NCBI GenBank assembly: GCA_963922205.1
Contig: CAWUHX010000127.1
Location: 1-64,000 of the forward strand
Direction: 5' to 3'
DNA: 64,000 bases
DNA from: Romanomermis culicivorax
Taxonomy: Eukaryota; Nematoda; Enoplea; Mermithida; Mermithidae
In this document: one piece after another, positions 1-64,000 of the stretch
Position numbering within the stretch: position 1 is the first letter of the stretch
How the letters are laid out: each line of letters opens with the position of its first letter
Notes under the pieces: model-generated
Told to the model about the DNA's origin: nothing
Database searches by the model: none
Seen by the model: the letters and a program-made list of their open reading frames with translations, nothing else
Position numbers and translations under genes: made by a program

Positions 1-565
1 GACATAGTCATGGAACCAATCAAAATTGGGCAGTCTTTTGGACCGCCCATTCCAGTGCACGGGTGCCATACTGTGCGGTTACTATAAATTGTCAGGTGTG
101 AGCATGCACAGCTCGTGTTTTGCATATATTTGGGCTTTTGCATAATTTTGTGTGGATTATCCAAAAGGGCCCTGCTGTTTGCACAGGCCCATTGTTAGAT
201 ATTTTTGTAATTATTATGTATGTGTAGATTTTTGGTGTTTCTCAGAATGACGGTTAAACAATAGAAAAAGAGTTAACGGAAGTAATTAATTGCAGCGGAA
301 GAAAACCTATTTGTACAGAAATGAAAAACATATTTTTTTACATTAGTCGGAAAAATGAGATTTTACCAAATTTCACTCTTCATTACAACCCGCATTGTCT
401 CTCCCAGTACACATCGGCCACTTTTATTGAGTCATTGAGTTGGTTTCATCAAACACTCATAACACAAAATATATCGAGAAAGATAGCTGCAGAGCTGAGC
501 ATTAGCTTAACTCGGTGCCTTACAACATTGGCGGTGTTAATTTGTTAAACACTGTAAGACATTCT
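1..565. other. unassigned sequence, no supported gene
   Basis: AT-rich sequence with no recognisable coding homology. A 75-codon open frame at 321-548 has no motif, no splice context and an unremarkable composition, so I do not call it a gene. Confidence 0.5.
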
Positions 566-813
566 TATAGTCTGTTTTTTAGAAATGCTTCTGAATAATG
601 AAAGCGGAGAGTAAGTAGTTTTTTAGATTTTCATGATTTTCTGATAAACAATACATCGTATGGGACTGAAAATTTGTGAGCATACTAACCACACCTTTAA
701 AAATTTTTCGAGTGAAAAATTTCATGGTAAGATTTCTACGTAAAGGTTTTAGACGACAGCATTGATTTGTGTCACTTTTCTATTTGGAAGCATTTTATAA
801 AAAACAGACTATA
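566..813 (+). repeat. TA-flanked MITE (Tc1/mariner-like size and ends), copy 1
   Basis: About 245 bp bounded by imperfect inverted ends that begin TAGTCTGTTTTTTA and finish with the complement of the same motif, each flanked by TA. Both ends carry an AAATGCTTC-type block. Copies with the same ends occur at 29,000-29,215 and 29,392-29,640. There is no coding capacity. The TA flanks suggest mobilisation by a Tc1/mariner-type transposase, which is inference. Confidence 0.75.
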
Positions 814-817
814 AATA

Positions 818-938
818 TTTTAGGATTTTTTGATAAAAAATATGTCACGTCGGACTGAAAAAAGTAGCACATTCAGCTAACATTTAACAATTTTTCAAGA
901 AAAAGTTTTGCAATCGATCAAGGCACTAAACAATTTCC
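818..938 (+). repeat. partial MITE-like copy truncated at the Element A insertion
   Basis: The sequence resembles the interior of the adjacent MITE (a GATTTTTTGATAAA-type segment, then a GACTGAAAA segment and a run of the type ATTTTTCAAGAAAAA). It ends at the start of the Element A LTR at 939. I did not find an obvious continuation after the 3' LTR at 15,605. Confidence 0.45.
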
Positions 939-1556
939 TGTTGGGCACCCTGTTGATGTCAATTCGCGTGGGGAAATCGACATGCAAATCGACAAAATGG
1001 ACGACCAGCGGCACAGACATTTGCATAGAAATGGAGCACCAAAGAAAGACCAAAAAGATATAGTGAAATCATTCATTCACTATTATCGTTTCTTTTTATA
1101 ATATTTTTCGTATATTACTGCTGGCGTCCATTAAACTATTTCCCAGCATATCGACTTTATTTGCATATTGCGAACTGTGGTGTAGCCACATTCTTTTTAA
1201 TATTTCGTCAGAATTATTGTTTAATACATTCATTTTCTATTTAGATTATTTGTATCGGCAGAGGCAGAGGGCCAGAGGCCCAGGCGCCAGCTTACACCAG
1301 GTAAGCTTTGGGAAACCCCTTACGGGTTATACCCAAGTAAGTTTATCCCTGAGGGGATTCCTTGTCTCAGCTAGGAGACTGCGGAGCTCCTTGGTGAGGC
1401 CCTGCTTTTTAGAGTTAAGTTCATCTTTGTTGTTGTAGGTCTGGGGAACCGGACTGTTGCACTATCATGGAGGATTAGCCAAGGGATCAGTTCTAACAGG
1501 TCAGTTCAGACCAGATATATCTTTTCTTATGCCTCTTAGGAAAGACCTGCACAACA
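939..1556 (+). repeat. Element A 5' LTR (618 bp, internally deleted)
   Basis: Aligns end to end with the 3' LTR at 14252-15604 except for one missing block of about 737 bp. The junction is at about 1128, at a CGTC present on both sides of the block in the 3' copy. Termini TGTTG...CAACA form a short inverted repeat. The two LTRs also differ by scattered substitutions. Confidence 0.92.
1301..1438 (+). other. intron-like segment inside the Element A LTR
   Basis: CAG/GTAAGC at 1301 and a pyrimidine-rich TTTGTTGTTGTAG acceptor ending at 1438 delimit 138 nt of good intron form. A second donor-like GTAAGT lies at 1337. The 3' LTR has the same signals at 15349-15486. The donor may also splice to downstream acceptors to make subgenomic RNA. 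This is inference from consensus only. Confidence 0.5.
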
Positions 1557-1558
1557 AG

Positions 1559-1576
1559 TGGTGGCTTTTAATTCCT
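1559..1576 (+). promoter_or_regulatory. candidate tRNA primer-binding site of Element A
   Basis: Two bases after the LTR end the sequence reads TGGTGGCTT, beginning with TGG as expected for pairing to a tRNA CCA end. The same AGTGGTGGCTT follows the LTR end of Element D (minus strand near 53,427), which supports the position. I cannot name the tRNA. Confidence 0.55.
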
Positions 1577-1652
1577 TACCACGGAACTTCGTAGTCAGAC
1601 TAGGAGAAAAGAAAATCCTCCAGGTTTCTATCGAAAGTTAGCAGGTTCTAAA

Positions 1653-4257
1653 ATGCCTAATGAAAGGATACCGAGAGGTAATACTTTACACAGATCACCA
1701 CCCAGAGTGGCCAGTGCTGGGAATCTTGTCAATTTGGGAGACAGAGATCAGCAACGGCATGCTGCTCCGGACCCAGTGATCCCAGATCAAACTCCCCCGA
1801 GGGTTCAACCATTGCAGCAAAATGCAATGCATTTTACGCCTCAAGATGCAGGCGTACCCATTGACCGCCCACCAGCGATTGCCATCGATCTGCAAGAGGC
1901 AGGCCCGGCGAATCCGAACCCAGACGCCGATGGACCGCCGTAGCGAAATTTCAAAAGGTCACCGCCACCAAAGGTCGAATTAGCAGGACCGAAAAGGGAC
2001 ATCATTATGCCCGAAATCGACCAACGATTAGAGAAGATACCCCAGGAGCAGGAGCGATTCCAACTGCAGGAAAAAGCTCCAGAAATGTCCAATCAAGAGT
2101 TGGCGACGCAGCTACGCGAATTTAAAGGGACCATCAAAGCTTTGTTCGACATAATCGCAAATGCCGCCACCGAGGACAATAAAAGGGAAGCCGACAGGCG
2201 CCGACAGGAGCCGAATAGACAGGTTAGACCATGTGTTAGGGGTGCAGAAAGAGACAACCGTCTCAATGCTGAAATGAATGCAGGCGCAAGGCCTAGCAAT
2301 AGGCCTGAATTTGATGAAGGGCAAAGGCTTAGCTTTGAGGCCAAAAGTTGGAGAGGTCCAGCTAGAGATCTTTGATTCGAAGGAGCTGAGCAATTGGCAG
2401 ACTTCAGGAATCAAAATCAGATAGCTTCGCAGCATCCAACTTTAACAAGAGTGGTCTATGATGGTAGAGGAAACATAGTTGATCCAAATACCCTTAGACC
2501 AGATCAATTGGCATGTTTCCCATATAGGGACTACAGGTTTGACAGAGACAATATCCCATCAAATCAAGGAGGTGTACCACCTCAACGAGACCCAAATCGA
2601 ATTATGCTGCAATCCCTCAACTTAACAGCAGCTTATGATCAGAGCAAGGTGCCATCAAATAATTTGGCACAAGAGATTGTAGTTAGGAATATCGTTAAAG
2701 GTGTGTTACCCAAACTTTTAGATGAGGGCATGGTAAATCAGCAAGTGCTTAGCTTCTTAACAGCACTTGAAGGGGAGATCCGTAGGGATACACCCGAATC
2801 AGCTAAGTATGAAGTACTGCTGAGGCTTTCTAAAGGTAGACCGAAGGCTGTTGCAGGAGACAACATGACCTATAGGGAGGCCAGGAGAGCCATCATAAAT
2901 GTCTTTGCACCTGAGTTTAACCTGGAAATGTTAACCAGGGAATTTTTGAGATCCAACAAAGACCCAATGAACAGGCCGTAGAGTTTTTGAAAAGGGTCAG
3001 CATATTAGTGGAACTAGTAAAGGGTGATTTGGACTATCAGTCTAAACAGAGACTGATCATTGATACCTTTATATATAAGAGTGACCCCACGTTCCAGTCT
3101 GAACTTAAGAATTCAAAGCATACCTTTAGAACTTGGTATGATCTAGCAGTTGAAGTTCATGACATTGAACGAAGATATAGGAATGCCTTTCAAAGATATG
3201 GACCTAAGGGTACACAGCAGGATCCTATTGTTATTAATGAAATAGGTATGCCTAGTGGGCATGATCCTGAAATTGCCGTAGTTGCTAGGAATCAGTCAGA
3301 AGGATATCAACAAGGCGAGAGACAAAGGTTTCGGCAACCATATCAAACTGTAGGTAATCAGGTACAGGCCCAAACCCAAAGGTCAAGGAGTGATTCTCCT
3401 GAAATAGAAGAGATTCCAGTTCGGGAAGCCCCTAGGGCTCAGACCGAAAAAGGTAAGAAAGAATCCCTTCTATTCAAGATTTCTAAAGAGATGGTACAAC
3501 TGGTCGAAAGGTTCGATCAGCTCCAGCAGAAGGTTGATAGTAGGCAAATGGAAAATCGGTCTGATGTGGCTATACCTAGTACCAGTCAGGGAGGTCAAGT
3601 TTCCCGAGATCCGACAAAGCCATGGTGTGAGTTCCATAAGAACATAACACATAATACTGCAGACTGCAGGACATTGAGAGTGTTGTCCGAGCGCAGGAGC
3701 AGAGGCAGAGCCAGCTTCCCTACCTTCAACAGGGGAGGCTTCAACACTTTTACTAGAGGTAACTATAGAGGTAGAGGAGGTTACCCAAATGCCAACTTTA
3801 ATAGTAGAGGTAGAGGTGCGTATAATATAGGCTATTCAGGTTATCAGGATAGCCATGAGAGTTATCAACAGAATTCCGATTACAATGAATTTCTGGAATT
3901 CAAGAAGCAAAAGGAGCTGCAGAAGCAGTTCCAACAGATGCAGCAATACCAACAGCAGGCTGCAATACAGCAACCTCAGCCACCTCAGGCTATTATGGGT
4001 CCAACTCAGACTCTTCAACAGGGTCAATTCACAAATCAGCCACCCCAAAAGGATTATTCAAGTGTAATGGTTGCAAGACAATCACAAATGAGTCCTTCAG
4101 GTGAAGTAAATCAGAGAGTGAACTGCCCAAATGTTGTGTTAGGTAGCATCGTTCTAATGAACGCAATTGCGCCACAACCTGTAGTACCATCAGTACAAGT
4201 AGTAAGGAGAGGCACACCAGCTAGTCCTCAGGAACAACATTTGCTGGATACGTACCC
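1653..4257 (+). pseudogene. gag: Element A gag (broken)
   Basis: Starts at ATG 1653. One frame runs 1653-2981 with in-frame stops at 1941 and 2373. Coding continues from 2987 in another frame, so one small indel lies close to 2966-2985. The part around 2600-3200 is the helical capsid region of LTR-element Gag: the WYDLA and IERRYRN stretches match the minus-strand gag of Element D (WYDLS, IELKYRN). A nucleocapsid-type knuckle of form C-X2-H-X4-H-X4-C lies at 3623-3667, followed by an RGG/RGR-rich basic segment (3685-3860) and a Q-rich tail. Gag would form the particle and bind RNA. The stops make this copy defective unless suppressed. Confidence 0.85.
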
Positions 4258-4561
4258 CAGAACAGCCCCATTCCATATTGAGGTTGTTATAGGAGGTCGT
4301 AAGACACTGGCTTTAATTGACACAGGAGCTCAGTGCACTGTCATGTCAGCTAAGTTTCTGAAAGAAACTTTGGGCCCCGATTACACTGAATATCCATGGA
4401 TATTAAATGTTACTGTAGCCAATGGTAAGACAGTCCAAGCCCATGGGTATATCCAATTTAGGATAGATACATTGTGTGGACAGTTCCCCGTTAAAGCAAT
4501 TGTTATACCTGAAGCAGGTGAAAATGTAATTGTAGGGACAGACTTTTTGGCTCATCCTTAG
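4258..4561 (+). pseudogene. pro: Element A retropepsin (protease), closed by an in-frame stop
   Basis: In frame with the second gag segment. The catalytic motif LIDTGAQC (Asp codon at 4319) and the C-terminal hydrophobic-glycine motif IVGTDFLAHP are typical of Ty3/Gypsy aspartic proteases that cleave Gag-Pol as a homodimer. A TAG at 4559-4561 separates the domain from RT, and the same frame continues immediately afterwards. In Element C the equivalent point reads through from FLAHE into the pol region, so the stop is most simply a nonsense mutation. Confidence 0.85.
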
Positions 4562-6610
4562 GTAGGAGCCATAATAGATTTCAGAAACAGGATGATGACG
4601 CTCAACAACCGTCAACAGCAGATATACGTGACGCCGGACCAGCCCCAATCCAATTGCGGAGAGGTCATGACCATGAGCACCATGGAATCCACGGCGAGCG
4701 CCGCCGACCAATATCAGCCAAAGATTTGTCTGCTAAAGGTTTCAGTGCCAGTGGTGAGTGTGAATCCAATCTACTTACCAAGTGGTACTGATATACTTCT
4801 GAGAGCAAAACTTTGGGATAAGGTGGGCGAAAATCGCCTTAATGGAATCATCATAGAGTCTGAAGAAAATGAGGAAAGGTTCCACATAGACAGTACCATA
4901 GTAGATGGTACAAGAGATGATTTTGTAGTTATGGTATCCAACAACACAGGATCAGGATATCATTTGAAAAGGAATCAAATAATTGGCCATACTAATTCAG
5001 TGTTGTGTGATACTGATAACCAAGATCAACTTAAGGGGAAGATAGTTGAGGATTTGGAGAAGCTACAATCTTGTGCAGTTCAAGCTAGACCTGAAGCTCC
5101 TCAATCGGATGAGAAAGCATTCAAGGAAGCTTTGTACAATATGCTGGCTAAATCCAACATACCATCAGAGCAATTGGAACAAGCTTTACAATGTCTCGCA
5201 AAATATAGAGACTTGTTCAGCCTGCCCAATGATCCTCCAACTACTACATCCTATTTGACCTGTAAAATCAATACAGGCGATGCAGCCCCTGTAGCAAAAA
5301 GGTACCACAGGACTGCTATTAATTTACGGCCACATGTTCGTGAGCATGTCCAAGATATGCTCAAAAAGGGTGTAATTGAGCCATCAAAGTCGCCTTGGGC
5401 AGCTCCGTTATTCCTTGCAGGTAAAAAGGATGGTACCAAGCGACCAGTAGTGGACTTTAGGGGTATAAATGATGTTACCAAGGATGATAAGTATCCCATT
5501 CCTAGAATGGATGACTATCTAGACTGCTTAGGTAAAGCCAAGTTTTATACCACCTTAGATCTCAAATCAGGGTATTGGCAAGTGCCAATGGATGAAGAAA
5601 GTAAAGAAAAAACTGCTTTTATATTCCAAGAAGGGCTTTATCAATTTAAAGTCATGCCCTTTGGCCTAAAGAATGCACCAGCCGAATTCCAGCGTATGAT
5701 GGAAAGAGTTTTGCATCCATATGTGTGGAAAATCTTTCTAGTTTATATAGACGATATTATTGTGTTTTCAAATACGTTTGAGGAACACCTAGTTAATCTA
5801 GAGCTAGTCCTGCAAGCTCTAAGAAAGGCTCATTTGACCTTGAAGCCGGAGAAGTGTGAATTCCTGCCTGAGAGAGTTCATTTTTTAGGACATATCTTAA
5901 ATTCAGATAGAGTTTCCCCAGATCCGAAAAAGGTCAAAGCTATTAATGATTTCCCATTCCCAGAGTCTAAACGTAAACTGCAAAGGTTTTTAGGTATGTT
6001 GCAGTGGTGTAAGAAGTTCATACCGGGTTTGGCTAAACACGCCGAACCATTGTATAAATTAACCGGGAAGAACTGTGTTTGGGAAATTACGGAGGTTCAC
6101 CATCAGGCTTTTAGGAGCCTGAAAGAAGCACTATTGTCAGTGCCATTTCTAAGGTATCCGGTTTTGGACGGGTCTGCGGACTTTGTCCTTCAGACAGATG
6201 CCAGCGGAACAGCACTAGGAGCAGTCCTTTACCAGGAGACCAAGTCCGACCACTGGGTAATTGCCTATAACAGCAGAATTTTAAAAGCGGATGAGAAAAA
6301 GTGGTCAGCCACGGAAAGGGAGTGCTTGGCAATAGTGTATGGCTTAAAGTTATACAAGCACTACCTAGTAGGTCATAGAGTGATCATAAGAACTGATCAC
6401 AAACCTTTGTTGTCTATGAAGGTCAATGCCATGACCAATGGAAAGTTGAAGAGATGGTACTCATTCATCTCTCAGTTCAACCATAAACTAGAGTATGTGC
6501 CTGGAAAACAGAATGCCATGGCAGACTTTTTGTCCAGGATGGATGAACCAGATGATCAAGCGGAAAAGATACTGCCAAAATGGGAAAGTATGTTCTCAGA
6601 GGATAAATAA
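4562..6610 (+). pseudogene. pol: Element A reverse transcriptase and RNase H
   Basis: Same frame as the protease, open for about 680 codons with no frameshift. RT motifs in order: RPVVDFRGIND, TLDLKSGYWQ, FGLKNAPAEFQ, then the catalytic YIDD at 5744-5755, then KCEFLPERVHFLGH. RNase H follows from about 6160: LQTDAS, the ATERE acidic motif, RTDHKPLL and ADFLSR, with the usual acidic residues in place. The enzyme copies element RNA to DNA using a tRNA primer. The frame closes at TAA 6608-6610, just after RNase H. All visible catalytic residues are intact; only the flanking stops mark this as a broken polyprotein. Confidence 0.92.
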
Positions 6611-7168
6611 GAGTCTGGAAATCTGAAAGATCTTGAGGCACAGCTAATTGAGAAAAAGCATCTCAATTTGGTAAAGAGATTCAGAATTCTGACAGATCGG
6701 AATCCTGAAGACGGTACTCCATTATCTCTGGAGCCTAAAGGTAAGAAAAATCAGAGGACTGATATGAGTCCGAGATTCACCCAGATATATCCAGAAGATT
6801 CTGAGGGTGATCCAGAATCAAACTCGCCTGCAGACTTGGTGAATGCCGTAACTACAAGGAGCATGGCGAAAGAAGCGGAGAAGAGTGATCAGGCTCAGAT
6901 CCAGCCTGATGGCAATCAGGGTAATGAAAAGGTAAGTAGGGGAAACCAGGAAAAAAGTAAGGAAAAAAGAGTTACCTGGTTATACCCTGAAAAAGAACAG
7001 GAGTTTACTTTGGCAGATCCCAATAAAAATGAGTTGCCAAAAGGGCTAATTAGAGATGATCTCATGGCCCTCTTGCAGAGAAAAGATGAGGTATTACGAC
7101 CATACTTTGATAGATTGGGTCCAAATGGGACAAACAAGTATCACAGTGGATTTTATATCCAGAATTAA
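6611..7168 (+). pseudogene. Element A pol linker between RNase H and integrase
   Basis: The same reading frame continues after the TAA at 6608 and runs to a second TAA at 7166-7168. It encodes a hydrophilic, highly charged stretch rich in K, E, N and Q with no catalytic motif, then moves into the integrase N-terminus. Such linkers occur in Gypsy-type Pol but are usually shorter. Confidence 0.6.
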
Positions 7169-8437
7169 GTGTTATACCGCGAAGCCGGACAGGGATCGGA
7201 TGATCAGGTGGTCGTCCCATCCTGCCTTAGGGACAATACTTTGCACCAGTACCAGGGTGCCGTAATGATGACTCATCAGGGGTTCAAAAAGACCCTTGCT
7301 ATGATCAAAAAACGGTTCTGGTGGCCTGGAATTGAAAAGGATGTCAGGCACTGGATAAAATTTTGTCCAGTATGTCAAATGGCTAATCAGGGAAACACAG
7401 AAATTCCGCCACTGATACCAATTATTCCACAAGGTCCTTTTGACATAGTATCAGTGGATATCGTGGGTATTTCTCCACTTAGTGAGAAGAGACCGTATGT
7501 CATAGTCTTTCAGGACTATTTTACAAAGTGGGTTGAAGCTGAACTGATCCCAGATCAGTCAGCTAGCACCGTTGTAGATACTTTTCTACAAGCTATTGTA
7601 TTTAGGCATGGGATTCCACAGAGATTACTCAGTGATAGAGGAGGTTGTTTTACCTCAGATCTGATGAAAGAGATCTGCAAGTTATTAGAGTGTCAAAAAA
7701 TTTATACAACAGCCTACCATCCACAAGGTAATGGTATGGTAGAAAGGTTCAATCAGACACTCATCAAACAGCTTAGAAAGGTGGCTATAGAGGAAAAAGA
7801 TAATTGGCCAAGATACTTGAGAGCCGTGGTGTTTGCTTACAATGCCACACCACATGCAGCCACGGGGCAATCCCCATTTTCATTGCTTAGAGGTCACGAG
7901 GCAACCTTCGGGTTAAACTTATCGAAAGCATATGATATTGTAATGCCAGACAGTAATGCAGAGGCATACAAATTTGTGTTGACCAATCATTTAGTCAACC
8001 TTTACCAGGATATTGCCAAAAATATCCAGAGTGCTGCTGAAAAATCAAAGAAATACTTTGATAAAAAGTCAAAACAAAATGGGTTCAAGAAAAATGATTG
8101 GGTTCTACTCAAAGTGGACAAGCAGAAAAAATTAGGACTACCATGGTCCGGTCCGTTCATAGCTACAGACATTTCGCGAGAAGCGGAGAACGTTGTCACC
8201 ATTGTGCATTGGGACAACCCGCTAAATCGCCAAATTGTTTCAATCAGCAGGTTGAAACATTTTCGTTACGAGACGACTAGGGTCTTGCCACGAATAGCAC
8301 GAGCCAATCAGGACGCGCCACGTGACGAAAATACATCAATTTCCAATATGGCACAAACAGTTACGACTGGAGCGCCAAACCAAATGAAATCATTTGGAAA
8401 TTCGCTCAAGGCGAATCTATGCGCCATCTCGCGCTGA
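7169..8437 (+). pseudogene. int: Element A integrase
   Basis: Continues the pol frame with no ATG at the start. The N-terminal zinc-binding part includes HQYQGAVMMTHQG and ends CPVCQ (HHCC type), with FWWPGIEKDV between. The catalytic core shows VDIVGI, LSDRGGCFTSDLM and HPQGNGMVERFNQ, giving an intact D, D, E triad. The C-terminal part contains LPWSGPF, like the GPY/F module. It would insert the cDNA into the host genome. The domain ends at TGA 8435-8437 with no break inside it. Confidence 0.9.
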
Positions 8438-8837
8438 TCTCCCGCATGTAGGTACTAAATTTTAATTAAATATGTATTAGTTTGTAATATTTATCGCGTT
8501 TATGTAGTGTTCATATTTATTTTGTAAATTTTTTCATATTTATCTCAGACTTTGGGAAAAATTCCTCGGAATTTTAGACCAAAGTGTCAACCCAAAATAT
8601 TTCTGCCATTTTTCTAAAAAATTAAATTTTCAAATTTTTCATTTTTTCTAAAATCAAATAATAGCTGTCCAGCTTATCTGAATTCTAAACTTCCATCGGA
8701 AGGAAGAAGTAAAACATTCCCCGAACCACGATAAAAAGGAAATTAGCAGAACTGCTAGATTAAACTTTTTCAGCATTCAAAAATTTTTAAATTTTATAAA
8801 TTTATCAATCGAAAGAAAAATTTCGAAACGAAAAGAG
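8438..8837. other. non-coding spacer between integrase and accessory gene
   Basis: Very AT-rich, full of A and T runs. I see no open frame of note and no clear promoter. It may hold the branch point and acceptor for a spliced accessory transcript, but I cannot place them. Confidence 0.4.
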
Positions 8838-11800
8838 ATGGGAAAGGGCGCGCGGAACCGCCAACAAGCTCCGACGCGCGAGTGGTCGCACACAGAGCGC
8901 CACGTCAAATTTGGCATGGCCCAGCACCGCCAAGATAATCGTTTTTTCTTTATTGACGGTAAGTTTTGAACTTATTTTTATCAAACATTTTTGGAAATCG
9001 CAGGTAATGCCCAGAAGTCACTGGAAGACCAGCTTGGTGCCCCAAAGGGCAGACGAGGTTAGAACTTAGAGGGAAAGAAAAATGGGAGTACTGAGAAGCG
9101 GAAGCTCGAAGCCAAGCAGGGAATTTCTAATTTGGAAATATACCTGATACCACCGAGAGCTATACGATTCAAGGGAAACCTAGAACCTTGGGTTCAGCCC
9201 GTTCAAAGTTTTTATCATTCAAAATTTATCAAAAATTATTTATTTTCAAATCAAATCAAATTATATCACTTTTTCGATATCAAAATCATTAAAAATTATC
9301 AATTTCGAGTGCTATAAAAATTGTAAATACAGCGCCATAAATGGAGCGTAGTTGGTCGCTCAAGCAGCTGGTCAGAGATTGGTGTCCGATCAAGTGGTGG
9401 ACAATCGGATCAGGTCTACCCTCCCCAACATATAGAGGTAGCAAGGGTAAGATTTGGTAAGGTGTTAGTTGCCTACCAGCTCAATGTTTGTATATCAGTG
9501 GCTCACCTAACAACCTGCACTAAATTTATTTTCTGCGAAACTTAACCCGCTTGGTGTTGTGGTGCTGGTGTAGTATAGACCCAAAAATATGCTGAAAAAA
9601 GGGGAATAACTACTAAAACTAATAGTATCTTATAATGTTTAGATTACAACGTCAAAAGGGTTGTGCGAATTCAGGAACTGGACCAGTGGTTCAAAGCCAC
9701 ATTTGGATACTGGCCGGCTAATCCCAAGGAACCTAGAATGGTAGACATTGGGAAAGTCAGCCAGGTACTCCACTTCATCCGAGAAGTTTCAATCTTCAGA
9801 GGACAACCAGTTTGTGGATTTGATGTCGAAAAAGTCCATCAGGATAAAGTCGCCGCCTTGTTTAAAACGAGAGAGGTCGACAATCCAATGGGAAAGCAAT
9901 TTGCCCGATATGTCAGCTTCGCGTTAACAAACGGTCAAACGTACGTTATTGATATGACGTCAATGATGCTCAAAGAATGGACCAGCCTCCACGACTTTTT
10001 GAATTCCGACATGCTGTTTGCCGGATATTCGGTATTGGAGGATTTGGTAAGTATCTATAACGTATGTGGTGCAGGACGAGATAGTAAGGACAGAGATAAA
10101 ACTGTGCCCTTAAGGGAACATCTTAGGAAGACCAAAGGTCGATACTTTGATTTAGACCATTTCGCCCTAACCATGGTAGGGGTTAACCTGGAGAAAAAGT
10201 GTTTTCAGACAGGTATTTGTCCCGAAACCTTCTGGTTAAAGGGACTGTTCACGGAATTCTATTTGATAGACGTGGGCCCTTATCAATATGACTTTTCATT
10301 AAGGGTGAACCGTGAGTGTAATCCTGTCCGTCCTCAGGGAGTTCAACTGCCAAGTGGTTTTTATCCACTGCTCCCGAGAGATAATAAACCGATGAAGGAC
10401 GATGGATACACTGAAGAAAGTGATCCCGACAAAATCCAGGACGTTCAGATACCAGACTGGGTTAACATCGCAAAGGATATCTTGGAAAATCTCAAGTCAG
10501 GTGGAACCTATTGGGATTTAGATGGTAAGATTTCTTTGACGTTATACCAAAACGCCAAGCTATACTGGCAACAGGCCGATAAGCCTGATCAAATTCCTGA
10601 AGAAGTGTTTTCAGGGAACAACCACTACCCAGTGGGTATTGAAGGTCACAGACAGGCCTATAAGACCAATTTTTATACGCCAAATTTGGCCAAAATTTCA
10701 GGCATGTTAGATGAGCAAAACTTTGCGGAGTTAGAGGTCATCTGTAAGTTCATGCCATTGGCCTATCACTTGGCAGGTAAACCCTTACTATTATGTAACC
10801 TTTTACTATGTAGGTTTCGAGAATTTGACGCCGGGACTGCGGTATCTGATGATGGAAGATGCATCGCCGACCGATTATCCAATGACCTACGCACCACGCA
10901 ACCCGCTCGAGCTCAGACCGGAGTTTGTCAGCAAAAGCTTCCGGGAGAGGACAATTGCTTCGGAGATGCCTGGGTATACACTAACTTATACCCCAGCCGG
11001 TGAGTTGGTATCAAAAGTACCATTAAATCGTCCCTCTACTTCCCAAACAGAGCAAGCCGGAGGGACGGGACAAGTTAAAATGCAGCCGCAAGCGCCAGCG
11101 CCAGTGGTCAAAGCTACACAACCAGCTTTCGACACCGCTGCTACGTAAGCAGCTGCAGTAGTAGTCGTGGTGCCCCCGCCAACGCAACCAGCGGTGGCAC
11201 AGCCGACTCAGGTAGCTCAGATACAGCAGCCGGCCGAGCCTGAGCCAGAAGTTGTCACTATTATGCAATCGGTACCTCCGGCTTCAGCTGTTTTGCCAGC
11301 TAAAGTAAAGCAGCTCTTGCCGAAGATAGGAAATTCAGACTCTGAGTCTAGTTCAGAGGACGACGTTGATGAAGAAGAAGAGGAAGGTGAAATTCTGGAA
11401 TCTGAGGGCCAGACATCGGAGAACAAGGATGGGATGGAGGCCAAAACTCAGAAACAGGCTATTGAGGAGGAGAAAATCCAGACTCAAATTGATGAAGCAG
11501 TGACGAAAATGTCGGGAATTGATGTCAGACTGGAAAAGATGCAAGAGGCATCCCAGGAGATACCCGTGAAAGCCAAAGATCCTAGGGATCATGATAGACA
11601 AGCGAAGCAGGAGGCCCTACAGGCCAAAATCCAAGAACAAAGAAGGCTGACGCAGCAGGAATTCCTGCATCAGAGGGCAATTCAGAGAAAGCTGAAGGAG
11701 CAGGCATTAGCCGATGACAGCTCAGATTCAGCTATTGCAGCAACAGAGCTGATGAAGAGGGGAAAAATTGCCGAGGAAGGAATCCCTGGAGTTTATTCCC

Positions 11801-13509
11801 CAGATAAGGTTCAGCAGATGTTAGCTGAAGGTATGTCGGAAAAATTTATCCGACACTTGGCCAGAGAAAAGGTAAGGCGTAGGAAAAGGATAGGTAAGGC
11901 CAGACAACGCAGACTTGCAGCTCAAGGTCAGCAGCAACAAGGAACGGCTGCCACCGGCTCTGAAAACGATGCCTACGATACGGCCGAAGAGACTACGACC
12001 CCAGAATATTCGACAAGCCAAAAGTCGAAAACGGAGACTACGAAAAGTCAGATGAGGACGGAGACTGCCAAGAGTCAGATGCGAGCGGAGACCTCCAAAG
12101 GCCAGACGAAATCAGATAGGACAACAGCATCCACTGCAACTGCTTCGTACACTCAGACGCGAACGGTATCGAAAACTGGCGGAGAGGTTAGTACGTCATC
12201 TGGCAAGAGTAAATCCGTGCCTACCAGCTATACCGCAAGAAGTAGCAAACCTGCGGGAAGCGTTTTGGTAAAGCCCGATCTTGAATCGGAGGAAAAGTTG
12301 ATCAAGAAGGTCAAACTGAATGTGGTGGTTAACAGACCCAAAAGGGAGCCACAGCAGTTCGTCACTCCTGGTCAATTAGCCGAAACTCTGATTGATTATT
12401 GGGAGTGGCAACGGGAACAAAGGCGCCTAATTGGGCCGATCTCATTCGAAAATCCAGAGGTCGCCAATTATTTCGCCTTTGATCGCCAGGAACGGCCGAT
12501 CATTTATAGAATGGTCAATGATGCCATGGCCGAAATCCATGAAAATTACCGCCAGCAGTTCGAAATGCAGGGCGGATTTATGTTTGACGGAGAACGCGTC
12601 CCTGAGGAAATTTGGGAATGGATTATTTTAGTTCTCATCCCCAGATGGCTTCAGGACTACGACGCTTCAGACGTCTTTACGGCCATTAGGTACGTGACCC
12701 TAATGATATTTCTACAGTTGGATTTCGCGCCGATCATGCCAACGGCAATTGGTAGGTGGTATGCCCAGGCGTGTTCGTTTGCGAACAGACAACTAGTCAT
12801 TGAGGCCCAGGGAAACTGCGTAGACGATGTCTACATTGCAGCCTTTAATCAATATATCTTTATGGGCTCGCAAAGGTTAAACCAGATGGGTGTTAAGAGG
12901 AAGGCACCAGGCGATGACAGGTCGCAAGCTGATAAATATCAGCGAACGGCTGCCAAGAGCCCAAGTAAGTTCAAGGTGCCTAGAATCCCTCCGGCTAAGA
13001 AACAACTGCTGACGATACAACAATCATCTACTGCGACCAGCCAGAGGTCGTATAGTGAGGCTGCTAGCACTTCTTATAAAAGTCCGCTTTCTCGATCAAA
13101 ATCAATTTCATCAAAATCTCTCAATTCAACTTTCCGGACTCAAAAACCTCAACGCAGCAGCTCCACTAGCAGTGGTCCAACACAAAGGCAGCAGGGGAGA
13201 GACGATATGTTCTCAAACCCGGCCCCATATAGGGCTAGACCGGGGTATGATCAAGTTCAAGCCAGAGGAGGCTTCCGAGGGCGCCCTCAGCGACCCTATA
13301 GAGGCCGAGGATCCTGGCAATACCAAGGTCAAGACCCGGAGGCCCAGTTCCATAATCCGAACTTCGAGCCGCTTGGTAGATGTGGGGCAAGCCAACAAGG
13401 CCGTAACCAAGGCCAGGATGGAGGTCAGACCCGAGGCCAACCAGGCCAGAGGGGGTACTATCGAGGTAGACCTCTAGGAGGTTACCGAGGCAGCGGGCAG
13501 CAGCAGTAA
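8838..13509 (+). pseudogene. Element A accessory gene: DEDD-type exonuclease-like domain plus charged and RGG-rich C-terminus
   Basis: Best exon model: 8838-8958 (ATG 8838), 9004-9057, 9643-10776, 10814-13509. The phases agree at every junction (GTAAG...CGCAG, GTTAG...TTTAG, and a 37-nt GTAAAC...TGTAG). Exonuclease features: GFDVE (Asp codon 9822, Glu 9828), an AGYSVLEDL segment with Asp at 10041, YFDLDHFA at about 10143, and EFYLIDVG with Asp at 10269. The order and spacing resemble WRN/EXD-type 3'-5' exonucleases. After this come an acidic and coiled-coil-like middle (about 11340-11900), a basic RRRKR patch, a helical globular part (about 12340-12900), a KRKAPGDD nuclear-localisation-like patch and an RGG-rich end. 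TAA at 11146-11148 interrupts the frame, giving about 524 codons before the stop and 787 after. Element C carries the same domain order. The function is unproven; RNA or cDNA processing is a guess. Confidence 0.7.
9341..9446 (+). other. alternative first exon candidate with upstream TATAAAAA
   Basis: ATG at 9341 opens 35 codons ending AAG-G/GTAAG at 9446, in the same phase needed for the acceptor at 9642. TATAAAAA lies at about 9313, 28 bp upstream. This exon could replace 8838-9057 as the start of the accessory protein and might be served by an internal promoter. The alternative pair of exons is favoured by similarity to Element C. Confidence 0.35.
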
Positions 13510-14245
13510 TTAGCCGCACAAATTTTGGCCCAAAATTTATCTTTTCGCACATATTTTTATTAATTTCATAAAATACAAAATCCAAAAACACTAATAAAAT
13601 CACAAAAATCCAAAAAAATCAAAAAACAAAAAATCCAAAAATATTATTTAAATTTTCGGTGCTGCTGGCCATCTAAAAATTTTCTTTTGACAAAACGGGT
13701 GCAAAATGCAACGGCAAAAACATTTCAAATTTTTGGCCACATTTTTTGCTCAATTTTTAGCGCATTTTAAAATTTTGTGATACTCGTACATTCCCGTGTC
13801 GTCTTTTTGTATCGTAATATAATCTCGTATTTTAGTTTAATTTAGAAAAAATAGAGACGCGGGAAATCGATTTGCATGCGGTTAGACCCACGGCCAACGA
13901 ATTGTCACAACATGCAGACCGAGCGGCCGAGCCCGAAACCGGCCACATTCGGCACCGATGTCACCGTCGTACTCCTTAGGGCAGGAGGTTATTCCATCAA
14001 CGCCGAGGTCAAAATGGGCGTCACTTGCCAGCCATTGCGGCGAAGCCCTTGGTATTCGTTGTGTCCAACGACCAGCACAGGAGTCCGATTAGGACAGACT
14101 GTGAAACAGGAGTCCGAGTGAGACAAACTGTAAATCAGGAGTCAGCCGGAGTAGTAGATTTTTTCTTTTTGATTAATTCTTTTAATGCCGGGGTAACCCG
14201 GCCGAAAGTTTTTTTTCTACCTCCCGTAGGTCGGTTTCGACGCGC
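13510..14245. other. Element A 3' non-coding region
   Basis: A-rich stretch (repeated AAAAATCCAAAAA-type words) followed by a GC-richer segment with no convincing gene. Open frames at 13876-14121 and 14025-14444 have no motifs, and the second runs into the LTR, so neither is called. Confidence 0.5.
14078..14145 (+). repeat. 29-bp tandem repeat, about 2.3 copies
   Basis: Units begin CAGGAGTCCGA or CAGGAGTC and contain a GAGACAAACTGT / AGGACAGACTGT core. Two full units and a partial third are visible just upstream of the 3' LTR. Confidence 0.7.
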
Positions 14246-14251
14246 AAGGGA
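14246..14251 (+). promoter_or_regulatory. short polypurine tract of Element A
   Basis: AAGGGA abuts the first base of the 3' LTR (TGTTGGG). It is short for a plus-strand primer but in exactly the expected place. Confidence 0.55.
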
Positions 14252-15604
14252 TGTTGGGCACCCTGTTGATGTCAATTTGCGTGGGGAAATCGACATGCAA
14301 ATCGACAAAATGGACGACCAGCGGCGCATACATTTGCATAGAAATGGAGCGCCAAAGAAAGACCAAAAAGATAGTGAAATCATTCATTCACTATTATCGT
14401 TTCTTTTTATAATATTTTTCGTATATTACTGCTGGCGTCTGTAAAGAAGAAATTAGTTTTAGAATATTTTGCATAATTTTTATAGAAAGGTTACTGTAGT
14501 TGGGGTTAATTAATCGTTTTTATATTTTTATTTTTTTTCTATGTAATTAGTAATCCTGTCACTGGTTCCTAGCACCACCCGACCCAAAAATTTCAACATT
14601 GACCAAATTTCGTAAAAACATTAATCCTAAATCTACGAAATCTATACCAGAGCATATGTGGTTGATTCATTAGCCTTTGGCTAATGCGGTTTGGCCCCAA
14701 TGCGCCTGTTAACTATTTATCTTAGCAAAAGCTACCTAGTCAAACTATCTTACGAAAATATCCGACCTAATGTCCTATTCTTCCTTAACTTGAATGAAAC
14801 CTAGGTTAATTTTACCTACCTCCTCCACATAACCTAACGATACCAGTTTTAATATAAATATCTAAATTCTTCTAGAGTTTTTACTTCTTTTACTTTCATC
14901 CTTTTTCGTCTTTATCCCAGAATTTCGGCGTTTGCCATTTGTTACTTTTTCATCATATTATTCTATATTTTTAAACAACCGATAACTTGGAGATTTTTGT
15001 GTTACTGATTTTATCAATATCACGGTTACAATTCGTTTGTCCTTGTGTTGTTGTTCGTATTCCCATAATGGCGCCACGCTTGTTTTTTGCCAGAAAAGGT
15101 ATTCATTAGCTTTTTGTGTGTTTCAAATAAAATTACAAAAAGAAATCTACATTTTGTCATTTGCCCCTGACACGTCCATTAAACTATTTCCCAGCATAAC
15201 GACTTTATTTGCGTATTGCAAACTGTGGTGTAGCCACATTCTTTTTAATATTTCGCCGGAATTATTGTTTAATACATTCGTTTTCTATTTAGATTATTCG
15301 TATCGGCGAAGGCGGAGGGCCAGAGGCCCAGGCGCCAGCTTGCACCAGGTAAGCTTTGGGAAACCCCTTACGGGTTATACCCAAGTAAGTTTATCCCTGA
15401 GGGGATTCCTTGTCTCAGCTAGGAGACTGCGGAGCTCCTTGGTGAGGCCCCGCTTTTTAGAGTTAAGTTTATCTTTGTTGTTGTAGGTCTGGGGAACCGG
15501 ACTGTTGCACTATCACCGAGGCTTAGCCAAGGGATCAGTTCTAACAGGTCAGTTCAGACCAGATATATCTTTCCTTAGGCCTCTTAGGAAAGACCTGCAC
15601 AACA
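14252..15604 (+). repeat. Element A 3' LTR (1,353 bp, full length)
   Basis: Starts TGTTGGGCACCC and ends GCACAACA. It contains the block 14440-15176 missing from the 5' copy, bounded by CGTC at 14436 and 15173. An AATAAAA polyadenylation-like signal lies at about 15126 within that block, so the 5' deletion may have removed U3/R sequence. The intron-like segment is at 15349-15486. Confidence 0.92.
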
Positions 15605-16139
15605 TTCGATTATAGAACTAATTTTTGTCATTTTTCAATTTACAAAGCTATAAAAACGACTTGATTTCGACCTCGTTAACGATTTTACTTGAAGTGAAAG
15701 TCATGACTATCCAGGAATTTATGCAACGACAACTATGGTATTTTTTAATATGTAGAATGCCAGCTTGAAACATCACAAATCATACAACTCACAAAATTAT
15801 CTACTGTGTGGAACCCACTGCTAGGGATGAGTTGGATTAGTTTATAAATCTCCAAGCTTAACGTCTTGTTTCGGAGAAAATTACGAAAATTCGAAATACT
15901 GCGAGTTTTACAGTTTCGTTTCTCAAGAGTATTCAAGAAAATCAGATTATAAATTCACACATGAAGAGCCAATAATAGTTTTTTTGCTCCGTATATGGAT
16001 GATAGAAAACAAAAGTGAATCTTGTCTTCAACTTATTACTTATACAGAGTTTTTGCTATTCTGTCTGCATTGAGGAGATTGAAGCACACGACGTAACTGA
16101 CAGTCGGAAATACCTGTTACTCGAATCTTTACTGTATTT
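15605..16139. other. gene-free flank after Element A
   Basis: AT-rich sequence with no coding motif, RNA gene or clear repeat boundary. A 63-codon minus frame at 15745-15936 has no supporting feature. Confidence 0.4.
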
Positions 16140-16720
16140 TCGAAAGAAGAAAATCCCTCGACGCCAGTGTTTTTTTTTGTGCCAAAACATGGTTTTTGGC
16201 ACAAAAAAATTTGGAATGGCACAAAAAATTTTGAGCATTTGTGCCAATTCGCACAAATTTTTTGGCTGGTCAAACATTAAATTTCCTTGATTTTTAGACG
16301 TTTTAGGGGCTGAAAATGCAAAAAAATTTTCGGCGCTTCGCGCCGAATCAATGAATATATAATATTTCCTATTCGTATGTTTGACCCGAACGCAAACGAT
16401 TACTTTTCGAACAGTGTATTAGTATTTTTGCACCAAACTTTATAGGCTGTCAAGACTGATGAGTGAAAAAAAATTCTGAATATTCTCTCTTCATTCAGTC
16501 AGATTCGGATTTAAAACTGAAATTCTTACTTTTTGTGTTTGATTGATTCAAATAAAAAAATCGATATCGTTGATAATGGTACAATGTTTCGATTGAAAAT
16601 TAACAGTCTGTGCGACTTTATTTTCTCTATTCTTTACATGGTTGTTAAATATACATAACGTAGATATTCGTTCGTAGTCGAAAATTGAATCAATTTGAAC
16701 TTCCTGAACAACTCTAGGGC
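16140..16720 (+). repeat. interspersed repeat with GGCACAAA palindromes, copy 1
   Basis: Begins with clustered TTTGTGCCAAAACATGG / GGCACAAA motifs in both orientations. It continues through GGCTGGTCAAACA, TTTTAGGGGCTGAAAATGC and a tail near CAGTCAGATTCGGATTT. The same order recurs at 17,030-17,150 plus 18,683-19,060, where it is split by an insertion. A partial inverted copy lies near 20,460-20,590. Confidence 0.65.
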
Positions 16721-16929
16721 TATTTAAATTGTCTCAGCATTCCGTTTATTTTTGAGATTTCGTGAACTATTTTGTTGCACAGTTTTTTCTTTTCCCACTG
16801 ACATGGTTAGCTGAAAAATACGTTGGGCACGATTTTTACAGAAAAATTAATGCGTTAAACGTTAACTCTTTATCAAACCTTTGGCCTAAAACTTTTCGGC
16901 AGTTTTCAGTAATGTCTCTAGTAAAAAAA

Positions 16930-17152
16930 TTATTTTTGTGCCATTGGCACAAATTTTTTTGGCCACTTGTGCCAATTTGCACAAATGTCCGTGCACAAAA
17001 AAAACGCTGCTCGACGCGATTTAAAAATTCGGTTTTTCCAGTGCTTTTATTGTGCCAAAACATGGCTTTTTGGAAAAAATTGGAATAACAGAAAAGTTTT
17101 TGAGCGTTTGTGCCAATCGGCACAAAATTTTTGGCTGGTCAAACACTACGTA
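16930..17152 (+). repeat. GGCACAAA palindrome repeat, copy 2 left part
   Basis: Shows TTGTGCCATTGGCACAAA and TGTGCCAATCGGCACAAA palindromes followed by GGCTGGTCAAACAC. The repeat is interrupted at 17,153 by the inverted-repeat element and resumes at 18,683. Confidence 0.6.
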
Positions 17153-17845
17153 GGCCCTAATTACAGAAAGTGGGTTGAGTACATACCTGTAAAGAGCACT
17201 GTTTTTTTTCCACGAACTTTTTTCCACAAATGTGGAAAGGGGTCAAATTTTTTTCCACATGTGGAAAAAAATTTTTTCGTCTTAAAATCCTCGTTTTTTG
17301 GCTTAAAAATGCTCACAGATGCTTTATCGCACTGTTCTTGAGCTTTTTCAAGCCTTCCGGTGTTTTTAGAGAAGTTAATTTATTATAATTGAAGAAAAAT
17401 TGAAATGTTCGACTTAAAAGCCTAATCTACAAGCATTGTTGAACAAATTTTCTAGCAAACTATCCAAGAGCATAATTAACTTGAATTACACAAGAAATCA
17501 ATGGTCAAGTCCTCTGACAAGCGAAAGCCCAAAAAGATGGTAATCTTTCCGGCGCCAAGCGCCGAAAATTTTTTTGGTATATTGACATTCTGGGATGCTG
17601 GAAAATCAATTTTCCGAACATTTATTTCAAGAATTAGATTCCAATTTTGTGTTCAAAAGTCGTAATTTCTAGAATTTTACTTGAAAAATTTTAAAATCTG
17701 TAATTTATTTGTGAACTCTCATGAACTTGGTCGAAAATATATGAGTAAGAAAAGTATAAATTTCCGAAAGATACTTCCATGAAGCTTTTGAATTGATTTT
17801 TTGTTAGCAAAGAAATAATCGCATCATAAAGCATAGAGACTTGAT

Positions 17846-18281
17846 CATACCTGTAAGACCTCCGACCAGTTGGGGGGAGGGAGTAAATCCGAAATTTTTG
17901 GGGGGGGGGGGGGTAGAAAAAAGTCGAAATTTTTCCCAAAAAAGGCCAAAAAACATACACTTTTTGGCAAATTTTACTGAGGGGGGGGGGGTAAATGATT
18001 TTGGGTACTGGGTTGGCCAAGTTGGGGGGGGGGGGGGGGGGGTAAACCTAAAATTTTGGGGTTGGAAGTCCCAACATTTCCAAAATTTTGGGGAGGGCGT
18101 CGAAAAAAACTAAAAAGAGTCGAAAAAATTTCGAAAATTTTCCCTAAAAAAGCCACGTTTTTTCCTAATTTTTTCTAATTTTACCAAGTTGGGGGTGGGG
18201 ATCCCGACACTTGGGTATAGGGTTCGACCAAGTTGGAGGTGGGGGTCCCCTCCCCCGACCTCCCCCCCGATTACAGGTATG
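17846..18281. repeat. G-rich segment bounded by CATACCTGTAA inverted ends
   Basis: CATACCTGTAA at 17846 is matched by its complement ending at 18281. The interior carries several G homopolymers, including 19 consecutive G at 18024-18042. The motif ACATACCTGTAA also occurs at about 17,185 and 19,092. There is no coding content; homopolymer lengths may be unreliable. Confidence 0.6.
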
Positions 18282-18284
18282 GTT

Positions 18285-18646
18285 GAGTAAAAGTAAAATG
18301 GCGGGTAAAATCGTAGGTAAATAAAAGTCGAGTAAAATCTCGGGTAAAATCGTAGCTAAATAAAACTTGAGTAAAATCTCGGTTAAAGCCGAGTAAAGTT
18401 CCGGTAAAATCGTGGGTAAAATGATGGGTTAAAGGCAGGTAAAATCGCGAGTAATTTTTTCTTTACCATCGATTTTATTCAACTCGAGATTGCTGAAAGT
18501 GGGTGTAAAGTAAAAGTCGGGTAAAAAGTTGGTGAAAAAGACGTGAAAATAACCTGCGATTTTAGTCGAACTTTACTCGACTTTAACCCGAGATTTTACT
18601 GGAGTTTTATTTACCTACGATTTTACCCGCCATTTTACTTTTACTC
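18285..18646. repeat. foldback with 42-bp perfect inverted arms
   Basis: The 42 bases at 18285-18326 are the exact reverse complement of 18605-18646, and weaker pairing extends inward. Both arms and the loop consist of degenerate GGGTAAAATCG-like words, so the RNA would form a long hairpin. Confidence 0.85.
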
Positions 18647-18682
18647 TTACCCATGTTTAACCCACTTTCTGTAATTTGGGCC

Positions 18683-19060
18683 TTAGGGGCTGAAAATGCC
18701 GAAAAGTGGTGCCGAGTCAATCAATAACCTATACTATTTGTCCCAAACGCAACCGAGTTCTCTTTGAATGACGTATTAGTATCGTTGCAGCAAACTTTAT
18801 GAACTGTCAATGACTGATGAATAAAAAGAAATTCTGGATATTCTCTGTTTATTCAGTCGGATTCGGATTTGAAACTGAAATTCTTGCTCTTTGTGTTTGA
18901 TATATTCGAAAATCGATATTCTTGGTAAAATGTTTTGACCAAAAGTTTACACAATTTTTGACTTAATTCTCTCTAGAGTCTTCACGCTTTTGTTTAGATA
19001 TTCTTAGTCGAAAATTGAATTAGTTGGAACCTTCCCGAACAATTTTGGAAATTTTTTTAC
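18683..19060 (+). repeat. GGCACAAA repeat, copy 2 right part
   Basis: Resumes with TTAGGGGCTGAAAATGCC and follows copy 1 through CAGTCGGATTCGGATTTG. It diverges from copy 1 by many substitutions. Confidence 0.65.
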
Positions 19061-19955
19061 AGGTCAGTTCCCTTCCAAATTATGGTCCAAACATACCTGT
19101 AATTGGGGGAGGGGTTGGGTGGAGCCCCCCAACCACAATTTTTTATCAAAAGCGATTGTTTTCACATGATCTATAACATAAAAAAGTGCGATAGGTATTT
19201 TACTTCGGACTTGAATATCTCCGGTGCTTAGCACTGAAAGAAAGTTTTAGATTATGATATTATATACATAGTGTTGGAAACGGAATACTTTTAATATCTT
19301 TTTCCTGCATGAAGGGTCTATTTTTCAGTGAATTCAATGTGTTTTCAGTGGGACAAGCTAAAATTAAAAAGTTAAACAAGCAACAATGAATCTGGATGGC
19401 TTCTTCAGATAGAAAGAACCTCTGCCATTTTCCCATGCTGATGGTGTTTTAATCGTTTTCCAAATGGTATGTTCACCAAAGTCAAAATTTCTGAAGCGTC
19501 GCAAAACGATTTTGTAGAAATAATGTAGAAAAATGTTGATTTTTGTAAAATACGTGAGAAAAACAATACAAGGTCAAACATTCATCCATAACTTGCTGGT
19601 TTCTGATAGCAATAAGCATATACTAGCATGACATTTTCTAATCGCACAAGAGAAATGATGCCAAGAACCATGAATGAATTGAAATCCGGCGTGAAGCGCC
19701 GGAAAATTTCTCATTTTTTCCATTTCAAAACGCATAAAAATGCATTTCTCCATTGAAAACCCTCTAGCTCAATCAAGATGGTGGTTAGGCTCTAATTTAT
19801 ACAAGCCAAATTGACTTGTGTTTTTTTTATTTCTCTAATTTTTAGCAGCCAATCAAAATTTTTAGGAGCCAAGGCTCCTAATTGGCCTCAAAAACTCTGA
19901 TTAACATTAACTGCAGTCTGCAGTAATAAATAAATTATCTTATCTCCATTTCGGC
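19061..19955. other. gene-free repeat-derived sequence
   Basis: Contains an ACATACCTGTAATTGGGGG-type end at about 19,092 and a GGCGTGAAGCGCCGG palindrome near 19,688 that recurs near 16,339, 17,551 and 25,537. No coding signal. Confidence 0.4.
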
Positions 19956-20127
19956 CAAGTGCGGAATTAGGGGGGGGGGCGCGGCCGCACCTCCCCCGAA
20001 ACTGTTGAAATACGATTTTTTTCTGTATACCTATAGGCAAATTTGAAAATTTTTTGAGTTTTTTGGAAAAATACTTAATTTTGAGTATCGCCCCCCCCCC
20101 CGAAAAAAATTTCTGGATCCGTCACTG
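19956..20127 (-). repeat. hAT-like G-rich MITE, copy A
   Basis: In minus orientation it starts CAGTGACGGATCCAG and ends with the complement of CAAGTGCGGAATTAG, with C/G homopolymers just inside both ends. The copy at 22735-22865 has the same plan. CAGTG-type termini are characteristic of hAT elements. No transposase is present. Confidence 0.65.
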
Positions 20128-22320
20128 ATTTCGGCTACAAATTTTTTTCTAGCAACAATGTAAAGATTGAATGATTGCTTATTCCCGAACAAAATTGAGT
20201 CAAAAGTCATTAAATTTTCGGTCAAAAACGTGCCAACAATATCTATTTTTCTGCTCGAATCAAACGCCAAAAATAAGAATTTCAGTTCAAATCCAAATCC
20301 CATTGAATCAACAGAGGAAATAGAATGGCAGGACTTCATTTATTGATCAATCATTAATAACCTAATAAGTTTGCTGTGATCATACAAATGTATTATTCGA
20401 AGAGAATTTGCTTGCGTTCAGATCAAATACAAGTGGTTATCATATTCTTTACTCCGCTTGGAGTGCTGGAAAATTTTTGCATTTCAGCCCCTAAAATGCC
20501 TAGAAATCAAGGAAATTTAGTCTTTGATCAGTAAAAAGTTTGTGCCAATTGGCACAAATTTTCATAATTTTTTGTGCCAAAAATCCCTGGTCTTTACTCT
20601 GTTGATTAGTGGAAAACAAAATAATGTGGCATAGATGCATCACACCTTGCGCTATGCACCATAATAAATTACTGTGACCACAGTTTGTGTGATTCTGAAA
20701 TTTTATCGGCTATGTCATGCACTATATATTCGAAACCAATTAAAACACAATTCAGTGGATCCGATGGTAGAGAAATGTAAGTTGTTTGTTTGTTATGATT
20801 GATCAACCGTACTTTTGTGTTCATTTTCTTTTGAATTAGTTGGATATTCAACCATTTGTAACCTCTAAGCCATTGATTGCTGACAAGGTGTATTTTTTGT
20901 ACTGGTACAAACGACCTCTCAAAAACGATTTGCGCTCCAAAAGACTACGAACAGACACACAAAACAGTTGATCACGAGGCACAGAAGATGCACTAGTAAA
21001 ATACTCCACAAAGATTTTATTATTATGCCATAGCAGCTAGTTTGTCATTTTCAATGCGGACGCATAACAAATAAGTCCATTGATACTAAATACTGATGAC
21101 TGTTGAGTGATGAAATTTCTTTGCGCTAAAATTTTCGTTTGTACTGCACAAATGAAGCCAAAATTTTCATTTGTACTCTTGACTGTTTCGTTTGTACAGT
21201 ACAAAAAAACACTGATGACAAGTCAGTTATTATCCTCTCCTCTGCTCAAGTTTTCCTCATATGTGTAGATTGCCCTCCATCTGATCAGAGCCGCTACTCA
21301 AATTTTGATACTCCAAGCTCTAGTAACCCCTCAATGCCACTAGCTCAAAAAATTAGGCAAATGAGTGATTTCTTGCCCTTTTTGGAAATTTTCTTTATTT
21401 TCGCTAAAAATTAGGCTTTTTTGGCACTTATTCACTTTATGGCCCATCAACTTTTTTCCATGTTTTTTGTAGGAGGTTGCATGGTATACACCCACTAGGC
21501 TTAGGCTTGGGCTTATTTATTTATGTGTTAGAAAACTGAAAAAATTCAGTGGGCCATGGAGTGCATAAGTACACTTTTTCGATATTGTAGAGTAATTTTT
21601 GACCCTCCTACTTGGATACCCCTACGTAGATTCCTCCCCAGCCAACCTGAGGTCCTTCAGGAATCATGTATTTCTGATTATCAATTTTTTGCAATTATAT
21701 AATAGTAATTTATTAGATCGAAAGGCATAACAGCTAAAAAATTAGTGAAAGTAGCACCTCTAAGAAAGGTGATTTACCCTTTAAGTCTATCATAGAAAAT
21801 TTTTGCACTACTAGCATTTACAGTACTTTCATCAACAGAATTCTAAGCCTGGACTACCTGACTACAGAATTAATATTTCAACAGATCATGACAATTTACA
21901 ATACACCAGTTTCAACGAGTTATTAGCATGGTTAGAATTATGAATGTTATTGAAAAAGTTATCAATTAGCAAAACATTCATACGAACAATATTATAAACC
22001 GTAATGAGATCGGAGCGGTTGCAGGTCTAATCATTCTACACCTAGGTGGTTTGAATGTTCATAAGATAATGTACTATCATAACCCAGTATTCTCTTTGTG
22101 AATCTCTACTAAACTTTCTCAACTCTTTTGTTATCTTGCTTGAAATTAGGATTTCAAACTGCTGTGGCATATTCTAATATAAGGATGGGCTGGGGATCTG
22201 GATCTGGATCCGCAGATATGTGCCTTAATTTTTAGATCCAGATTTAATCAAGATTGGCTGAACCAAATTAATCACAATTTATGATCCAACCAGAAATCGT
22301 TTTTTTCAAATGATTTCTGG
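20128..22320. other. gene-free repeat-rich region
   Basis: Holds a degenerate TTTGTGCCAATTGGCACAAA palindrome near 20,540 and a degenerate GTACAAACG-family sequence spread over about 20,890-21,215. No exon, RNA gene or domain could be supported. Open frames of 60-91 codons are featureless. Confidence 0.4.
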
Positions 22321-22501
22321 CAGTGTTTTTTTTGTACTCGGTCCATAAAAAACAAGTCCATTATTGATACTGATGGCTGTTGAGTGACAAAAAATTTTTT
22401 TGTCCTAAAAATTTTGTTTGTACCAGTACAAACGAAGCCAAAATTTTCGTTTGTACTCTGGAGCATTTCGTTTGTAAAGTACAAATAAAAAAAAAACACT
22501 G
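22321..22501. repeat. 181-bp hAT-like MITE with 8-bp target duplication
   Basis: Inverted ends CAGTGTTTTTTTTGTAC / complement (right end AAAAAACACTG) are flanked on both sides by ATTTCTGG (22313-22320 and 22502-22509), the 8-bp duplication typical of hAT insertion. The interior repeats GTACAAACGAAGCC-like words. Related degenerate sequence is near 20,890-21,215, 24,660-24,740 and 25,625-25,715. Confidence 0.85.
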
Positions 22502-22734
22502 ATTTCTGGTAGGATCGTATATTTGACCAGCAAAACTGAATAATTGTTCGAAGGGTTACTCTCATTCCTGGTGCAGACAAAAAAATTTTGGCCATCAATG
22601 ACAGGTTCGTGACTGAAGTTTAATTTATAGGTGCCACCAGGTCAATCGATCTTCTTTGAGTTGAAATTCTTCTACTTTTCTTTGTAATATTTCGATTTCC
22701 TGTAAATTCTATGAATAAGCATATAACAACAAGG
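22502..22734. other. short gene-free interval
   Basis: Starts with the right-hand copy of the 8-bp target duplication; no further feature seen. Confidence 0.4.
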
Positions 22735-22865
22735 CAGTGGCAGATCCAGAAATTTTTTTCAGGGGGCGGTGCTCAAAATCATGTATTTTTCCGAAAAAAA
22801 TCGTATTTCAAAAGCTTCGGGGGGGGGGCGGCCGCCCCCTCCGCCCTCTCCTAAATCCACACTTG
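22735..22865 (+). repeat. hAT-like G-rich MITE, copy B
   Basis: Starts CAGTGGCAGATCCAG and ends with the complement of CAAGTGTGGATTTAG. A G8 tract and a GCGGCCGC site lie inside. It is the plus-strand relative of 19956-20127. Confidence 0.65.
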
Positions 22866-23399
22866 CAACAAGGAGACAATATAACAGTTATTCGTGATGT
22901 GTGTCCACTGTTTTTTCCACATTGGCTCTATAGTGTGGAAAAAAATCTGCAATGTAGAAAATTTTTTTGAGGTGTTTCCACAAATGTGGCAAACGGACAC
23001 GCACGGCAAGAATTTTTCAGGGGGGAGGGTCATTGGACTTTTTATCCAGGGGGTAGGGGGTAGGCGAGCAAAAAAAAGTTCTGCAAGCCTGTTTTTCATA
23101 CAAAATACGCACAAAAATCATCAAAAAAGCTGTCTTCGAAAAAGTCCAGGTGGAGGTATTTGCCGACTCTTTTTGGGTGAAGGCCTGAGGTAATTAGTTT
23201 ACACCCTGCACTTCTCCTCTGTGCATGTATGATGGAGAGAAAATTTGAAGTTTTGAAATAGAAAAGATGCATTTTGGTGCATTTTAAAAAATCCAAATCT
23301 CAAAATTTTCCGGCACTTGGTTATAACTTTAATAATCATTATTATTCATTGCCAAGCTCAGACGCAGCTTTTAGCATGTCTACCTTGGTTTCCCTATTC
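22866..23399. other. gene-free interval with CCACA/TGTGG palindromes
   Basis: Contains TTTTTTCCACA and TGTGGAAAAAA words facing each other (22,905-22,985), like those at 17,205-17,270. No coding feature is supported. Confidence 0.4.
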
Positions 23400-24600
23400 A
23401 GCTAAACACACAACATCGAAACTCAAAATAGCGAGACTCAATGCAGCGATTCTCAAAACAGTGATTCTCAATACAGCGAAATCTCCAAATAGCGGTTCTC
23501 ATTACAGTGAAGTCTCAATACAGCGATGTCTCAAAACAGTGATTCTCAAATCTCAAAACAATGATTCTCAAAACAGCGAAGTCTCAGAACAAATTCCCGA
23601 AATAGTGAATTTTCAAAAAAGTCATCTTCAGAATAGAAGAATGGTGATTTGGTCGGTTAGACAGTTTGCTCTATAGCCTATTTGGTCCTCCATATTTTGG
23701 CACCAATCACGAGATTTCTGACATTATGGCTTTATAGCATGTGTTTTTAATAACATAACAGCTTTTTTCTGGTTTGTTCCTTATTAACATATTTACATGC
23801 ATGTTTGTTGTTTCTTTTCTTTTATTGGCTTTTTTATTTTTTATTTTTATTTCTTTTTATTTTGAGCCACTTTTTGTTTAATTTTTTCAGGTTGTGTACT
23901 TCTGTTCTATTTTTACCGACTTTTTACCACATTATTTTACTTTTTGTTTCTTTATTAATTTTTTGTTCTGCCTTTACTGCTTAATTACTTTATTAATTTC
24001 ATCTTATTTGCTTACTTCATTTCGTTTTATTTATTTCATTAGTTTAATTTTTTTTGCGATTCAGCTTCATTCAAAACAACTCTAATTGGGAATCCTTATG
24101 ATAATTTTTTGTTTTTGTTTTTTTAACGTTTCGCAAAAATGTTTCTCTGACAGATATTTTTTTGTGATTTTGGAATGATTTGTTCGTGCGTATATACGAC
24201 AACTGCAGCACAAAAGCATGTGAGACTTAGATAGCCAAATGCAACTAATAATAGACTATCTCAACTAGCAAAAACGATTTTAATATGCATAATTTGCATA
24301 TTTATTATAAAAATGATGTGTGAATTCACTTCAATACATAGAACTTTTTACTATTCGCTGTATTGAGATTCGCTGTTTTGAGAATCACTGTTTTGAGACA
24401 TCGCTGTTTTGAGAATCGCTGTATTGAGATTTCGTTGTATTGAGAATCACTATTTTGAGACTTCACTGTAATGAGAATCGCTGTATTGAGACTTTGCTAT
24501 AGTGAGAATCACTATTTTGAGACTTCTTTGTTTTGAGAAACACTGTTTTGAGTCTCGCTATTTTTAGTTTCGCTTTTGTAGGTTTCGCTCTATTGGGACA
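23400..24600. mobile_element. foldback-like element with tandem-repeat inverted arms
   Basis: The left arm (about 23,418-23,620) is a run of degenerate 14-18 bp units of the type CTCAAAACAGCGAT. The right arm (about 24,355-24,590) is the same unit set in inverse orientation, ending in a block matching the left outer end (complement of AGCGAGACTCAA). About 730 bp of T-rich unique sequence lies between. Arms made of tandem repeats are the hallmark of Foldback-type elements. I see no transposase. Confidence 0.7.
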
Positions 24601-25753
24601 CGCCTCTACCTTCACTTGCCATTTAATCTTTAATTGTCTCCATAATCTAAAACGTATTACCTCCAGGGTTTTTTTTTTTGTACATGACCCATTTGCACAT
24701 GTACAAACGGCAGCCAATATTTCATTTGCACAATTTGTACATAGTAAAAATAGATATAAATAAGTAACCTGTGTTCCTCTACGTCATGGCCAAAGACTAA
24801 TAACTATATCAGTGCAATTTTCAAATTTTATTTTTAAGTACAAAAAAAACTTCATTAAAATTGAGCAAAAAATTGAAATTTTCGAGTTTCGAGTCTAATT
24901 TCCAAGCATTGTGGAACAAATTTTCAAGAAAAACATCCAATAGCATAATGAATTTGTATTAGATGATAAGTCGATGTCCTGTATGATGACAAGTGGAAGC
25001 CGAAAAAGATGCTAATATTTCCGTCAATACACAAAAAAAATTGTCAATACAACAAAAAAAATTTTTTTTGTATTGATATTCGGCGACGTTAGAAAATCAA
25101 TTTTCCAAACTTTTATTTCAAGAATTAAATTTGTGTTCAAAAGTCGTAATTTTGAGAATTCTATTATTTGAAAAATTTTAAAACCTGTAATTTATTTGCT
25201 AATTCTTATGAACTTGGCCGAAAAGATATGAGTGGAAGAGTAGAAATTTCCAAAAACTATTTCCATGAACCTTCCAAATTGATTTTACGTTAAGAAAGGA
25301 ATAATCGCTTCAAAAAGTTTAGAGACTTGGCGTATTGATCTTTCTCAAAAAATGTTTCAACGAAAAAATGTCACTTTTCATTAAATATCGAGATAAAATA
25401 TTGAAGATTACCACTTAAAACTAATAATACATTTGAGATGATGAAAACTATTATACATTAAATGATATGTGAAGGTAGACATTCTGAAAGCCGCGTCTGA
25501 GCTAGGTAATAGATAATGATTATAAAAGTTATAATCGGCGCGAAGCGCCGGAAAAATTTGAGATTATGAACTTCTAAAATGCACCAAAATGCATATCTTA
25601 TCCCCAAAATTTTCTTCCCTAAATGAGGAGAGAGCCGTTTGTACATGTGCAAATGACTGCCTTAATATCGTTTGCCCCCAAAAATTTTCATTTGCCTCTG
25701 GCAAAAAAACACTCATTACCTCATTTTTTAAGTTTTCAAGTAAACGGGTCTTT
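24601..25753. other. gene-free sequence upstream of the SAS-6 gene
   Basis: Includes two degenerate GTACAAACG-family stretches (24,660-24,740 and 25,625-25,715) and a CGGCGCGAAGCGCCGG palindrome near 25,537. No promoter element could be assigned with confidence for the downstream gene. Confidence 0.4.
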
Positions 25754-28700
25754 ATGATCAAGTTTTTCAGCGAATCAACGATCAATTACGCTTTGCTCAC
25801 TGAAACACTAGTCGGAAATTCGTTTTCCAAGGTATGTGGGAGTATGTATGCCATTATTTTTTGTATTGAATCAATGGAATATTGAATGAAACAAAATATT
25901 TTGTTGAATAGGTTCATTTTAATTCTAAAATTAGACTGTTTCTGCATGATTCAATATTCATCTGATGGGTTCGAGCAGACTTCACGATAGGGAGAGGTAT
26001 GAGGATGTATTACCCCTACCTGAACTCCCAAAAATTGATCACTGGGTGGGTGCATAATCTTGAGGGAAATGACGTGTTTAGTACACATTCAGCTACACTA
26101 CCGCCATAACCTTTTTAAATTACCCCCACCCGAAAATCTGATCATAGAGACCTATGGGTTCGACCAAAAAACTGATTTTGGACTTCACTGTCATTCCAGT
26201 CAAAACGGCTTTCTCCGTCCATTTTAGGTAGAAGAACCACTTCGCCATGTTTTCCAGCAAAGTAATTCTTCTATTGACGACATGAGAAATTTCAATTCGC
26301 CATAAAACTTGAGTTCTACATTTGTGTGGATTTTTCAAGTTTTCAAAAATCCGAGCAATTTTCTGCTTATTCATTTAAGTCAAACTGAAGCTTATATCAA
26401 ACGCTTTATTTCTTGTTTAATTTTACAGGTCATGATCATGAAACTTACGAAAGAAGATGATCCGCTGTTTTTGCGACTATTGGAAATGAATGAAGAACAA
26501 TTTGATGAGTAAAATTTTTTAATTTTCATATTGATAGAATTTTTAAGTTAAATTTAGTTTTAGAATTAAGACGCAGCAACGTTTGAGAGTCAAGTTTGAC
26601 GAATTTTCTGCATATTTGGTCGGCTTGTTCGATTCGTGCTTTGAATATTCCAGATTAGCGTCTACTGATAGTGATGCAAAGTCGATACAATGCTTTTCAA
26701 TCGTTGTATTTAGTAACTGAAAAGTATCCTTTCAGGTTTTTACATTTTACCGATGACCGTAACAAGCGCAGTAAATTAGAAGTTGTCGCTTCGAATAAAA
26801 ATCAAACGTGGGTTTATTTATCGTTAAATTTCGTCCAAGCGAACGAAAATCAACTACAAAATCATTTGTGTGATACAATAAAGAAAATTATGGTAAATTG
26901 TTTCAATCTGAGGACTGAGCCGCGCGTGTGATCAACCCCGATACGTAATTATTAAAAATCGTAAATCTCTTAGTTTATTAGTAAATGCATACCAAAAACT
27001 CGAATCATACATTTCCATAAACTACTCTGTATATTTCCATTTTTTTCTGGTGAAATTTCGCTTGGGTTTCTGTATTCGTTAAGGTGTAATCATATTTTTA
27101 TCTCAAACGATTTGATTCGCAAAGTTTAGGGCTATATTTTATTCGAAAATTTTAGATATCGAGTGCTGAGCAAGAATCAAAATACAAGAGCGTGATTTCC
27201 GACATAAAGCGAAAGTTACAGAGCGTCGAAAAACGTATAACGGATCAAGAAAATGAATTCAAAGTCAAAGAAGATAAAATGTCGTCGGCTTCAAAACTGA
27301 TGAAGTCGGAATTTGAAAAAGAGAAGAGATATTTCGTGAATAAAATTACGGTGAGCGCTTCAATAGATCATCATTATATTGATCGTATACGGAAACAAAA
27401 TTTTAGTTTGAATTTTTGGTTTAAAAATCGTTGAAACACCCGAAAAAGTAACTCAAGGTTTTTTTTGTGGTATGTCGATAATATTTTTGTTTCTAGAAGT
27501 TAGATGAAGAAAACGAATGTATGAAGCATCAGTTGATTGGAAAAACCAAAATCGAACATGACAATGAAAAATTGAAATGTCAGGTAAGTGGTATTACGGT
27601 CCAAAAAATCAATCATTTCATAACATTTAGTCTAATAGCTATCAGAGTCGGAATCGGCCGTTCAGAATTTAGAAAGCGAACTAAGAATGTTGGAACTAAA
27701 GTATGATGAACAAGTTTGCGATTATAAACATCTCGAAGAAAGGCTGCAAAAACTTATCGAAGAACGTGTGAGTTTATGCAGTTAGTACTGTTTGTAATTT
27801 CAGCTTTTCAAGCTCGAATACTGAAAAATCTATCTTAGAAACAAATTCGGCGATTTCATTGAGAATTGCTAAACAAAGTTTTAGAGAATAGAAAAGTTAG
27901 TCGCTCAAAAGCATATAACTTTGGATGGTAAACCGTTTAAAATTTTGGCATTGCTGATTCGACGTATTACTAGATATTTCAATTAATTTTTGTATTCCAG
28001 GATCAATTTGAAGAACAACGTCTCCGTTTGATTCGATGTGTTACTAGATATTTCAATTGATTTGTGTGTTCCAGGAACAATGTGAAGAACAATGTCTCCG
28101 TTTGGAGGATCGCGTCAAAGAGTGCGAAAAAGCATATGACGTGCAGTGTCAAGAAACTTGTAAAGGAGTAGAAATTATCCGAAAGTATCAACTTCAGATT
28201 GCCCTATGCGAAAAGTCGCTTAAAGCGGCTAATTATCAAAATCAATTAAATAAAAATAAAGTAAATATTTTGCCGTTTGTAATTTTAAAGACAAATTTCC
28301 ATCAGATTAATACTTGAAGCTCAAGGTATGTCATCTCAAAATGTCGGAAACCGAAAATTTAGCCGAAAAAGCCCTTACTGACTACAAAAACTTGACGTCG
28401 GAAATATTATTGCTACAGACGGAAATTTTGAATTTGAAGGAACATGTAAAATTTCTGTTATACTTGAATTATGTATGTTTTTGTCATTTTTTGTTCAGAA
28501 TGCTCAGTTAAATGAGAAGTTTATATCATCTGAGAAAAAATTAGAATCCGTTAACCGACAATTAAAAGATAAAGATACAGAAGCGAAATTCTTCAAAGAT
28601 AAGCTATCAGAAGAATGTTCGTCGCGGAAACATGTGCCGCTCCAACCGCCGCCTGCCGCTCCTCCCATCAACAAAACTTATCAACCTGTCCTGGGACTTG

Positions 28701-28922
28701 GGGTGAGTTTTAGAAACTTGTAAAATAGGAGTTCCACAATTTCGAAGAATCTACTAATTTTTTTGGTCAATTATTAGGTCATTTGTTTTCTTAGCGACTT
28801 AGAGAACTGATTTTTGATATCTGCTCAAATTTTTCTTGGAAGTTATGTTTTCGGTTATATGTATTCAAAATTTTTAGAGAAGATTCCCAGCCATTGGCAA
28901 AGAAAATACATTGAACGGGTGA
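25754..28922 (+). CDS. SASS6: SAS-6 centriolar assembly protein homologue, multi-exon
   Basis: SAS-6 forms the ninefold cartwheel hub that templates centriole symmetry. Exons: 25754-25831 (candidate first exon, ATG), 26429-26508, 26558-26670, 26714-26892, 27156-27350, 27497-27583, 27648-27767, 28075-28260, 28320-28445, 28499-28702 and 28878-28922 (TGA). All phases agree and give about 470 residues, within the range of invertebrate SAS-6. The N-terminal head is recognisable by KLTKEDDPLFL, then EEQF, then FRFLHFTDD, with WVYLSLNF closing the domain. A long heptad-rich, K/E/Q-rich coiled coil follows, then a short PPPAAPP tail and a terminal GKEN. The first exon is separated by a 597-nt intron and is the least certain. 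The acceptor before 28320 is weak (TTGAAG). A coding-like 43-nt stretch at 27885-27927 is skipped because it would break the frame. No inactivating change is seen. Confidence 0.85.
27956..28104 (+). repeat. 74-bp tandem duplication spanning an exon acceptor of SAS-6
   Basis: Two diverged units start GATTCGACGTATTAC and GATTCGATGTGTTAC. Each carries a TTCCAG acceptor and then a GAA-CAA-type exon start ending TCTCCGTTTG. Only the second acceptor (28074) keeps the frame, so the first copy (acceptor 28000) appears to be intronic. Confidence 0.8.
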
Positions 28923-28999
28923 TTATTTCGACGACGTCTTTTTAGCTGCATATTTGATCTTCATTATCGTGTTCCATGTCGCGCATTTAAAAATAATTT
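28923..28999. other. short 3' flank of SAS-6
   Basis: Immediately downstream of the TGA; no clear AATAAA signal was found before the next repeat. Confidence 0.4.
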
Positions 29000-29215
29000 T
29001 AGTCTGTTTTTCTTGGAATGCTTCTAAATAATGAAAGTGAAAAGCAAGTAGTATTTCAGATTTTCACAATTTTCTGATAAACAATAGGACTGGAAATTTG
29101 TGAGTATACTCACCTAACCTTTAACAATTTTTCAAGTCGAAAATTTTACAGTGAGGCTTCATTTTGACGGCAGAGCTCTTTCCTTTTTGGAAGCAGTTTA
29201 TAAAAAACAGACAAT
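29000..29215 (+). repeat. TA-flanked MITE, copy 2
   Basis: Begins TAGTCTGTTTTTCTTGGAAT and ends AAAAAACAGACAATA, matching the 566-813 family with internal deletions. Confidence 0.7.
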
Positions 29216-29391
29216 ACTTCGTCAAGGTGTCGTTCAGAATTACCATATTGTTAACAACAATATCCATATTTTTCTATAAACGTTGTTCAGTGTTCCAGTT
29301 TCATTGTAAAATGCACCGACAAGTTTATTATCTTCCTTCGTATCTTCCTTTCAAATTAAATTGAAGCACTGTTCACGTAAAGCTATGAAAT

Positions 29392-29640
29392 TATAGTCTG
29401 CTTTTTATAAAATGCTTCCAAGTAAAAAAGTGACACAAATCAGTACTGTCGTCAAAATCGCTTACATAACGTTCTTTTTGTAAAATTTTTCACTCGAAAA
29501 ATTGCTAAAGGTAAGGTCAGTATGCTCACAAGTTTCCAGTCCTACATGATATTTTGTTTATCAGAAAATGGCAAAAATCTGGAATACTACTTGCTTTCCA
29601 CTTTCATTATTTGGAAGCATTTTTAGAAAAACAGACTATA
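29392..29640 (-). repeat. TA-flanked MITE, copy 3 (inverted)
   Basis: 249 bp from TATAGTCTG to CAGACTATA, in opposite orientation to the copies at 566 and 29,000. Further end-like fragments follow at about 29,690-29,740. Its proximity to copy 2 could create a long inverted pair. Confidence 0.75.
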
Positions 29641-29759
29641 GATGATATATTGCTCATGTGGTAATCGTGAAAATTTGAAATACTACTTGCTTTCCTTCCA
29701 CTGTCATTATTTGGAAGCATCCCAAGAAAAACAGACGATGTTCTACCGCAAACAATTTC

Positions 29760-30149
29760 CGATACTCGTCGCTCACATCGTTTTACATTTTTCGCAGCGT
29801 TACTAGAGATCAGAAAATTAATTTTGAAATGGTTGAAAAAAGATCATTAAGGAGTCTGTATCGTGAATGGAAAATTTTTTGAATGGCCTTCAGCAAGCCT
29901 TCGATAACTTTAAATAAAAATTTGTATGCGATCTCGTCGCATCGATCATTTCAAAATGAATGGAGCATTAATCTGTTGCGTGAGATCGGAAAGAGATGAA
30001 ATAAAGTATACAATGCCTGTTCAATTACCGCGCGCGCACACTACTATTATGCCAAAAAACGCGGCAATTGAAGTTTGATGGAATTGCAGGCTATTTGTTA
30101 GGAAAAAGTAGAAAATGAGAAAAAAATTTTGAACATGGTTCTCATTTGA
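29760..30149. other. no supported feature
   Basis: Contains a TTTTTCGCAG acceptor-like site near 29,797 and a CGCGCGC motif near 30,031, but no open frame or domain could be assigned. Confidence 0.4.
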
Positions 30150-30626
30150 TGACAAAAAATTGGGAGTCAAGATCGTGATACAACTGCTGTGCTTTGGAAA
30201 GTTGGAGTCTCAAAATCAGGCGCATCGCTGGTCATTTGCTTAGCTTTTTCTGGGTAGAGCGAGTATTTTTTTAGCCGTGCGAAAATTTTTTTGGACATTT
30301 CTGGCACCGGACGGAAATTATTGTTAAAGGATTTATCGAGTTTAGTCATAGTTTACCGGTTAATCGATTCCTAAGTGGATATAGGATCTGGGGAATCTTC
30401 AAAGTTTTTAGGGACTATGATGAGATGTTGCCATTTATTGCTATCTCAACATATCCTTTGAAATTCAAGACAATGGGATGTGCCAGAAAATGTGTGCCAA
30501 TGATACATTGTTTGCCAGCATCATCATCAAGAATAACATATTTGAACGGACGCTCTCCAAGGCCTGATTCCATCGTAAACAGAACTGGACCATGAGCTTT
30601 AACAACAACTCCATCTGTGATACATT
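30150..30626 (-). pseudogene. Element E protease and downstream relic (minus strand)
   Basis: Read on the minus strand, the part nearest 30,626 encodes a degenerate retropepsin C-terminal half with a recognisable CIIGTHFLAHP motif, as in the Element A protease (IVGTDFLAHP). It continues past that motif into stop-riddled sequence down to about 30,150. The catalytic half lies on the other side of Element B at 46,705 onward, so Element B inserted in this domain. The frame across the junction is no longer consistent, showing earlier decay. Confidence 0.75.
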
Positions 30627-31127
30627 TGTCCCATGCTGCTCAATTTCTCCAACGTCACGTGATCCAAATCATGTCAACACTTTATTTTTTCATGTTTTGT
30701 TTATTACTTATTCATGTTTTCGTTTATTTTATTTCTACACATATATTTTGTGTTCGTTTTATATTTTTCATGCATTTCTATGTTTCGTTTTTGTTGTATT
30801 TTATTTCTTTATGCACACGGGCTACAGTAGGCCCTTTAGCTAAAAACTTCCGCCGGCCGTGCTCCATGAGCACATGGCTATTTTTGGTGCATTCCATGCA
30901 CCTCTTATCACCAAAAATTAGCGATGTTTTTGTTACGCAAAAACGACTAGCTAAGAAGTTTTAGCTAAAGACGCTCATATGCTTAGCATAGGCACTGCAG
31001 TCGGCCTCAATGCTAAACGCATGTGAACAAAAAATGTCTATGTGCACATAGGCATCTTCTGCATCGCGTCTAGCTGCAGAAGTTAGCTTGGACGCCGAGA
31101 AACTCCGCCCAAGCTGCAGCTGTAGCC

Positions 31128-31153
31128 AAACATGTCCTTAAAAGGACATGTTT
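31128..31153. other. 12-bp-arm palindrome in the Element B LTR
   Basis: AAACATGTCCTT and its exact complement separated by AA. It is conserved unchanged in the 3' LTR at 45813-45838. Role unknown; it could be a hairpin in RNA or a dyad protein site. Confidence 0.75.
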
Positions 31154-31524
31154 CTTTAATTTTTCACTCACTTTTGGGTTCACCAAGTTTCCATTTGGTT
31201 GTAACTCCGCATCCGCCGCCCCTTCAAATTTGCATATTTTTATATACATTCGTGTGCATCTGCTGCCTTATTCTCAAATAAATTTGCATAAATTTACACC
31301 CTTCCACTGCATCCGCCGCCTATCCATATACAGTACCCGCTGCCCATCAGTGCCAGGTGTCCGATCGCTCTGGATAGCAGAGAAACAGTCGAGAGGCGCC
31401 CCGATTGCCTATACCCCTCACTCAGGACTCGTGTGGATCGCATCCCCATTCCGTGCCAGAAGACCGAAAGTATCCCAGGGACCTGCCGCCCGTTTTTGTC
31501 GAATCGCTTGAGAAACCGGACTAG

Positions 31525-31595
31525 GTGAGTCTTCTCAGGGGATTATTGTTTATTGTGGGATATTTTTGGGGAACCCTTCTTAAGTCGGTTTCCCA
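31525..31595 (+). other. intron-like segment inside the Element B LTR
   Basis: GTGAGT donor at 31525 and a pyrimidine-rich GGTTTCCCAG acceptor ending at about 31595. This mirrors the arrangement in the Element A LTR. The donor may instead feed splicing to the envelope or ORF2 region. Confidence 0.4.
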
Positions 31596-32019
31596 GGTTT
31601 TCCCCAGATAAGTAGGGCTTCCACCTCTCAGGTTCGGGCTAAAAAGGGACTGTCTGGTTCATAATCGGGTCCCATAAATTAGGTCATTTTACGGGTGACC
31701 CTGTCCCCACTCTCACTGAGCAGGACTCAAGGATTGTCACACCTAGCCTGATGGCATTGTCCATTACCCTACAGTAAGACCCCAGGACAACACCAGAGAG
31801 TACCAGCTATAGGCCTCCTTATAGCCACCACTTGCTGGGTTAGGCCCCCAAACCCATCCAGGGAGCCTGGGGAAAATGCCAGTATCCATCAGGAGTCACA
31901 GCCTATTACTCACTGTGATAGGATCAATCTGATATGGTTCACCATCAATGTGACTGCTAAAACACGGTTCTACCTGATGTGATACCCAAACCTCCCCAGC
32001 TCCCTCGTTAAATGTGACA

Positions 32020-32570
32020 TAGCGAGGCTGGAAAATCGACCTTAAGTCTGGCACTCGCCCTTAAGTGCAAAACTTCACCTTTGGGTTGGAACTACCCCCA
32101 GGTCGGGTCAATTCCCATTTTAAGTCGGACAAGCCCCCTTAAAATCAGGTACTAACCATCCAATGAGTCGGAGATCCCCCCCCCCCCAATTCTGGTATAC
32201 TGCCTAATGGGTCGGGAATGTCCCTTATTTCGGATTCCCGCCACTGTAGGTCGGAAATTCCCCCTGAAATCGAGTGTTATTACTGTAAGTCGGAAATTTT
32301 CCCTTGACCTCGGGTGTAATTACTGTAAGACGGAAATCGCCCTTACGAGTGATCTAAATGTGATCTATATGTATATATCATTATCTCATGCGTGTGTATC
32401 GCCCCTATGATTAATAAATTCCCCCTGAGTCGAGTTATTTGTCCCCCGAGCCGAATTATATGCCCTCAGAGTCGAGTTAAATGTCCTCAGAGTCGAGTTA
32501 TTTGTCCCATAGAGTCAAATACCCTCAAAGTCGGGCCCCAGAGTTGAGTTATATATCGAGTATTCTGTAT
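32020..32570 (+). repeat. Element B leader: degenerate AAGTCGG and GAGTCGAG arrays
   Basis: Two consecutive families of short tandem units. The first contains (T)AAGTCGGA-type words with C-rich spacers (32,030-32,360). The second has about 22-bp units of the type CCTCAGAGTCGAGTTA (32,420-32,560). An 11-C run lies at about 32,176. Confidence 0.7.
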
Positions 32571-33217
32571 TTCTCCTCTGAATAATCCTGTATCTTCTAC
32601 ATACTTAATCTGTGTTGTAAACTCCTTCATTTTTTTCTCTTTTCTTTCTTTTGCCTTTCTCTACTTTTGGGTGGTATACTGTAACCCTCAGGTTGGGTGC
32701 TGTTACAGTACGCCTGTGTCCATTCCCGTACTGTATCTACAGTATACCCATACGCGGGTACTGGTATCACAGCTGTAGGGGTTTACGGCCTCTCCTGACT
32801 GTTGGTGGTCCATGACCCCATGATACAGTACACCCTCCACCTATGATTCTGGACGTCATACGTGGCTGGGATCTGTTAATTGTGTACAGTATTTTTGTAT
32901 TTCACCGGAAACTGTCAGAGTTGCTCACTTCTCCGGCCCAAAAATTTTACACCTACTGTTTACACCTTTAACACGCATATGTCCAAATCTCGTATTTTCT
33001 GCTTTTCTGTTATTTTTCTTCCATTTCTCTTCTTCCTCTGTCATCTAAGTGGTAACTCAAAAAGAAAAAAAAGAAAAAAAAGAAAAAAAATTTTCTGTTT
33101 TCTTACGCCACCGCTACAGTATGACACCCTTCTCTCTCTTTTTTTCATATCTACTTACTGTAAACTCTGTTCTCTTCTATTTTCGGGTTGTTGCATCTAG
33201 ACCATAGACTTTACGGG
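32571..33217. other. Element B leader, no ORF supported
   Basis: Several TACTGTA/TACAGTA palindromic words (about 32,655, 32,708, 32,731, 32,742, 32,825, 32,885) and an A-rich tract of AAAAAAG units near 33,060. The 106-codon frame at 32,880-33,200 is low-complexity and not called. Confidence 0.4.
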
Positions 33218-33930
33218 TCATGCTCTTTGACGTCAGCAATAACAACGTTACGTGTTGTTATGTGGTTCAGCCTCACAGATGCAACCACTGACGTCTGCAA
33301 CAGCCGCTTCACTTGCTGTTGCTTTAAGGGGTGGGTAGCCCTCGGGGTTCTACTCCTGACGTCAGCAAGGACAACATTACGTGTTGTTGCTCTAAGTTAA
33401 TACTCCTGCAGTACTGACTCCTGATGTCTACAATAGCTGAAGCTCACGTTGTTGCAGTAGGATTGGCTGGTCTCCTGCACCCCATCTGTGACGTCAGCAA
33501 TAGTGACGCAACGGGTCATTATTCAAAGATGTACAGGTCTTACGGATCCCATGTCTGACGTCTGCAACAACCGCATCTCATGTCATTGACTTAAGGTGTC
33601 GGACCCTCGGCTCCACCTTTTGACGTCAGCAACGGCAGCATCACGTGTTACTGTATACAGATAGTTGGCTTCAGGGCCCTATTGCTGACATCGGCAATGA
33701 CAATGTATCATGTTCTCACAGCAGGAATCGAGGTTACATGATCCTATTTCTGACGTCTGCAACGGTAACATTACGTGCTACTGCAGGAGTTTTGCTGGCC
33801 TTAGGCACTTACCCCTGGGGTCTGCAACTGCGACATGATACTTGAATACTCTTATCCCAGGCACCTGCAGTCAGCACCAAGGTCATGTGTTGGTTCATAC
33901 CCCCTAACTTTGACGTCAGCACCAGGTTAC
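33218..33930 (+). promoter_or_regulatory. 12-copy ~65-bp array carrying TGACGTCA-type sites
   Basis: TGACGTCA or close variants start at 33228, 33289, 33357, 33422, 33489, 33556, 33621, 33686, 33751, 33816, 33866 and 33911; spacing is 61-68 bp until the last two steps (50 and 45 bp). Many units continue GCAA, a CAACA/CAGCA-like word, then ACGTG. TGACGTCA is the known CREB/ATF palindrome. The position in an untranslated leader and the copy number recall the Su(Hw) array of Drosophila gypsy, which is analogy only. Confidence 0.8.
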
Positions 33931-35708
33931 TGTCGGTCCTTTGAGTATTCTACTTGAGTCGTAGGTGGTTGCTGGCGCATGGTCCTATCACCTACCACTC
34001 TTGTCAAGGGTTGGTGTGTGTCTGGGACTGATGCCTGGGAAACATCAGTCAACACACATACACCACCTGAGATGTTCTTTAGTCCGTGTTACTGATCAGG
34101 TTGTCCGCCCGGGTAGCGGCACTGTTGATCAGCACATGGCTGCCTTTAAGCTTTAACTGCAGGTTTGAACGAGTTACACTCGGCTTCAGCTGGGTTTGTT
34201 GTTTGACTCGTGTAGACAGTGGGCACTCGCAGTCGGTACTGCCTGTGTTTGGCGTCTGCAAGGGTTCAGCAGCCTTCTTGTAAATCTCTTATCTAAATTC
34301 ACTCATTCTCTTTCATCTCATCGAGCTGTCATACATAGATCTTCTTTAGTGTCCCGACCGTAGTGGTTCCCGAGGGACGGCGGCACAGCCTCCGGTTGGG
34401 CCTAGAGTGTATAGGACCCCCTGTCATATTTCCTTCACTTGAACGCCTTCGTTAACTGGCTTAATGATGTCTGCGCTATAGTGGCCACTGACCCAGAGTC
34501 CGCCTCCGCAGTCCACCCCTGTTAGTCATGTAATATAATAGGCACCGTTGAGTCCGCCTCAGCGAAGGTATTGAGTGCATAACTGGGTTCACCTCAGTTA
34601 TTTTACACTCAATAATTCACCCAGGGACACCTTGTACCCATGATCCCTTAGATGTTTTCGGGTGCGCCCTCAAAACATCCAGAGTAAATTCATCTTAACT
34701 GACTGAGTGTGTCAGAATAGCACCCTTGGTACCCGTGCTCTCTCTCTTCCACTGTGTGACCTGCGAGCCTCATTACATCTCAGTGATCGGCAACCCGGCC
34801 ACCAGCTGTATATAATACTCCTGGAGAGTGTCCATTCTGTTCGGAATGCGGGCTCCCATTTCGAACACGGCTGTAAGTTACTTGCGAATGTCGTCCAACA
34901 CGGAACCCCTGTATAGTCCATCACACTGTACAGAGATCCCAATTGCTCCTGGCGAGTGAGGCCCGCTGCGTAACTGCGCGACCCCTTTGCGTAACTGGGT
35001 TTGTAAATTAGTTTTGTCCCTATTTATTGCTCCCTTTTGAGTTCACTTTCAGTTGTCCACATCCTTTTCTCTTGATGCCACTTTATGCGCTACTCCTGGT
35101 GAGTAGGATCTTGCCGGCTACGAGTCCTCCTCGCCCCAAGGTTTGTAAACTAGTACAAACGGTTGAACCTCCAGGAAAAATCCCTCCTGAGCGGGTTTAT
35201 CCGTCACCTCATTTCTCGGCAGGAAAACCACCTTTTCTCTCTTCTTATCTCTCTTTCTCTCTCGGCTATTCTAATTGCCGGGTCCAGGCCCCAACTCTAC
35301 ATCCTTTTGGTCGGGATCGATTCCCCATATTTCAGGTCATGCCTATATCCATCACGGGCGACCAGATAAATTCCCTTCTGCATCACCCTGGTGTACTCTG
35401 ATCTTGCATCTTACAATCTTATTCCCATTCTAGCTCCATTTTCGTGGTCGCTAGTCTTAAGCTAAATCAAGTTCACGTCACAAACGCCGTCACCCACGCA
35501 TCTTTGGAATTTCACGCGCTCTTTCGCCGCGAATTCGGAAAAGTAGTACTCACTTTCACTTTACACAATAGAGACACCTCGACCTTCCTGTCGTCTAAGT
35601 ACCCAGCCTGTACAGACCAGTGAGCCGCTCTCTATTCAATTTGACTTAATTGCTTCACGGGCAAGAACGTCTGTTCTAACCACCTTACGGGAGAACGAAC
35701 CCTCGGAC
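33931..35708. other. Element B leader, remainder
   Basis: About 1.8 kb without a convincing coding region before the gag ATG. Small open frames (60-124 codons) have no motifs and lie in different frames. A TTGTAAACTAGTACAAAC partial palindrome lies near 35,145. Such a long leader is unusual and suggests splicing or internal initiation. Confidence 0.45.
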
Positions 35709-37448
35709 ATGAAGTCAGAAACTGATCTCCCTTCACAGATCGAAAACAAGGTCCAGGCAGCATTTGAGAATGCCCTTGGACCCCTCAACCAAAAGTTAGA
35801 GGCCATGAATGGTCGGAGGCACCCTCCCGTGTCCAGCTTTATGGCCCCTCCAACCTTCTCCGTTGCTTTTGGTGAGTCTATCACTGATTTTATGTCGCAT
35901 CTTACTCGTTTCTTTACACTCAGCAGCGGCACTCCACAACCTACCTGCTACGAAGAGTTTATGGCTTTTCTACGGAAAGATTTTCCGGTAGGACGCGACT
36001 CTGATCTGCATCAGCAGCTGATTCAAGATCGACTGCAGAAGCCGACCGAGTCCGCGATAGTCTACCTTGAGCACCTCAAGAGACTGTCCAGGGTAGCGTA
36101 TCCAGATCTCATGATGGATGTCAGAGACTCTATCATCAAACCTATCTTTCTGCGTGGATTGAAACCGGTCCTCCGAGATAGTATCAAGTTTAGGGAGTTT
36201 ACGACTCTTGAAGAGACACTCAAGGCAGCCTGTTACGCAGAATCCCAAATCTTCCGGGACGAGATTCGGTACACGGCACCATCTAACGCCATTTTCTCTT
36301 CAGAACCTAAACCTGCCAGATATAATCCCGATATGCCTAACAGAAGCGCTAACAGTCGTCAGAGCAACGCTCAAACGTCGTCATCCTCTGCCGATGAGGT
36401 TCGCCACTTGAAACAGGAGATGGCCAGGCTAAGGGCCCATGTAGCAAAGCTTACGGCCCAGCAACGTGCACCAGTGCCAATCCAGCAGACGCCGCCTTCA
36501 CAGCCGTCAACACCAAATCAGTCCGTCGGGCAACGCTCGTCGGGAGCACACCTTCAAACGTGCTCCTTCCATGGACTGTGTACACATAGCGATGCCAACT
36601 GTCGGGCCCAGCGTCCCACCGGTGCTGCTCCCAATAACAACACCGCTAACGGTGGTCGCTGTTATTTTTGCCGTACACGTGCCCACCCCACGGATGGATG
36701 TGATAGGCCATGCCCTCATTGTCATCAAGTGCAAGTGCACCGATCAACTGCCTGTCCGCAGCGCAATCCGGCAAACATGGGTGAGAATGACTACCAATAT
36801 ACTGGTTATTGTTCCCATGGGTCAAATGTGTATCATCATAAAAATAGTTATCACCCTCCTAACCGGATGGGGAACCAATATCAGCAGCCCATACGTCACA
36901 ACAACGGGGTTGGGGCTACCAATGGCCCTCCTCACCCAGATCCTCTTGATCTGGATGACAAGGCACTTGCTGAACACCTGACAGATCCTTCACAACAGTG
37001 TTATCATGTCTGCGTAATCAGTATTGGATTTTCAGCAGTCCATGCAGCTCAGGTACCCGTACCAATAAATGTATCGGACATACCGCTGCCGCCACCACCA
37101 CACAGGTATGCAATGCCGGTCACCATGGATCCCTCGACGACACCGCAGTTTGTTGGTCACGCTAACATCCTAGCATCCTATTGCATCCCAAAAACTACAA
37201 CTGTCGAGCCAGCTCCAGCCGCAAATACGACGTCTCCGGTGCCACTGGCCCGCATCGTCCCTCCAGGACCACCGCCGGCGATCCCCATGGATTCGGCTAT
37301 GGAAGTCCTCGACCAGGTCGAGCCGATGAACTTGTCAGGTATACTACCTTCCTCTTCCGGTGGTCCTAGAGAAGGAATCAGAAATCTATCTCAGTCTACG
37401 ACTCTATCGATTTCTTGTTCACAGCACCATCACCCGTCCAAGACGTGA
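35709..37448 (+). CDS. gag: Element B Gag (579 residues)
   Basis: Opens at ATG 35709 and is intact to TGA 37446-37448. Residues about 50-200 form the capsid-type region of retrotransposon Gag ([39 protein letters not shown]). Three zinc knuckles follow: a C-X2-H-X4-H-X4-C unit near 36,561, a classical C-X2-C-X4-H-X4-C near 36,661 and a C-X2-C-X5-H-X4-C just after it. The C-terminus is proline-rich. Gag would assemble the particle and package RNA. The stop overlaps the next ORF's ATG as TGATG, pointing to reinitiation or a regulated switch. Confidence 0.88.
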
Positions 37449-38161
37449 TGTTGGCCATCTGGTCAGTTGACCTGGCCAAGAAATACCGGCATTTGCCCTG
37501 GACTCTGCTCAATGAGCCATCGCATGTGGAAGCGCTCACGGCCGCCAACGTGGTGCTCGCGGCACCTGTATCAATGCGACTCTTACGACCCGACGTCGCC
37601 CGACGGGCACTCGAGTTAATTGCCAATGGGACTATCACAATCTCGCCCGTCGAGAAGTTCTTGTTGGATGGGGAGCCATCCTCGCCTTGGGTTGATGCCG
37701 TCCGCCGTGCAGTCGAACAGGCCAGTCGGATCCTCCTGCCTGCTGTCGCAGCTACACCACCGACAGCAGCGCCACCTGTTGCCGCTACTCCGCCAACAGA
37801 AATGGTCACTATTGCTTCCTCGCCTCCGGCCAAGGAACCAGCAACTGATCCCACACCGCCGGCACCAGCCCAAGATACATCGCCGGCACCAGCCCAAACC
37901 AAATCGCCGGCGCCAGCCCAAGAGACATCTCCGACCGCTGCGACCGAGTCGCCCGTCCTCGAACCCATGGCTGTCGATGAGATCTTACGTCCGGTTAGTG
38001 AAGATGTCAGCATTGTTGAGGAATCACCGTTCCCAAGGGCAGTCGCCCCATGGTCGCCAAAAGTCGGCATCCTCCGGGAAATCCACCCATGCGGTAGGTT
38101 GGTCCTTGATTTCCCCGGTCAGGAACCCATCTCCTCTGACAGCGACGAAGAAGAAATCTGA
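37448..38161 (+). CDS. Element B ORF2: unknown proline/alanine-rich acidic protein
   Basis: ATG at 37448 shares its first base with the gag stop (TGATG). 237 residues, intact. The first 100 residues look globular ([24 protein letters not shown]). The middle has PAPAQ-type repeats (three SPAPAQ-like units), and the end is acidic (SDSDEEEI). I recognise no family. The frame is also open upstream in the -1 phase relative to gag, so a frameshift fusion is an alternative to reinitiation. The ORF ends 28 nt before the envelope ATG. Confidence 0.65.
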
Positions 38162-38189
38162 CAATGCCCATCGGGCCAGATTTGTGAAA

Positions 38190-41100
38190 ATGTGTGAGCA
38201 CTTACAAACCACGTTTGTACAGTTGTCTTTGATAATAAAATTGACCATAGTAACATCACTGTTTCTAGGGGTGAGTTTGTCAGCACCGGCGGCTCAGTAT
38301 CAATTTTGTGGTCTCTCAAGAGGCGGACATCCACTTGAGTTACCCCAGCGTGTAGAGTGTAAACCACCGCAATCTTCATGGAGCCCATGGCGCATGAACG
38401 TTACGGTGTATGTTCCTAGCTCAGACCCGATTACAACCACAGCGTGGAAATGCACATTGCGCACCCGCAAAGTCTGCACCAACACTGGTTTCTTCAGCTC
38501 TAGGGGCATCACTGCAGACGTCATTACCACTCAGCACTTAGCGCCTGCGGCCTGCATGCTAGCACATTGCACTAAAATGTTTGTCTCACAAAAACTTGTG
38601 GGCATTCGCCCTGGCTTTTATAGCACAAACCAAACATTGGAAGTGATGTACAAATGGTGCTGCAGTGACGTCTGCAAGACAGTGACTAACCTCTTCATCA
38701 AGGAGGGACAAATCGCTTCATGGGATGGCACTACGGCACTTAGCACCTTAGGCGATGTAGGTGGATGCAGTCCCACTGCAGGTCAGTGCACTACTCTAGA
38801 CCGAGTCATTGTCTGGCCTGCGCAAAACTTCACGGCGCGCTTTCATTATCACCCCAAGGGAAATTACACTGCGTCCATGTCAGGGAACCAGGTCATCATC
38901 GATGATCTACAGGTTGCCCTAAAGATCCCGGGAAACTCCCGCGTCTTCCAACTGTGCCCAGAACTACGTTCCACCACAGTCCGGACGGATCAGGGTCTTC
39001 TCCTACGCATCCACGGGAGATACAATTTGACCCAAAACTTGTTCAGGCTGGCAATGGACACACGTCCCGATCCTGTCAATGCCAAACTGAACTATCTGGC
39101 TCAGCAGATCAAGGAGTCAGAAATTAACGGTTTCCGGTTCACATGGCTTGAGCTCTGCTCTCACGCTCAATGCTACCTTGATCTGACTTGGCAGTTGCTT
39201 CGCTTCGACCCTACATTGGGTGCCCGGGCATTCCTCCAGAGGAATGACCTGCCCGTGGATTTCACAGGTGATGCACTGACAATATGGCCATGTCAGAAGG
39301 TCAACGCCACCTACGTCTACCACTCGTACCGGGTGGGAAACGTTTGCTACAAGTACTTACCTGTACAGGTCAGCGGCACCATCTATTTTGCCACCCCGGG
39401 TGGTCCAGATCTCATTAAATCTAGCCCAATTGTGCCCTGTTATCACCACTTTACAGGGATTTTCCAAAATCGCTCGTGCTGGTCTACTGAGTCTGGCACG
39501 GTCCATGTGAGCCACATCCCACTGGAACTCTTCTGGAAGCAGCGTTTCAACATCACTCACTTTGATGCACCTATGCTCTTCCATGACCAGTTGGCGATGA
39601 CCCCTTCAAACTTTGCCTTCTTTAAACAGTACGTTTACAAGACTGAGCAAATTGAAGCGGTACTAAACTGGCTGGTAAACTTTACCGCTGGTCTATCCCT
39701 GCAACCAGACACCATCTACCAGGCATTTGCAGGGGTAGGAACCGACATCAAGGCCTCCCTGGAAGGTGTCGGTTTGGCAGCAAACCATGTTATTACTGGC
39801 CAACAACACACCCTCGTCCAGGGCTTGCATGCTGTCCTGAGCAGGCCGGTTCAGTTGACCTTTAACACCCTAATTACCCTGATGGTGCTGATCCGTGTCG
39901 GATACCTTGCCTATCTTGGTGTATCTTATTATCTCAGCTACCGTCTGCGGAACAAACAGGTACAAATTGTTAGCCGTTTCTCCCCGTTGGGTCTTTACCA
40001 CAAAGTCCAATGCTGGATTGGTTTTCACTACGTGCAAAACAACATGCCATCCCAACTCGATCGAATCACACTGTGTTTCGTCGTGCTGCTGGATAACAAG
40101 GAAACTCCTGCTTTCCTTGACACGGGTTGCCCCCGCACTATCATTAGCCAACGTCTTCACAAGGCCTTGGCTAAAGAAAGTCTGAAGGCGGTCATGGCGT
40201 TCCAGCAACATCACGACTTTAACCCATTGATGAGCATCAATGGTAAAGCCGTTCATACCATCCTTTTGGGACCATATGAAATCATGTTGCCCGGAAACCG
40301 CCAGCCGAACACACGGATTGATGTACATCTCCATGTGTGCAAGACTACGTCTCCCTTCTGGGCACCTGTTGACTTTATACTCCGACTGGACTTCTTAGAA
40401 CAGTTCAAGAACATTATGTTTGACTACCAACGTAATGTTTGTCGGCTGGACGCCGTAGAATTGCCCCTCCTGCTGACCATGCCAGAGATTGACCAGATCG
40501 ACCCCTGGTGGGAGAACACCCATTCTCTATCAAGAAACTCACACAGGTCGGGATCACGATCGCGGTCCGGGGCTTCATCCATCTCTCGGCCACACTCACG
40601 GGCCTCCTCAGTTGCCTCATCACGTGGGTCAACCAGGGGATACGGGCCTTCCTCCAGATGGGCAAGTCGTCATTCATCGACCTTGCACGGGTCAGGTTGC
40701 CCTCGACCTCCGCCTGGAAATTCTCCAGTTACGCTAGAAAAAGGCCGATTCCGTGAGCCCAGTGATTCAGATGCCCCAGTATCACCCGTGCCGAACGGGC
40801 CACCGCTATCAGACACCGAGATTGAATCACTAGGAGCTACTCAGAGCCCAAGGGACCACTCCGACCATGTACTCACAGTACAGGACGAGTCAACCCTTCT
40901 AAATGACCCGGACCCCTCTGTCGGATACGCTCTAGTAGGTCTACTACGTTGTACGGGACTGCCGATTCCAAAGCGGTCCAGTAAGACTAAACACATTAGT
41001 GGTGCCACCACACCTGATTCCGGTCATGTGGTCTCTGCTTTCTACCCAAATGATATTCGGACACCCCATATCAAAGTTCTCCTCAACAACTGGGTAGAAG

Positions 41101-42086
41101 CAAAGGCACTGGTCGACACAGGAGCTGTCTTCTCACTCCTGGACCACAAGTTAGCGGCCAAGCTGCCCAACTTGACACTTACACAAACCAGGGCCCGTCC
41201 TATCACAGCCAATGGGTCCCCGATCCCACTGCTAGGAGCAGCCTACATCACGGTAACAGTGGCTGATGTCTCTGAACGGATTCAGGTCCAAATAAAAGAG
41301 AACTGCTCAGCTGAACTGGTCCTGGGAACAAACTTCCTCGGCCGGTTCAATTGTGTCAGCTTGAACTGGGAGGAATCCTTCCTCCAGTTCAAGGAGAGTA
41401 AAATCCCCTGTGATGGTCTCATCCACAGTCCACCTTCTGCTCGCAGCACCTTGCCCCTGAAGGACTTGGTGATCCTGGAGCCCCACTCCCTGACACGATT
41501 CACTGTACCTGTACCGCCAATCTATATGACAGTACCTGAGGTGGCCTTCTTCCCAAAGCACCTCGGGGGATCTCACGGAAACGTATATTTTGCTGGGAGC
41601 CTGAGTAGCATGACCAACGGTCACATACCACTTCAAGTAGTGAACCCGAATACTCATTCCGTGGTTCTCTACCCGCACATGACCATCGGTCATGTGCAGA
41701 TGCACAGTGAGCCTTCACGGGGGTCACCGGTCGACTCAGACACCGTCCTCGATCGTCAATGGGTCGAGGCCAATGCTGTAATCTCACCGGACATCTCCCC
41801 TCGGGACCGGGCAGCATTACTCGACCTACTGGTTGCATACACCAACCTTTATGCTCTTGATGAAAAGGACACAGGTTCCACTGATCTCGTCCAGCACAAA
41901 ATCAGCACGGGTGATGCCCGCCCAGTCCCCCATTTCCCTTACCGGTCCTCACCTAAGGAAAAGGATCTCATCATGCAGGAGGTCAAGGCCGTCCAGGACA
42001 AAGGTATTATCCGGCCGAGCACGTCACCATGGGCCACTAATACTGTCCTGGTGCGCAAGAAGAACGGTTCTCACCATATGTGTTGA
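38190..42086 (+). CDS. Element B envelope-like glycoprotein fused to two retropepsin-like domains and the start of RT
   Basis: ATG 38190 opens about 1,298 residues. Residues about 10-31 are a hydrophobic signal-peptide-like stretch. A Cys-rich ectodomain follows with about ten N-X-S/T sites, then a hydrophobic membrane segment near residues 555-583 (LITLMVLIRVGYLAYLG). The ectodomain pattern recalls glycoproteins of chu/mivirus type seen in some retroelements, a tentative assignment. In frame after the membrane segment are a retropepsin-like domain with FLDTGC (Asp codon 40119), a Ser/Arg-rich linker (40,520-40,700), a second retropepsin-like domain with LVDTGAVFSLL (Asp codon 41115) and LGTNFLGRF, and the RT N-terminus. 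The frame ends at TGA 42084-42086, where RT continues in another frame. Pol would thus be made as part of a membrane-anchored polyprotein, unless splicing separates them. This copy is broken at the RT. Confidence 0.75.
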   Translation: MCEHLQTTFVQLSLIIKLTIVTSLFLGVSLSAPAAQYQFCGLSRGGHPLELPQRVECKPPQSSWSPWRMNVTVYVPSSDPITTTAWKCTLRTRKVCTNTGFFSSRGITADVITTQHLAPAACMLAHCTKMFVSQKLVGIRPGFYSTNQTLEVMYKWCCSDVCKTVTNLFIKEGQIASWDGTTALSTLGDVGGCSPTAGQCTTLDRVIVWPAQNFTARFHYHPKGNYTASMSGNQVIIDDLQVALKIPGNSRVFQLCPELRSTTVRTDQGLLLRIHGRYNLTQNLFRLAMDTRPDPVNAKLNYLAQQIKESEINGFRFTWLELCSHAQCYLDLTWQLLRFDPTLGARAFLQRNDLPVDFTGDALTIWPCQKVNATYVYHSYRVGNVCYKYLPVQVSGTIYFATPGGPDLIKSSPIVPCYHHFTGIFQNRSCWSTESGTVHVSHIPLELFWKQRFNITHFDAPMLFHDQLAMTPSNFAFFKQYVYKTEQIEAVLNWLVNFTAGLSLQPDTIYQAFAGVGTDIKASLEGVGLAANHVITGQQHTLVQGLHAVLSRPVQLTFNTLITLMVLIRVGYLAYLGVSYYLSYRLRNKQVQIVSRFSPLGLYHKVQCWIGFHYVQNNMPSQLDRITLCFVVLLDNKETPAFLDTGCPRTIISQRLHKALAKESLKAVMAFQQHHDFNPLMSINGKAVHTILLGPYEIMLPGNRQPNTRIDVHLHVCKTTSPFWAPVDFILRLDFLEQFKNIMFDYQRNVCRLDAVELPLLLTMPEIDQIDPWWENTHSLSRNSHRSGSRSRSGASSISRPHSRASSVASSRGSTRGYGPSSRWASRHSSTLHGSGCPRPPPGNSPVTLEKGRFREPSDSDAPVSPVPNGPPLSDTEIESLGATQSPRDHSDHVLTVQDESTLLNDPDPSVGYALVGLLRCTGLPIPKRSSKTKHISGATTPDSGHVVSAFYPNDIRTPHIKVLLNNWVEAKALVDTGAVFSLLDHKLAAKLPNLTLTQTRARPITANGSPIPLLGAAYITVTVADVSERIQVQIKENCSAELVLGTNFLGRFNCVSLNWEESFLQFKESKIPCDGLIHSPPSARSTLPLKDLVILEPHSLTRFTVPVPPIYMTVPEVAFFPKHLGGSHGNVYFAGSLSSMTNGHIPLQVVNPNTHSVVLYPHMTIGHVQMHSEPSRGSPVDSDTVLDRQWVEANAVISPDISPRDRAALLDLLVAYTNLYALDEKDTGSTDLVQHKISTGDARPVPHFPYRSSPKEKDLIMQEVKAVQDKGIIRPSTSPWATNTVLVRKKNGSHHMC

Positions 42087-44715
42087 CTTCTGTGGTCTTA
42101 ACGAGGTCATAAAAAAGGATGTCTACCCTCTCCCACGGATAGATGACATCCTTGACACACTCAAGGGTATGAAGTACTTCACTACCCTTGATCAGGCTAA
42201 CGCTTATTAGTCAATCCCGATTGCCGAGGCAGATAAAGAAAAGACAGCATTCAATGCGCCCATTGGACTTTACGAATTCAATTACTTGCCTTTCGGTCTG
42301 TGCAACGCACCAGGGACATTTCGACGCCTCATGGACCTCCTCCTTACAGGAATCCAATGGCGCACGGTTCTGACCTATCTCGATGACATTTTGGTGTTCG
42401 GGAACTCTCACACCCAAATGCTTGAGCGCCTGGCAGATGTGTTCACCCGTCTTCACCAGGGTGGAATGAAGCTCAGACTGAGCAAGTGCAAATTCTCGCA
42501 CTCGGAGGTAGAGTACCTAGGCTATCGCATCTCACAGAGCGGCCTACAACCCGACCAAGCCAAGCTGGCCACCGTCCAAAATCTACCCATTCCACAAAAC
42601 GCCAAAGACATCAAGTCCTTCCTCAGCCTCGTGTCTTACTACAAGCGTTTCATCCCTGGTTGTGCCCGGCCCAGTGAGCCACTAACCAAGCTCTTACTGA
42701 AGGAAACCACTTTCCAGTGGTCAAAACCTCAGCAAGAGGCGTTTGACGAACTCCGCCGATTGCTGACCAACCCTCCTATCCTGTGCCATCCGGACTTCTC
42801 GAAATCCTTTATCCTTCAAACTGATGCAAGTATTTCAGGGATAGGAGCGGTTCTAAGCCAGTTAGACGAATTTGGATACGACCATCCTGTTGCGTACGCC
42901 AGCCGAGGGTTAACAGCGGCCGAGAAAAACTATTCCATCACAGAACTGGAAACTCTCGCTGTTGTCCATTTTGTCAAGCACTTTCGGCCATACCTCTTCC
43001 AGCACGAGGTGGTCATTCAGACTGACCATACAGCAGTCAGAGCAGTGTTGGAGAAGCCTAACCCCTCTGCTCGGATCGCTCGATGGGGACTCGCGCTCGC
43101 CGAATTCAAACTGACAATTCCTCCGCGAAAAGGTCAGTCTAATGGTAATGCTGATGAATTATCACACCTGCCGGATCCTAACTCCCTCACCGGTCAGAGT
43201 ATTGATGATACTCCCCTTTACAGACCTGAGGGACATGTTATGATGATCACGGATGGTGTGCAGCACCTGGCGAGATCAAGAACCTTGATCGATGGTGTGC
43301 AGCACCTGGCGCGATCAAATATTTCAGTACAGATCACTGCTGGTGCGGAGCGCCCGGTACGATCAGAGACTTATGCCGAGATATCGGTTGGTGCGCAGCA
43401 CCCCGACCTTCTCGCTGCTCAGCTGGAGGATCCGGAGCTAGCCGACATCATTCGCTCTCTTAAGCCCCTGGGCGACCAGAATGATGTGCGAGGCTACCAT
43501 CTGTTGGATGACGTTCTTCAGAAATGGACAGGGGAGTTCAACAAGATTGTCATACCCAGATCCATGGTTACTACCATTATCCGGGCTCATCATGATGACA
43601 TCTTAGCTGGACACTTTGGTGCTAAACGTACTGCGCGGCTCATTGCTCGCAGATACCACTGGCCTTCCCTCAGTCGGGATGTCAAGTCCTTCTGTCAGCG
43701 GTGTGACCTTTGCCAACGGAATAAGCCCGCTCGACAGAAAACCACTGCGACCCTGAAACCCATCACCATCACAGGACCGTTTCATCGGGTAGGTGTCGAC
43801 TGTATGGGACCAATGACCACTAGTGAAGCTGGCAACCGTTTCATCGTAGTCTTCATTGACTACTTTATGAAATGGGTCGAGGCTTTTGCTACTCTGGATA
43901 TCACTGCCCACACCATAGCCCGACTGTTTGTAAGGCAAATTGTCTGCCGGCACGGGGCACCGCAGATTCTTCAGTCCGATTGTGGCACTGATTTCACATC
44001 AAAACTGATGACTGAGATCACTGCGATCTGCGCAACGAAGAAGATCCACTCTACCGCCTATCATCCAATGACCAACAGTGAGGTGGAAAGAGCTAATCAA
44101 ATGCTGGCCACACGGCTAGGTATGTATGTTCACCACGGACATACAGATTGGGATGAACACCTACCATACACTGTGTTTGCCGTCAATATCAGCATGAATG
44201 AGTCAACAGGGTACTCGCCCTTTGAACTCATGTACGGTCGCACACCCATGCTCCCTGTTGATGCCGCGCTCTCATTCAACCCTCTAGCCCATATCATTAA
44301 TGTTTCCTCATATGATATGGAGGTCAAACGTCATTTCAGGAATGCGTTAACCTTAATCCAGAGTCGGATTGAGAAAGCACAGGAGGCCTATGCACCGTCC
44401 TACGACCGGAGGGTGCAAGATGTCTCGTACAAAGTAGGGGATCAGGTGCTCAAACTGTGCACTTCCAGCAAACATGGACTCACTCCTAAATTGCTGCCCA
44501 TCTACGATGGGCCCTATCTTTTAACAAGTGTGGCATATCCCAATGACACACTTCGTCTCGAGACAGATCAGGAAGACACTGTTTCAACCAGCTTCGACTT
44601 TACGTGTCCCCTGACCCGCCGAGTGAAGCAGAGGATACACCTCCCACTTCACAGGCAGCGGATACGGCACCCTTGTTGTTTCCTTCAACAAGTTGGGATT
44701 TTACACCAAATTTGA
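42087..44715 (+). pseudogene. pol: Element B RT, RNase H and integrase (broken)
   Basis: RT resumes one frame over with VDFCGLNEV. TAG at 42208-42210 interrupts the conserved TLDQANAY-xx-IPI region. The rest is open for 809 codons from 42,286. Features: PFGLCNAPGTFRRLM, catalytic YLDD near 42,379, RNase H with LQTDAS, TELET and QTDHTAVR, and integrase with GHFGAKRT, CQRCDLCQ, VDCMGPM, SDCGTDF and HPMTNSEVERANQ (D, D, E present). Between RNase H and integrase is a repeated HLARS segment. The two lesions make this copy inactive. Confidence 0.88.
43249..43405 (+). repeat. coding tandem repeat between RNase H and integrase
   Basis: Two near-identical units of GATGGTGTGCAGCACCTGGC (39-bp period) encode DGVQHLARS twice, followed by two more diverged relatives (GAERPVRS, GAQHPDLL). 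Confidence 0.75.
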
Positions 44716-45311
44716 TTGACCCACATCTTGATGCAGAGGTCCCCGACCACTAATTCAAGATGTCTTCTCTTCATTGTCCCTGCTTACGGACGAGGACGTC
44801 CTTTTTCGAAGGACCACCGTGCCCCTCACGAAGTATCCACTCTTATCCATGCTGGATCTTAGTGGATAGAAGAGAATGTGTAGCAACCAGAGCATCACAT
44901 CTTAGGCGCATCCCCCCGATAGCCTACACCTCACTGGGTACAGCCCCTGCGATAACCCAATATCCTACACCTCACTGGGTGCATCCCCTGCGATAACCCG
45001 ATAATCTGTACCTCACTTTGCGCATCCTCTGCGATAGCCTACATCTCGCCCTGAAAATTTTTCTTTTCTGTGTTCTAGACTTTCGCACAGGATATCCAAT
45101 GTCTGCAACTTCATGCATCAATGATTTCCGGTTACCATACTGTCGAACGAATTACAATCAGAGAAGGCTCCATCCGCCAACAACCCAACGGACCTATTCG
45201 ACCACCCGCCGTCACAACTTGGAATGACTAACGACCAACCACGGACACGCCGCACAAACCTCACCACTAACCGCAGCAAGCACGAGGACGCCCTTTTTCG
45301 AAGGATCGCCG
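44716..45311 (+). other. Element B 3' non-coding region with tandem repeats
   Basis: About 3.5 units of a 44-50 bp repeat (CCTACACCTCACTGGGTGCA, then CCCCTGCGATAACCC) cover about 44,905-45,050. A 34-bp sequence with CCTTTTTCGAAGGA occurs at about 44,789 and again at about 45,283, the latter running into the LTR start. No obvious polypurine tract precedes the LTR. Confidence 0.6.
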
Positions 45312-46704
45312 TGTCACGTGCCGCTCAATTTCTCCAACGTCACGTGATCCAAATCATGTCAACACTTTATTTTTTCATGTTTTGTTTATTACTTATTCAT
45401 GTTTTCGTTTATTTTATTTCTACACATATATTTTGTGTTTGTTTTATATTTTTCATGCATTTCTTTGTTTCCTTTTTGTTGTATTTTATTTCTTTATGCA
45501 TGCGGGCTACAGTAGGCCCTTTAGCTAAAAACTTCCACCAGCCGTGCTCCACGAGCACATGGCTATTTTTGGTGCATTCCATGCACCTCTTATCACCAAA
45601 AATTAGCGATGTTTTTGTTACGCAAAAACGACTAGCTAAGAAGTTTTAGCTAAAGACGCTCATATGCATAGCATAGGCACTGCAGTCGGCCTCAATGCTA
45701 AACGCATGTGAACGAAAAATGTCTATGTGCACATAGGCATCTTCTGCATCGCGTCTAGCTGCAGAAGTTAGCTTGGACGCTGAGAAACTCCGCCCAAGCT
45801 GCAGCTGTAGCCAAACATGTCCTTAAAAGGACATGTTTCTTTAATTTTTCACTCACTTTTGGGTTCACCAAGTTTCCATTCGGTTGTAACTCCGCATCCG
45901 CCGCCCCTTCAAATTTGCATATTTTTATATACATTCGTGTGCATCTGCTGCCTTATTCTCAAATAAATTTGCATAAATTTACACCCTTCCACTGCATCCG
46001 CCGCCTATCCATATACAGTACCCGCTGCCCATCAGTGCCAGGTGTCCGATTGCTCCGGTTAGCAGAGAAACAGTCGAGAGGCGCCCTGATTGCCTATACC
46101 CGTCACTCAGGACTCGTGTGGATCGCATCCCCGTTCCGTGCCAGAAGACCAAAAGTATCCCAGGGACCTGCCGCCCGTTTTCGTTGAATCACTTGAGAAA
46201 CCGGACTAGGTGAGTCTTCTCAGGGGATTATTGTCTATTGTGGGATATTTTTGGGGAACCCTTCTTAAGTCGGTTTCCCAGGTTTTCCCCAGATAAGTAG
46301 GGCTTCCACCTCTCAGGTTCGGGCTAAAAAGGGACTGTCTGGTTCATAATCGGGTCCCACAAATTAGGTCATTTTACGGGTGACCCTGTCCCCACTCTCA
46401 CTGAGCAGGACTCGGGGATTGTCACACCTAGCCTGGCGGCATTGTCCATTACCCTACAGTAAGACCCCAGGACAACACCAGAGAGTACCAGCTATAGGCC
46501 TCCCTATAGCCACCACTCGCCGGGTTAGGCCCCCAAACCCATCCAGGGAGCCTGGGGAAAATGCCAGTATCCATCAGGAGTCACAGTCTATTACTCACTG
46601 TAATAGGATCAATCTGATATGGTTCACCATCAATGTGACTGCTAAAACACAGTTCTACCTGATGTTATACCCAAACCTCCCCAGCTTCCTCGATAAACGT
46701 GACA
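45312..46704 (+). repeat. Element B 3' LTR
   Basis: Starts TGTCACGTGC and ends GTGACA, a perfect 6-bp inverted terminus. The same length as the 5' LTR with no net indel. Followed by CATT, the target duplication. Confidence 0.93.
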
Positions 46705-48160
46705 CATTTATGACCGTAGACAGGAAGGGAGTATCGATTTCATCACAAGCTCTTTTCACTAAGCCAGATGATAATACAGAACACTGTGCACTAGTATTGA
46801 TGAGATCACAGTAATTTTAATGGGGACAAGACAAGCAGTGGTGGGCAGGTAATTCTTGACATATTCATCCATGGGGCAGGTGTGAGTTTACCAATCTGGA
46901 ATATTGCTGGTCATTCGATCCGGGGGTCTTGTCCTGAGATGTTTTCCATGTCCAAACTAGTAGTACCGGGGAAAAATAAAGTAGAATTTGCAGAGGTATC
47001 AGTTTTGGGGGTAGTTCGGATCAAATTAGCAGAAGGGGGTTGGGAAATATTGTGGGAAATGATAGTTGACTCAGAAGTACTACTAGAAGCAACTCCTGGA
47101 GACTGGGGAGAAGGTAAAAAAAGGTTAAATGGTTGTCTCTGTTAAACGTCCATTGTTAATGGGAAAAGTAGACCAGGGGTTGGTAGGGATAAATCTGGTA
47201 TTCAATGGGAAAGTTGGCTGAATCATATTGAAGGTTTGAAGTAACAGCCTTACAAGTTTCAGCATCCTGACCTGTACAATTGCAATAATACAAACCATAA
47301 CTGCCATGGTAGTAAGAGTTTCCTCTGTTACTGTAGCTGCCTTTGTTGTTTCTCCAATTTGGGTAGATGCAAATATTGTGACTGGGGTTGTAATGGTTTT
47401 GATATCTGTTACCTGTATAGGGGACCAATTGGTGATCAAAATTTGGTTGGGTTTAGGGATTAACACTTTTTAAAAAATTTACAATCTGCAGTGTTGTGTG
47501 TGTTGTTTCTATGAGTTTCACACCAAGGACAGGTGGATTGATTAGATAAAGGTCAGTTTCAGTCGGGACTTTGAGAGTGATCATTGATCATTTTGGGAGT
47601 GGAAATCAGGGGAATCATCAGAATCTAAATGATTGTGGCTTTGGGATGCCAAAAAATCATGGTTGGCAGAATGATCTCAGTTCTGTTAGTCAGAATGTGG
47701 GAAAGAGAGGGATGAGTGTCAGAAGTGAAAAGGGGTTGTGCAACTTTTTGAACACCATCTTCAATTTCCTGTAGAGGGTCGTTAATTATAACTACAGGGA
47801 CAGTATTTTCACTAAAAGGGACACAAAATTTATTGCAATGGAAGTTTTGGGATTTATATGAGGGGAGTGGGAAATAGGGAGACTTGTTCTATCATAACAT
47901 ATTTAACTGAGGGGAAGTTGAACATGGTTGTTAAAAATTTGGGTCTGCTTGATTGACAAGAATGGGTCACTATGCAGCACTTATCTTGGCTTTTGTCACA
48001 TCAAGCATTTTTCTCACTTTTAAAACAGAGGTAGCAAGTTGTTGGACAGTGGATAACTCTTGGGAATCATCACCAATAGACATTTGGCAGAAAATTGGAA
48101 TTTTCATCTCAAATTTTTTAATAACCTTTTGGTGATGAAATTTTTGGTTTTGATGGTTTG
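46705..48160 (-). pseudogene. Element E gag and protease relic (minus strand)
   Basis: On the minus strand, reading from 48,160 downward: degenerate gag sequence, then a zinc knuckle at about 47,461-47,510 with WCETH, NNTHNTADC spacing (C-X2-H-X4-H-X4-C), then an N/Y-rich segment, and finally LINTSAQCS at the protease active site (Asp changed to Asn) near 46,800, ending at the Element B junction. The knuckle closely resembles those of Elements A and D. Many stops and shifts show it is old. Confidence 0.75.
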
Positions 48161-48213
48161 GTCACCAATGTCATATGCCCAAATCCACATAGCAGGCATG
48201 TCAGGTAAATATC

Positions 48214-48286
48214 GCTCAGTGAGAGGCTCGAACCCTTGGCCTTCTGCATACAAGGCAGATAAGCCATCCAACTGCACTAACCAAGC
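48214..48286 (-). tRNA. tRNA-Thr(UGU)-like sequence, possible pseudogene or SINE head
   Basis: 73 nt on the minus strand. The 7-bp acceptor stem pairs fully, with two G-T wobbles. The anticodon stem TCTGC/GCAGA pairs perfectly around a loop giving anticodon TGT. Box A (TAGTGCAGTTGG) and box B (GGTTCGAGCC) are near consensus. The T stem has one mismatch and the D stem is weak with one mismatch. No encoded CCA and no long T terminator is seen directly downstream. Confidence 0.65.
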
Positions 48287-48378
48287 CACGTGGATGGTCT
48301 GGAAATTGTGGTTGTAGTGGTGGCGGTGAATGTGGGGCATGCTGTGCAGCAAATAGCTGGATGCACCAATACAATACT

Positions 48379-48399
48379 CTTCCTCCTTCGAGGAGGAAG
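48379..48399. other. perfect 9-bp hairpin
   Basis: CTTCCTCCT, loop TCG, AGGAGGAAG, inside the tRNA-bearing insertion. Confidence 0.7.
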
Positions 48400-48419
48400 G
48401 CCTCTAGTACAGTCACCAA

Positions 48420-49515
48420 TGTTATATATGAAAATTAATACTCTCACTTGGTGACCCACCAAAAATATTGATAATTGATTTAGAGTCCAATATAGTAAAG
48501 CAGGATTTTGATTTCAAGAGGTCCAGACCTTAACAAATAGATACTCACCTGTGTAAGGCTGGGGCATGAGAACCTTGACAAGATTTGTGATGCCAATAAA
48601 TTAAATTGCAAATATTATTAAATATTCCAGATTGCAAAATTAAAAAAATCACAATCTGAAATAATTGATGACAGTGAACAGTATAAAAGTACAATAATTT
48701 ATGGTAGTGGAAGACACATATAGATGATTGTAAATTGCAAGAAAGTGTGAAATGGGGATTAAAACCAAAAATATTTCTCAAAGTATTACATAGAGCATGG
48801 GATAATAGTATGCAGGGACAATAGAGTGCAGGACAATAGAGCACAAGGACAATAGAGTGCAGGGTCATTAGACTGCAGGATTAGAGTGTGGACAATAGAG
48901 CACAGACATTAGAGGGTGGGCACATTAGAGCATAAAGAGCACATGGCACAATAGAACACATCAACACATCTTCCAACCATACATGTGCAACTCCAAAACT
49001 TTGAGGAGGGTACAGGGGCTGAACCCTGGGTTTTTGACATTTTTGAGACATGTACCCTCATATCTCCACTCATTTGCACATGTGTTCTTCCAACTACATA
49101 TAAATTTTTTACTAAATTTATTGACAATAAAACAGGAATCCATTATGGTATATAAGCACATTAAATCCAGCTCAGTTTTTGAGAGAAAAAATTACAGCAC
49201 AGAGTCTCCATAGAACCAAATCAATTTAGTGAACTTTTTCCAAGCATTAAAATTCTGCAGATGAGGAAAAATCTAAAAAAGTGTCAATAGGGCCTATATA
49301 CTATTTTGGCATGGCTGAATCAGGACCCTTTTAAAGCATTTTTGTATGTTTTACCCTGTTGGCCAATTTGCACAAGGTGCCCAATGACTGTGACCAGAGC
49401 TCAGTTGCACTAAATGGGTCTAAGCTCGAGCTCAAGATAATCTCAAATGAAAGGACGACCATTTTAGTTTTGATGTTCTACCACCCAGCTGATGTTACCA
49501 GCCATTGCACTAACA
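48420..49515 (-). repeat. probable Element E LTR (minus strand)
   Basis: The end next to gag reads, on the minus strand, TATATAACA then TTGGTGAC, matching the end of the Element C LTR. A GTGAGTAT donor-like site lies about 130 bp from that end, as in Element C. The outer boundary is tentatively the TGTTAG start at 49515. The length differs from the Element C LTR, partly because of an internal minisatellite. Confidence 0.5.
48806..48960. repeat. minisatellite of GGACAATAGAGTGCA-type units
   Basis: Around nine imperfect 13-17 bp units (GACAATAGAG, GCACA/GTGCA) in tandem inside the probable Element E LTR. Confidence 0.75.
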
Positions 49516-49703
49516 TGTTGATGATCTCATGTTTGGTGTAAAATCAACGTCATCTCGATTATCCCACGTTTGATGTCTGAGCTGTCAGGTTGCACGATTA
49601 TTTTCTCATAATTTTTTATGTCTAAAGCAAATAAATATAAAAATGCACACAATTCTCGAACTCGAGCCTAAACCACAGTATTAGTTAACCCTGAAGGAAG
49701 GAT

Positions 49704-50221
49704 TGTTAGTGTGCCCTAGTGTCGCTTTCAGTTTCCCACAACTGTTTTACTGTCACATTACATTCCCCCTATCCTTACAACCACTGATAAGCATGTTTCC
49801 CCCCCATGCTATCATATTTCAAATTGGGTGATGCAATCACTGTAGTCATTGCAACATGTATCAGAAATTGGTCAGTGATTTAGTTCTGCATTTTGTACAT
49901 CCTACTGGTTGGTCATTTCTTGCAATAAAAACATCCCCACATTTTCGCAGCTGCTGTTATCTAATTATTTTAAATTGGGAAATCACAGATTTCTCGATTT
50001 GGAATAATTTTGGTTTCATTTATTTATGGGTGGTTTTTCCTTCACTGTGCAATCCCTAGGTAGCGTATGTGCTCTAGCCCAACAACAAAGTAAGTATTAG
50101 TATTAAGGTTCGAACTTATTGGAACTCCTGTCCAAATCATTTTTGGATTCACAATCAAATCTTATTCTTGGTGGATCACCAAGTCGAAAGTCTCTAATAT
50201 AAAATATTTACATATATAACA
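49704..50221 (+). repeat. probable Element C 5' LTR (518 bp)
   Basis: Starts TGTTAGTGTG and ends ATATAACA (5-bp inverted terminus). The sequence next to the end, from GTAAGTAT through GGTGGATCACCAAGT, matches the Element E LTR. It is followed by T then TGGTGATCC, a plausible primer site at 50223. Confidence 0.6.
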
Positions 50222-50776
50222 TTGGTGATCCATTTAACTTCTGCACAACCAGCACAAGGTTTGCCTTCCGTCCTCACTTTGCCACCAATGGGATCAGGTT
50301 CACAGAACACTGTGAATCAGATGCAATTATTAGCGAATCAAATGCCGGGTAATCACACTCAGGCAACTCAAGATTACACTGCACAATCTTTTTATGTAAT
50401 CAACCTTCTGAATTCTGCTCAAACTACTCCTGCTAATCAAGTCTTATTGGTGCTGCCACCTCAGTCAGTCGCAGCCGCAGTTTTGCAATCATCACCTACT
50501 CCTGTTGTGGTTACCAGTTTCCAGGTAAACCATACCTCCCAAAATCAGCCATCACTATCACACTGTGCCATTTCAAGGCCCCAACAAACCTCATGTCAAC
50601 CTGCCTCTCCTGATTCTGACTCCTCAACTTGTGATCACTCTTTAATTCCCTCACCTTGCCCTCATAAAAGTAAAATGCTTCAGTCGAAAAGCATCAGTGA
50701 TGCTTGTACAGCTGACATTGAGAATTTTAAAGTAAAAGCTTCAGTGCAGCTAACTGCCCTGGCTGATGCTACATAG
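50222..50776 (+). pseudogene. Element C N-terminal gag-like ORF
   Basis: Open from the LTR end to TAG 50774-50776 with no ATG at the start. The product is Q/P/S/T-rich with a short basic patch, and no fold is recognised. Its place directly after the primer site suggests a Gag leader. Confidence 0.45.
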
Positions 50777-51296
50777 TTAGTTCAACAGAGTATTCCTATT
50801 ACTGCCACCATTACCCAAATTCTCAGTTTTGTCAAAGACAAAACCCAAGAAAGTGAAGAATGTAGTATACCACACTGAGCTAAACTGATATTATCATTAT
50901 TTTTCCATTTTATTTACAGTAAATAAACCAACAAAAAACACATTCGTGATAAAATGTTCTTGTGTATAAATTTTCACTTGTATATATTTGCATAACCTTA
51001 CCTAGTGTTTTTGGGGCCATAAAGGCATTTATGAATGTTGGTTGTTTTGTGGTTTTTTAGTTAGAAATAAAAGGAAGAAAAACTTTTTTGGTGTGCCACC
51101 TGGCTAGTGTGGTCTATTTTATTATTGTTTACTGACTCATTTGCCTCCATCACCTTAGCTCACCGACCCCCATACTCAGCCAAGGTCCGACCTGGTCTTC
51201 AGCCCTCTTCTCCGCCACCCACCTCCGAGTATCATGCATCTTTCACTGGTGACAGTACCAGCTTGGATCGAGTGAGGTACAGGTAAGTAGGGTAAG
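50777..51296. other. non-coding interval in Element C
   Basis: AT-rich, ending in a C-rich stretch and a CAG/GTAAGTAG donor-like site at about 51,281. No coding region is supported. Confidence 0.4.
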
Positions 51297-51399
51297 TTGC
51301 TTATTTGTTATTTATTTTGTGTATTTTTGATTTGTATAATATACTGTTTACTGTTTATTGTTTATATATTGTTTGTACTTTTGCATATTTTTCTTCTGT

Positions 51400-51690
51400 T
51401 CCCCACCGAAAATCAAGCAAAAAAGATTCAGCAGGGTCGCTTTGAAGACCAATATTATCGAATTCTTGCTGGCCTAAGACCCATGTGGAAACAACTGTCA
51501 AAATTATTGATTCCACGGCCAGACACCACGGAACAAACTGCCCAGCCACCGCCTGTCACCACCCCTACGGCTCAGGATAACTTAGATCTTATGGCAGCCC
51601 AAATAGAAAAGATGATGATTGTTCTTGGCCAGATGCAAAATCCGATCATCGCACAACAGCAAAAAATTACAGATTTAGAAACAGGTAATT
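51400..51690 (+). pseudogene. Element C gag fragment upstream of Element D
   Basis: Open frame with [13 protein letters not shown] followed by a P/T-rich stretch and a helical [15 protein letters not shown] segment. It stops making sense at about 51,690, where minus-strand Element D begins. Confidence 0.45.
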
Positions 51691-52421
51691 TTCTGGTGTG
51701 TACATCTAATGTACATTTCTGGCACATTCTCCTCTTTCTCCATGGCACAGTTATGTAGGCCACACAACTTCATCTCCGTCATTGGTTCTTGCTGTACACT
51801 ATTGATACTGCTAGTCCGCGGTTGGTCTGTCTGCCCGGAGGCTTGGGACGGACTAACTACCTTTTGCGGAGTCAATAGGGTATTTGAACTCTGATTTGCG
51901 ACTACTGGTTGCTGGTCCATTAGATTTGGTGCTGGTAACATCAGCTGGGTGGTAGCCTGTAACAGTCTCATCTGCTCCCTGAGCTTCTTCAACTTTACGT
52001 ATTCCTGGAACTTGGCATATTCTTGCAAATTTTCTGCCTCGTCCTCGGGAAACGAAACTTGATAAGCTCCCCTTTCACCTTCGTTACCAAAACCTCCTCT
52101 GTTTCCTCCGTAATTTCCTCTGAAATTACCTCTGAAATTTCCTCTACCTCTGAAATTTCCAAAACTTCCTCTAGGATTTCCTCTTCCAAAGCCTCTTCCA
52201 CTATTTCCACCCCTTCCACGATTTTGTATACCCTTATAAAAATTCAAGGTTCTACAGTCAACTGTGTTGTGGGTGTTGTTTTTGTGGTAAGTACACCATT
52301 TTTGCTGCTGAACCTCTTGTTGACTTTTCGTTTTCACTTTATCAACTTTCTGAGTTAAAGCAGTTATGGCTTCCTCTTGAGCTTTGGTCGAGTTCCTAAT
52401 CTCTTCATAACATTGTGTCAT
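51691..52421 (-). pseudogene. gag: Element D gag C-terminal part: zinc knuckle and RGG region
   Basis: Minus-strand frame with WCTYHKNNTHNTVDC (C-X2-H-X4-H-X4-C), then many RGN/GRG repeats and a K/L/Q-rich tail (YAKFQEYVKLKKLREQ). The same order is seen in Element A gag. It would bind RNA. The end at about 51,690 is an element truncation, not a natural stop. Confidence 0.8.
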
Positions 52422-52613
52422 TTAAATAAATTCTTTAGATAAAGCCACCATGAGGGAGTCCTTTTTTGGCTCCTCAACAGGCTGTTGCCGAGGCATTATG
52501 GCCTGTTGAGGAGGTACTTCAAGTACTTCATCATCTGCTATATCTATCAATTTATTTTGCGAAGATTGCATTGGAGTTTGCCTTTCTGTGTTTGGTCTTC
52601 TAAAGTCCTTATT

Positions 52614-53072
52614 TCATTTTTGGGCGCTTTCATAAGGTCTTTGGATTACATTCACATCGGCTTGCTGCTCCTCTGCAATTTCTGTCTGTGCCGTGTTTAT
52701 CATCATGGGCTGCTCTCTTGGCCCAAAGGTTCTAATCACATTCCTGTACTTTAACTCTATCTCATAGACTGCCTGCGAAAGATCATACCAATTCTTGAAT
52801 TTCGCTATGTCTTTCTGCAGTTCTAATTGATAAGTTAAAGAACTTCTATAGAAAAAGATTTCAATGATTACTTTATTTTTAAACTCTTTGGTTTCACTCT
52901 GGTAAATGAGATTCACATGTGCTCTAACCCTTTTCAAGAATTTGGTTGCTGCTTCGTCCGGTTCCTGTTTAATATCCAATAAATCTCGTCTGAGCATGTT
53001 CAAGTTACAGTCTGGAGCACAATAATTCAAAATCTTGTCTCGGGCTCGCCTCTTCTTGATAGGTTCATCCAC
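52614..53072 (-). pseudogene. gag: Element D gag capsid part
   Basis: Contains FLKRVRAHVNLIY, WYDLSQAVYEIELKYRN and NTAQTEIAEEQQ, aligning with FLKRVSILVELV and WYDLAVEVHDIERRYRN of Element A. It is separated from the knuckle part by stops and from the N-terminal part by a frame change. Confidence 0.78.
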
Positions 53073-53329
53073 AATGGGATCTTGAATATTTTATCTTCAT
53101 TCGACGATAATAAGGCATCGTCATCCTCCCTTTTGACAGGGGATGAGGTCGTAGGTCGGTTGCCTTCCTTTTCCACCGATAAAGGCCTATGATTTGAGCA
53201 ATTATCCTCTTCACCTGAAGTTTCGGCTGAAGTTAGGACAATTAACTTTTCTGCATCACGGGCCTTTTTTCTGGGTGGTGTTCTGGGCAAACCCGAACTC
53301 TTGAGGCCACCTAGGTTGTCTTTATTCAT
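53027..53329 (-). pseudogene. gag: Element D gag N-terminal part
   Basis: ATG on the minus strand at 53329. About 90 codons of hydrophilic sequence with PPRKKARDAEKL and an SAETSGEEDN acidic part, then a frame break into the capsid part. It corresponds in position to the Element A gag start. Confidence 0.6.
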
Positions 53330-53408
53330 TTTAAAGCCTCCCAATTCTCTGTAAAAATCGATAGGTTTTTTGACTCCTTGAGTTTGCCTCTGATTTTCTG
53401 TTACTTTG

Positions 53409-53427
53409 AGTGTCAGAAGCCACCACT
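53409..53427 (-). promoter_or_regulatory. Element D primer-binding site candidate
   Basis: On the minus strand the LTR end CAACA is followed by AGTGGTGGCTTCTGAC. Element A has AGTGGTGGCTT in the same place. The TGG start fits pairing with a tRNA CCA end. Confidence 0.6.
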
Positions 53428-53767
53428 TGTTGAAATGAGACTTTGGTTGGATTGAGAAATACAATAAAGAATTGGTATCAAAAATAGATCTAATCAGTTA
53501 CTGGCTAATTCACTTAATCAGGCCGAAACCTTAGGTAGAAATGGTCCGCAACAGTTGGATCAGTCTCAAGTTCAACAAAGATCACCTGCTTTTGTTCCAA
53601 AGAACTGCAGAAGATCAATTAACTCTCTGAGCTCAAGTAACTTCAAATCAGGGACAAACCTGGAAGTCAGGCCGAGAATTGAGTTGCAAATGTAGACTTG
53701 CACGCTGGGTGGCACTCCAGAAATCTGGGGTCTAACCTGCCTTCCCTCCGCTGCGAGTGCTTCAACA
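53428..53767 (-). repeat. Element D LTR (about 340 bp)
   Basis: Bounded in plus orientation by TGTTGAAATG and CTTCAACA, giving the same TGTTG...CAACA inverted ends as Element A. The outer boundary at 53767 rests on the terminal motif only. Confidence 0.55.
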
Positions 53768-54030
53768 AATGTCCAGCCTGGGGATGTTGTATTTCGGGGG
53801 TAAACTCCACCAAAAATAATACAAAATATTATTATAAATTATTGGCCTAGTGGCCCGCCGATTTCTTTATTATAAAATAAATAACAAAATCACAAATGAC
53901 CAAAAACATAGACAACCGGCACTTTTATGCACGGTGTCTATGCAAATCTGCGTCGACGTGATTTGTGTCGACTTTAGCTATTTCTTCGCAACCTGGAGAT
54001 AGACTATATCCATCCCTGACACATCTTCTT
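53768..54030. other. interval between Element D and Element C gag
   Basis: AT-rich with CCACCAAAAATAATAC near 53,815. No coding signal until the gag segment. Confidence 0.4.
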
Positions 54031-55797
54031 CACACCCTATAGGCCCGTTGTCCTCTGAGCAGGGGAGCTATGGAATATCAAACCCACCCCATACCTTGCC
54101 AGCCGAAAATCTTCATGATACTGACATCAGCAATGATGTTTTCCAACTGATGCGAAAGGAAATGTTACAAATTTCGAATCAAATCCAACAGGGAGTATCA
54201 AATTTTACCCTGTGAATGGGGATTAAACCAAAGTTAGTATTGCAGTTTTTTGAGACTTTAGACCAACAATTCAGAGACAACCCACCCCTACCTGAAAGTG
54301 TCAAACTAGAAATATTACGATGTACTACCAATCCCGACGTACACCACTTCATGGAAGATCGTGCTTCCTACGATGATGCAAAGCAAATTATTTTGAGTTT
54401 TCTAGCCTCTCCTGGAACTCTAAGTTATCTTCACCGTGAATGATCTACCATTTCACAGGGAGACTCAGAAAGCTGTGTTCAGTTTGTAAATCGTTTATAT
54501 TCTTATACACCTACTCTTTTTCAGGATAAAACAGAAAAAGAGAGAGATCAGATGATCATTACGCAATTTTATAGCAAATTGTCGCCCATCATACAGGCCA
54601 CCATGGACAAACACAAAGGCCAAATCGCCTTGCTCCAGGACTTTGTGATGTTCTGCGACAACCTGGAAAAAGAGTTGAAAATACAGGATGAATTATTCGA
54701 ACAATGTCTGCAAAAACATCATGGCCTCACTATAAACGAAGCAAAGCTTCCAGAGCAAGTAAGCCACCTGTCGAAATAAGACCCTGCGCTGCCACCACAA
54801 ACTTATAACAGATTTCGAAGTAATAATTTTAGAAATTCCAATAGTAATATGTCCTATAGGGGTCAAGGAAATCAAAATATGGGTCCCCAGCACGATAGTT
54901 ATGGCAATAACCCCTCTTGGTGTCAGCAACCACCCCCTGCGCCACCCCTTGCGCCGCAAGCCCCTCCACCAGCACTGCAAGCCCCTCCACAAGCGCCGCA
55001 ACCCAATAATGACACAATTTTGGTGAACTTTTGGACTTTTGGGACAACTGATAGACCTCTTACAAAAGAATAACATTGCACCGCAACCCCCTCCAGTGCC
55101 CACTTCAGCGTCACAACCACCAGGTATGGCTATAGTGCATCTCTATTGTGGTTATCATTGTATGTTTGAGCATTCAATTGAGCAATGGGTTAAATTGCAA
55201 GAGTATGTAGCACAAAATTCTGCAGTGGACATTTCAATTTATTATCACAATACCCCCGAAAACTCATACCAACTGCACGCGCCCACACCAAACCTGAACC
55301 CACCCCATTTTGTGACTCCTTCCATTACTCGTGGTGGTTATGTTAGCTATACCACAACTCCCAGGAGACCACCTACCTGGAAGCCGTCTACCTTTTACAG
55401 TAACCAACAACCAACAATGAATATTCAAAGTATAGGAGAGAATTTAACTACACAAAACGGGTTCCCGCCTCAATATTATAATCCTAATTATGTTGTATCT
55501 TTTCCACCTTCATCTTCCTTGCAGGATCAAACTACCACTGCCCCATTTGTGCAGTATAACCCTATTAATACTTCTAGGAACATGTTACAGGCATCCAGCA
55601 AGCAGGAGTCAGACGCTAACAATGGGAAAGAAACGATGTCATTTTATGCCAATGATGCAACACCTCTGATCAAAAAAACTGGAGGTAATAAAATCGAAAA
55701 TTCACAAAATTTAACTATTTTTCAGGATACAATGGATTGGTTTGAAAACACCATTTCTACCCTTAGTGCCACTGAAAAGAACCCCAGATTTTTTTGA
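54031..55797 (+). pseudogene. gag: Element C gag (broken)
   Basis: Pieces in several frames: SNDVFQLMRKEML before a stop at about 54,212, then 54216-54443, 54552-54779 and 55039-55797. The capsid-like part includes FFETLDQQFRDNP and a long helical stretch. A proline-rich segment (APPLAPQAPPP) follows, then a degenerate knuckle YCGYHCMFEHSIEQW in which the last Cys is replaced. The order agrees with Element A gag. Confidence 0.65.
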
Positions 55798-55869
55798 AAT
55801 CTAACACCAAGCGAAAGTATGTTCTTTCAAAGATATTACAAAATGCGCCCTTTAGAGATATAGGCCAAA

Positions 55870-56450
55870 ATAGGTAATTGGAGAGGCTTAGCCTTATTAG
55901 ATACTGGGGCTACTACTTCGGTTATGGGATGTGACGTGTACCAACACATAACTCATACAGACCCCAGCAATTTGCCCACATCAGGGTACATAACAGTGTG
56001 GCAAATGGTCAATGGGTTCCCACTTTGGGACCTATAAATTTTTATATGAAGTTGGAAGATTTTGGTACCCACAGTATCCACTATACAGTAATAATATCCC
56101 CCGAACCAACAATTATTTTGGGTACAGACTTTCTAGCCCATGAAGATATTGGAGCAGTCTTTGATTTGCAAAACCTAACATTTATGATCACCAATAAACA
56201 GGTAACTTTCAAAATCCAACACCCAGAGTCACCATTGCGAGCAATAATGTTACCACTGCCGCCAGCCCCACCGACAATATCTTCTCCAATGCCCTCGACA
56301 TCTTTTATTAATGAAATCACATTGGCACAGCCCTGTGATCTCCATAAAAAACGTTCCTATTCAGCCTTACACGGACCACTTGATATTGGGCTTAATTTGG
56401 TCTTGCGACAAATTAAAAACGCCATCGCCTTGCCTTGTTTCTTCAGATGA
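55870..56450 (+). pseudogene. pro: Element C protease
   Basis: LLDTGATTSVMG marks the retropepsin active site near 55,898. After a frame change, the region 55,998-56,160 ends in IILGTDFLAHEDIGAVFD, the conserved C-terminal motif running on towards RT. No intact frame spans the domain. Confidence 0.75.
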
Positions 56451-56573
56451 TGCGTCTTCAAAAATTTCAATTGAACCTGCCAACCCACTCATTGAACGGT
56501 TTCAGGTCGTAATATAAACAATTCTAATGAAGTCATAAAAGTAAGCAAAAATGAAGTTATAGGTAAAATTGCT

Positions 56574-58100
56574 ATGCTTGTGAATCAGATCATGACTTCA
56601 CCTAATATTGCTGCTAAACTGACTGACGAAACCCACCAAATTTTCTTACCATATGTCGACAAAATAGTGGCAAAATCAAACTTAAACATGGCCCAAAAAG
56701 GTAAGTTGCACGAATTTTTAATGGGAAACTGCACTGCTTTTAGTCTAGCAGGTGATCTGCCTACAGTCACACATGTGGTGCAACACTCTATTGATACCAG
56801 AGATGCAAAGTCCATTGCCAAACATTATTATCATGTGCCAATCCAACAACACCACATAGTTTGTGAGCACATACAGGATATGCTTGATAAGCAGGTAATA
56901 GAGCCTAGTCAGTCCCCATAGGCTGCCCCTTTATTTTTGGTGTCCAAAAAAGATGGCTCTTGGCACCCTGTCCTAGATTTTTGAGGTATAAATGATGTTA
57001 CCAAAGATGATAGATACCCTCTCCCAAGGATGGATGATTATTTAGACAGCTTGGGAGGGGTGAGGTATTTCACAATGCTTGATTTAAAAAGCAGGTACTG
57101 GCAAGTACCTATGGTGCCAGACTCCAAGGAAAAAACCGCATTCATCTCCCAAGATGGCTTGTAACAATTTACAGTGATGCCTTTTGGTCTAAAAAACGCC
57201 CCTGCAGAGTTCCAACGACTCATGGAAAGGGTGTTACAGCCTTACGTGTGAAAAATTTGCCTTGTTTATATCGATGACATTATTGTTTTTTCAGAAACTT
57301 TTGAACAACATCTTGAAAATCTACAAACTGTTTTTGATTGTTTACAAGCTGCAAATTTGACCCTCAAACTGGAAAAGTGTGATTTCTTGCCGCACCAAGT
57401 AAGTTTTCTGGGGCATATCCTCAGCACCGACAGAATAATGCAGGATCCAAAAAAGATCAAAGCCATAATGGAGTTCGATTTCTCATGGGACCGGAAAGCC
57501 CCTCAACGATTTCTGGGCATGGTCCAGTGGTGTAAACAATTTATAAAAGGTCTTGCCCAGATGGCAGACCCCTTATAAAAGCAATTGAGAAAGAACGTAA
57601 AATGGGAAATCACTGAAGATCATATTTCTTCTTTTAAGGCTATTAAATCCACACTCACATCGGCCCCTTTCTTACGCTACCCAATATACGACAGCTCAGT
57701 AACATTTGTTATTCAAACTGATGCAAGCAGCACTGCAATCAGAGCCGTACTCTACCAGGAAACGCCAAATGACAAATGGACCATCGCATACTCCAGTCGA
57801 AAACTGTCCAAACTGGAAACTTGCTACTCCACTACTGAACGTGAGTGTTTAGTAGTAGTCTATGGTTTCCAAATGTACCGTCATTACCTTTTTAAGTCAA
57901 ATGTCATAATAAAAACTGACCACAAACCCCTTATGGGCATGTTCAAAAACACGTTAGCTCAAAAAAATTTATGCCTCTAAAAATGGTCAATTTTTGTAAA
58001 CTCCTTCAATTTTTCTGTAGAGTACATTTCTGGAAAGGAAAACCCGTTTGCAGATTTTCTTAGTCAAAAATACGAAGTTGATCAAACAGACAACAACAAA
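56574..58100 (+). pseudogene. pol: Element C RT and RNase H (several stops)
   Basis: Nearly collinear with Element A: KDDRYPLPRMDDYLD, TMLDLKSRYWQVPM, PFGLKNAPAEFQRLM, YIDD near 57,270, KCDFLPHQVSFLGH, QTDASSTA, TTERECL and KTDHKPLMG. Single-codon stops occur in otherwise conserved stretches (for example near 56,921, 56,983, 57,164 and 57,249). RNase H breaks near 57,980. The catalytic residues I could see are kept. Confidence 0.85.
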
Positions 58101-58930
58101 CCAACAACTTCGAGTCAAAACAACTCCACTGACATAGTCAATGTTGTCCAAACAAGGGCCAAATCCAGGCAAAAACTGGCCCCACCACCACAAAATGACC
58201 TGGAGGTCCCGGAAACGCGGGAGGGAGAGAGGATCATAGATCCATCTGACTTACTGAATCAAGATCAATGGCCATTTACACAACAACAAATTGTTGATGC
58301 CCAAAAAATCAACCCCACGCTTGACCAAATGCCTCAAAAAGTGGAAAATCAAGTAAAAGGCTTATGTTCACTTTATACTATCTTACACAGAGAAGGTTCT
58401 AAGGGTGAACCAGATCAAATCGTTCTTCCTTAACTGTTACGAAAAATAGCCTAGCATCACTTTCACGGGTCTAATCTGTTTGGCCACCAAGGCATCAATA
58501 AAATCACATTTTTGGTCAAAAAACATTTCTGGTGGCCAGGCATAGAACAAGATATCCAAAATTGGGTTAAATCACGTGACATCTGCCAAAAAACTATGAA
58601 AGATTGTCAGCCACCTCTGCTGCTATGCCCAATTCAACCAGTCATCCCCTTCAATATCATGGCGTCTGACATCATCAATATTTCTAACATTTCAGAAAAG
58701 GTGCCTTACATAATCATGTTTCAGGATTATTTCACAAAATACGTGGAAGCTGCTCTTATCCCTGATACCTCTGCCGCCAGCATTGTGGACACTTTTGTAA
58801 GATTAGGTGTGTTGATGCGGGATGCCAAAATAACTACTTAGTGATCTTGGATCGGGATATACTTCTAAACTTTTAGGAGAAGTGTGTGAGTTACTAAAAG
58901 TAAGAAAAATTCAAACCACCATTTCACTTG
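58101..58930 (+). pseudogene. int: Element C integrase, truncated
   Basis: GHQGIN, FWWPGIEQDIQNWVK and DICQ outline the zinc-binding part; the first Cys of the CxxC pair is lost. The catalytic core begins ASDIINI and FQDYFTKYVEA, then a frame break at about 58,840. The final Glu region is missing: similarity stops at about 58,930. Confidence 0.75.
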
Positions 58931-59390
58931 CTCTAGTATTATTTAATTTTTTTGAATAGTTAACCGTATGTCATCTCTCTCTTGCTACAATGTATATTGG
59001 GGATTTGTTTTCATTGTATAGGTAATACTTAACCATATTTATGTAAAATGTTGGCATTTTTCCCCTATTTAGCGCTATCCATAATTTTTCTGGCATTGCA
59101 TCATTTTTTGTTTTTGCAGTATTTTGATTTCCAGGCTTCTCCACATTTGCCACATTATTCGAAACCAATGTTATGACAAATATGGAGTTCTATATTCCTT
59201 GGGTGGTATAAGTCACTTGACTATTGTTCGAAAAGTCTCCCTACTCAACCATGAAGGGTATTCTGTAAGTATATGCCTTAATTGTGAAATAACTTCAATT
59301 TGAATAACTATTCCAAAATATTTCATTTTCTTCTCAAACAATTTCATTCCACTCCCAAAAAAACCCTTCTTATTTAACAAGTTGAAGTTG
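58931..59390. other. AT-rich spacer in Element C
   Basis: No coding feature. It lies where Element A has its non-coding spacer between integrase and the accessory gene. Confidence 0.4.
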
Positions 59391-59654
59391 TATAGCGATG
59401 GTATGCAGTCCCGAGCAGGAGCCTCATGTGGTGGCATGCGCCGTAAACATTCATATATCGATCCTATATTACCTACGCCTAATCGTACAGCTCAAACTAA
59501 TCGGCATTTTCATAATGATGGTAATATACATGCTATATGTCAAATAGGAAATATTTTCCCCAAAGGGAACCAATTCGGCTTTTTTTCGTCTGCAAATATG
59601 TTGTTAAGATCCAAAAAGCCATTAATTTTCTTTCTTTTCCACCCAACTTTATAA
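59391..59654 (+). pseudogene. Element C accessory N-terminal piece
   Basis: An open frame contains TNRHFHNDGN and later PKG, paralleling DNRFFFIDGN...PKG of the first two Element A accessory exons. In Element A a 45-nt intron separates the DG and N codons; here the codons are contiguous. The frame ends at TAA 59652-59654 after a hydrophobic stretch with no counterpart. Confidence 0.5.
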
Positions 59655-60042
59655 ATTGTAGTTTTGTAAATGCCTCCGCACCTCCTACATCACCTTTACC
59701 TCCGTTGACCTCCTATATTTCGCATTTGCGACCACCAAAAATTTATTTTACCCCCTTATGTACCTTATTTTTTCATTTAAGTCTACAACTTGTTGACATT
59801 ATTTGATCATGTAAGTTATTTGTGGGGTGAAGCGAGTGCACAGGTCTTCATGCCTAATGCCTTTGGGTAGTGGTGTAAACTATATATTCAACGCATAATC
59901 TATCTGCTATTTAACACTATTTCACCTCCTCCTCCTTATACTTACAATTATTTCTATAGTTTTTCTACTTTTAGATATCAACCAAAAACAGATAACCCGA
60001 TTTTTACATTTTGATCGATATTTCGAGAGGACCTTCAATTGT

Positions 60043-61624
60043 ATGGTTTCGGCAGTGTATATTCCAATTCAACTGGTCGACAGTATGGTTCCGGAGGTTA
60101 TTCGCCAATTGGGAGAGTCACAATTTCGAGGGATTAAAGTGATTTCGATCCATACTGAACAAATTTCCAGTTATTGGTATGCTACTTTCAAAACAATTGT
60201 TTACGACAAACGGTTGCCTACCTGCAGTGACAAAATGTGCACCCAGTTAGTAACTATTTCTACCAGTTCCGAACATAACCTTCCCTTTGATGCGGCAACT
60301 ATTTCCCCTTCATTATGGCATAAAATTGCAGCTGAAATTTTCACGGAAAATTATGTAATTGTGAGGTTCCAAATGAAACAGGACATCCAGGCAATTCTCA
60401 GAACTTTTGGATTTCATACCTCTATCCCTGAGAAATGAACATTCCAAAAACATATCGACCATTTTATAGCCTCTATAAACACAATACTTTACAATCTTAG
60501 AACACAAATTATTCAAAAATGTAAAGATTCTCCCACTATTTTCGATCAGTTGGGTATGATGCCACAAGTCCAGGGCTTAAAGGGGCTTGCCTCTGAGGTC
60601 TTGGGCCTGGACCCCACCCCCTTTATTGTTCAATTCGATAGCCAAATAGTCAAACCCAATTGTTATCGCGATTATTCCCAACCATTTAGAACTTTATGTT
60701 GCCTTAGATAGTCGCCTTACTTTGGATCTATTTTTGGCTATGTTTCATTTTCATCTATGCAACAATATTCAAGATATTTTTCCTGTTTTTGCACATGATT
60801 TTCAAACTGCGTCGGCTATTGCATATAACACAGATCAAATCCATGAAGCATTGTCCTCTAAACCAGTCAGCGATTATGATCTGGACATGCACATGGTCCC
60901 AGCGAGTAAACTCCCATTTTCGTCACATGCCACGTTTTACATGTGGCAAGAAGCCATCAAACGTTTTTTGAGCCATATTGATCAAGAATCAGCAGGCTCA
61001 CATTGTTGGTATCGGAAGATTAACCACCAAATCATGCTATGCGTTGATCTTTTTCCAGCTATGTTTTGCAATCCGGTAGTAGTTGACCGAGCTAACAAAC
61101 CAAAGCCCTCGGTTCAAAATCCAAAGAAGACCAAACAGCAATTAGAAGAAGAAGAAGACGAACAATATGCCTTGATTGACCAAATGGAACTTCGTACAGT
61201 AACCTATCCGGCCACGCATAGAGAATATGAAGCTCTTGGTGGATATTTATTGCCAGATCTCTCAGATGCTGAACCTATAGTAGCACAAATGTGGTACGGA
61301 CCCTGTTTTGTCCGCATGGACCCATTATGTGAGCCTACAACGTTTCATGATGATGCCGGATTGCTACATCTGAAACTTTTTCCGTATTTGTTTGATTCAG
61401 CAAATGTTTGGAATGCTAACCATGTCACCAAGGAAATTAGTCCAATTTTGTATTACTTTTGGCCGAACACCATCGAAGAAGGGCGAAAACTAAAAGCTGA
61501 CATCTGTCAGCATTTAGAGCTTCTGAAAGTCGATGAAAAATTGGTCAAACGAATCCTTGGCAATGGCCCCACGCCTGGTGCAAAGCATAGAAATGACCAA
61601 GTACTGGGCACTCTCATCATGTGA
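60043..61624 (+). pseudogene. Element C accessory exonuclease-like region
   Basis: Begins with a region that shares an FRG-x-x-V lead-in with Element A. SIHTE stands where Element A has GFDVE (His for the first Asp, Glu 60157 kept). Then come QLVTIST, KQDIQAIL (Asp codon 60382), GLKGLASEVLG, and in another frame YVALDSRLTLDLF (Tyr 60695, Asp 60707), a good DEDDy motif III. A stop at 60436 and a frame change near 60,690 break it. The following 300 codons resemble the post-exonuclease part of Element A weakly. With the first Asp lost, catalysis in this copy is unlikely. Confidence 0.65.
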
Positions 61625-61828
61625 GCACCACATGGCGTGAGTACCAAAACAATGGACTACATGTATAATTGCTTCAACATCGTGCTGATAATTTTCGAAG
61701 AAACTAGAACAAAAAGACTGGCTGAAGGTGACAATATCACCATAGATAAGCGTTACAACAACGATTGTTAGTTCTTCAAAACAACCCCATACTAGTGGGA
61801 AACTTTATCCCTATGCAAACCCTTTCTT

Positions 61829-63418
61829 TTGACCACCTACAATAGTGATGCAAACCTTCCAAAGGCAGTCCATTTAGAAGAATCTGATGTGGACATTGAA
61901 ATCGCTATCCAGTTGAAAGCAGATCAAGAAACCAAAGATGAAGCACTCCGTGAGTATGCTAGGAGGCAACACAAATTGCAAGTGGCTCAAGGTACAGCAC
62001 CAGCGTTGCCCTCAGTACCCCCAAAATTGCAACTGGATAAATTTTTGGAAACCGTTGTGTCTCAGGCCTCTTCCAATGAATATATTCTAGGCACTGAGCT
62101 AACCAGTCAGGATAAGTATGGTCAGGAGACCACCACAACTGGCAGTGAAACCACCGAACAACAAATTATGCTAACTCAACCAAAACCCGAACTAGCCACA
62201 AAACTGACAAGACTGAAAAACCCACAATGGTTATTGTGGAAGAAACGTCAACACTGCCGCAAGCAACTACAATTCCGCAAGCAACTGCAACAGGTGAAAA
62301 AAGCGAGGAAAGTGATTATGTAGTTGAAATAGAAGATGAAATTTCCCCGATTTCGGACGAAGTAACAACTGTGGAACGAACAGCGCCATAAATCAATAAT
62401 GCGCAAATACAAACAACTATGGCAAAATCTAGTTTAATGGACATCGAACCCAATATGAGAATCGCCGCAAGTTTCAGGAACGTCCATCCCACTGCGCCTC
62501 GACAAACTTCACCAGCCATATCTATTTGTTCAACGACTACTCAGCCTTTCCAACCATCTCAACCGCAACTGGCACCTAAGGTGTGTGTGGATGCCTGTAC
62601 GCTGCATCTTACCAACATTGCTAATCGTTCAACTGATTCCACAATACAGACCACAAACACCTCCTCTTAATTGTCAGCAATGTGTAATGGACTTGCAACA
62701 TCAGCAAGAAGTACGCCTTTTAGAGTTAGTATGCATTAACTGCCAATGTCAGGGCCCCACATCTCTGAAAACAGTCGGGGTTCAAGAGTTTCTAGCGACA
62801 GTTATGTTACTGCTATCGGATGAGCAATTAGCTGAAACCTATCAAGCTGTAATTCAAATTTATAATGCCAATGATTATCGATTCAAAGTTATGCAATCTT
62901 AACATGGCCCTTTTGTGAGTTACGGTAATTACTCCACCCAATGATTAAGCAGCGAAGTTTGGTTGCAAATGGAACAATTTATCTATGATTGGTTCTGTGA
63001 ATGGCCACGGACCTCGTCATTGATGGGAACAAATCTCTTGATGGCCTTATTGTTACATAAGGTGGCTCACACAGCCCACACCCTGCAACAAATTTGGTCA
63101 AATTACCAGTGCGCCGAACATTTTATGCCAAATTATTTGAGATCCATCACCCAGCAGGGCAATAGTCCAGAATTGTTAGACCCTATGGAACAGATTCAAA
63201 CGATGCATCAAAACGAATGTGAAAGAATATCTAATGTCATAGCCGATTGGGATGAAGAAATTTCGCCAGAAAAAACTACCAATCCACCCATGGTTAGTGG
63301 AGTGGGGGGCAAACGTACTCCCCACCATACAAACTCTCCGCCCTCTAACCAGATGCAAGGCCAACAACCTTCTGAAGTCAAGATTGCCCCGGAAATTCAA
63401 AAATGTGATATCATTTAA
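61829..63418 (+). pseudogene. Element C accessory charged and C-terminal region
   Basis: 61829-62323 is charged and helical (IAIQLKADQETKDEALREYARRQ), like the Element A middle region. 62585-62902 and 62963-63418 resemble its C-terminal globular part: the SSEVW...YDWFCEW pattern parallels PEEIWEW...PRWLQDY, and a mostly helical stretch follows. Stops and frame changes separate the pieces. Homology is by pattern and order and needs a profile comparison. Confidence 0.5.
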
Positions 63419-63515
63419 AAAATGGAAATTCAAGAAAGTGATATCATTTCGGAAATTCAAAAAAGTGATAGGCAAAGTCAAGATCGCCCCAGAAATTGAA
63501 AAAAGTGATATCACA
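63380..63515 (+). repeat. tandem repeat with GGAAATTCAAAAAAGTGATA units
   Basis: Four to five imperfect units of about 27-40 bp, each with GGAAATTCAA or GAAATTGAA then GTGATATCA. The array overlaps the end of the Element C accessory frame. Confidence 0.75.
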
Positions 63516-63673
63516 ATGATCGCAGTTCTCATTACATGCGGCATAAATGCTCACACCACTTGCCATCTCTCTCTCCGCCACCGCCGCAAATTAAAGTTAC
63601 CGTAAACCGCGGCTACATTCCTCACTCCGCAGTCAATTACCACTGCCAACACCAGTGATATATGATATTAAAA

Positions 63674-63674
63674 A

Positions 63675-63707
<33 letters not shown>

Positions 63708-63708
63708 T
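63674..63708. repeat. AT microsatellite
   Basis: Alternating TA run of roughly 35 bases. Confidence 0.9.
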
Positions 63709-64000
63709 TAATCCTTGTGGATATGTATGATTGTGATTTTCTCGCCTCACCTCTTCTAGTTTTTCAGATCCAAAATCAGGTGATCTCCCAGCTTTGTATT
63801 CCATGCCCATGTGTAATTTTTTTTCTCCTTGCCAAAAACTTTTCCAGGTATTTTACATTATGATTATGGATAGTTTATGAAAGTTTCGCCAATGATAATG
63901 CTATAGTCCATTATCCGTAAACAAATAGCTGATCACATCATTTTCCACTGGCTGAACAAACTTTGATTTGAACTTTTGATTATGCATCTTTCGGCGTTAT
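63709..64000. other. no supported feature
   Basis: T-rich sequence to the window end. I did not recognise an LTR of Element C here. Confidence 0.4.

What the first reader, a model, noticed from the sequence alone, without database searches (positions are those of the whole stretch)
38190..42086. Envelope-like glycoprotein placed before and in frame with protease-RT
One frame encodes a signal-peptide-like start, a Cys-rich and glycosylation-rich ectodomain, a membrane segment, then retropepsin-like domains and RT. Errantiviruses and BEL/Pao viruses place env 3' of pol. The order gag-env-pro-pol with env and pol in one polyprotein is not one I know. It would tether pol to membranes or require a new cleavage or splicing scheme.
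Basis: partly seen in the sequence, partly recalled or inferred. Interest (0 to 1): 0.88.

Follow-up and report, generated by a model that had tools for sequence, protein, structure and literature searches.

The report
Retroelement with envelope before polymerase genes
A virus-like jumping element in this genome carries a cell-entry-type surface protein, related to those of some RNA viruses, placed before and joined in one reading frame to its protease and polymerase genes, an order not found in the papers searched; only one copy could be examined.

Summary
A complete LTR element lies at 30627-46704 (two 1393-nt LTRs, 97.06% identical, TG..CA ends, target duplication CATT). Its order is gag, an unknown 237-aa ORF, then one open frame from ATG 38190: hydrophobic start, Cys- and sequon-rich ectodomain, membrane segment, a weakly supported retropepsin-like domain 1, Ser/Arg-rich linker, a clear retropepsin domain 2, start of RT. 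RT, RNase H and integrase follow after a frame break and a stop inside RT, so this copy is broken. The ectodomain passes Pfam's cut-off for PF24664, fusion glycoproteins of Monjiviricetes (E 6e-11). No envelope gene was recognised 3' of pol.

Papers seen put env 3' of pol in fly errantiviruses and in Roo, Tas and Cer-7; a 2023 survey found no clear capture of Jingchuvirales glycoproteins by Gypsy elements. Loss of one stop codon between env and protease since insertion has a chance of 2-3%, so the fused frame was probably in the parent copy.

Best reading: Pol is made as the cytosolic extension of membrane-anchored Env and cut free by protease. Pol from a spliced RNA is the main rival.

The parts
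30623..30626 (.). target site duplication CATT, left
   Evidence: same 4 bases follow the 3' LTR
30627..32019 (+). 5' LTR, 1393 nt, ends TGTC...GACA
   Evidence: 97.06% identical to the 3' LTR, no gaps, 41 differences
32020..35708 (+). long leader without a coding assignment
   Evidence: apart from the gag frame no ORF above 129 aa; 35012-35398 gives no Pfam match
35709..37448 (+). gag: capsid-like (weak) and two zinc knuckles
   Evidence: Ty3_capsid E 0.009, below cut-off; CX2CX4HX4C and CX2CX5HX4C
37448..38161 (+). ORF2, 237 aa, Pro-rich, acidic end, unknown; its ATG overlaps the gag stop (TGATG)
   Evidence: no Pfam match; codon score prefers this frame in windows 37450-37900
38190..38280 (+). 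signal-peptide-like start of the env frame
   Evidence: hydropathy 2.07 at 38223-38279
38253..39854 (+). env ectodomain, Cys- and sequon-rich
   Evidence: no RXXR, RX(K/R)R or KXXR pattern in the env part
39075..39488 (+). stretch matching PF24664 Monjiviricetes_fusion (profile 311-443 of 653); BDV_G overlaps weakly
   Evidence: E 6.8e-11 and 5.8e-11; BDV_G E 0.016 and 0.014, below cut-off
39855..39935 (+). membrane segment followed by basic residues
39936..40043 (+). env tail / junction to protease, open in frame
40044..40490 (+). retropepsin-like stretch 1, weakly supported (DTG; ILRLDFL in place of the usual ILG)
40500..40859 (+). Ser/Arg/Pro-rich linker (29 S, 14 R, 15 P of 120)
41025..41399 (+). 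retropepsin domain 2 (DTG, LVLGTNFL)
   Evidence: PF13975 E 3e-9, above cut-off
41900..42086 (+). start of RT in the env frame; frame break follows (broken in this copy)
   Evidence: limits by eye
42211..44715 (+). rest of RT, RNase H, integrase with GPY motif
   Evidence: RVT_1 1.4e-20, RT_RNaseH 1.8e-35, Integrase_H2C2 3.7e-22, rve 1.7e-6 (below cut-off); motif by eye
45312..46704 (+). 3' LTR
46705..46708 (.). target site duplication CATT, right

Best explanation
This is an old, broken insertion of a Ty3/gypsy-type endogenous retroelement that carries a fusion glycoprotein gene of the Monjiviricetes kind (the class of chuvirus and bornavirus relatives). Unlike the cases in the papers read, the gene sits between the gag block and pro-pol, not 3' of pol. 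Shown by sequence: the complete LTR unit, the order gag-ORF2-env-pro1-linker-pro2-RT-RH-IN, and one open frame across env and protease. Inferred: Env enters the ER by its signal peptide, its membrane segment stops transfer, and what follows (protease onward) is made on the cytosolic side. Pol is thus first made as a C-terminal extension of Env at the membrane. A retropepsin then cuts it free, or some translation starts at the internal ATG 40044 and gives Pol alone.
For: Complete insertion with matching LTRs and a target duplication. Env identity above Pfam's cut-off. Hydrophobic start, then a part holding all 9 sequons found between 38190 and the membrane segment, then a membrane segment with basic residues after it, which puts the protease side in the cytosol (topology inferred). 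No stop in frame 0 over about 59 codons between membrane segment and first DTG (chance about 0.06), and codon score prefers frame 0 there. LTR divergence K 0.030 gives 2-3% for loss of one stop codon by substitution since insertion. No env gene recognised 3' of integrase.
Against: One copy only, broken in RT, so the parent may also have been defective. Frame 1 is also stop-free across the junction. The 2-3% does not cover a small deletion or insertion; the LTRs show none, but RT has a frame break. Codon score does not favour the env frame in the first 500 nt of env or in the linker. Stretch 1 is only weakly a retropepsin and lacks the usual Gly of the ILG motif (motif recalled). A fusion would make Env and Pol in equal amounts unless something limits Pol. 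How ribosomes reach ATG 38190 is not shown: a short reading frame starts at ATG 38164 just before it. No transcript, cleavage or topology data.
Confidence: 0.5

Rival explanations
1. Same element and order, but Env and Pol are made apart: a spliced RNA for Env, and a second spliced RNA that joins an upstream exon to an acceptor at the end of env (for example 39937) and gives Pol alone, as foamy viruses do for Pol. The shared frame is then of no use.
For: Foamy virus Pol comes from its own spliced RNA and fly errantivirus Env from a spliced RNA (passages read in PMC7828637 and PMC12992720). A simple site scan has strong donors in the LTR (31525) and leader (35099), and fair acceptors 48 nt before env ATG (38142) and at the end of the membrane segment (39937). 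The 3.7-kb leader invites splicing.
Against: The two acceptors tie with 23 others in a list cut at the best 30 of 830 AG sites, and 5 score higher, so their positions could be chance (matrices recalled). No RNA data.
Confidence: 0.3
2. The fusion belongs to this copy alone: a lost stop, a small deletion or a recombination during reverse transcription joined env to pro, and the family has them apart.
For: The copy is broken elsewhere (frame break and stop in RT). Only one copy seen. Retroelements recombine in reverse transcription (recalled). Codon score changes frame preference in the linker.
Against: LTRs differ at 3% without gaps; loss of a given stop since insertion has a chance of 2-3%. 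No break in base composition (49.2-53.5% GC in the five 800-nt windows from 38627 to 42626). The gene order itself would still stand.
Confidence: 0.15
3. The glycoprotein gene is a passenger: a separate endogenous viral gene that landed inside a gypsy element and plays no part in it.
For: Jingchuvirales glycoprotein genes are widespread in arthropod genomes, often beside Gypsy fragments (PMC10084718, passages and discussion read). Codon score does not favour the env frame in the first 500 nt of env.
Against: It has start, membrane segment and tail and runs in frame into the protease; from 38800 on its codon score agrees with gag and pol. No poly(A) or duplication was seen by eye in the short stretches printed at its edges, which is not a systematic search.
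Confidence: 0.05

Closest known systems
Errantiviruses / insect endogenous retroviruses (gypsy, ZAM)
   Same: Ty3/gypsy-type element with an envelope gene
   Different: env is downstream of gag and pol, F-type, and made from spliced RNA (PMC12992720, passages); here env is before pro-pol and matches another glycoprotein family
Anakin (BEL/Pao element with chuvirus glycoprotein, mosquitoes)
   Same: captured glycoprotein of the chuvirus kind inside an LTR unit
   Different: Anakin is BEL/Pao (PMC7642597, passages); here pol has gypsy-type domains and a GPY motif, and env is before pol
TelKA elements of bdelloid rotifers
   Same: LTR element with a fusion glycoprotein from negative-strand RNA viruses
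   Different: paramyxovirus F type, carried as ORF3 beside gag and pol as ORF1 and ORF2 (PMC5408684, passages)
Foamy viruses
   Same: Pol may be made apart from Gag; the stretch 41787-41963 matches the end of the Spuma_A9PTase profile just above its cut-off (E 9.7e-5)
   Different: Pol has its own spliced RNA and is not fused to Env (PMC7828637, passages); gag-pol-env order (recalled)
Cer1 of C. elegans
   Same: gypsy element with an extra protein

Membership tests
Ty3/gypsy (Metaviridae) | Pol domain order PR-RT-RH-IN | tested here: met
   PF13975, RVT_1, RT_RNaseH, Integrase_H2C2, rve in that order (rve below cut-off; RT broken)
Ty3/gypsy (Metaviridae) | LTRs with TG..CA ends and 4-6 bp target duplication | tested here: met
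   TGTC..GACA, CATT duplicated; rule as stated in PMC12440569
Ty3/gypsy (Metaviridae) | GPF/Y motif of integrase | tested here: met
   LLPIYDGPYLL in the translation (read by eye); PMC12440569 calls it a hallmark of Metaviridae/Gypsy, Retroviridae and two other groups, so it is not exclusive
Ty3/gypsy (Metaviridae) | RT phylogeny within Metaviridae | not tested
   no reference elements could be fetched; RT/RH is 37% identical over 326 columns to a second gypsy-like element in the window
Errantivirus | env 3' of pol, F-type glycoprotein | tested here: not met
Anakin / BEL-Pao with chuvirus glycoprotein | BEL/Pao pol | tested here: not met
   no BEL-type Pfam model among the 6 families matched by 42211-44715 (which models are BEL's is recalled)
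Monjiviricetes fusion glycoproteins (PF24664) | score above Pfam's gathering cut-off | tested here: met
   41.3 and 41.5 bits against 27, but over 133 of 653 profile positions only
Monjiviricetes fusion glycoproteins (PF24664) | class III fusion fold (proposed for bornavirus G) | tested here: inconclusive
   single-sequence AlphaFold2 model, mean pLDDT 33, not usable
Foamy-type Pol expression | Pol from a spliced RNA | not testable with these tools
   no RNA data; site scan inconclusive

The most novel reading that the evidence does not exclude
A lineage of env-bearing gypsy elements makes Pol as the cytosolic tail of its fusogen: the glycoprotein's signal peptide and membrane anchor deliver protease, RT and integrase to the budding membrane, replacing Gag-Pol fusion as the way to package Pol, with the first of two tandem retropepsin-like domains perhaps serving the Env-Pol cut.
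Probability: 0.3. Interest if true: 0.88.

Novelty: new variant of a known kind. Interest (0 to 1): 0.7.

Why it matters
The passages read place env genes downstream of pol in errantiviruses and in Roo, Tas and Cer-7, and Pol reaches particles as Gag-Pol (recalled) or, in foamy viruses, alone. An env gene before and in frame with pro-pol would show that this order is not fixed and would suggest a third way to bring Pol into particles, through the membrane anchor of the fusogen. It would also be a Gypsy element with a glycoprotein kind for which a 2023 survey found no clear Gypsy capture (PMC10084718).

Tried and rejected
Own-genome search: the genome search was busy or out of reach in all 13 tries, so no other copies. 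Relatives: no confirmed hit in IMG/VR with 4 pieces, in the prokaryote genomes with 2 pieces, or in phage records with one env piece. These collections are viral and prokaryotic, so this says little about animals. No second copy of gag, ORF2, env or stretch 1 in the window by tblastn at E 0.01; RH-IN finds the two other gypsy-like elements.

Structure: env model with mean pLDDT 33, not searched further. Model of retropepsin-like stretch 1 from three window sequences, mean pLDDT 52.7; of 149 PDB fold matches at E 10 or better none reached 0.001, and none of the 50 listed is a retropepsin by its title, so no support from fold. Env against PDB sequences: 1 match at E 0.39, ignored. The two retropepsin-like stretches give no meaningful BLASTP match to each other (E 32), so a recent duplication is not supported.

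Considered: Troyka elements (PMC12440569, parts 1-3 of 5 read) rejected, since they have CG..CG ends and no env. Cer1 CERV rejected by position. Zebrafish ERV paper PMC8672886 and ant EVE paper PMC6540820 (passages) gave no such gene order. Host could not be named: the 6 flank ORFs that I scanned, of the longer list, gave no Pfam match above its cut-off, and one tRNA-Thr was found.
Full report
What is there. The window holds a complete LTR element at 30627-46704. Its LTRs (30627-32019, 45312-46704) are 1393 nt each, 97.06% identical without gaps, with TGTC..GACA ends and a 4-base duplication CATT at both flanks. They differ at 41 of 1393 sites, 33 of them transitions, K2P 0.030. The finding lies in the middle of this unit.

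Gene order. After a 3.7-kb leader in which no ORF above 129 aa lies apart from the gag frame comes gag (first ATG 35709, stop 37446-37448), with a CX2CX4HX4C and a CX2CX5HX4C knuckle and a weak Ty3_capsid match, E 0.009, below cut-off. The gag stop overlaps the ATG of ORF2 (TGATG). ORF2 (37448-38161, 237 aa) has no Pfam match. The env frame starts at ATG 38190, 28 nt after the ORF2 stop; a short frame from ATG 38164 lies between. A codon-score scan (180-nt windows, trained on gag and the 3' part of pol) prefers the ORF2 frame in the windows at 37450-37900 and the env frame at 38800-40300 and 40750-41950. Against the reading, it prefers other frames at 38200, 38350 and 38500, ties at 38650, and prefers other frames at 40450 and 40600, in the Ser/Arg-rich linker. 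From 42100 a third frame is preferred, in line with a frame break in RT near 42060-42090; a stop at 42208-42210 follows. So this copy cannot make an intact RT. The only ORF of 100 aa or more that starts between integrase and the 3' LTR, 45125-45649, runs into the LTR and has no Pfam match.

Envelope. Residues 296-433 of the env part match PF24664, Monjiviricetes_fusion, at 41 bits against a cut-off of 27 (E 6.8e-11 and 5.8e-11), and BDV_G weakly over part of the same stretch (E 0.016 and 0.014, below cut-off). The match covers 133 of 653 profile positions. A computational study argues that bornavirus G is a class III fusion protein (PMC2753318, abstract seen); whether this protein folds that way is untested here, because the single-sequence model was useless (mean pLDDT 33). 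Composition agrees: 9 sequons against 3.1 in shuffles, P 0.0013; 18 Cys in 536 residues. No RXXR, RX(K/R)R or KXXR pattern was found in the env part.

Protease. Two retropepsin-like stretches follow the membrane segment. The second, 41025-41399, is clear: PF13975 E 3e-9 over the whole profile; its best PDB chain is named Ubiquitin family protein (E 0.0015), and retroviral-like aspartic protease 1 follows at E 0.079. The first, 40044-40490, begins at an ATG and is weaker: PF13975 E 0.024, below cut-off. Its best PDB matches are covalent-dimer HIV-1 protease chains at E 3.9e-5, where the match can count twice; the 99-residue chains give E 0.26 or worse and DDI1 chains E 0.023. The two share the DTG and a few columns but no BLASTP similarity (E 32). 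The first has ILRLDFL where the usual motif has ILG (recalled), so it may be weak or inactive, or this may be a mutation of this copy.

Is the fusion real? The junction from membrane segment to first DTG has no stop in frame 0 over about 59 codons, chance about 0.06, but frame 1 is also open there, so this alone is weak. Stronger is the age argument: with K 0.030 between LTRs, the chance that a given stop codon was lost by substitution after insertion is 2.1-3.3%. A small deletion or insertion is not in that number; the LTRs show none, RT has a frame break. The expected number of new stops in the env-pro frame is 1.8, chance of none 0.16, so its openness fits a fairly young copy without selection. 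Hence the parent copy most likely had the fused frame; whether the family has it is unknown.

How it may work. A hydrophobic start, a sequon-rich part, a membrane segment and basic residues give a type I protein, with protease and RT on the cytosolic side (inferred). An Env-Pol chain is thus possible without new topology, and retropepsin could release Pol. Access to ATG 38190 may come by reinitiation (TGATG at the gag end, short spacing at the ORF2 end) or by a spliced RNA. A simple splice-site scan (matrices recalled) found strong donors at 31525 and 35099 and fair acceptors at 38142 and 39937, but 23 other acceptors in the list of 30 score the same, so it does not decide.

Literature. Ten searches of the open library were used. 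[quoted passage not shown] Roo, Tas and Cer-7: envelope-like protein downstream of the polyprotein; Anakin: BEL/Pao with chuvirus glycoprotein (PMC7642597, passages). A 2023 survey reports no clear capture of Jingchuvirales glycoproteins by Gypsy elements (PMC10084718, passages and the discussion section). Searches for 'between gag and pol', 'gag-env-pol' (none), 'upstream of pol' and captured envelope genes showed no such order in titles and abstract starts; most listed papers were not opened.

Limits. One copy; no relatives; no host name. 

Noticed in passing
939-15604: A second large LTR element (LTR pieces of 432 and 190 nt, 95.8 and 96.8% identical) with gypsy-type pro-RT-RH and integrase, and further long ORFs 3' of integrase (9636-11003, 11149-13509) without Pfam match; 9636-11003 is weakly similar (E 0.005) to an ORF of a third element that has a weak exonuclease match. 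Bdelloid LTR elements are reported with DEDDy exonuclease ORFs (PMC5408684, passages).
   Followed up: partly
51675-63418: A third, degraded gypsy-like region; ORF 59899-60438 has a weak PF01612 exonuclease match (E 0.0059, below cut-off).
   Followed up: partly
37446-37450: gag stop and ORF2 start overlap as TGATG, a form used for stop-start reinitiation in some viruses and retroelements (recalled); by a simple estimate 1 in 16 by chance for a TGA stop.
   Followed up: partly
40044-41399: Two dissimilar retropepsin-like stretches in tandem, the first weak, parted by a Ser/Arg/Pro-rich linker.
   Followed up: partly
45272-45311: No clear polypurine tract just before the 3' LTR, and no primer-binding site directly after the 5' LTR was recognised by eye.
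   Followed up: no
48213-48286: tRNA-Thr (TGT) on the - strand 1.5 kb after the element.
   Followed up: no
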